Below, piece after piece: positions 1 through 39,747 of a stretch of 39,747 bases of DNA. Within the stretch, counting starts at the first letter, position 1. The number at the start of each line of letters is the position of its first letter. A program made the position numbers and the translations under genes. The notes beneath the pieces were generated by a model, which saw only the letters and a list, made by a program, of their open reading frames with translations, was not told the DNA's origin and made no database searches. Location of the stretch: the NCBI GenBank assembly GCA_003650545.1, contig QMQO01000009.1:1-39747 (forward strand), read 5' to 3'. The stretch comes from Candidatus Woesearchaeota archaeon (GTDB lineage Archaea > Nanobdellota > Nanobdellia > Woesearchaeales > B72-G16).

Positions 1-1
1 T

Positions 2-3000
2 GGTGACTTATGCGATGGTGATCAATCCTGTTGTGAGAATAAATTAACATCTCCACCCTGTTATTGGGATGGATATTGTCAAGGAGAAATCCAGGGTTGT
101 GGTGATGTTCTAGACGAAAGTCTTTGTGCTCAATTAGCCAACATGGGTGCTCCATGCGGTTGGGATAATGGACAATGTGTGGAATCAGGTGGTGGTCCTC
201 CTGGCGAATTAGTTTGTTTAGGCGGACCTGATAATTGTCCTTTAGTACCTAATCCAGATCAGTCTGATGTTGATACAGATAACGTAGGAGATGTGTGCGA
301 TAATTGTCCAGATATTTATAATCCTAACCAACTTGATTCTGATGGCGGTTATTTATGTGTTTTTGTTGGAATGCCTATGGTTGCAGGAGGATATCCTCAG
401 ACAGGCGAACTCTATTTTGACAACTCAACAGGAATTCCATACTATGTAGCAAGCTCTAATGCGATCCTTTATAATGGAATTGTGTACGAAGATTTCGTGG
501 ACCCTCCATATGAAGGTGCTGTTGGAGTGGATTATATGGGATATGGAATAGAAAATATCAAACAAGCTGTTAAAGGAGAATACACAATTTTGTATGATGA
601 TACAACAGGTTATGATTATGGCATTGATGGAACAACAGATGTAAATCTTGCTTTGATAACAACCTGTATGGGAGAATCTGGTCCTTGTTTGCATTTAACA
701 ATGTACACACCAATGAGCAAACAAGATTTCATGAATGTTTTTGCAGGTATGCCTGTAACTATTGATTTGTGGATTGATGGTATATTCAAATCATCTGCTC
801 CTGGTGAAGATTACACGTGGGATTTTCCAGAAGCATCCGGAGTGGTGTGCGGATCCTTGAGTGCAGAAGAATGTGAAAATTATGTTGAGTGTAAATACAA
901 GTTTATTTCAGATGAATTTGGAGATGCTTGTGACAATTGTCCAAATATCTATAACCCAGCTCCAGCTCCTGGTTATCCACAGCCTGATCAAGACCAGGAT
1001 GGTTTTGGAGATGCTTGTGACAATTGTGTATATATACCAAATCCAGATCAATTAGATCTAGACCAGGATCACCTAGGCGATGTTTGTCAGCCAGATATAC
1101 CAGAGGTTCCATTCACAGAGCCAGTAGATCCTTTCTGTTCAACACAAATACCTCCTGATTTAAATGTAGACACAGATGGAGATGGTATTATTAATTCACA
1201 GGATATTTGTCCTGATGAAGCTGATAATATGTGCTATCTATATAAAGGACAAAAATTAATAACAACCACAAGTTCGCACATATTTGAGACAGGCGATCAA
1301 AATGTTGCAGTTGAAATTCCAGCAGGTAGTTTTTCGAGTGATGTAATAGTTACACTGTTAGAGTCTATTCCAAATGACCAAATAAATTCAATGGTTTTAT
1401 TACGGGGAGCTGAGGTCGATATAAAAGATACTATTTGCAATGAAATAAACTGCGAAAGTGGAATAACACTTAAGATAAGATACAATCCTGTGTTGGATAA
1501 TTTAGGAGGAGTATCTGTTTATGTATATGATGAACCAAGGGATAGATGGCTTCCTTATTCAGGTGTATGTGCTAATGGGGAATGTATAATATCAATAACT
1601 GATTGCCATAAAAAATATGGTATCGCTGTATCATGTACCACTCCAAATATGAACAATAAAATGCCTCTAGGCAACACAGGATATTTTTACACAGATAGAA
1701 TCGATCAGCCAACAATCTGGTGCCCAGGAACATATTACCTGCCAGAAGAGACATCTGTAGTTGTTGATAACTTATTGTGGTGTTCGGGTTCTAAATTAAT
1801 AGGTCACATGAATACACCATCTATTATTATCGGCTATAATGAAACATCTTCTGAACTGATGGTGCATGGATGCGATATTCAGAATGCCGGAACTGGAATA
1901 TTAACATATGAAAATGGAGTAGAGAACCCAAAAATTAAAGTTTTCAACAATGTTTTCAGAGATGTTGATACAGGAATTTATTTAGGCTCCAGTTCGAATG
2001 AAAACAGAATACGTGGAAATTGGTTTGTTAACTATGAGCATAGAGGAACAGATTATACAGACCAAACAAATGCAGGAACATTCCTAGTGCTAGACAGGAG
2101 TAGTAATAATGTCATAGACAGAAACACAGTAAAATTCTTTAATACTTTTATCCAAGCTACTGGTTCGTCAGGGAACAATGTGTTAAAGAATATTTTATTT
2201 TATGGCGACAAAATTTCAGAAGATTTTACAGGATCACAGGCTGTAGCAAACATAATATTTAAGGTGCGCAATGGTTTTGTCGGAGATTCACTGTCATTTT
2301 TAAGCAATAACCTACTGAACATTAAAGAATATTGGTTAATAAGTTCGCTCACAGGAGCAATAAACAACGAAGACAATCCAAATTTCTGGGGCGTGTATAA
2401 ACAACCATTTTATGGACCTTTCTCAGCAGGTATCCATGAATTTGATGCGTATTATATTCCAAAGCAATCTATAAATGATATAGCATACTGTGCAGATTAT
2501 TCAGATAAATATGGTATGTATAGATGTATATCAAATTCGCGCTTTGCAAGTTATGTTGTACACGATATAGATAATGTTGATTACAGGCAATTATATATGT
2601 ACGCAACTGAATCTTATTCATTCACATCAGGGTACCCTATGAGTGCTGTGTACCATGTTGGTCCTACTAATACTTATTTCAGTATACCAGCAGTCTTACA
2701 GATATACACTCGCGATCAAACCAATGCAGGCGACATGCAAATATTGTGGCGTAAAGATGATTATGATACCTGGAGTATTTGGACTGATGGTTTTTGCGAC
2801 AAAGATATTGGATATTGTATAGCTGTAATAAACCAAACAGGTCAATTTATAGTAGTTGATCTAAATCCCCCTTGTGTTGATTATGATGGTGATGGTTATC
2901 TAGGAACACCATCTGGTTGCGGACTAGATTGCAATGATTATGATGCAACAAAATGGCAATTGCTTCCTGGATATACAGATGCGGATGGTGATGGGTATGG

Positions 3001-5164
3001 TGCGGGAAGTTTGTTGCAGATTTGTTCAGGTTATGCTTTGCCAAGTGGGTATTCAGATATAAACGGAGATTGTGATGATGTTGACACAGCAAGTTATCCG
3101 GGTGCGCCTGAATTGTGCGATGGTATAGATCAGGATTGTGATGGGTTGTATGATGAAGATTTCGACCTAGACGGTGATACTTACACAACCTGTGGCACAT
3201 TGACAACTAATGGTGAGAGTGTACAATCTGACTGTAATGATAGCGATGCAACTATATGTCCAGGTTGTCCAGAAATAGTCTGTGATGGTATTGATCAAAA
3301 TTGCAATGCTTATGAAGAAATACGAACATTCAATGACCAGTTATTAGTAAAATCAGAGCATAAGAATAAACAAATAAGCAAGTTCTATGATTGGGATGCT
3401 GTGGCTGAAAAATGGAGACTATTTGAAAAATATGATCCTGATGGCTTAGTGATAAAGAACAATGAAATCGGTTTAGCTGACTTTGATGGTGATGGACAAG
3501 ACGAGCTTGTTGTAAAAGAAAAGAAATGGTGTAAGAATAACTGTGACGATATAGATACATGGTTCTACGAATGGGATGGTGATAGCTGGGAACTATACGA
3601 AAGCTCAACAGACGATGGCTTACCATTGAGAGGCAGGCATGAGGTTGCAGCTTGTGACATACTTGGCAATGACGGTATTCCAGAATTGATTGTCACAAGA
3701 GAAGGTTTCAGAAAAGAAACAAGTTTCTACCATTGGAATGCAGCCACAAAACAATGGGAACTTGTTGATTCATCTTCAGATACAGGAGTGTTCCTGAAAG
3801 GAGGCGATACAGCTTGTGGTGATTATGATAATGATGGAGTGAATGAGCTAATAGTCAAGAAAAAACATAAGAGAGGCTTTAAAATATACACGTGGGACAG
3901 TATTAATAAGATTTGGGTGCTAGAAGCAGATCTTCATAAAGCACCAAACAAACCAGGTGACGATTTAATAACAGGTCATAGTGAAATCGCCATGGGCAAT
4001 GTTCGTGGTGTAGAAACAGTGGTGATTGATCCTGATGATAACCCTGACTCAGATGGTGACGGAATTGGCGATTGTTATGATCTTTGTCCAGATATACAAG
4101 GAAGCATCTACCTTGGTTGTCCAGCAGCAGTCACAACCAGCGCAAATATCTATAACATCTTTGGTAGACACATCAAACATAAAGAAGCAAGAGAAGGTCA
4201 GGAAGTATTTATATTTGACAAGCAATGTGTTGACCAAATACTCGCTTCACAGTTTGGAATCAACTGGGAAAACCTAACAGGCGAGGTGTTCACACACAAA
4301 GAAGACGAACTAAATGCAATCTTAAGCAGTGATTGTGAAGGCTTTGTTTGCTGGACAGATGAAAGTGGCGAGTGCACTGTTGGCGTTGATAATGGCGAAT
4401 ATGTTGTCTTTGGACCATTTTCAAGCACACAATGGGTACCCCACAAAGAGCAGGTATGCTATAAAAAATGCTGTGGTAAAAGGAGAGGCAGACATAAATA
4501 CTGTACAGACTACTGTGGTATTAAATGGACGATAACACCTGAACAGTTTAGCTTTGCAGTCTATAAACCAGTGTTATCACTTACAGACGAATTTGGAGAA
4601 GCTCACTTAGACTTCATCAGATTATGGTGGGGTGATAGATTAATACCTGCTGTATTTGCAGGCACAATTGTAGGTTCAGAGTTAAACATAGTTCCAGCAG
4701 AATACTTAGTAGAGATTCCAGAAACAGAGGTAACTCCTATAGTGGAAGATGCAAATGTGACTGGAGATATAGATTATATCTACCCAATATTGATGGAAGC
4801 AGACGCTCCGTGGGAAGTTGAAGTTGGTGTAGAACCACCAGAAGGTCATAATGTATCAACAGACACAGAGATTTTTGTGGATGAGACAACCGAGGTATTG
4901 ACAATTGGTTTAGAAGAAACAAACAGCACCACTTCACCAACAGGCGCGGTAGTAGGCGTACCATCAAGTGATATAGCTCAGTTTACAGTTAGGGCAAAAC
5001 ACCCTGGTGAAAGAAACTTCAAAAAACAGACAGTCACAATAAAGACCACATTTGAACCAGAAGAAGCTAAAAAAGGTTATTTGGCAACACTAACACTAAC
5101 AATAATTGCAGTTGCAATAGCCGCACTAGCTGGTTTGTTGATCTACAAAAGGTTCAGAAAATAA
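2..5164 (+). CDS. Giant secreted/surface protein (5'-truncated by window): Cys-rich modules, thrombospondin type-3 repeats, ZU5-like segment, beta-helix-like region, MopE-like metal-binding repeats, FG-GAP-like repeats, C-terminal TM anchor
   Basis: The frame of the 143..5164 ORF is open to base 2 (GDLCDGDQSCCENKLTSPPCYWDGYC...), so the true start is upstream. Seen: DNCPxxxNPDQxDxDxDxxGDxCDNC (TSP3); CDGIDQDCDG / DCNDSDAT (MopE-like); DFDGDGQDELVV (FG-GAP); TM LATLTLTIIAVAIAALAGLLIY then KRFRK. Confidence 0.85.
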   Translation, partial: GDLCDGDQSCCENKLTSPPCYWDGYCQGEIQGCGDVLDESLCAQLANMGAPCGWDNGQCVESGGGPPGELVCLGGPDNCPLVPNPDQSDVDTDNVGDVCDNCPDIYNPNQLDSDGGYLCVFVGMPMVAGGYPQTGELYFDNSTGIPYYVASSNAILYNGIVYEDFVDPPYEGAVGVDYMGYGIENIKQAVKGEYTILYDDTTGYDYGIDGTTDVNLALITTCMGESGPCLHLTMYTPMSKQDFMNVFAGMPVTIDLWIDGIFKSSAPGEDYTWDFPEASGVVCGSLSAEECENYVECKYKFISDEFGDACDNCPNIYNPAPAPGYPQPDQDQDGFGDACDNCVYIPNPDQLDLDQDHLGDVCQPDIPEVPFTEPVDPFCSTQIPPDLNVDTDGDGIINSQDICPDEADNMCYLYKGQKLITTTSSHIFETGDQNVAVEIPAGSFSSDVIVTLLESIPNDQINSMVLLRGAEVDIKDTICNEINCESGITLKIRYNPVLDNLGGVSVYVYDEPRDRWLPYSGVCANGECIISITDCHKKYGIAVSCTTPNMNNKMPLGNTGYFYTDRIDQPTIWCPGTYYLPEETSVVVDNLLWCSGSKLIGHMNTPSIIIGYNETSSELMVHGCDIQNAGTGILTYENGVENPKIKVFNNVFRDVDTGIYLGSSSNENRIRGNWFVNYEHRGTDYTDQTNAGTFLVLDRSSNNVIDRNTVKFFNTFIQATGSSGNNVLKNILFYGDKISEDFTGSQAVANIIFKVRNGFVGDSLSFLSNNLLNIKEYWLISSLTGAINNEDNPNFWGVYKQPFYGPFSAGIHEFDAYYIPKQSINDIAYCADYSDKYGMYRCISNSRFASYVVHDIDNVDYRQLYMYATESYSFTSGYPMSAVYHVGPTNTYFSIPAVLQIYTRDQTNAGDMQILWRKDDYDTWSIWTDGFCDKDIGYCIAVINQTGQFIVVDLNPPCVDYDGDGYLGTPSGCGLDCNDYDATKWQLLPGYTDADGDGYGAGSLLQICSGYALPSGYSDINGDCDDVDTASYPGAPELCDGIDQDCDGLYDEDFDLDGDTYTTCGTLTTNGESVQSDCNDSDATICPGCPEIVCDGIDQNCNAYEEIRTFNDQLLVKSEHKNKQISKFYDWDAVAEKWRLFEKYDPDGLVIKNNEIGLADFDGDGQDELVVKEKKWCKNNCDDIDTWFYEWDGDSWELYESSTDDGLPLRGRHEVAACDILGNDGIPELIVTREGFRKETSFYHWNAATKQWELVDSSSDTGVFLKGGDTACGDYDNDGVNELIVKKKHKRGFKIYTWDSINKIWVLEADLHKAPNKPGDDLITGHSEIAMGNVRGVETVVIDPDDNPDSDGDGIGDCYDLCPDIQGSIYLGCPAAVTTSANIYNIFGRHIKHKEAREGQEVFIFDKQCVDQILASQFGINWENLTGEVFTHKEDELNAILSSDCEGFVCWTDESGECTVGVDNGEYVVFGPFSSTQWVPHKEQVCYKKCCGKRRGRHKYCTDYCGIKWTITPEQFSFAVYKPVLSLTDEFGEAHLDFIRLWWGDRLIPAVFAGTIVGSELNIVPAEYLVEIPETEVTPIVEDANVTGDIDYIYPILMEADAPWEVEVGVEPPEGHNVSTDTEIFVDETTEVLTIGLEETNSTTSPTGAVVGVPSSDIAQFTVRAKHPGERNFKKQTVTIKTTFEPEEAKKGYLATLTLTIIAVAIAALAGLLIYKRFRK

Positions 5165-5297
5165 TTTTTTCTTTTTTAAATTCTTTTTTAACTCTTTACA
5201 ACCTTTTGATAACAAAACAACATATTTATTCTAACATACAAATTTTTATAACTCAATTATTAGATATTTTATAAAAGAGCCAAAATAAGATGTTAAG

Positions 5298-6149
5298 ATG
5301 TTCAAAATAGACACTAGAAACGAAAAACTCAAGAGAGTTATACACAATGTTCTCTTAAATAAGAAATTACAAACATACTGGGTTTGCTCTAACATTAATG
5401 CGATAGATAGAATGGGGTTTAATGACCATGGCCAGAAACACATAGAAATAGTTATTAAAAATGCATTGACTATGTTTAATATTCTTAAAAGTCGCGGAGT
5501 CTACTCAAACATAATAAAGCACTACGCAAAAAATCCATTTGTCAAAAACTATGGTTTTAGTCATGATGATTCTGAAGTTATCATTTTTCTAGCAGCTTGT
5601 ACGCATGATATTGGCCACGCTGTTAGTCGCAAGGACCATCATTTTCATAGCACCTATTTAGCATTACCTTTATTAGAGGAAATCCTAGACGATATTTACC
5701 AAGAAGAACAACGTACAATTATTACTTCAGAAATTTTGCATTGCCTCGCTACAAACTATGCCAAAAAGAAACCCTTAACACTGGAAGCAAGCATTTTAAG
5801 GGTAGCAGATGCTCTTGATATGGCTGCTGGCCGCGCAAGGATTGCATTTAAATCAAATGCAGTAATTCCTGGGAAAAAAAAAGGAGAGTTCACAATTATA
5901 ACCACCGACGAAAAACCTGTTATTCATCAAACGTCTTCTTTAGGTATAAAAGAAATCATTATTAAACCTGCCCAAGAAAAACCAATATTAATAGAGATTC
6001 TTGTTGTGGATTCTTCAGCGATTTTCCAGATAGACGAATTGCTAAGGAAAAAAATTCGCGGTACGGGCCTAGAGAAATACATACAATTAATCATAAGAAG
6101 AGTTCCTGGAAAAACACACCAATTCAAAAAGATTAATTTTAAAATTTAG
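5298..6149 (+). CDS. HD-domain phosphohydrolase
   Basis: H...HD...D pattern: FNDHGQKHIE, CTHDIGHAVSRKDHHFHS, ILRVADALDM. TATA-like attttataaaag upstream. No GYP motif. Confidence 0.8.
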   Translation: MFKIDTRNEKLKRVIHNVLLNKKLQTYWVCSNINAIDRMGFNDHGQKHIEIVIKNALTMFNILKSRGVYSNIIKHYAKNPFVKNYGFSHDDSEVIIFLAACTHDIGHAVSRKDHHFHSTYLALPLLEEILDDIYQEEQRTIITSEILHCLATNYAKKKPLTLEASILRVADALDMAAGRARIAFKSNAVIPGKKKGEFTIITTDEKPVIHQTSSLGIKEIIIKPAQEKPILIEILVVDSSAIFQIDELLRKKIRGTGLEKYIQLIIRRVPGKTHQFKKINFKI

Positions 6150-6161
6150 AGAGGAATTCAA

Positions 6162-8522
6162 ATGCTTAAGCATGCTGCAGTTATAGGTTTAGATACTTTG
6201 AATATTGATTTGATGCGTTACATACCATCTTTTGATATTTTTAAAGGTTATTCTTCTCTTGAAGTATTAATAGATCCTAAATGTGATAGAATAGTTTTAG
6301 AAACAGAAGAAGACAGAAAACAGTACGAAGAAGCAATAAGAGGATTCCCCATCGTTTCCCAGAGCAATGGGGGTTGCTTGTTTAATGTTCTTTCTGCATT
6401 AAAGAGCTCAATAGGAAAGGAAAATCATCTTATTTTAGCCGGAACCCTTGGTCTTGATGAAAATGGAATGTTAGACGAGTTTGCACGTTCATATTTAAGA
6501 GAAGCGCATGAAGCAGGCATAATTGTGCTTGCCAATAAAGTACCTGTTAGTGCTGGCAAAGGTGGTACTGGTACAATAGAAGTCCTAATTTCAGATAATC
6601 CTATAGATAAACAATTTAAAGAACGCAAATTTGTAGCAAACAGAGGGGTTTCAACAGAAATTGTTTTTGACAAATCTTATTCTTCTTATCTCTACAAATT
6701 CCTAGCAGATCACGAACTCATTCTTCACTATACAATTGACTCAGAAGAAAAATTTCCAATCTATTTCTACAGGTCAGATGAACACAGACTACCTTTGCAC
6801 AAAGCTAACGGTAAGGTTCATCCCAAATATATCAACTTTGATTTTGTCTCAATCGATACAATTACCAGAAAAAGAGATTATCTTGAGGGAACACGAAGGA
6901 TTGCTGTCACAAATGGTTTTGCTTCTGAAAAACACCCCGATGTAGCTCTTAAATTCTTACAAATTGCTAGACAGAATGGCTGTGAAACCTTCTTTAGCTT
7001 TTCTAACCCAGATGTTGTTAGACATATCAATGACCTTTCTAAGAAAACAGGAACTGATTATTTTGAACAAATAATGAAAAACACAATGATCATCTCAAGC
7101 AATAAAAATGAATACGAATCAGTTGCTTCAAAAAACAATTCCAAAACTTTAAAAAACCATCCCCAAGTTTCTGTTTCTTTGTTGGATTCTTTAAGGAACA
7201 CAGAGGTGTTTCCTCCAGCATTATGTGTGTGCACCATGGGAGAAAATGGGCTTGTTCTAGTTACAAAGTCTCCTTTAAAACCAGACTTAGTAGAAGTAGA
7301 AGCAGATAAAATTTCACCAGAACTGTTTGCAGACACAACAGGCGCAGGCGATTTTATTCTTAGTAAACTTGTGAAGTACACCTTGTTAACGAGAAATATC
7401 ACTGATTTGAACCCATTCATGTTAGCTCAATATTTGCGTGAAGCAGGTACAGAGGCGTGTAAGTTTAAGGGGGGGAGTGTGCTATCTGTCGATAAGGAAA
7501 AAATGTTTATGAATCGCGTGATGAAAATCAACGATGAAGTAAGACTCGAATGTAGCAACAGTGATGAAGTTATAGAATGCTTATTAAAGCATTCTAAGGA
7601 TTTTTCAAAAGCAACAATGGGTGTGGTATATGAAGTTAGAGATGATAAGATAATGCCAATAGCTAGTACAGAAGAGATTAAACTGTACAACGATCTCGAC
7701 ATTTCAAAAACAGTGTTCAAAGAATTTCTAGAAGGCAAAGAAAAGATTCAGCTGAACGATGTATCGCAAATACTTTCTGACACTATCGCCTTTGATCACC
7801 ATACAAATGCAAAAGCTATAATTGCTTACCCTGTATTTATCGATGATAAATTAAAATACATTTATGAGCTAACTCATCATACAAAGGGTAAATTTAAATC
7901 AGACGAAGCTTACTTCTTAAGATATATTTGTACTGCTAAATATATCGATGATTCCTTACATCACGATCTTGACGAGAGGACTGGGTTATATAACGATGAA
8001 TATATGCAAAAACGTTTAAGTACAGAAATAGAAAAACTGAAAAGATTTAAAGACAGCGCCACACTGGTAATGGGAGATATTGATTTTTTTAAAAGAGTAA
8101 ATGATAACTATGATCATATAAAAGGAAACGAAGTTTTAAAAGAATTTGGCAAAATCTTTCACATAGCATTAAGAAATACTGATGTTATTGCTCGCTGGGG
8201 AGGTGAAGAATTTCTATTCTGGCTTACAAATACACCTAAAAAAAATGCAGAAATTCCTCTTACCCGGTTACAAGAGTTTATTTTAGCAAATAAATATTTG
8301 TCAGAGTTAAGAAATGACGCAGAAAAAAGAAGATTGCAAATCCCGCTGACAATGACTTTCGGCTATGTTGGATTCCCTGAAGATGTTAATGATATAAATA
8401 TGTCTACAGAAGATCTTATAAAAGACATGATCGAAAAAGCAGATTTGGCCCTTCTATATGGAAAAAGTAAATTAAATCGTAATGTTATCGTTCCTTATGA
8501 TTCTTCATTATCTTCACAGTAA
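6162..8522 (+). CDS. Fusion protein: PfkB-family (ribokinase-like) sugar/nucleoside kinase + GAF-like region + GGDEF domain
   Basis: PfkB signatures NGGCLFNVLSAL and DTTGAGDFI; C-terminal LVMGDIDFFKRVNDNYDHIKGNEVLKEF...RNTDVIARWGGEEF. SD GAGGAATT; 12 bp after the HD gene. Confidence 0.85.
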   Translation: MLKHAAVIGLDTLNIDLMRYIPSFDIFKGYSSLEVLIDPKCDRIVLETEEDRKQYEEAIRGFPIVSQSNGGCLFNVLSALKSSIGKENHLILAGTLGLDENGMLDEFARSYLREAHEAGIIVLANKVPVSAGKGGTGTIEVLISDNPIDKQFKERKFVANRGVSTEIVFDKSYSSYLYKFLADHELILHYTIDSEEKFPIYFYRSDEHRLPLHKANGKVHPKYINFDFVSIDTITRKRDYLEGTRRIAVTNGFASEKHPDVALKFLQIARQNGCETFFSFSNPDVVRHINDLSKKTGTDYFEQIMKNTMIISSNKNEYESVASKNNSKTLKNHPQVSVSLLDSLRNTEVFPPALCVCTMGENGLVLVTKSPLKPDLVEVEADKISPELFADTTGAGDFILSKLVKYTLLTRNITDLNPFMLAQYLREAGTEACKFKGGSVLSVDKEKMFMNRVMKINDEVRLECSNSDEVIECLLKHSKDFSKATMGVVYEVRDDKIMPIASTEEIKLYNDLDISKTVFKEFLEGKEKIQLNDVSQILSDTIAFDHHTNAKAIIAYPVFIDDKLKYIYELTHHTKGKFKSDEAYFLRYICTAKYIDDSLHHDLDERTGLYNDEYMQKRLSTEIEKLKRFKDSATLVMGDIDFFKRVNDNYDHIKGNEVLKEFGKIFHIALRNTDVIARWGGEEFLFWLTNTPKKNAEIPLTRLQEFILANKYLSELRNDAEKRRLQIPLTMTFGYVGFPEDVNDINMSTEDLIKDMIEKADLALLYGKSKLNRNVIVPYDSSLSSQ

Positions 8523-8618
8523 ACTTTATAAACAACCTGCATCATATTAAAGAGGTAATAAAAATCTTAAAGGTTTCAGCTGTTTCAGCTCAAATTTTTA
8601 ATATAAGAAAGACCTGCA

Positions 8619-10172
8619 ATGAAAACAAAAAAAGAACTGGGTGATTTGATTGACCTTAAACTATGGAATAAACTTCAGGCTAGCTTTGCCCAGGCAATAA
8701 AACTCCCTGTGCTCACAATAAATCCAGATGGTGAGATCATCTCAATCAGCCGTGATTTTCCGTTCTTTTGCCAAATGATTGAGAATAACGAAGAAGGCGC
8801 AAGAAAATGTACAGAATGTCGCAAACTAAATTTTGAAAAACTAAAGAAAGATGAAAATCGAATTTTATTTTATTATTGTCATGCAGATTTACTAAATATA
8901 ATGGTTCCAATCACGGTTAAAGGCGAACAAGTAGGTGCTGTTGTTTGTGAGTCTATACTACAAACAAAGAAAAACGTACCGAAGTGCAGAAAGGCGTCAG
9001 AAACTACAAAAATACCAACAGTTGAGTTTATTGATGCTATAAACGAAATGCGTATCCAAAAAAGAGAAGATGTAGAAAATTATGCAAAAGTTTTGTACAT
9101 TCTTTCTAATACTATTCCTGAGCTTGTACACCAAAAAGTGACGTCAGATCAAAAGATAAATGAATTAACAATTCTACATGATATCTCTAAAATGTTAAGT
9201 TCAACTCTAGAAATGGATAAAATGCTTGAAACTACAATGAAATTCATGAAGACTGCAGCAAAAGCAAAAGCATGCAGCACAGTTATAATTGAAGAAAATA
9301 GCAAAAAAAGATTTGAATTTGGAGAAGGCACTAATCAGTACATTAGCTTTGAGCAAGCAACTGTTGAAGAAGTCCAGAAGACAAGAAAACCTGTTGTGAT
9401 TCCTAATATCGAGAGTGAATCAGACAATAATATGTCAATAATATCTATTCCTATGAGTGTGAAAAACAAAGTAATCGGAGCAATAAATATATATGGCGCA
9501 CCTATCGAAAAGATGGGTGAGCACGATCTGAACTTTTTAACTATCATAACAAACCAAACAGCGTTAGCTGTTCAGAACGCCCAGCAATACGAACAAATCA
9601 AAGAACTAGCAATAACTGATAAACTAACATCATTGTATAACAGGCGACATTTTGAAAAACTAGTAGATACAGAGATTGAGCGTAGTAAACGTTATTCACA
9701 TCCGTTATCAATAGCTTTGCTTGACATAGACAACTTTGGTCACTACAACAATACGCATGGTCATCCTCGCGGTGACGAACTACTAGAGAACCTTTCAAAT
9801 ATATTAAAGCAGTGCACGCGCAAGATAGATATTCTTGGCAGATACGGTGGTGAGGAATTTATAATAGTCATGCCCAACACGAACGAGCAAGACGCGATAA
9901 ATGTTACTGAGCGAATAAGAAAAGCTATTGAAGAATTTGATTTTTATGGCCGTGACAAACAACCACTTGGAAAGGTTACAGCTTCAATTGGAGTTGTCAC
10001 TAATTTCAATTTTTCCAAAAAACAAGCTGAGTTAGTAGAAGCTGCTGACAGAGCACTCTACAATGCAAAAAATTCCGGCAGAAATCGGGTTATACATGAA
10101 ATCATTCCTGGTAACGATCCAATGGAACAGAAAAGCTTTGATGACTTTGTATTTAAAGGTGTTAAGGACTAA
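8619..10172 (+). CDS. PocR ligand-sensing domain + GAF + GGDEF domain protein (putative diguanylate cyclase)
   Basis: N-terminus LPVLTINPDGEIISISRDFPFFCQMI...CRKLNF...YYCHADLLNIMVPITVKGEQVGAVVCE (PocR-like); GAF-like middle; DKLTSLYNRRHFE...LLDIDNFGHYNNTHGHPRGDELL...RKIDILGRYGGEEF. Confidence 0.87.
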   Translation: MKTKKELGDLIDLKLWNKLQASFAQAIKLPVLTINPDGEIISISRDFPFFCQMIENNEEGARKCTECRKLNFEKLKKDENRILFYYCHADLLNIMVPITVKGEQVGAVVCESILQTKKNVPKCRKASETTKIPTVEFIDAINEMRIQKREDVENYAKVLYILSNTIPELVHQKVTSDQKINELTILHDISKMLSSTLEMDKMLETTMKFMKTAAKAKACSTVIIEENSKKRFEFGEGTNQYISFEQATVEEVQKTRKPVVIPNIESESDNNMSIISIPMSVKNKVIGAINIYGAPIEKMGEHDLNFLTIITNQTALAVQNAQQYEQIKELAITDKLTSLYNRRHFEKLVDTEIERSKRYSHPLSIALLDIDNFGHYNNTHGHPRGDELLENLSNILKQCTRKIDILGRYGGEEFIIVMPNTNEQDAINVTERIRKAIEEFDFYGRDKQPLGKVTASIGVVTNFNFSKKQAELVEAADRALYNAKNSGRNRVIHEIIPGNDPMEQKSFDDFVFKGVKD

Positions 10173-10227
10173 ACATTGTTAAAGACTAAACATTTATAAA
10201 TCAGGACATTTCTATCGTAACTAAAAG

Positions 10228-10761
10228 ATGGACGAATTAAAAGCTACCCAGAAAATTTCAAGGAAAAATTATGTTAGTTCAAATTCTGCTCTCTCTAAAA
10301 CATTAAAATCTGGGGATCTTGGCTTCAGAAAAACAAAGGCAAAAAATATATTACAGAAAACATTACAAAAAACCCAAGGTTATGACCATAAAAATAAACT
10401 AACCCCTGGTCAGCGTGCTGCAGATGCTGTTGCTAGGTTTGGTGGCAGTTGGACTTTCATAGTGATATTTTTAGGTTTTCTTATTTTGTGGATGATTTTA
10501 AACTCTATTATTCTTGTAAAATATGAAAAATCATTTGACGCCTATCCTTATATTTTACTCAATCTAGTCCTTTCGTGTCTAGCAGCAATCCAGGCCCCTA
10601 TCATCTTGATGAGTCAGAATAGAGCTGCAGAACGAGACAGGATAAAAGCAGATCGTGATTATGCTATAAATAGAAAAGCAGAGCGTGAAAATCAAATAAT
10701 CATGCGTGATCTTGAGCAGATGAAGAAGATGCTTAAAGCAATGGAGCAGAAAAAAATATGA
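10228..10761 (+). CDS. DUF1003-family membrane protein
   Basis: DAVARFGGSWTFIVIFLGFLILWMILN...YPYILLNLVLSCLAAIQAPIILMSQNRAAERDR: typical DUF1003 core. Confidence 0.85.
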   Translation: MDELKATQKISRKNYVSSNSALSKTLKSGDLGFRKTKAKNILQKTLQKTQGYDHKNKLTPGQRAADAVARFGGSWTFIVIFLGFLILWMILNSIILVKYEKSFDAYPYILLNLVLSCLAAIQAPIILMSQNRAAERDRIKADRDYAINRKAERENQIIMRDLEQMKKMLKAMEQKKI

Positions 10762-10763
10762 CT

Positions 10764-11963
10764 TCATTTTTTACTAACAATCTCAATTACATCTCTGTTT
10801 TTCAGCATATGATCTTTACCAATTATCTGTTTAGTTTTTAAGTCAATTGCTTTAATAAATCCATTGCCAATATCAGAATGAACTTTATACGCAAACTCAA
10901 GCGCTGTTATGTTCTCTGGTACTAAAAGACAATCAGGAAGTATATTTCCGTCTTTATCCTCTAATTTGCCATTTGCAACAGGATAGACAGCTATATATTT
11001 TAATAACTCAAAAACAGCTTTATCCAAAACCTGTTGAACACCTGTGCTACCATAGACATCTAATATTTTTTTTTTAATGAAATCCAGTGCAGATTTTTGT
11101 TTTTCATTAAGTTCTTCTTCTTTTAATACTTTAAAATTATTTTCTCCTGGTATGTACTCTATCAAACCATGTTTAGCAGCTTCTCTTAAGGCTAGCTCAG
11201 ATTCAGCAGAACATGCTATCAAGATATAGTCCTTAAATTTCTCTTTTAATTTATCAAAATTTGCCTTTCCAGTGGGCATATCAACTTTGTTACATGCTAT
11301 TATGATTGGTTTTGTCTTTTTTCTTAGCATACTTGCAAAATTTTTTAGTTCTTTTTCGCTCCATTCATGAAGTTTTTTAACTAAATTTAGATTTTCCATG
11401 CATTCTTCAACAAGCTCTTCTGTTATACCGCCTAGGCCAGAAAATTGTTTTGCAATAGCTTTTCCAGTCTGTTGTTGCAATTGAACCACTTGCCTTGAAA
11501 GTTTGTCCCAAACCTTTTTTAGTAAACCAAAGTACCACATGTCAAGTTCGACTTCAAGAAATTTGATATCGTCAGCAGGATCGTAACTTCCTGGTTCTAC
11601 TGGTTCTCCCATCTCGTTTGTGCTTCCTGCAGCATCTACTACATGTATCAACACATCCGCCTGCCTTAGATCGTCAAGGAACTGGTTTCCTCGACCTAAA
11701 CCTTTATGTGCACCTGGGACAAGTCCTGCTACATCTAACATTCTTACAGGAACAAACCTGTTGTGATTTAAACAATAGCCTGTTCTAGGATTACATTTCT
11801 TTCCAAAATCTTTATCTACACATTTCACTTTAACATAAGCTATCCCTTCATTTGGAGAAATTGTTGTAAATGGATAATTTGCAATTTCAGCTTCGGCTAG
11901 GGTTGCTGCTCTAAAAAATGTTGATTTTCCAGTTGATGGTTTTCCTATACAACCTACAAACAT
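10764..11963 (-). CDS. ychF: YchF/Obg-family GTPase (archaeal type, TGS domain)
   Basis: GCIGKPSTGKSTFFRAATLAEAEIANYPFTTISPNEG; VRMLDVAGLVPGAHKGLGRGNQFLDDLRQADVLIHVVDA; C-terminal TGS. Confidence 0.93.
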   Translation of the reverse strand: MFVGCIGKPSTGKSTFFRAATLAEAEIANYPFTTISPNEGIAYVKVKCVDKDFGKKCNPRTGYCLNHNRFVPVRMLDVAGLVPGAHKGLGRGNQFLDDLRQADVLIHVVDAAGSTNEMGEPVEPGSYDPADDIKFLEVELDMWYFGLLKKVWDKLSRQVVQLQQQTGKAIAKQFSGLGGITEELVEECMENLNLVKKLHEWSEKELKNFASMLRKKTKPIIIACNKVDMPTGKANFDKLKEKFKDYILIACSAESELALREAAKHGLIEYIPGENNFKVLKEEELNEKQKSALDFIKKKILDVYGSTGVQQVLDKAVFELLKYIAVYPVANGKLEDKDGNILPDCLLVPENITALEFAYKVHSDIGNGFIKAIDLKTKQIIGKDHMLKNRDVIEIVSKK

Positions 11964-12090
11964 GAGTTACACCACGTTTTACTATTTTTTTCATATATAA
12001 ATATCTTTCCAATTCTGTAGATATCAGACATGTCGTACTTTCTTGCCATTATCAATATATAAAACGACGTCTTTTATTTTGTAAGATAAG

Positions 12091-12120
12091 TGGCCAAAGT
12101 CTAAGGCTATCCTTTGGCCA
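12091..12120 (+). ncRNA. Candidate small structured RNA / hairpin (TGGCCAAAG-12nt-CTTTGGCCA)
   Basis: Perfect 9-bp stem, located ~30 bp downstream of a TATA-like CAATATATAAAA (12053-12064). No ORF explains it. Strand and extent uncertain. Confidence 0.35.
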
Positions 12121-12244
12121 AATCACGATAAAAAAATGCAAACATCACAAACATGATCAAGCTGTAAGAGAAATATATTAATAAAAAAATATGTTAATAT
12201 AAAAAAGGTGGTTCAAGAAAGAAGGAAAGAGAAAGGTGATACAA

Positions 12245-12394
12245 ATGAGAAGCATTCCATTAGTGGTTGCTTTACTTTTGTGCATGTTCATTGTACGAGC
12301 AGCCAAGAAACAGCAACCCTATCCAGAAATAAATAGATTGCAACAATATCAAGAGTTTTCATTAAAAGAGTACCCTATAGGTTTACATGAATAG
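12245..12394 (+). CDS. Short secreted/membrane peptide (49 aa), uncharacterised
   Basis: SD AAAGGTGAT then ATG; MRSIPLVVALLLCMFIVRAAKKQQPYPEINRLQQYQEFSLKEYPIGLHE*, signal-peptide-like N-terminus; TATA-like AT-rich sequence upstream. Below the ORF-track size limit. Confidence 0.5.
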   Translation: MRSIPLVVALLLCMFIVRAAKKQQPYPEINRLQQYQEFSLKEYPIGLHE

Positions 12395-12552
12395 TATACC
12401 GTTTTTAAAAAACGGGCATAACATCTTTAACTAATTCTTTTTTTCTTTGCCCGTCAGCTCTCTTTATATTTCTTATATTTCTTGTATTTTCTTGTATTTC
12501 TTTATATTTAAACTTAAAAACCTTTTTAAGCTATATAATTTTCCTTAACATT

Positions 12553-13254
12553 ATGTTAAAAGCAGACTTGCACATTCATACATCAAAAGATCCTGAGGAT
12601 CGTAGATATATACGCTTATCCCCGAAGGAAATAATAACGATTGCAGCAAAAAAAAAATTTGATGTAATTTCCATAACGCATCATTCTCATGTTTACTTTA
12701 ATGAAGAACTAAAGAATTTCGCCAAAAAACAAGGCATTCTACTTATACCAGGCTGTGAACATAGAATCGATGGTAAAGACATCCTCATTTATAATATAAC
12801 AGAAAAAGAACGCCGAAAAATCAAGACATTTAAAGACTTGAATAAAATTAGAAATAAAGCATTGGTAATCGCTCCACATCCATATTACTTTGGAATACAT
12901 AGCCTTGGAAGAGAGCTATGCAAAAATATTAATTTATTTGACGCAATAGAATATAGTCATTTCTACACAAGATGGTTCAATCCAAATAAGAAAGCAATAA
13001 AAATTGCTATAAAACACAACAAACCATTAATAGGCACATCCGACACACATTATTTATTTCAGTTTGGCACAACCTATACCCTTATCGATGCAAAAAAAAA
13101 CATAAAATCTGTTTTTAAAGCCATAAAGGAAAATAAAATTGTTGTTAAATCAAAACCTCTTTCACCACATGTTTTTCTTATATTAATAGCTAGGATGATT
13201 TTCACATTACCTAAGAAGCTATTTCAAATTATTTCATTTAAACATGAGTTTTAA
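12553..13254 (+). CDS. PHP-domain metal-dependent phosphoesterase
   Basis: ADLHIHTS, ITHHSH, GCEH, APHPYYFG, GTSDTHY metal-ligand motifs. Confidence 0.88.
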   Translation: MLKADLHIHTSKDPEDRRYIRLSPKEIITIAAKKKFDVISITHHSHVYFNEELKNFAKKQGILLIPGCEHRIDGKDILIYNITEKERRKIKTFKDLNKIRNKALVIAPHPYYFGIHSLGRELCKNINLFDAIEYSHFYTRWFNPNKKAIKIAIKHNKPLIGTSDTHYLFQFGTTYTLIDAKKNIKSVFKAIKENKIVVKSKPLSPHVFLILIARMIFTLPKKLFQIISFKHEF

Positions 13255-13331
13255 GATTTTTCTAAGAGAAAAGCTTATATATAAATAATCCATTTTGTAT
13301 TTAAAAAGAGACGATATTGAGATGATATATT

Positions 13332-13919
13332 ATGCCTATAGAACGTCCAATAATTAATTATGTTTTGAAATACAAAGAGGTGTTTGATCCTTGGGAACTT
13401 TATCTATTCATGAGAGAGTGGGCTATTGAAGAAGGCTGGGTATCTCGTAACGAAACAGAATTTAAGGAAACTTTTTATTTACAAAAGGAAACCAGTGCGG
13501 GCACAGAAATCTGGTATTGGTGGCGCTTCCATAAACCAATAAGTTCATTTTACAGATACGACTACAAAATAGATGCACACATATTATTTCTTAAGCCACA
13601 TGAATTAATAATTGAAGGGAAAAAGCTTAAGACTTTCCACGCTGAAATAGAGTTCACAGTGCGTGGTATACTTGTGATGGACCAAGAAGGTAACTGGGAG
13701 AAACACTGGTTATTGAAACACCTTTTAACACGCTATTTTATTAATCGAATTTACAAGAAGGATATTGAATATCACGGCCTTGTAATTTCTAGAGAAGCCA
13801 AAAAACTACAGGAATTTCTGAAATCATACTTTCAAATGGGCTCATTTGAGCGTGATCGTGAAGAGCGTTATTTTTTCGCAAAGCAATCTGGTCAAGTTCA
13901 GCCAGGCAGGATGAGATAA
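13332..13919 (+). CDS. Uncharacterised protein, tandem paralog A
   Basis: Similar size and layout to the next two ORFs; intact ORF with promoter-like upstream region. Confidence 0.75.
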   Translation: MPIERPIINYVLKYKEVFDPWELYLFMREWAIEEGWVSRNETEFKETFYLQKETSAGTEIWYWWRFHKPISSFYRYDYKIDAHILFLKPHELIIEGKKLKTFHAEIEFTVRGILVMDQEGNWEKHWLLKHLLTRYFINRIYKKDIEYHGLVISREAKKLQEFLKSYFQMGSFERDREERYFFAKQSGQVQPGRMR

Positions 13920-13920
13920 A

Positions 13921-14448
13921 ATGCCAAAGTACGAGATGCATAAAAAATACTTATACAAAGCTCCTGGAAGGCAGATAGACAAAATTGAATACTCTGGGAT
14001 TGTAGACTGGGATGGTTTATATGCTTTAATTTCAAACTTTTTTATTTCTAGGAGGTATATTTTCACAGAAACATCAAATAAATTCAAAGCAGACAAAATA
14101 GGCTATCATTATGAGATAGAAATGGAAGCCTGGCGCAAAGTTACAAATTATTTCAAATATTGGCAAAAACTTTATATTAGAATCTGGGAAAAAGAACTTG
14201 TTGAAGTTATTAAAGAAGGTCAGAAAAAAAAAATGTACAGAATGCGTTTTTTTATTGAATTTATGCCTGCATTAGAGACAGACTACCAAAAACGCTTTGA
14301 AAAAAGCGAATTGGGAGAGAAATTTAGAGATTGGATTGAGAAGTACCTACTCAAACGCGAAATTGAATTTAGACACTGGGACAGTCTCTATTATGAAACA
14401 ATTGCATTGCGTAACGAGATAAAAAATTATTTAAACATTCAAGTATAG
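13921..14448 (+). CDS. Uncharacterised protein, tandem paralog B
   Basis: Starts 1 bp after paralog A; shares GxVDxxxLYxxIxxFFxxRxY...E..xW+..T.Y pattern with paralog C. Confidence 0.75.
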   Translation: MPKYEMHKKYLYKAPGRQIDKIEYSGIVDWDGLYALISNFFISRRYIFTETSNKFKADKIGYHYEIEMEAWRKVTNYFKYWQKLYIRIWEKELVEVIKEGQKKKMYRMRFFIEFMPALETDYQKRFEKSELGEKFRDWIEKYLLKREIEFRHWDSLYYETIALRNEIKNYLNIQV

Positions 14449-14454
14449 TTAAAA

Positions 14455-14970
14455 ATGGCAGAAGAAATGATTGTTGTGGATCATAAAACCTTGGACTACC
14501 AAGGCTTAGTTGATATTCCTGAGTTTTATAAAGTAGTAGATGGTTATTTTAAACGTAGAGGTTACGATAAAAAGGAAGCTTTGACAGCAGAAAATGTTAC
14601 AGAAACAGGAAAATACATGGAAGTTCGGCTAGAACCATGGAAAACACTAACTGATTATGCGCAGAGCAAGTTTGTGATACGCATACAATTCTTTGACACG
14701 AAAGAAGTCGAAATAGAGATTGACAAAGTGAAAAAACGTATTCATCAAGCTCATGTTAAAATAGTAACAGATGCATACCTTGTAACAGACTATGAAGGGA
14801 GATGGGAAGAAAATGCTTTTTCATTTTTCATCCGCACTCTGATGGACCGTTATTTTTTAAGAAGCCTTACCAACAAACAACGTGCAGAGATAGCCGAAGA
14901 CGTTGAGCGCTTTTATCAACTTATTGGTTCATTCTTGAACATACAGAAATATAGAATGTCCACATATTGA
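14455..14970 (+). CDS. Uncharacterised protein, tandem paralog C
   Basis: GLVDIPEFYKVVDGYFKRRGY...MEVRLEPWKTLTDY...DYEGRW...FLNIQKY; 6 bp after paralog B. Confidence 0.75.
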   Translation: MAEEMIVVDHKTLDYQGLVDIPEFYKVVDGYFKRRGYDKKEALTAENVTETGKYMEVRLEPWKTLTDYAQSKFVIRIQFFDTKEVEIEIDKVKKRIHQAHVKIVTDAYLVTDYEGRWEENAFSFFIRTLMDRYFLRSLTNKQRAEIAEDVERFYQLIGSFLNIQKYRMSTY

Positions 14971-15046
14971 TAACTGATTTCTAACATGTTTAAGTTAAGT
15001 AACTTATGATAAACTGCATATGTTATAACCCAATTAAAATATTAGT

Positions 15047-15091
15047 TTTGAATATTAATAGTTTAAATATTAACAATTTAAATATTAATAT
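15047..15091. repeat. Three 15-bp tandem iteron-like repeats TTTRAATATTAAYAN
   Basis: tttgaatattaatag / tttaaatattaacaa / tttaaatattaatat, contiguous. Confidence 0.8.
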
Positions 15092-15240
15092 ACTAAGGTT
15101 AAGTCGATAGTCTAAAATTATAAAACATTAACATTAGCCACTTCAAAGCATATTAACTATTATTTATTTTTTAGTATTCATTTTTTAGAAAGATATACTA
15201 TGGATTGGACACTTAAGTTGGCAGCACTATTAATAGTAAT

Positions 15241-15250
15241 CTTTATAAAC
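15241..15250 (+). promoter_or_regulatory. TATA box of the tRNA gene
   Basis: ctttataaac about 30 bp upstream of tRNA position 1. Confidence 0.55.
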
Positions 15251-15274
15251 AATTCTTTTTTTTATTTTAGAAAT

Positions 15275-15444
15275 GCCCCCGTAGCATAGTAGCTATTGCG
15301 ACAGTGGAGATATAAATTGCTTTGCAATATAATCTAACGTCGAACCTTGTAGCTACATGATGCGAGTGATGCTTGAAAGCTGTAGGTCGCGGGTGCAATA
15401 TTGCTGCGAGCATTGCTTAGCAATTGCAACTCCCGCCGGGGGCT
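15275..15444 (+). tRNA. Intron-containing tRNA, identity unresolved (introns in anticodon loop region and T-loop)
   Basis: Acceptor GCCCCCG/CGGGGGC; TA; D-arm GCAT-AGTAGCTA-TTGC; anticodon stem ACAGT/GCTGT; variable AGGTC; T-stem GCGGG/CCCGC. The 170-bp span minus a 73-nt body leaves ~66 nt extra in the anticodon loop and 31 nt extra in the T-loop. Confidence 0.7.
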
Positions 15445-15607
15445 TATCTATTTATTATCTATTTAAAGAGATAATAACTATGAATAACTTAGATTTCTAG
15501 AACAAAATATTTTAAACCTAGAAAAGAAGTCTCTCTTGATCTGTTTAATAATAAAAATTTGCTAAATTTTTCAAAAGATTAATATATCTCACAGATTCGT
15601 AATCTTT

Positions 15608-16744
15608 ATGGAATTATCAAAAGAAGAACTCTTCAAAATAATAGTAATATTAATCGCTAGCGAGCAGAGAGCAATCACAGTAAGAGAACTCTCCCATGAA
15701 TACCAATCAATAAGGGATATTATCCAAAAAACCAATAAAGAGTTCTCTAACCTTACAAACACAGAATTTTTAGAACAGTTTAATCTAAGATATGAAGACA
15801 CGAATTTTATATACTTACAATCCAAGGTAAGATCTCTATTCGACAAAGTGTTTAGAAGTATTCCCCTAATCGAAAAGGGAATGAAGAAACAACCGTTTTT
15901 TTTAGACGGTAGTGGAAAAGAGATCTGGTGTGATGCGTGGCGAATTAGAAGGTTTAAAGATATAAACACTTTAGAAAAATGTATTAATTTTGGACTAAAT
16001 ATAAGTAATTTAACTAAGAGGAGTAATGCAGAATTTTTCGGTCCGTTAAGAAATGTGAGTACTATTTATCATAAAACAAAAATACTTCTATATCTAAACG
16101 AATCTTCTGGCAAATCGTTAAAGGTTGGTGAATTATGTGATAGGTTCAGCCAGGACGGTATATCTTCTGATTACAGAATCTTATACAGGATTATAAAAAG
16201 CATAAATGGATTTAACGGTGTGATTACTTTAGACGAACTGGTATCTAAGGAAGAAAGAAAAGCTTATAGATGGGTGACACAAAAAACGCTTGATCAGATA
16301 AAACTTATTGGCCCATTAAAAGTACATCCTACTAGGACAAGAAAAGTTGCAGAAATTTTATATAACAGCCATCTGGAAGATTCTACAAGATTGTATAATG
16401 CCCAGGAGCTTACAAAAATGTTTAATCTAAAACAAGCAAAAAATCCCTCTAAGACATATTCGGCTATGATCCTTAGAGAACTAAGAAAACAAGGGTTAGT
16501 TGAAGAGATATCCCAGAGGTTTTATGCGAAAGCGACACTTAATAGTGAAGGATGTTTATTTACTAATAACATTCTACTTCCTTTAAAATCTGCAGTTTAT
16601 GGCTATGAAGAAGGAATTGAATACATTGAGTCATTCCAGCCTTCCAAAGAACAAATAGAACTGTCACTAATAAGATATGCATTGTATAAAAAACAGAGGT
16701 TATTATCTAGAAAAAAAAGGGAGACAACAGTAAAATTAAAATAA
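15608..16744 (+). CDS. Uncharacterised 378-aa protein, possibly with winged-helix-like segments
   Basis: Long intact ORF; segments such as KTYSAMILRELRKQGLVEEISQRFYA resemble wHTH recognition/wing patterns. No family recognised. Confidence 0.6.
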   Translation: MELSKEELFKIIVILIASEQRAITVRELSHEYQSIRDIIQKTNKEFSNLTNTEFLEQFNLRYEDTNFIYLQSKVRSLFDKVFRSIPLIEKGMKKQPFFLDGSGKEIWCDAWRIRRFKDINTLEKCINFGLNISNLTKRSNAEFFGPLRNVSTIYHKTKILLYLNESSGKSLKVGELCDRFSQDGISSDYRILYRIIKSINGFNGVITLDELVSKEERKAYRWVTQKTLDQIKLIGPLKVHPTRTRKVAEILYNSHLEDSTRLYNAQELTKMFNLKQAKNPSKTYSAMILRELRKQGLVEEISQRFYAKATLNSEGCLFTNNILLPLKSAVYGYEEGIEYIESFQPSKEQIELSLIRYALYKKQRLLSRKKRETTVKLK

Positions 16745-16809
16745 AAACCTAAGCCGGATTTTTTTCTTACAAAGGGTAGAGTCAGCATAGTCAACCTAGA
16801 TAAGCTATA

Positions 16810-16895
16810 AGAATGCCATGCTCGCAGTTTCTTTAAAATTGAATGTATCTGAGCTAGTTAGCTCAACAATAAATGAATCTTTCCTGCGGCATTCT
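16810..16895. ncRNA. Candidate structured RNA / bidirectional terminator in convergent intergenic region
   Basis: AGAATGC-(6)-CGCAG ... CTGCG-GCATTCT outer stem enclosing the perfect hairpin TGAGCT-AGTT-AGCTCA. Confidence 0.35.
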
Positions 16896-16921
16896 CAGTC
16901 AAATTGACACAACCCTTTTCT

Positions 16922-18109
16922 TCAAATCTGATGCACCACCTTTTTTAAACTCATACTCATAAAGAAAAAAAACAACATCTCTACAGCAAGAATAAAAAAC
17001 ACCCATTTAAATGGTAAAAAAAACAAAAAACCAGCTATAACAATCTTCCCAACTGTTGAAAAAACATCAGAGCATGTACAATAAGGTCCATAATATTTAG
17101 CTTCGTCTTTCTTTCTTATTATCTTAAAAAAATAAGCCTCTGTTGTTGGTTCTAAAAATGCAATAGGAACGCTAGCAAGAACAAATAAACCCATCACCCA
17201 ATAAACATTAGTTAAAAGACCTGCAGCCATTGCAATCAGGGCAATACAACCATAACCTATCATAAAATATTTTTTATATCCAGATTCATCAACTTTTTTA
17301 CCAACATAATATTCTAGAATAACGAGAGGACTAACAATGGCGAAAAGAAAATAACCAACCCATCTATCTCCTAGACCATTTCTAATGATGTACAACGGCA
17401 GATAAATATATAAAACAGCCCAATAGAGATCAACTCCGCCACCAACAACATAAATCTTTAAAAGATTTTTATTTTTAAAGAAAGTCTTGAAGTTTCTCAA
17501 AATATTTTTGTCAACTTCTTCTATTTTTGGCACACGGATGTGAAGTTTCATAAAAATAAACATCGCTGTTGCCATCAAAACAAAAATAGCAGCAAGGACA
17601 AACACAACATTTATGCCAGCTTTCTCAGCTAATGACCCTGCTACCAGCGGCCCTATAAGCCACCCAATATTTGACAGATTGTAAATCAAACTTTCTGTTT
17701 TGCCTATATTTTTGACTGTACTCATGTTTCTAATAATGATGCCTGAACTGTTACGTCGTAAAACACTTCCAATGGTTTGGAATAGAGCTATAGCAATAAA
17801 GATGTAAAAGTTCCTGTTGATTGCAAATAATATGTATGCTATTGCATATATTATCAACGAGAGAAGGTAGGTTCTAGATGGGGAATGCCTTTCAAAGTAT
17901 GGAATCAACACAAAGAAAAGTAAAAATGAAAATGCTGTAAAACAGCCAGACACAATTCCGACAATCGCAGCGCTTTTAACAAAGCTATCAATGTAAAGTG
18001 CCCATATTGTGTCAACATATGCCAAAGCAAATGACAAAATAGTTATAACAATGGCAAGCTCAGTGATCCTGCTGACAATCCTATGCCTTTGCCCAAAATG
18101 TATAACCAT
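16922..18109 (-). CDS. MFS transporter
   Basis: About 12 hydrophobic segments, MFS-like layout (NIGWLIGPLVAGSLAEKAG). Confidence 0.88.
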   Translation of the reverse strand: MVIHFGQRHRIVSRITELAIVITILSFALAYVDTIWALYIDSFVKSAAIVGIVSGCFTAFSFLLFFVLIPYFERHSPSRTYLLSLIIYAIAYILFAINRNFYIFIAIALFQTIGSVLRRNSSGIIIRNMSTVKNIGKTESLIYNLSNIGWLIGPLVAGSLAEKAGINVVFVLAAIFVLMATAMFIFMKLHIRVPKIEEVDKNILRNFKTFFKNKNLLKIYVVGGGVDLYWAVLYIYLPLYIIRNGLGDRWVGYFLFAIVSPLVILEYYVGKKVDESGYKKYFMIGYGCIALIAMAAGLLTNVYWVMGLFVLASVPIAFLEPTTEAYFFKIIRKKDEAKYYGPYCTCSDVFSTVGKIVIAGFLFFLPFKWVFFILAVEMLFFFFMSMSLKKVVHQI

Positions 18110-18202
18110 TTTTTCCCTTTTTTTATATTATTACTATCTCTTCCATTTAAATACTTTTCCAGTAAGTTTTATATTACAGAATGAAATTCAACAACATAAA
18201 AA

Positions 18203-18661
18203 ATGGCGATAGAGGACATCTATCTGGAATTGGCAGAGAAACACGAACTTCCAGATTACCATGAGTTCAACAAAGAATTTGAGATTTCTAGCATAGACAC
18301 TGAAGAATTTCTTTTACGCGAGATCAGGAGGAAGATGATGGAGCGCTTTGATTACTATGCTAAGATCTTACAAGAGTTATTCCAGCCAGATCCGCATAGC
18401 AGTTCTATATTCGAGGCAAAAAATTTTACAGACAAAGACCGCGAAAACATTTTCAATCTTTACAGTAAGATCATGGCGATGATGCGTCATTCTGTTGTTG
18501 TCAGTTTAGACAACAGCGATGAGCAGAATGCTAAATTCATTAATAGTTCTTATAAAGAATGGTTAAGGATAAAAGAGAAGGTTCTTCCTATTGCGATGCG
18601 TATCAAGAGTACTTGGGAGAATCACTTTGTTGATAAGATCAAAGCAGAATATTTTGGATGA
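18203..18661 (+). CDS. Uncharacterised 152-aa helical protein
   Basis: Intact ORF divergent from the MFS gene. Confidence 0.65.
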   Translation: MAIEDIYLELAEKHELPDYHEFNKEFEISSIDTEEFLLREIRRKMMERFDYYAKILQELFQPDPHSSSIFEAKNFTDKDRENIFNLYSKIMAMMRHSVVVSLDNSDEQNAKFINSSYKEWLRIKEKVLPIAMRIKSTWENHFVDKIKAEYFG

Positions 18662-18726
18662 TTTAGAAAAGAGAATTTGAAAAGACTCATTCGGCAGATT
18701 ATTCCTTCTGGTTTCATTCTGGTTTG

Positions 18727-19185
18727 AAAGATTGTCAGCATAAAAAGATAATAGACTATTTATACAAAAAACAGCCAGACATCCTAATTTAAGATAGAAA
18801 GAATTAAGGTGTGTTTGAGATAACAAAGAAAAAACCAAGAGATGACTCTGATAAGTCAGTACAAAGTGAGAGTACGCTAATGAGAGTACGATAAGATTAA
18901 CAAGGGATATGGTAAACTATAATTCAATTGAGGGCAAAAGGCTTCATAAGATTAGGAAGATTAGATTTTTTATGATGGCAGAATTATAGAAGCAGATGTT
19001 TATCAGAGTGCATTAAAAGGCTTGGTTATTGTCGACATTGAGTTTAGAAGGCAGACGAATTAAAATGCAATCATGCCACTTTTGTCTTATAGACGTTTCT
19101 CAGGAGGATTATAACAGGTGGAATATTTGGAATGCTTTGTGGTAATAGTTGTGAGGATATTGAGTCACTAGGTTTAGAGATATAA
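18727..19185 (+). pseudogene. Decayed CYTH-domain protein (CyaB/thiamine-triphosphatase-like superfamily)
   Basis: Fragments in more than one frame: KDCQHKKIIDYLYKKQPDIL; GVFEITKKKPRDDSDKSVQSEST; NSIEGKRLHKIR; FYDGRIIEADVYQSALKGLVIVDIEF; GGIFGMLCGNSCEDIESLGLEI*. Order and content match a CYTH domain; interrupted by stops and frameshifts. Confidence 0.75.
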
Positions 19186-19209
19186 GAGATTTCTAAAAAG
19201 AAATCTCTT
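19184..19209. terminator. Bidirectional hairpin terminator
   Basis: AAGAGATTTCT-AAAA-AGAAATCTCTT, 11-bp perfect stem followed by T/C-rich tract, between convergent units. Confidence 0.65.
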
Positions 19210-19231
19210 TCTCTCTTTCAGTTTGTTAATT

Positions 19232-20419
19232 CTATCCATTATCTATTCCCATACCATTATCTATCCCCATATATACAATTTTTCCATTTTTAGATCTTGC
19301 AACATATAATGGGTACTTTATTTCGTGCAATTTTCTGTTTATTTTTAAATTACCAAACACACCTGAATGATTTTGTACAGACTCTAGCATATCTCTTATT
19401 TTCCATCTTGATATTTTGTCATCAAGCGATTCGATAGATCTGGCTATATATTTAACAGCATCATAACCATTAGCAGCATAGTGATTAGATCTGACTCCAT
19501 ATTTTCTTTCATATTTACTGTTAAAATCTCTTGTTTCTTGGCTTAATAACAATTCATCTTTATAGATTATAGGAGCTGTAAAATAAATATTGTTCACATA
19601 ATCTAATTGTTTGAGTGTTGTAGGAAGCGACAATGTTGAAGGACCAAGTATAACACCATCAAAATTTAATTCCTTTATTTGTCTAATTGCATTAAGGATA
19701 TGGCTATTGAATCCAACAACATAAATTGCATCGACATCCTCATTAATTAGTTTTATTATTTGTGTCTTAAAATCTGAATCGCCGATATTAAATTTCTCAC
19801 CAATTACATATTTCGCACCAACCTTACTTTGATTTTTATACAACCAATCCTGAAATGTTTTATAAACAGAATAACCAAAATCATCATTGAGATACAATAC
19901 ACCTAATTTTTCTATGTTGAGTTTTTCTAGCACCTTTATGATGGGCAATACTTCATCAACTGCAGTCGGATAATATCTGAATGTCCATTCATTTTGCGTA
20001 AAAGAAGGGGCACTTACGACTATTCCTAGTAAAGATATTTTTTCTTCTTTTGCTAAGGGTGCTACAGCCATCGAAACTGAACTTAACATTGATACTATTA
20101 CATCTACATCATCCCTGTCTTCTAGTTTATTAAAAGCCTTAACACCATCATTAGCATTGGTCCGACTGTCTTCTATTATCAATTTTAGTTTTGTTCCATG
20201 AACTCCACCTTGAGAATTAATATCGTCAATTGCTAGAAGCATACCATTCTTTACCTGCTCGCCCGGATAAGAAGCTGGCCCTGTCAATGGTAGGATTGCA
20301 CCAATTTTAATAACATTATCGTCATTTAAAGGGGTAGATATTAACATAGCCATTGCTATAATTATAGTTATTAAGATTACAATTACAGATACAAATCGAA
20401 CAAATTTTTTTTCTTTCAT
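19232..20419 (-). CDS. Branched-chain-amino-acid-type ABC substrate-binding protein (LivK/periplasmic-binding type 1 fold), membrane-anchored
   Basis: N-terminal TM; IKIGAILPLTGPASYPGEQVKNGMLLAIDDINSQGGVHGTKLKLIIEDSRTN. Confidence 0.9.
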   Translation of the reverse strand: MKEKKFVRFVSVIVILITIIIAMAMLISTPLNDDNVIKIGAILPLTGPASYPGEQVKNGMLLAIDDINSQGGVHGTKLKLIIEDSRTNANDGVKAFNKLEDRDDVDVIVSMLSSVSMAVAPLAKEEKISLLGIVVSAPSFTQNEWTFRYYPTAVDEVLPIIKVLEKLNIEKLGVLYLNDDFGYSVYKTFQDWLYKNQSKVGAKYVIGEKFNIGDSDFKTQIIKLINEDVDAIYVVGFNSHILNAIRQIKELNFDGVILGPSTLSLPTTLKQLDYVNNIYFTAPIIYKDELLLSQETRDFNSKYERKYGVRSNHYAANGYDAVKYIARSIESLDDKISRWKIRDMLESVQNHSGVFGNLKINRKLHEIKYPLYVARSKNGKIVYMGIDNGMGIDNG

Positions 20420-20541
20420 TTTTACAACCTCTCAAATTAACTACTTTCCAAGAACGAAACACAAACAGGTTTTTAATTCTTTTTTACCCTCTTTGGGAGT
20501 AGTAAAATAGCTTTAAAAAGTTCAGATTTTATACCAGTTCT

Positions 20542-21279
20542 ATGACCAATATAGAGTTACTGGAAGAAGTAGGACTAACCTTACGTGAAATAAAAGTCTA
20601 TACAGCATTGTTAGAGTTGGGATTATCTCCAGTAGGTCCTATTATAAAAAAATCTGGTATACCGAGCTCAAAAATCTATGAAACACTAAACAAGTTAATA
20701 AGAAGAGGGCTTGCTAGTTATATTATAAAACAAAATAAGAAACATTTTTGTGCAAGTGAACCAAGAACTATTTTAGATTTTTTAGAAGAGAAAAAAAAGA
20801 AAATAAAAGAAGAGATTATACCAAAATTAGAACTTTTACAAAAATTTGCTGTTAGGGAAGAGGAAGCTACAGTTTATGAAGGAATTAAAGGTATAAAATC
20901 TATCTATGAGAGGATGGTTAAACTCCTAGAGAAGAATGAAGACATACTAGTTATGGGTGCACCAGCATCTGTTCAAGAGAAGATCGAACTCTATCTTCAA
21001 AACTGGAATAAAAGAAGAATTAAGAAAGGAATCAGGCTTAAAATAATATACCTGCCTGCAGCTAAAAAATATGGTAAAATACGTGAAAAAATGAAGTTCA
21101 CAGAAGTGAGGTACCTTAGTGAAACCATTACAGCACCTGCTTGGATAGATATATTCCAAGACTTTGTTGTAACTTTTGATTTTTCAAGAGAGATCCCAAT
21201 TGCTTTTTTGATCAAAAGCAGAGCTATTTCAAAAAGCTATAGAAATTATTTTGAACTGATATGGAGACAGTGTAAGTAG
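20542..21279 (+). CDS. TrmB-family transcriptional regulator
   Basis: MTNIELLEEVGLTLREIKVYTALLELGLSPVGPIIKKSGIPSSKIYETLNKLIRRGLA; C-terminal TrmB-type sensor region. Confidence 0.9.
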   Translation: MTNIELLEEVGLTLREIKVYTALLELGLSPVGPIIKKSGIPSSKIYETLNKLIRRGLASYIIKQNKKHFCASEPRTILDFLEEKKKKIKEEIIPKLELLQKFAVREEEATVYEGIKGIKSIYERMVKLLEKNEDILVMGAPASVQEKIELYLQNWNKRRIKKGIRLKIIYLPAAKKYGKIREKMKFTEVRYLSETITAPAWIDIFQDFVVTFDFSREIPIAFLIKSRAISKSYRNYFELIWRQCK

Positions 21280-21327
21280 TTAAAAAAATTGCAAAATATG
21301 ATACGCTAAATTTACAAATCTACACCA

Positions 21328-21879
21328 TTATAGCTTTTCCATAACCATAATACTTTTCATCATGCTAAACTTAACACCAGGATAAGATTTCTCAATGTTG
21401 TCAAGCATCTTGATAATATCTAACATATACTTATCTCTTTCTTTTTTTGAAAATTTTAGTTTTTTAATCATGCAGTATTTTTCAGCTTCAGCATCAAGTA
21501 CATTTCTCAAAGGAAAAATTTCTTTTTTATTCTTTTTCCAACCCTTGCCCCTAAAAACAGCCCCAAGATAATCACTAACATAATCTTCAAGGGTTGCAGG
21601 AATCACTATTTTATTGTAACTCTTATTAATTCTCTTTAAAACCTTAAAGTTATAGTTTCTCAGTGCATTATCAAGAACATTTTTTAATACTATCGCTCCT
21701 GCGCTGTTATCATCTAACAACATGATTGTGTTTCTGATTTTAACATTATAGTCAACTCTTAATGTTTTTCTTATTCTCTTATCAACAACTTTGAGAAAAC
21801 AACCCTGACAATAGGGATTACTAGAGATGTTAACTGTTGCTTTTCTCTTGCCACATTTTCTGCAGATCATTTTATACAA
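21328..21879 (-). CDS. Ctu2/Ncs2-like tRNA 2-thiolation protein (degenerate PP-loop)
   Basis: N-terminal CRKCGKRKATVNISSNPYCQGCFLKVVDKRIRKTL zinc finger; LLDDNSAGAIVLKNVL in place of SGGxDS; IFPLRNVLDAEAEKYC. Confidence 0.6.
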   Translation of the reverse strand: MYKMICRKCGKRKATVNISSNPYCQGCFLKVVDKRIRKTLRVDYNVKIRNTIMLLDDNSAGAIVLKNVLDNALRNYNFKVLKRINKSYNKIVIPATLEDYVSDYLGAVFRGKGWKKNKKEIFPLRNVLDAEAEKYCMIKKLKFSKKERDKYMLDIIKMLDNIEKSYPGVKFSMMKSIMVMEKL

Positions 21880-21956
21880 AATTTAATATTAAAATATTTT
21901 GATAATATTTATAACCAACTCATTTAAATTACTACTAACCAGTGCACACAAACCGA

Positions 21957-21970
21957 AAAATTTATATATA
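21957..21970 (+). promoter_or_regulatory. Strong archaeal TATA box (AAAATTTATATATA region) for the RNA candidate downstream
   Basis: ccgaaaaatttatatataacc; predicted start ~25 bp downstream. Confidence 0.55.
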
Positions 21971-21992
21971 ACCGTTATTAAACTATTATCTA

Positions 21993-22095
21993 TTGAGGGA
22001 AGGTGATATGATACCTATAATACCTTCTCAAATTATATTCCTAATCTATCACCTCTTTTTCCCAAGCAAATGCCTTCGGGCATTTGCCTGGGTTT
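21993..22095 (+). ncRNA. Candidate small structured RNA with UUCG-capped 3' hairpin and mutually exclusive 5' stems
   Basis: CCCAAGCAAATGCC-TTCG-GGCATTTGCCTGGG (22061-22092, one mismatch) then TTTT. Upstream, AAGGT can pair with ACCTT (proximal), or AGGTGATA with TATCACCT (distal). Confidence 0.55.
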
Positions 22096-22209
22096 TAAAA
22101 TCACAATTTAGCTTATGCTCTCTGTTTTTGAATATCTAAATACGATTTATTTTCATACATATATTATTTTCATATACATATGTTTTTCTAATTATTTTCA
22201 TATATATGA

Positions 22210-24000
22210 TTATTTTTTCCTTTTAACCAATTTCTTACCTTTAGGTTTATAGATTTTAATAGCAACAACATTGCTTTTGTAATACAGAATCCCTATCATA
22301 AAGCCAATTATTAATCCAGCAATCAAAAATATAATTAATAACATTTTTGAATAGTGTTTGATCTCTTTCAGATCAACCTTCTCTCCAGGCTGTTCTTCTA
22401 AATATAGATCAAGGTTGCTCAATTCAAGAGAATATTCGTAGTACAACAAAGAAGAATATTTATCTGTCATATTCAGACTGTTTCCATACTCATAATAGCT
22501 ATAAGCAAGTATTGGAAAATTTCCTTTTTCAATTTGTTCCAGTAAGCTTCTTTCAACAGCTATTTTTTTTTGACCAAGGTAATTATTAATGCTATCATTA
22601 CTAACAGTGATGATACTCATATAAAAATTACTCTGAGCTTTTGCTCTGCTAGATTGGAATAAACAAAATTCATAATCCCCTATTTTAGAAGCCATTTTTG
22701 CTTCGTCAACTATTTTCTCAGCTTCTCTAAAGACACCAGGAAAGAACAAGTCAATGTACTGTACACGTTGCTCAGCTTCTGCAAGTTTAGTCGTACACGA
22801 ATTTTTCAAAGCAGAACTATCAAGCCTTAACCTTTTTCCAGGATAATCAAAAAAATCAGACCAGAATAGAGCACTCTCAAACCTTTCTATGCTGTATGCA
22901 AAGTTCATTGCAGCTACCTCACTGTTGTTTATGTTGTCTAAGCCTTTTTTTAGATGGTCCTTGGCGTCAGATAAACGCTCTCTCACAATCATCTTTGTCT
23001 GAAGATTGGTTATAGTATCAGTTTCCGCGTTTTTTATTTTTTCTTCCAAGCTAGAAATCAAGTGTTTGATTTTCAACGCTAACTTCATATAACCCTTCTC
23101 ATCTAATTTATTATTCAAAATCTCTAGATATTTCAATTGAACATTTGCACCAAAACAAAAGCTTGCAGCAGAATAAAAATTACCGTCTTTACGAGCTCTA
23201 ATAGACTTGTTAAACATTTCCATTGCACTTTCTTTAAGTTCTGTCTCATTCTCTTCTAGTTGAATCCCAACACTTTTCTCAATCAAATGTTCAGAGATTG
23301 TACAGATTTTATCTGCAATACTTTTCATCAAATTTGCATATTCACTTGTTGCAACAACATATCCACTTTTCTTTTCATACTTTGTGCCAATAAATTCCAA
23401 CATTCCATCATATAGGTTTGAAACCTCAACAACCTCAACACCTTTTTTCTTTCCATAATAAACTAAGTCAATTGTTTTATTTCCTTCTTCATATAATCTT
23501 TCTCCTATAGGGATCAAAACTTTTTTTATTTCGGCTTTAGCTGCTGCATCAATCTTTGCTTTGAGACCACCTACTGGGCCTATTACACCCCCTGAATTAA
23601 TCGTGCCAGTCACAGAAACATCTTGATCAACAGCTAAGCCATCAAGAGTTGCAATTGTTAATAATGTAATTGCGGAACCGGCACTAGGCCCACCAACTAA
23701 CGCAGACTCAGCCCTTATTGTGTAGAAAAAATCCAACTTGCTGCAATCTTTATTTAGGAAGTCACAGGCAATTTCTTTAGCAATTCTAGCAGACATCTGA
23801 GTATCTAGCTTTGTTATAGGATACGTGTCTATAAAGACGCGGCCATTTCCTTCTTCAATCTCAACAGTGAGTTCAGCAACACCACCAATAAATTCACCAT
23901 TTTGTTTTTCAGCAACAGCTAACAACTTCATCTTGTTAGAAACAGCTTGTACACTTAAAACAAGCAATAATAGTATAAGTAACCATGCGATTTTTTTCAT
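22210..24000 (-). CDS. Membrane-associated Lon-like S16 serine protease without AAA domain
   Basis: Likely start MKKIAWLLILLLLVLSVQAVSNK at 24000 (signal sequence). GGPSAGSAITLLTIATLDG catalytic Ser and GPVGGLKAKIDAAAKA catalytic Lys; C-terminal TM. Confidence 0.85.
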   Translation of the reverse strand: MKKIAWLLILLLLVLSVQAVSNKMKLLAVAEKQNGEFIGGVAELTVEIEEGNGRVFIDTYPITKLDTQMSARIAKEIACDFLNKDCSKLDFFYTIRAESALVGGPSAGSAITLLTIATLDGLAVDQDVSVTGTINSGGVIGPVGGLKAKIDAAAKAEIKKVLIPIGERLYEEGNKTIDLVYYGKKKGVEVVEVSNLYDGMLEFIGTKYEKKSGYVVATSEYANLMKSIADKICTISEHLIEKSVGIQLEENETELKESAMEMFNKSIRARKDGNFYSAASFCFGANVQLKYLEILNNKLDEKGYMKLALKIKHLISSLEEKIKNAETDTITNLQTKMIVRERLSDAKDHLKKGLDNINNSEVAAMNFAYSIERFESALFWSDFFDYPGKRLRLDSSALKNSCTTKLAEAEQRVQYIDLFFPGVFREAEKIVDEAKMASKIGDYEFCLFQSSRAKAQSNFYMSIITVSNDSINNYLGQKKIAVERSLLEQIEKGNFPILAYSYYEYGNSLNMTDKYSSLLYYEYSLELSNLDLYLEEQPGEKVDLKEIKHYSKMLLIIFLIAGLIIGFMIGILYYKSNVVAIKIYKPKGKKLVKRKK

Positions 24001-24188
24001 ACATAAAGATAAAAAAATAATATTTATAAAGATTGTGTATTTAAACCATTTAAAAATTAAAAAATAAAATAACAAAATAAAAAAATTTATATATAATGTT
24101 TGTTTTTTCAGATCTGGGAGAAGTGGGATCAACACATAAAGATAAATTTTAAGCAATATTTTAAGTAATAAAACACCAAAAGGTTAAA

Positions 24189-24323
24189 ATGCCAGCATTA
24201 AAGTACCAGGACGAGGAACAGAACAAGAGAAAGACATATATCTGTCCAGATTGTAATAGTGAGGAAGTTGAAAAACGCAATGGCGAAGTGTATTGTTTAA
24301 GATGTGGTCTAGTGTTGGAATAA
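24189..24323 (+). CDS. 44-aa TFIIB-type zinc-ribbon microprotein
   Basis: MPALKYQDEEQNKRKTYICPDCNSEEVEKRNGEVYCLRCGLVLE*; CPDC-X13-CLRCGLVL resembles the TFIIB N-terminal ribbon. Not in the ORF track (size). Confidence 0.7.
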   Translation: MPALKYQDEEQNKRKTYICPDCNSEEVEKRNGEVYCLRCGLVLE

Positions 24324-24506
24324 AATAATCTGTTAATCATTATTTCTTCCTATAAAATATCTTAGCAGCTTACTTAATCCGCCTACTTAATCCACGCGTT
24401 TTAACAATTATCTTTTCTAATATTATAATAAGAATGTTATAATAAGAAGAGACTTAATTTTTGCCTAACAAAACAAACAAAACACAAAAAAAATAGAAAT
24501 AAAAAA

Positions 24507-27500
24507 TCACTCATTTTTCTTGATATTATACTTTTTATGATTCTTGTGTGTACTTTTAAACATTCTCATCAACTCATCATACTTAGACCTCTTTGGTTTT
24601 AACAATAAAACAATGACAGAAATCAACACAATGATAATGCTGATAATAACAATAATCTCCTGTAGGGAGAATGGTAGTCTAATCTCAGCAATCCATTTTT
24701 GCTTGGGTTCAACAATTTTTTCTGATACCAAAACAGCTTTTTCAGCAGGGGCTAGAGCTACAGGTGGTTCTTTTTCAGTCACTTCTGGTTTTTTTTCTAC
24801 ACTTGGTGCTGGAGCTTTGAACCCCTTCACTGTGATTGCAAAATAACTAAATCCAGGGGTTTCAGCTTCGTAATAAATATATTGGCTATCTTCTCTAATC
24901 ACTTTTGTGGGAAGTTCGTTCCAGCTGCCATTATAGCGTGCAAGTGTAACATTGTTAACATTAATACCATTATTTGAAATCCATAATTTGCTAACCTCAA
25001 ACCTAACTTTTGCAACCAAGATATTCTCAGTAGGGATATTTGTACTGATATTGACGTAGGCCCCAACAAAACCTTCTATTTCAGGTACTGTTAATTTGCC
25101 AACCTGTGCAACAGTAAACTTAGCGTCTGTAAAGTCTATGTTAAGTTTTACTTTTAAAGCATCAATACCCAGTACATCAAAGCTGACTGTCTTTTCAGTA
25201 TTAGCTCTAATCGTTGCATAAATCTTGGTAGTTGCATTTACAAAAACACTAGGAATGTAAGTTGCAAAACTCCCTCCTCCACCACTGCTACCACCTCCAC
25301 TGGTTGATGTAATTGTACAGCTTTGGCTTTCTTCAGGTTTATTATTGATAGTGCCACAGTTGTTTACGTCAGTACAAGTTCTGGTTTGGGTCCCACTAGA
25401 ACAAGAACTCCAACTTGTGCAGCTCCAAGACTCGGTGCATTGTTGCTTAACAGCCGAATGTACTAAGCCTGAGACTTTGTATTGTGTATCATTTGTAGAA
25501 AGCGCACAACTATAATCGCCACTTGTACCTGGACAGATTATATAATATTCATTTGTATCATTACACCCATCACTTATCTGTGTTAAACTAGAAACCTCTT
25601 CATCCTTTATACATACACTTGTCTTGTTGGTGTCTATTATATCAACATAAATACTTTTTTTAACACTTTGAGAACTTAAATCCAATCCGCGAACAATAAC
25701 ACTACCAATAGTGCTTGTTGAGTTCTGTACTTTTATACTTATGTCTGCAAGATTCAAGGTTTCATTCTTGCTAAAGTTGAAATCAAATCGTACAATAGGC
25801 TTGCTTGCATTACCTATCATGACAATCCTTGTCCCGTTAAATAGCTTACTAAGATTGGTTTCACCGTCAATAGTAACATTAACCGCTTCTACATTTATAT
25901 CTATATTAGAGGCAATTCCATTTAGTGTATCCTGATTATCGATTATACCATCGTTATCATCATCTGTATCGTTTATGTCTGGTGTTCCATCATCGTCTGT
26001 GTCTCTTACTATTATAAACCTGGTTTGGTTAAAACCAGTCAGTGAGGCGGAATCAATAGACCAGACATCGATTGTGTGAGTTGTATAGTTATATAACGAA
26101 ACAACAGTCGCTATTGAAGAACAATTATTACACAGTGTAGCATTTGCTTCTGTATCTAATCTATATATTGAATCTACAGGTTCGCTAAATGTCACATTCA
26201 GCCAGACGTTTGGAGAGCTTCTTGTTATTGTCGATCCGTTCTGTGGACTATTAATGATCACATCTGGATTAGTAATATCTTGACAGCTTGTTGCATTATC
26301 TATGCAGGTTTCCTGAAGAGAACATGCATCATGTAATACCCAATCACCTTGCAATGCCAATGTTCCATCACAAGCACCAGTACCTGTACCGCAATATTGC
26401 ACAATGCTCTGCTTCCAGAGATCATCCCCTAGGGCTGTTCCGTTTGGACACCCATAGTCTACACCATAACTTGCATTACAAATAGTTGTCCCTGGATCAT
26501 TCACATAGCTGTCACAACTGGCGAAGATAATGCTTCCATTTCCATCACAAGTGTTATTAACGTCATAATAGTTTCTACATATAGTATCAAGATAATCACA
26601 GTCTGTGGTATTTACATATGTTCCAGACGGCATGTTGGTGTAATTGTTACATATTCCATAATTAATTCCGCCAGAGCCATCACAAGTTGTGTTTGTATCG
26701 TGGTAGTCTCTACATATATTATCTAAATAATCGCAATCAGTGGTGTTAATAACATACCCGTTTGGTTTATATAATGCAACGTGGCATCCAGTAGTACTAT
26801 TAAAAATATAGCTAATGCAAGTCACGTTAGCAGGTAGATTAACCAGACTCTCGTTATCGCATTGATCTAATGCATCGCACAGACCGTCACCATCAGTATC
26901 TATGTTTGAAATTGTTGCAATAAAAACATAACTTACATTGTACTCTCCATCTCCCGCGGTTGCTGTTACAGCTGCAGCACCATACCAACATCCGGCTGAG
27001 CTAACATTAATCCTATTTCCGTTTAAGGAGCTTACAACATTCGTTTCGTTATCAGATACATAATAAAGTAAGGTTTTGTTATCTACGTCAGAGAAATAAT
27101 TAGTCAAGTTAGCCGTCATATTATAGCTGTTCTGTTGTACAACTATATTAGGAATAGATGTAATAACAACAGGAGCATCATTCACAGCAGTTACAGTGAC
27201 AGTGAAATCATCTGATGTATTATATTGTCCGTCTCCTGCTGTAACATTTACAACACCAACACCAAAATATTCAGTATTGGGTGTCACATTAATTACATTT
27301 CCTGTTATCAAACCAACAGATATGTTAGGATTAGAGCTTGTCAGATAATAAGTTATTGTGCTATCAGGATCAGAAAAATGATCGTCTAAGTCAACCGTTG
27401 TATTGAACTCATCCTCAACAATCGTCATGTCTGAGAGTGGGACATCCAATGTTGGTGGATCATTAACTGCAAGAGTAAAGGTTCTATTATTTACCCCCCA

Positions 27501-30500
27501 GACATAATCACTTACATTAGTTACTGCTACACATTTTACATTCCACATATAATAATTCTCTGTCAATACAACATGACTGTCCCAGTTATTGGGTGTGTTA
27601 AAGTTGTACACAGTGTTATTTGCCTGCCAGCTTCCTGAGAAATTACCCCACAATGTACAATTAACCGTTCTATTCCCAGAGACATAAACTCTAAAGGTAA
27701 CATTGCTGGCTGTCACATTGCCATAATCTGCTGGCGACACTAGTGAGACATTAAATGGACTCTCAGCAGCTCTATACGCAGTAAAATGCTGTACATCAAA
27801 TATAAGTGTGCTACCATCATAACTTACAATACTGCACTCTGGCGCAGGACAATCTTCGAAGTTACCATCGTCATCTCTGTCAATCTGGATTTTAGCACTT
27901 TCATAGTTTAAACCATAAATCGTGATTCTGGCAGAACTGTTAAAACTAGAATGAAGAGCACTACTATTCACAAACACATAGTTATCAGATATATCTACCT
28001 TGCCATTAAGATCTTCTCGTGATATATTTATATTACCGCTCCAGTTGATTTTTCCCTTGCCAGATCTGTGCAATGTGAAATAAGGAATAGCTTCTACATT
28101 GTCAACAGCTAAAAGGTTAGTTGTGTCACCATCAAACATCGAAGGTAATCTGTTTACAACAGTCACATTAAACTTAGCAGTTATGTTATCATTGTTATAT
28201 TGATTGTTATAGATCGAGAAGAATTCGTATTTACCAAGAGAAGTCGCATTCACACTCCACGTTGTGTTACACTCCTCACCATTGGATAAATTTTCCAGAC
28301 AGCTACTATTCTGTGGATTATTACTTATAGTATAGAACGGTGTTGCCCCAGTCATAGTAGAGATAATCCCTTTCGCATTAATCGCAGCCAATACATCTAC
28401 TCGGGGTATTGTTATGCCTATACTACTATCATATATACTTTTACCATTATACTGTAAGGCATATTCAACTTCTTCTGCGCTTAATATACGATTCTCTCTT
28501 TGTTTATAATACTGCTTTAATAATGCGGCAGCTCCTGCAACATGAGGCGTAGACATGCTAGTACCACTATCAGACCTGAAACCACCGGAATCATGATCAA
28601 CAGATATTATGTTACTTCCAGGAGCAAACACATCTGCTATCAAACCTCTATTAGAGAAACTTGAAATAGCATCTATTTTTGTTGTAGAGCTAACAGAAAG
28701 AGCTTTACTAGCACAACTAGGTACATTAAGTCCGTTTGTATAACCATCATTTCCGGTTGCAATTACTACTGTTAGTCCATTTTCAACAGCACTATTTACA
28801 GCTGCAGTACTTGCCTCACTATCACAATATGAATTGTACCTTGAGTGATCACCAATACTTATGCTTAACACAGAGATATTAAATACACTTGCATTATTAA
28901 TACACCAGTCAATGCCTGCAATTATATCTGAGAAAGTTCCAGAACCACCAGAATTTAGAACTTTTATTGCTACAATCTTAGCTCCGGGTGCAACCCCCTT
29001 GTATGTGCTATCCTCGCTGGCGATTATACCTGCACAATGACTGCCATGACCATTATCATCTATAGGATCAGCATCGTCATTAACATAATCATAACCACCT
29101 AATACCTTAGCACAGTTTCCTGAAAGGAATTGTGCTTGCGTGCAACCACCAAATGCAGGATGGCTATAGTTAATACCTGTATCGATGACGCAAATAGTTT
29201 GGCCAACACCTGTTATATTTTGGCTTGAAATTTGAACAGCCCAAACATCATTCGCATTTATCAACGGTACACTCTCACTGAGCTTTATGCCAACTTGTCT
29301 ATCTAGTTCAATTTTAGCTACATCTAGATTCTTCTTAAGTCTTTCTAGACCGTCTCGATTTATATTTCCCGCAATTGCATTGATTGTTGTATAACTTTTC
29401 TTTATATTTAGCCCTTTAATACTAGATACAGCATCCTGTTGTTTTTTAATCATACTTTTTTTAGCAGCAAGTTTTTCGTCTCTAGAGAGTTGCCTAGGTA
29501 CAGTATTCTCAAGACCGATTATGCTAAGAATGCTGGCAGCTGCTTTCTTGCTATCTAAGATTTTCTTTTCTTGGGATTTAACATAATCCTTGTCATCCTT
29601 TAATTTAATGATCACTCCAACGCTACCATTTCTCTCAATAGCTTCAATAATAGGGTCTTTTATTTCCTTAGACTCTTCAATCTCGTCAAATTTCTTTGGG
29701 TCTAGATATGCATAGATGTTCTCACATTTGCCGCCATCACATCTAACCTTTGTGGTTACATTAAATATTTCATATTTATAGACATTTATGTTATTGTTGG
29801 GACTTACAAGGCTGGGCTGCAGGCTACCGATCTCTTGTACTAATATATCATAAGTTCCATTTTCTGTGCCATAATAATCTGTTGTTTTTACATAATAAAA
29901 ACCAGTGTATGTAGCTCTAAACAAGATTGCGGAAGAAACACCCCCTCTTGAGTCATCATCGTCATTACTCTGCACTAAAGTTTTATTAGAATTATATAAG
30001 TATATCTTAGTGTCAGCTCCACCACCCAAGTTCTGTGTTTTTATAAGGTATTGTAAGCCATTAGTCACATTAAACTTAATTGTATCAACATCTCCTGCAG
30101 GATAAAAGTTGTGGCTATATGCAGTTCCATTAGTTAGCACCCATCTTGCTTGGTAGAAGTAATCATCGTATTCATATACATCAAGGTTTGTCAGAGTCTG
30201 TTCGGTTATAGAAATGTTATATGTCACATTATCATAAGAATTCCCTGTATTTTGTGGGTCTCCAACTTTTAAATAATATGTGTTGTTTTCGTTACTTCCC
30301 CATATAAGCCTAGATGCAGCCGTGCTTTCATTAATATCGTCATTAGCTAGCAAAAAAGTCGTACCATCTACATCATAGAGGGATAGGTATGTGTCAGCTC
30401 CACCAGTTAAATCAAATGTCTGTATAGTATATTTCACCCCTGCTGTTGTGTTAAACTTCATCCAGTCTTCATCTCCCTGTGGATTGAACGTATGCAATTG

Positions 30501-33500
30501 TTTAGTCCCATCTGTAGTAATCCATTGTGCTTGAGTATAGTTATCGTCATCTTCGTAAACATCAACTGCAGCTATCACCTGCACATCATCAGAGTCTTCG
30601 TCAGAACCAACATTACCATTAGAGTCTGCTACTGTTACATTTACATTATTTGTATAATTATTTGAACAAGTTCCATTTACAGTCAGATTAAGCAGAACAA
30701 TGTAAGACTGTCCTGGCAGAAGGTTTCCACTTGTGTACCACTTAAGATTACCATCTGTTGTGTCATTTGCAGCAGGGTTAGATGCATTATATGTTAACTG
30801 GCTAATGTTATAATAATCTGTTATGTTAATAGTTGTTATATTTGTCTGCCCAGTATTGGTTATGTTTATTCTAAACCGAGCAATGCCAGATTGACTTATA
30901 GGACTGTTCAACACAGTTTTCTCAACAGAAATATTGGCTTCATTCAGACTCAGTGTCTGTATCCTTGGCCCAACTCCAGAAAAGTGAGGCAGCTTAATCC
31001 ACGTTATATTTGCGGTTGTGTTAACATAACAATTAGCTGACGAATTAGATCTACTGCAGATTTCGCCTGTGCCGTTAAAATATGCTTGATAATCAGGGAT
31101 ATAGTCTGAATAATCGCTTAACGCAAGAACCTCTGACACACCATCGCCAGCAGAAGCATTCCATAACACATTCCAATCATCATCATACAGGTATTCAAAA
31201 CTAACGATGATTGTGTCTGTTGCAGGATCTACCAATGATGTATTTATTGGTATTCCGACGTAAACATAATCGTAAATTTCAGGAGCAAAACTACCAAATT
31301 TCCATACTTGATCATAACCACCTGCACCATGTGCTCTATCTTCAGCAGCTTGGTTATCCATAAAAGCTGATGGTGGTCCAGAAGATAAAAGATCAGCAGT
31401 AAAAAGCATCATCTCTATTGAAGGACTAGAGCTTATCTTCATATGTACGTGCACTTTACCTGCCATCATCGCCCTTATCGGATCGAAGAAACCAACAAAC
31501 TTCTCTCCTATTCTACAACCACTACTAGGGTAAAGTTTTGTACATGCATCAGTACTTTTGAAGAACTCGACTTCGAGATTTCTCAAGCTTTGGTTCATGC
31601 TGATAGGAGTTCCATTCTCATCAAACTCCATCATATCAAATGATTCTAGAGTTATATTAAATTCATTGTCATTACTCAGATTTATCTTTCTGGAAATAGG
31701 CGCATAGTTATTGCTGAACACAGCGACCCTTGCTTCAGCATTATTAGGAAAGAACATGTTAAAACTGCTATTCTCAACTTCGTCTAGCATCCAGTATACA
31801 ACGTAAGGGATTTCAGGGTATCTTGTCTCAATTTCTATATGGGCATCTTGAACCTGTTCTGTTTGGTTACTCCTCTTGTTCCTTTGCATGATATTTATTT
31901 TTTTAAATTTTGATGTTACATTAAATGTAAACTTCATACCATCAGGATCTCCACCTTCGCCACCTCTACCAAAGATTTTCGATTTTACAGAACCAACAGC
32001 AGGATGAAGCGAGATATTAATCTGTTGATCACCACCACTATATTCGCTTGTGTAATTCATAACACCAACATAATAGTTTGTTGAAGAGCCATTTTTTAAA
32101 AAAGCAGCAAGCAAGCCAGGCATGCCACCAACAGTAGCAACTGTTTCTATTTCATAGTAACCTATGCTTGCATTAAAGGTGTCATTATGCGGACTACCAC
32201 AGATAGCTGAGAGTTCTGCCATACTACAAAGATTTTCGGGCATAGTGGCGTCTATTGGAATCATCTTGCCACTACCAACCCTTGCAAAAGGTACAACATC
32301 TAAAGTAGTGCCGTTTATAACAGAACCATTTAGTAAAACATAACCTGAAACTTTATGGAATGTGAATGATGTATTAACAACAAGTTGATAATAACTGCCA
32401 TTATAATTGCTAATTCCGCTTGTGGTAGATCTCACGGGTGGTCTTTCAAATGGAAAAACCTCAACAATATATTCGCGATCAGCAGGAACAACCACTTGTG
32501 CAACATTGACCATTTGACTTTCATTCATAGCGAAATTCTCTGCAAATGGCATACCTCTGCCAGAATCAGTTACAACATAACTAAATTTAACAGGTCCAGT
32601 TTCATTTACAGCGCTAATATTTATTGTGGTTGCAGGAGAAAGGTATATAGTTGCGTCTTTCAGTCCAAACTGATCGTCTATCATCAACATTCTGTCTACA
32701 GGAGGTAAGTTTGGTGATATCTCACTAGCAGTTGTGTAGCTAGAATCGGTATAACTCTTTGCACTAATCATGTACATATTACCAAATGGGTCTGAGGTAT
32801 TATAATATATATTCTTAACAGTAAACGCTCCTGTTGTAGTGTTAACAGTTGTAGTGTACCAAACACCTCTGTTACTAATTCCTTCCGGTCCAAAGCTTAT
32901 TTTTGTTACAGTTATATTAACATATTCAGGAACACCATTTACTAAACTTTCAACCCTGCCAGAATAATTGAAATAGTTAGGATTGCCCCAGTTACATTCT
33001 GGATAAAAAGTATCACAAACATTTTTGCTTGTCACATTCTCACAATATAGATTGTTGTTTTCACAAAAACCACTACTGTTCCAAAAACAAACACCTGATG
33101 TTTGTCCACAATCTACAGAATTATTAATGACATAACAGCCACCACCTCCAAACACAGGCCCTTCTTGTGTCACAGTATAACATACAGGCCCGACAGATCC
33201 AGGTATTGTCACACCTTCCAATGTTTGACTGTTTGTTTGGTTACCTTCTGTGTCTACCACAGTAACATTAACACGGTTATAGAATGTTCCAGATGCAGAT
33301 CTAACAGTGGTAAGATTAAGCATTATAATAAAACTATTTCCCGGACACAGCGTGGTTGAAATTTTCCATGTTAGATTCCCATCAGTGTCATTGTCAGGAG
33401 AGAGACTGGCGTCATCAAAATTAAATTCAGATATATTATAGTAATCGTTCACTGTTATATTTGTTATATTGGTTATTCCAGTATTTGTAATGTTTATGAT

Positions 33501-34235
33501 GAACACAGAGGTTTGGTTAAGTGCAGTGCTAGAGTTTAAAGCATTCTTATTTACTATTATAGAAAGATTATTTGATGATGGCCCACTTCCACCAATAACA
33601 TAAACATTTTCTGAATAATTGTCAATAGTAAGGTTACCCTGATCATCAATTGCTTCAACAGAAACATTGTTTGTAATATTTCCTTCTGTAGCAATAATAG
33701 TTAGATTTAAAAATATCTGATATGTTTGATTTGGTGCAAGAATTTGTAGGAACCATGTTAGATTACCATCACTATCATTATTAGGATAAGGATCTGAGTT
33801 GTTAAATGTGAACTCAAGCGTATCATAATAATCGTTTATTGTTATATTAGTTAAATTTTCAATGCCATCATTTGTTGCATTGATAACAAATCCTACAATC
33901 TGATTTTGTATTGCAGTTTGATTGCGTGCGAATTTAAGAACAGATATACCTTCAGGAATCCAATAACAAATATTAGATGTAGCAGACTCACAAAAAAACT
34001 GATTAGAAATATTAGAACAATCGCCAAGAATTGATCCAGAACAACCGCTGCCCCATGAACAACCAGACATCTCTCCGCACAACCCTGAATCGGTTATATT
34101 TGGACATTCTAGTCCTGAGCCAGCACAATCTGCAAATACGCCCCCTGCAAACACAAAAGTTACAGCTAACAACACAAAGAAAATGATGGCTAGCTTAATC
34201 CATTCGCCTATCTTCTCGCGCATCCCTTCCCTCAT
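24507..34235 (-). CDS. 3242-aa surface-anchored protein with subtilisin (S8) domain, Cys-rich modules, DUF11/CARDB-like repeats, two PPC-like domains, cadherin-like repeats, TSP1-like domain, PGF-pre-PGF-like domain and C-terminal TM
   Basis: S8 triad ICVIDTGINYSHPAF / NGHGSHCAGI / SGTSMSTPHVAGAAALL. PPC-like DVYEDDDNYTQAQWI...DEDWMKFN. TSP1-like WSCTSWSSCSSGTQTRTC. TM IIVIISIIIVLISVIVLLL. Confidence 0.9.
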   Translation of the reverse strand: MREGMREKIGEWIKLAIIFFVLLAVTFVFAGGVFADCAGSGLECPNITDSGLCGEMSGCSWGSGCSGSILGDCSNISNQFFCESATSNICYWIPEGISVLKFARNQTAIQNQIVGFVINATNDGIENLTNITINDYYDTLEFTFNNSDPYPNNDSDGNLTWFLQILAPNQTYQIFLNLTIIATEGNITNNVSVEAIDDQGNLTIDNYSENVYVIGGSGPSSNNLSIIVNKNALNSSTALNQTSVFIINITNTGITNITNITVNDYYNISEFNFDDASLSPDNDTDGNLTWKISTTLCPGNSFIIMLNLTTVRSASGTFYNRVNVTVVDTEGNQTNSQTLEGVTIPGSVGPVCYTVTQEGPVFGGGGCYVINNSVDCGQTSGVCFWNSSGFCENNNLYCENVTSKNVCDTFYPECNWGNPNYFNYSGRVESLVNGVPEYVNITVTKISFGPEGISNRGVWYTTTVNTTTGAFTVKNIYYNTSDPFGNMYMISAKSYTDSSYTTASEISPNLPPVDRMLMIDDQFGLKDATIYLSPATTINISAVNETGPVKFSYVVTDSGRGMPFAENFAMNESQMVNVAQVVVPADREYIVEVFPFERPPVRSTTSGISNYNGSYYQLVVNTSFTFHKVSGYVLLNGSVINGTTLDVVPFARVGSGKMIPIDATMPENLCSMAELSAICGSPHNDTFNASIGYYEIETVATVGGMPGLLAAFLKNGSSTNYYVGVMNYTSEYSGGDQQINISLHPAVGSVKSKIFGRGGEGGDPDGMKFTFNVTSKFKKINIMQRNKRSNQTEQVQDAHIEIETRYPEIPYVVYWMLDEVENSSFNMFFPNNAEARVAVFSNNYAPISRKINLSNDNEFNITLESFDMMEFDENGTPISMNQSLRNLEVEFFKSTDACTKLYPSSGCRIGEKFVGFFDPIRAMMAGKVHVHMKISSSPSIEMMLFTADLLSSGPPSAFMDNQAAEDRAHGAGGYDQVWKFGSFAPEIYDYVYVGIPINTSLVDPATDTIIVSFEYLYDDDWNVLWNASAGDGVSEVLALSDYSDYIPDYQAYFNGTGEICSRSNSSANCYVNTTANITWIKLPHFSGVGPRIQTLSLNEANISVEKTVLNSPISQSGIARFRINITNTGQTNITTINITDYYNISQLTYNASNPAANDTTDGNLKWYTSGNLLPGQSYIVLLNLTVNGTCSNNYTNNVNVTVADSNGNVGSDEDSDDVQVIAAVDVYEDDDNYTQAQWITTDGTKQLHTFNPQGDEDWMKFNTTAGVKYTIQTFDLTGGADTYLSLYDVDGTTFLLANDDINESTAASRLIWGSNENNTYYLKVGDPQNTGNSYDNVTYNISITEQTLTNLDVYEYDDYFYQARWVLTNGTAYSHNFYPAGDVDTIKFNVTNGLQYLIKTQNLGGGADTKIYLYNSNKTLVQSNDDDDSRGGVSSAILFRATYTGFYYVKTTDYYGTENGTYDILVQEIGSLQPSLVSPNNNINVYKYEIFNVTTKVRCDGGKCENIYAYLDPKKFDEIEESKEIKDPIIEAIERNGSVGVIIKLKDDKDYVKSQEKKILDSKKAAASILSIIGLENTVPRQLSRDEKLAAKKSMIKKQQDAVSSIKGLNIKKSYTTINAIAGNINRDGLERLKKNLDVAKIELDRQVGIKLSESVPLINANDVWAVQISSQNITGVGQTICVIDTGINYSHPAFGGCTQAQFLSGNCAKVLGGYDYVNDDADPIDDNGHGSHCAGIIASEDSTYKGVAPGAKIVAIKVLNSGGSGTFSDIIAGIDWCINNASVFNISVLSISIGDHSRYNSYCDSEASTAAVNSAVENGLTVVIATGNDGYTNGLNVPSCASKALSVSSTTKIDAISSFSNRGLIADVFAPGSNIISVDHDSGGFRSDSGTSMSTPHVAGAAALLKQYYKQRENRILSAEEVEYALQYNGKSIYDSSIGITIPRVDVLAAINAKGIISTMTGATPFYTISNNPQNSSCLENLSNGEECNTTWSVNATSLGKYEFFSIYNNQYNNDNITAKFNVTVVNRLPSMFDGDTTNLLAVDNVEAIPYFTLHRSGKGKINWSGNINISREDLNGKVDISDNYVFVNSSALHSSFNSSARITIYGLNYESAKIQIDRDDDGNFEDCPAPECSIVSYDGSTLIFDVQHFTAYRAAESPFNVSLVSPADYGNVTASNVTFRVYVSGNRTVNCTLWGNFSGSWQANNTVYNFNTPNNWDSHVVLTENYYMWNVKCVAVTNVSDYVWGVNNRTFTLAVNDPPTLDVPLSDMTIVEDEFNTTVDLDDHFSDPDSTITYYLTSSNPNISVGLITGNVINVTPNTEYFGVGVVNVTAGDGQYNTSDDFTVTVTAVNDAPVVITSIPNIVVQQNSYNMTANLTNYFSDVDNKTLLYYVSDNETNVVSSLNGNRINVSSAGCWYGAAAVTATAGDGEYNVSYVFIATISNIDTDGDGLCDALDQCDNESLVNLPANVTCISYIFNSTTGCHVALYKPNGYVINTTDCDYLDNICRDYHDTNTTCDGSGGINYGICNNYTNMPSGTYVNTTDCDYLDTICRNYYDVNNTCDGNGSIIFASCDSYVNDPGTTICNASYGVDYGCPNGTALGDDLWKQSIVQYCGTGTGACDGTLALQGDWVLHDACSLQETCIDNATSCQDITNPDVIINSPQNGSTITRSSPNVWLNVTFSEPVDSIYRLDTEANATLCNNCSSIATVVSLYNYTTHTIDVWSIDSASLTGFNQTRFIIVRDTDDDGTPDINDTDDDNDGIIDNQDTLNGIASNIDINVEAVNVTIDGETNLSKLFNGTRIVMIGNASKPIVRFDFNFSKNETLNLADISIKVQNSTSTIGSVIVRGLDLSSQSVKKSIYVDIIDTNKTSVCIKDEEVSSLTQISDGCNDTNEYYIICPGTSGDYSCALSTNDTQYKVSGLVHSAVKQQCTESWSCTSWSSCSSGTQTRTCTDVNNCGTINNKPEESQSCTITSTSGGGSSGGGGSFATYIPSVFVNATTKIYATIRANTEKTVSFDVLGIDALKVKLNIDFTDAKFTVAQVGKLTVPEIEGFVGAYVNISTNIPTENILVAKVRFEVSKLWISNNGINVNNVTLARYNGSWNELPTKVIREDSQYIYYEAETPGFSYFAITVKGFKAPAPSVEKKPEVTEKEPPVALAPAEKAVLVSEKIVEPKQKWIAEIRLPFSLQEIIVIISIIIVLISVIVLLLKPKRSKYDELMRMFKSTHKNHKKYNIKKNE

Positions 34236-34251
34236 GTTAAAGCTCTACCTA

Positions 34252-34377
34252 TTACTTCTTGACTTTTTCTTCTAGGACCTTAATAACATAATCCTTTAGA
34301 CTTATATCTTGCATAGCGCATTTAATCTTCAATTTTTTGTGCAAATCGTCCGGTATAGTGATGTTGATATTTCCCAT
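34252..34377 (-). CDS. 41-aa ribbon-helix-helix (CopG/HicB-type) DNA-binding protein
   Basis: MGNINITIPDDLHKKLKIKCAMQDISLKDYVIKVLEEKVKK*; beta-strand plus two helices typical of RHH. Not in the ORF track (size). Confidence 0.75.
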   Translation of the reverse strand: MGNINITIPDDLHKKLKIKCAMQDISLKDYVIKVLEEKVKK

Positions 34378-34402
34378 CTTTCTAAGCTAGTATGGCCATT
34401 AG

Positions 34403-34471
34403 TAACTTAGTTTAGTTATAAAACTTATGAAACTTATTTAAGCTTTTATAATAACTTTAGGATGGTAACTT
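34403..34471. promoter_or_regulatory. Cluster of WAACTTW direct repeats upstream of the RHH gene (candidate operator)
   Basis: TAACTTA 34403, AAACTTAT 34421 and 34430, TAACTTT 34452, TAACTTA 34465, overlapping the minus-strand TATA-like sequence. Confidence 0.4.
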
Positions 34472-34662
34472 AATTTTTATTATAAACCTTTTGATTTTGT
34501 GTTTTATTTTTAGTACAAAATCTAAAGCTTTAATTGCTATTATTCATTGACAAATGACAGAATTCAAGCTTAAAGCTCAAAAAACATTTTCAATAACATT
34601 TTCAATAGACGATTGACTTACGCAGAAGGAGATTGTAATAAGTTCTCTATATAAAGACAAAT

Positions 34663-36909
34663 TTATTTTGAACCTTTTTTCTTCTTAAAATCTTCTTTCA
34701 ATGGTCCATTAGTCAACTTCTCGGTATGTCTACATTTTGGAAAGCCGCTACAACCAAGAAATTTACCATAGATACTTGTCCTAACAACAAGGGGTTTACC
34801 ACATTTTGGACATACTTTCTCAACCTTTCCAGTTTCAAGTTCCCTTACCTCTTTAGCAACTTCTTTATCCTCAACTTTTTTACCTGGACATTTTGGGTTA
34901 AAACACACTTCTTGTGGTTTCTTTCCTTTTCTGATAACTTGAATCATTGGAAAACCACAATGCTCACATATTTTTTTCGCAGGTTTCATAAGGCCGACAT
35001 TTGGCAAGTTGTATGTGATATTACATTCAGGATACTTATTACAAGCAATAAAATTGCCAAACTTTCCGCGTCTTAAATGAAGTTCACCCTCGGCACAGTT
35101 AGGACATTTACCAAGTAAGCTTAGTTCATCTCTTGTTTCGACAGTAGCTTTCCATAACTCTTTTCCTATCGCTTTCTCCTTTTTTTTAAAATCCGATAGA
35201 ATATCCTTCAACTTAGTCTTTGCTTCTTCTAAAACTCTTTCAGGCGTTAATTTCCCTTGTCTTATCTTTTCCATCTCTTCTTCAAAATGTCTTGTTAATT
35301 GGACATCAAGTATAGATGGTGAATACTTTTCAAGAATCTCGACGGTCCTTATTCCTAGTTCTGTAGCTTCTATTGATTTACCTGTAATATAACCCCTGTT
35401 AAATAAATTTTCTATGATATCAGACCTTGTTGCCTTTGTCCCTATATTTAGTTTTTCCATTTCCCTTATAATTGAAGCTGGTGTATATCTTTTAGGCGGC
35501 TGAGTCTCTTTATCTAAACGGGAAATCCTCTCGACCCTGACCTCATCTCCTTTTACAACTGCAGGCAGTTCTTCTTCTTTCTTTGGAGCATATCTTCCAT
35601 AAAACTCAAACCACCCAAGTTCGACAGTTGTCATCCCCTTTGCGATGAAGATCTCTTTATTAACATCAATCCTCACAGTCATACTTTCTTTAATCGCAAC
35701 ATCAGCAAATGTCGCCATGAATCTTCTCACAATGAGATCATAGATTTGCATCTCTTTACCAGTTAGTTTTGGTGTAATCCCTGTAGGATATATAGCGGGA
35801 TGAGCAGGGTCAGTCTTTTTACCATTGTTAGGGATAAGAGTCTTTTTTTTCAACAATTCATTACAAAGTTCTTGATAAATGCTCTGTTTTGATAATGCTT
35901 TCAGAATATTTTTGTATCCGATTTCTTTAGGGTATTGCTGACTAGAAGTTCTTGGATATGATATATACCCCGATGTATATAATTCTTGTGCAATCTGTAG
36001 ACTCTTTTTTGGCGCTACACCGAGTGTTCTATAAGCTTCTGTCTGTAAGCTTGTTAGATCAAAAGGGTGGGGTGATACTTGCTTAACTTTTTTTTTCTCA
36101 ACACTTACAACAACACCTGTCTTACAATCTTTTACATTTGCTATTACCTCATCAGTGTCTTCGACATTATCGAATTTGCCCTTCTCATGCATAGCTGTTA
36201 TCTCCCTATCTTTTGCTTCACCTTTTAGCTCAATCTCCCAGTATGGTTCTGGCTTAAAAGTTTTGATTGCTTTTTCCTTATCAACAATAATCTTCAATGC
36301 TGGTCCTTGAACCCTTCCAGAACTAAGAATCTTGAAACCAGCACCTGAATTTTTTATAGCTAATGTCAAAGCTCTACTTAAATTTATACCATAATACCAG
36401 TCAAGCTCATGTCTGGTTACTCCTGCATTTGCCAGTCCCCAATCAAGATGCTTTGCTTTATTCTCATAAGCTTTTATCAAGTCTGGCTTTGTAACAGTAC
36501 TAAACTTCATCCTATTTGCATCATTTTGTTTACAAGCATACTTTATTATGTTTAAGCCTATTACTTCTCCTTCTATGTCATAGTCAGTTGCAATTGTGAA
36601 CTTGTCTGCTTTCTTAGCTAGCTTTTTAATCACAGAAAGATATTTTTTGCTAAATTTCGCTTCCTTGTTGACTTTATAGGTTTCATCCCATTTTACATCA
36701 AATACAGGATAGGTCCACCCTTTCTTGTCTTTTTCAGCAATTGTGTAAAGATGACCAACTGCACACGCAACAATAATGTCTTTACCGTCATGCTTTAAAG
36801 TATAGTAACTAACATTTCCTTCTTTTGTTTGTTGTGGCTTTCCATCAGCTAAAGCATCTGCAATCTTTCCTGCAGTGCTGGGTTTTTCTGTTACAATCAA
36901 CTCAGCCAT
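34663..36909 (-). CDS. topA: DNA topoisomerase I (type IA, archaeal) with C-terminal zinc fingers
   Basis: LIVTEKPSTAGKIADAL toprim; ISYPRTSSQQYP active site; three CxxC...C zinc motifs at C-terminus. Confidence 0.95.
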   Translation of the reverse strand: MAELIVTEKPSTAGKIADALADGKPQQTKEGNVSYYTLKHDGKDIIVACAVGHLYTIAEKDKKGWTYPVFDVKWDETYKVNKEAKFSKKYLSVIKKLAKKADKFTIATDYDIEGEVIGLNIIKYACKQNDANRMKFSTVTKPDLIKAYENKAKHLDWGLANAGVTRHELDWYYGINLSRALTLAIKNSGAGFKILSSGRVQGPALKIIVDKEKAIKTFKPEPYWEIELKGEAKDREITAMHEKGKFDNVEDTDEVIANVKDCKTGVVVSVEKKKVKQVSPHPFDLTSLQTEAYRTLGVAPKKSLQIAQELYTSGYISYPRTSSQQYPKEIGYKNILKALSKQSIYQELCNELLKKKTLIPNNGKKTDPAHPAIYPTGITPKLTGKEMQIYDLIVRRFMATFADVAIKESMTVRIDVNKEIFIAKGMTTVELGWFEFYGRYAPKKEEELPAVVKGDEVRVERISRLDKETQPPKRYTPASIIREMEKLNIGTKATRSDIIENLFNRGYITGKSIEATELGIRTVEILEKYSPSILDVQLTRHFEEEMEKIRQGKLTPERVLEEAKTKLKDILSDFKKKEKAIGKELWKATVETRDELSLLGKCPNCAEGELHLRRGKFGNFIACNKYPECNITYNLPNVGLMKPAKKICEHCGFPMIQVIRKGKKPQEVCFNPKCPGKKVEDKEVAKEVRELETGKVEKVCPKCGKPLVVRTSIYGKFLGCSGFPKCRHTEKLTNGPLKEDFKKKKGSK

Positions 36910-36985
36910 ATTTAAAAAAAAACTGACTAAATTTAAAAATCTTTTGCAAAAGTTTAATAAATAGACGAAGTTTTTAACTAAAGTT

Positions 36986-37642
36986 ATGGAACAAATATTC
37001 CCTGGGATTTTTAAAAGAAAAGGGAAACTCTACACAAAAAGTTTATTGCCAGGAAGAACTTATTTTAATGAACAAATCTTTAAAGAGAACAACATTGAAT
37101 TCAGACAATTTTCTCCATATAACTCAAAGTTTGCAGCTGCAATTAAACGTGGTCTAAAACAAACAGGTATAAAAGAAGGAAGCATAGTGTTATATTTAGG
37201 ATCATCACACGGTTATACAGTTTCGTTTTTCTCAGATATAGTTGGAGAAAAAGGTGTCCTTTTTGCAGTTGATGTTGCACCGAGAGTCATGCGCGATCTA
37301 ATCTTTATCGCGGAAGATCGTAAGAATATTGCTCCAATATTGGCGGATGCATCCCATCCAGAAGAATACAAAAAAAGAATTTTACAACCAGATTTCCTTT
37401 ATCAGGATGTTGCGCAGCGTAATCAGATCGAGATTTTCATTAAAAATATCGAACTTCTAAAAAAGAAAAGCTTTGCAATGTTGGCCTTAAAAGCGAAAAG
37501 CATAGACATCTCTAGGAAAACAGAGCAAATATTTGATCAAGCCAAGTCACAATTAAAAAAAGAAAATATAAACATAATACAATCTTTTACATTAGATCCG
37601 TATCAGCGTGATCATATGTTCTTCTTATGTAAAAAGTATTAA
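36986..37642 (+). CDS. flpA: Fibrillarin-like rRNA/tRNA 2'-O-methyltransferase
   Basis: VLYLGSSHGYTVSFFSDIVGEKGVLFAVDVAPRVMRDLIFIAEDRKNIAPILADASHPEEYK; DPYQRDHMFF. Confidence 0.93.
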   Translation: MEQIFPGIFKRKGKLYTKSLLPGRTYFNEQIFKENNIEFRQFSPYNSKFAAAIKRGLKQTGIKEGSIVLYLGSSHGYTVSFFSDIVGEKGVLFAVDVAPRVMRDLIFIAEDRKNIAPILADASHPEEYKKRILQPDFLYQDVAQRNQIEIFIKNIELLKKKSFAMLALKAKSIDISRKTEQIFDQAKSQLKKENINIIQSFTLDPYQRDHMFFLCKKY

Positions 37643-37724
37643 TAATAATTAAATAACAATAACAACAAAACAATTACACAAACAATATCTTAACTATATC
37701 TATAAAACCTATTAGAGCTATTGT

Positions 37725-37770
37725 TAGAACTATATATACATACTAGAACTATAACTAGAACTATATATAC
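37725..37770. repeat. Short direct repeats TAGAACTATATATAC (two exact copies flanking a shortened third)
   Basis: 37725-37739 and 37756-37770 identical; 37744-37755 TAGAACTATAAC. Confidence 0.75.
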
Positions 37771-37858
37771 TACCCCTTCTCTACAACTCTATAACCGTTA
37801 AATTTATAAATAAATTGGAGTTTAGATATTAAGAGTAAGTATAATAGGGGGTGTAGGT

Positions 37859-38899
37859 ATGTCTGAAGAGAGCAAAGAACAAGAAAAAAAAGCAAAAAGA
37901 AAGAAAATAAGTAAATTGATGATTTGGCAGGTTATTACTATTATTTTTGTAGCGTTATTTGCGGTTGCAATAGCAACAAAAGGATTTACATTTGGCGCTA
38001 CAGGTAAAGTAGCTGGTACAATAACAGCAAAGGAAGCAGCGGATAAAGCAATCAATTTCATAAACGATAACCTTCTGCAAAATCGTGTTACAGCAAATCT
38101 AACAAGTTATGGTGAACTTGATGGCCTTTACCAAATAAACTTTACAATCGCTGGTCAATCCTACGAAGGTTATACAACTCTAGATGGTAACTTGTTTTTT
38201 CCACAAGCTATAGATTTAAATATGGAGATCCCTAAACCTGAACAGCAACAAGAATTAGAATCACAACAAATTGAAAAAAGAGATAAACCTAAAGCACAGG
38301 TATTTGTGATGTCTTTTTGTCCTTATGGTCTACAATTTATAAAAGCCTATGTCCCAGTAATTGAACTGTTGGGAGATAAAGCTGATTTAGAGATAAATTT
38401 TGTTGATTATGCTATGCACGGCAAAAAGGAAATTGACGGGAACAACCATATCTACTGTGTACAACGTGAGTACAGAGACAAACTAGCAGAATATTTAAGA
38501 TGTTTTGTTAAGGAGGGTGATTATGAAGGTTGTATTGGCGAAGTAGGCTTAGACAAGAATAAAATTGATTCATGTATAAATGAAATCGATGAAGAGTTTA
38601 ACATAACAGAACTCTATAACGACAAAAGCACTTGGTCTGGAGGAAGGTTCCCTAAATATCCTATTGACTCAGGTTTAAACGACGAATTCGGTGTTCGTGG
38701 CTCACCGACATTCGTTTTGAATGGAAAGCAGACGAATGTTAATAGGTCTCCTGAAGCAATCAAACAAGCGATTTGTAACGCATTTAACACACCACCACAA
38801 GAATGTGAAACTGAACTAAGCAATTCACCCGCAGCTCCTGGCGTTGGATCGATCGATGCACAAGCTGGATCGGGCTCTGGCGAAGGTAGTTGCGGTTAA
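37859..38899 (+). CDS. Membrane-anchored DsbA/thioredoxin-fold protein (CPYG motif)
   Basis: TM near N-terminus; AQVFVMSFCPYGLQFIKAYVPVIELLG; GVRGSPTFVLNG cis-Pro motif. Confidence 0.83.
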   Translation: MSEESKEQEKKAKRKKISKLMIWQVITIIFVALFAVAIATKGFTFGATGKVAGTITAKEAADKAINFINDNLLQNRVTANLTSYGELDGLYQINFTIAGQSYEGYTTLDGNLFFPQAIDLNMEIPKPEQQQELESQQIEKRDKPKAQVFVMSFCPYGLQFIKAYVPVIELLGDKADLEINFVDYAMHGKKEIDGNNHIYCVQREYRDKLAEYLRCFVKEGDYEGCIGEVGLDKNKIDSCINEIDEEFNITELYNDKSTWSGGRFPKYPIDSGLNDEFGVRGSPTFVLNGKQTNVNRSPEAIKQAICNAFNTPPQECETELSNSPAAPGVGSIDAQAGSGSGEGSCG

Positions 38900-38939
38900 T
38901 AATTATTTTTAACTTTTTATAATTATAAAGGTGGTTTAA

Positions 38940-39530
38940 ATGAAAAAAAGAGTGACAATTGTAATCGCTATTGTTTTTTTGATAATATGCCTTATTCTAT
39001 TGTTAATCAAATTCTGGCCAGAACCTCCTGTCGAGTATACAGATGATCGTTACCCAAACGAAGCACCAGTCATTATTGAGTGCTATTCTGATTTTGAATG
39101 TCCATTTTGCCATAAGGCACTGTCAGTTTTAAGTGCTGTTAAAGAAAAATATGGGGATGAAGTTGAAATCCAGTTCAAGCATTTTATTGTGCATGGTGCT
39201 CAATCACGTTTAGCAGCTCAGGCGAGCGAATGTGCCCGTGATCAAGGAATGTTCGATGAGTATAAGCATGCATTATACGAGCATGGTAGTCCATTCACAA
39301 CAGATGTAATGGAGAATATTGCACAAGACCTAGGCCTTAACAGAGATAAATTTTCAGACTGCCTTGAATCTGGTGAGAAGGATATTGTTGTTAGATATGA
39401 TCAACAGGTTGCAAAGATAAAAGGTATATCTGCAACACCAACATTCATTATTAATAATGATATTAAGCTTGTTGGCTTAAGATCTCAAGCAGATTTTGAG
39501 ATTATTATTGATAGATTATTGACAAAATAG
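38940..39530 (+). CDS. Membrane-anchored DsbA-family thiol:disulfide oxidoreductase (CPFC)
   Basis: VIIECYSDFECPFCHKALSVL; GISATPTFIINN; N-terminal TM. Confidence 0.9.
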   Translation: MKKRVTIVIAIVFLIICLILLLIKFWPEPPVEYTDDRYPNEAPVIIECYSDFECPFCHKALSVLSAVKEKYGDEVEIQFKHFIVHGAQSRLAAQASECARDQGMFDEYKHALYEHGSPFTTDVMENIAQDLGLNRDKFSDCLESGEKDIVVRYDQQVAKIKGISATPTFIINNDIKLVGLRSQADFEIIIDRLLTK

Positions 39531-39602
39531 AATAGCGATAGATGTACAAATTGAAAAAGTATATAAATTAAAAAATTATTTTAGCATCTATGATTGCATG
39601 AA

Positions 39603-39648
39603 ACCTCGCGGTTTTATATTCCCTACAGGAAATATAAAACTTTGAGGT
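39603..39648 (+). ncRNA. Structured hairpin in the left end of an IS110-type element (candidate bridge-RNA segment and/or RBS-occluding leader)
   Basis: ACCTC-(GCG)-GTTTTATATTCC-(CTACA)-GG-A-AATATAAAAC-(TTT)-GAGGT, ending on the SD of the recombinase. Confidence 0.45.
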
Positions 39649-39655
39649 GATACAC

Positions 39656-39747
39656 ATGCAATATGTAGGTTTAGACGTACATAAAAAGTTTACGCAAGGT
39701 TGCATCCTTGATAAGGATGGCAACATGATTCTTGAACAAAAGTTCAA
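39656..39747 (+). mobile_element. IS110-family transposase/recombinase, N-terminus (truncated by window end)
   Basis: SD GAGGTGAT; MQYVGLDVHKKFTQGCILDKDGNMILEQKF: typical IS110 DEDD N-terminus (GLDVHK). Confidence 0.85.

Follow-up and report, generated by a model that had tools for sequence, protein, structure and literature searches.

Does an archaeon of the DPANN superphylum make cyclic dinucleotides with genes of its own? The signal molecule c-di-GMP has long been regarded as bacterial. Reviews describe c-di-GMP proteins as almost absent in archaea and hold that GGDEF genes on archaeal contigs need confirming (PMC5847659, PMC8646023, PMC10086821). Braun et al. (2021; PMC8646023) noted GGDEF domains in DPANN and Asgard archaea as BLAST hits only. 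The window analysed here, 39,747 nucleotides from a Woesearchaeota assembly, carries the same domain in the same superphylum; what is added is the structure of the operon, its synteny, an analysis of residues and the domain's frequency across one order. The locus is quite likely a native, vertically maintained archaeal site of cyclic-dinucleotide synthesis with a ligand-responsive predicted diguanylate cyclase, judging from sequence comparison.

Gene organisation of the locus

Four forward-strand genes, separated by 12, 96 and 55 bases, encode an HD-domain protein (5298-6149; 283 aa), a PfkB-like–GAF–GGDEF fusion (6162-8522; 786 aa), a PocR–GAF–GGDEF protein (8619-10172; 517 aa) and a DUF1003 protein (10228-10761; 177 aa; Pfam PF06210, 2.5e-36). 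A sequence-only reading had proposed these four reading frames; its coordinates are exact, including the 12 bp between the HD gene and the first GGDEF gene, all four strands are as given, and Pfam agrees with its domain calls except that PfkB and GAF in the fusion stay below cut-off. TTTATAAA (5268..5275, forward strand) resembles an archaeal TATA box and, lying 23-30 bases ahead of the start codon of the HD gene, is a possible operon promoter; TATA-like octamers occur nine times in the window against about 4.7 expected, which makes this weak promoter evidence.

The fusion begins with a PfkB-like (ribokinase-fold) part containing a DTTGAGDF motif (6162..7526, forward strand), followed by a GAF-like domain (residues ~466-590; 7557..7931, forward strand; Pfam GAF_2 0.0033, below cut-off) and GGDEF domain 1 (7968..8399, forward strand; PF00990, 1.8e-26). 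The next protein, also on the forward strand, consists of a PocR sensory domain (8643..9122; PF10114, 7e-31), a GAF domain (residues ~198-320; 9211..9578; GAF_2, 7.6e-10) and GGDEF domain 2 (9609..10088; PF00990, 1e-46). These assignments uphold the proposed combination of sensor domains with GGDEF. Both GGDEF domains contain the GGEEF and DID motifs already reported for them, and the residue table adds an RxxD I-site in each.

An archaeal YchF/YGR210-type GTPase gene (10764..11963, reverse strand; NF007171, 4e-164) converges on the run. Further downstream is a PHP metallohydrolase gene (12553..13254, forward strand; PHP_C, 4e-8), which occupies the same position in genomes G010, G174 and G126.

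Conservation and archaeal origin

Conserved co-occurrence, which the sequence-only reading had proposed to look for, is found. The HD gene, a companion GGDEF gene, the PocR–GAF–GGDEF gene and the convergent YchF-type GTPase gene occur together in three families, represented by the window, G010 and G235; the last two genomes belong to two families other than that of the window. In all three, HD lies directly 5' of the companion GGDEF gene or its PfkB partner. Identity between the window and G010 is 44% for both the HD and the PocR-GGDEF proteins. The HD homologue of G235 is at the same place and is fused to a possible kinase-like domain; assignment of this extra domain as an APH kinase was rejected as a weak match (E 0.19). 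PocR-GGDEF adjoins YchF in six families, and in four of these it lies downstream of Era-like GTPase/OapB/OapC genes. The operon including HD is rare (2/193 evenly sampled genomes, plus G235 among 353). DUF1003 had been counted as a member of the island; it is adjacent in the window, is absent between PocR-GGDEF and YchF in both other operons, and is not part of the conserved unit.

The assembly that contains the window is fragmented (133 contigs, 3.9% contamination), as would suit a locus that came in as bacterial contamination or by a recent, isolated transfer. Contamination is nevertheless very unlikely, and this whole explanation scarcely credible, because the neighbourhood is conserved across families and is found once on a single 1.30-Mb contig, that of the 100% complete genome G010. 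The gene order is shared with this genome and six families, the flanks are archaeal-type YchF and OapB/OapC genes, and 10 of 13 PocR-GGDEF domains group in a single supported clade that includes none of the eight bacterial sequences. The two findings that the sequence-only reading had named as able to overturn an archaeal origin at the sequence level, contamination and a lack of conservation, are thus both contradicted. For this archaeal group, the six-family gene order with its single-contig complete genome answers the doubt about contamination.

GGDEF domains were surveyed in 193 genomes sampled from the order to which the window belongs, a DPANN order containing Woesearchaeota. They are present in 106; the statement that GGDEF is rare in archaea fails for this order. 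PocR was detected in 12 genomes of the order, with all matches above cut-off falling inside PocR-GGDEF reading frames. No viral relatives of the PocR protein were found, and none of the best 5000 plasmid records spans 80% of it.

Two dissimilar GGDEF proteins

GGDEF domain 2 scores 159.1 bits against a Pfam cut-off of 23.8. It keeps DID, N335, D344, GGEEF, RxxD, K442 and R446; K332 is replaced by Gly. The metal Asp, N335, D344 and GGEE[FI] are retained in 13/13 PocR-GAF-GGDEF homologues found, while K332 varies (G, T, R, S or K) and R446 is R or K. Because the domain match (1e-46) comes with catalytic, guanine-binding and I-site residues, the likeliest role of the protein is that of an active diguanylate cyclase that responds to a ligand. 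It has in common with bacterial cyclases of the PleD/WspR type the GGDEF family, GGEEF, the metal Asp, the N335/D344 contacts, RxxD and N-terminal sensors. Unlike those, it is archaeal, lies with YchF and OapB/OapC, has a PocR-GAF sensor module and belongs to an assembly with neither EAL nor PilZ.

A small metabolite would bind PocR and/or GAF, promoting formation of GGDEF dimers; these would convert GTP to c-di-GMP, and the RxxD site would cap output through product inhibition. The upstream fusion is a probable co-regulated partner, whose PfkB-like part may read a sugar or nucleoside. Whether archaea use c-di-GMP can thereby be put to the test on specific proteins.

The N-terminus of the fusion scores 15.9 bits against Pfam PfkB (cut-off 25.8; E 0.008). 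In a profile-profile comparison (hhalign) it matches PfkB over 245 columns including GAGD (E 2.9e-6, probability 88%), and G010 has a separate, unambiguous PfkB gene (1.6e-21) at the equivalent place; the match, the motif and the free gene together lend the PfkB-like reading some support. Single-sequence structure prediction of the 786-aa fusion was unusable (pLDDT 36). Elsewhere in the order, comparison of contig positions revealed no PfkB homologue adjoining GGDEF.

The recurrence of a kinase with HD suggests another explanation, in which an HD nucleotidase and a PfkB-like nucleoside or sugar kinase form a salvage step to which the GGDEF proteins respond. HD is accompanied by a kinase of at least two forms (PfkB-like and fused to GGDEF in the window, free PfkB in G010), with the weakly APH-like domain on the G235 HD protein as a possible third; the best PDB relatives of the PfkB profile include adenosine and inosine-guanosine kinases. 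Such a metabolic unit is possible but unlikely, as the window's PfkB-like domain is divergent and the APH assignment in G235 is weak.

The companion GGDEF domains differ where guanine is selected. At the position of PleD D344, which is Asp in guanine-selecting enzymes, the window's companion has Asn, G010 has Ser and G235 has Asp. The signature motif reads GGEEF in the window and GGEEI in G235; G010 has AGDEF and has also lost N335. In a tree built to see whether they are orthologous, the companion domains of the three operons sit on long branches with no resolved grouping. The altered base pocket suggests that the companion probably has a regulatory role or a changed specificity. Hypr GGDEF proteins (GacA; cGAMP synthases) are changed at the same base-selecting position; they are recognised by Ser/Thr there with GGDE[F/Y] (PMC6456294). 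The window's companion does not fit this description, having Asn with GGEEF, and G010 differs in having Ser with AGDEF and no N335. There is a slim chance that the PfkB-coupled Asn-GGDEF makes a different cyclic dinucleotide (e.g. cGAMP or c-di-AMP) beside a true c-di-GMP synthase, forming a dual-messenger locus with effectors unlike those of bacteria.

Erosion of the companion, together with the near absence of PilZ and EAL partners from the order, could also mean that the GGDEF proteins are degenerate and serve as sensors which bind GTP or c-di-GMP, not as synthases. This is doubtful: no PocR-GGDEF homologue found departs from the canonical pattern, and catalytic residues persist in most of the order's GGDEF domains (canonical in 47/62 examined).

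Degradation and effectors

Synthesis, sensing and HD-mediated degradation had been proposed to form a complete circuit. No known effector was found among PilZ, MshEN and GEMM, and the degrading role of HD is unsupported. EAL occurs in 4/193 and PilZ in 1/193 genomes of the order, and MshEN in 0/41; the window's own assembly contains none of the three. Rfam searches of seven loci returned tRNAs only, with no GEMM riboswitch, and no defence-system model matches. The effector of a native synthesis locus would be neither a PilZ nor an MshEN protein; many cyclases, some HD-GYP proteins and almost no EAL or PilZ point to effectors still unrecognised.

The HD protein matches Pfam HD (PF01966, 3e-6) and belongs to a generic archaeal and bacterial family. 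Its metal residues H48, H103, D104 and D171 are invariant across 31 homologues, and these residues, like the position just before the companion GGDEF or PfkB gene that three families share, would suit a phosphodiesterase for the neighbours' cyclic dinucleotide. HD-GYP phosphodiesterases share the HD metal-binding residues; unlike them, the window protein has no PF13487 (HD_5) match and no GYP motif. The family is widespread (Bathyarchaeota, Aenigmarchaeota, DHVE2, Thermoleophilia and Chloroflexi are among its best 80 loci), and none of these 80 has GGDEF within ~8 kb or strong common neighbours; a role for HD as the hydrolase of the signal is consequently unsupported, and a complete local circuit unlikely. 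The nearest fold matches are to PPX/GppA, too weak (E 6e-3) to assign that function, and are not cyclic-dinucleotide phosphodiesterases. HD is probably a co-transcribed phosphohydrolase.

Where c-di-GMP is degraded, HD-GYP proteins encoded elsewhere in the genome are the more likely agents. G010 has a sole HD_5 protein, which lacks the HD dyad; at least one operon carrier is therefore without an obvious intact phosphodiesterase. The window's assembly encodes a true HD-GYP protein on another contig (C60; locus L066, 3485-5101; HD_5, 6e-42), which contains both HDxGK (as HDVGK) and HHExxxGxGYP (as HHERLEGSGYP), the two motifs used to define the class. HD-GYP-like domains occur in 49–55/193 genomes of the order, this assembly among them, and tend to be present in the same genomes as GGDEF (odds ratio 2.3-2.6, p 0.02-0.006, uncorrected for kinship).

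Gene cluster and domain architecture

An ORF check of the window agrees with the sequence-only reading in placing four consecutive ORFs on the + strand: an HD gene (5298-6149), a PfkB-like–GAF–GGDEF fusion (6162-8522, 786 aa), a PocR–GAF–GGDEF gene (8619-10172) and a DUF1003 gene (10228-10761), separated by 12, 96 and 55 bases. Most of the domains read from these genes are recovered by Pfam: HD (E 3e-6), GGDEF in the fusion (1.8e-26) and in the PocR protein (1e-46), PocR (7e-31) with its GAF (8e-10), and DUF1003 (2.5e-36). The exceptions are PfkB (0.008) and GAF (0.003) in the fusion, both under the Pfam cut-offs. The fusion N-terminus aligns over 245 columns with a profile built from 17 PfkB proteins of the window's Woesearchaeota-containing order (E 2.9e-6, probability 88%), with a GAGD motif inside the alignment; in G010, another genome of the order, the matching position holds a free, clear PfkB gene (1.6e-21). 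On these two grounds a divergent PfkB-like domain is accepted with moderate confidence.

In the most likely scheme, a small metabolite would be bound by the PocR and/or GAF domains; the canonical GGDEF domain would then make c-di-GMP, with product inhibition via RxxD, and the PfkB-like–GAF–GGDEF partner would act as a second input. The domains, their residues and the synteny are directly observed; catalysis, ligand, product, the partner's role and the effector are inferred.

Conserved neighbourhood and probable archaeal inheritance

The view outward from the PocR gene gives a stronger result than the HD-containing operon. PocR occurs in 12 of 193 genomes, and all over-cut-off matches fall within PocR–GGDEF ORFs. 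Nine of the 13 PocR-GGDEF loci examined share a common context (families f1, f11, f32 twice, f64, f82 three times and f84). A YchF gene adjoins PocR-GGDEF or lies one gene off in eight of these; the ninth is at a contig edge. An Era-like GTPase, OapB and/or OapC lie upstream in f11, f32, f82 and f84. The remaining four loci (f58 twice, f71, f20) occupy other genomic positions.

In G010, a 100% complete genome on one 1.30-Mb contig, the gene order is HD, PfkB, GAF–GGDEF, PocR–GAF–GGDEF, YchF (opposite strand), PHP and another ORF found in both genomes. Compared with the window, HD is 44% identical, PocR-GGDEF 44%, YchF (window 10764-11963, -) 62% and PHP (window 12553-13254, +) 43%. PfkB and GAF–GGDEF are two genes with a 4-base overlap in G010 and a single fused gene in the window. 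In a third family, G235, which came from a wider search of 353 genomes, the order is HD with an extra domain of weak kinase resemblance (APH 0.19), GGDEF, PocR–GAF–GGDEF and YchF. Of the proposed four-gene island, HD, the companion GGDEF upstream of PocR–GAF–GGDEF, and PocR–GAF–GGDEF itself recur in G010 and G235; DUF1003 is confined to the window among the three operons compared.

Contamination, named beforehand as fatal to the proposal, is contradicted by this gene order; independent contamination could not produce a PocR–YchF order repeated across families. Inheritance at a fixed archaeal locus is the simple reading. The convergent neighbour is an archaeal YchF/YGR210-type GTPase (NF007171, 4e-164). 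Ten of the 13 PocR-GGDEF domains group in a single clade (support 99/89) that contains no bacterial sequence; since the tree holds eight bacterial sequences only and its bootstrap is not fully settled, it is not decisive on ultimate origin. The window's assembly (1.64 Mb, 133 contigs) is 85% complete with 3.9% contamination.

Other genes were seen around these loci. OapB/OapC ('origin-associated proteins' in Pfam) lie near PocR-GGDEF at L234, L238, L239, L242, L243 and L244. An AbrB/MazE-plus-PhoU domain protein is encoded directly or almost directly upstream of PocR-GGDEF in families f32, f71 and f82 (L234, L237, L239, L242, L243, L244). Where G010 has one ORF after PHP, the window has three tandem ORFs related to it (13332-14970; 37%, 28% and 24% identity); they form a duplicated family that matches nothing in Pfam. 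The window also contains a 3242-aa ORF (24507-34235, -).

Active sites of the predicted cyclases and the HD protein

All 13 PocR–GGDEF domains keep D327, N335, D344 and GGEE[FI], and 12 keep RxxD; residues are numbered as in PleD, placed by motif. K332 is Gly in the window's domain and variable in homologues; R446 is Arg or Lys. Across the order, 47 of 62 GGDEF domains (after removal of two spurious second alignments) keep the metal Asp, N335, D344 and [GAS]G[DE]EF.

Conservation is lower in the companion GGDEF, where the window combines Asn344 and GGEEF, G010 has Ser344, Val335 and AGDEF, and G235 has Asp344 and GGEEI. Asn is close to Asp in length; the window's combination may thus be compatible with the Hypr model, though its base preference is not predictable. 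Hypr enzymes pair Ser or Thr at position 344 with GGDE[F/Y], in contrast to the Asn and GGEEF found here, and Ser paired with GGEEF is non-functional in the Hypr context (PMC6456294). A second GGDEF family of ~475 aa (L242:3594-5012, L243:9518-10957, L246:4509-5942), whose three domains form one supported clade, has a Mre11-looking calcineurin-like phosphoesterase gene nearby and, at two loci, a HerA-like gene.

The HD protein has metal residues unchanged in 31 homologues and a good predicted structure (pLDDT 82), for which a structure search gave weak matches to PPX/GppA domains only. Its position upstream of cyclases in three families suggests co-regulation. The proposal that it is the degrading half of a circuit fares poorly: the family is found widely in both archaea and bacteria, with 471 or more related stretches, and among the best 80 of these no GGDEF lies within ~8 kb, several contigs being shorter than this, and no common gene context appears. 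Cyclic-dinucleotide hydrolysis by this protein is possible, if unsupported.

Distribution across the order

GGDEF cyclases are of a known kind. Earlier papers describe them as nearly missing from archaea and call for finds on archaeal contigs to be confirmed (PMC5847659, PMC10086821); Braun et al. reported >300 hits in archaea, with DPANN and Asgard accounting for many of them (PMC8646023). In one study of ultra-small bacteria and archaea, diguanylate cyclase genes were 1.7-fold commoner in sediment-enriched than in planktonic genomes (PMC9938205). As far as the open-licence literature was searched, the conserved locus, the HD pairing, the PfkB-like–GAF–GGDEF fusion with its split form and the order's cyclase-rich, EAL/PilZ-poor profile are new.

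The statement that GGDEF is rare in archaea fails in this order: 106 of 193 evenly drawn genomes are positive (75 of 135 among good-quality ones), and the window's assembly has four GGDEF genes. EAL is found in 4 and PilZ in 1 of the 193; MshEN is absent from the 41 genomes searched for it. HD_5 (HD-GYP type) occurs in 55 of the 193, 49 over cut-off. It accompanies GGDEF in 39 of the 55, more often than chance predicts (odds ratio 2.6, p 0.006; strict hits 2.3, p 0.02; kinship ignored in both). HD_5 matches are not all intact, as the HD dyad is gone from that of G010.

The window's assembly encodes one complete REC–HD-GYP protein (L066:3485-5101, contig C60) with HDVGK and HHERLEGSGYP; its contig is just 5.3 kb, so membership of the assembly is less sure. 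Small contigs C107 and C60 possibly belong to a single signalling cluster. HD-GYP genes in other genomes have plainly archaeal surroundings: from reading the sequences, we take the neighbours in G040 to be aEF1A, uS10 and Kae1, and a gene close by in G004 to be TFB. STAS-like/anti-sigma-kinase-like genes lie beside a GAF-GGDEF gene (Asn344, GGDEF) at L054 on C107, and beside a histidine kinase and REC-HD-GYP at L066.
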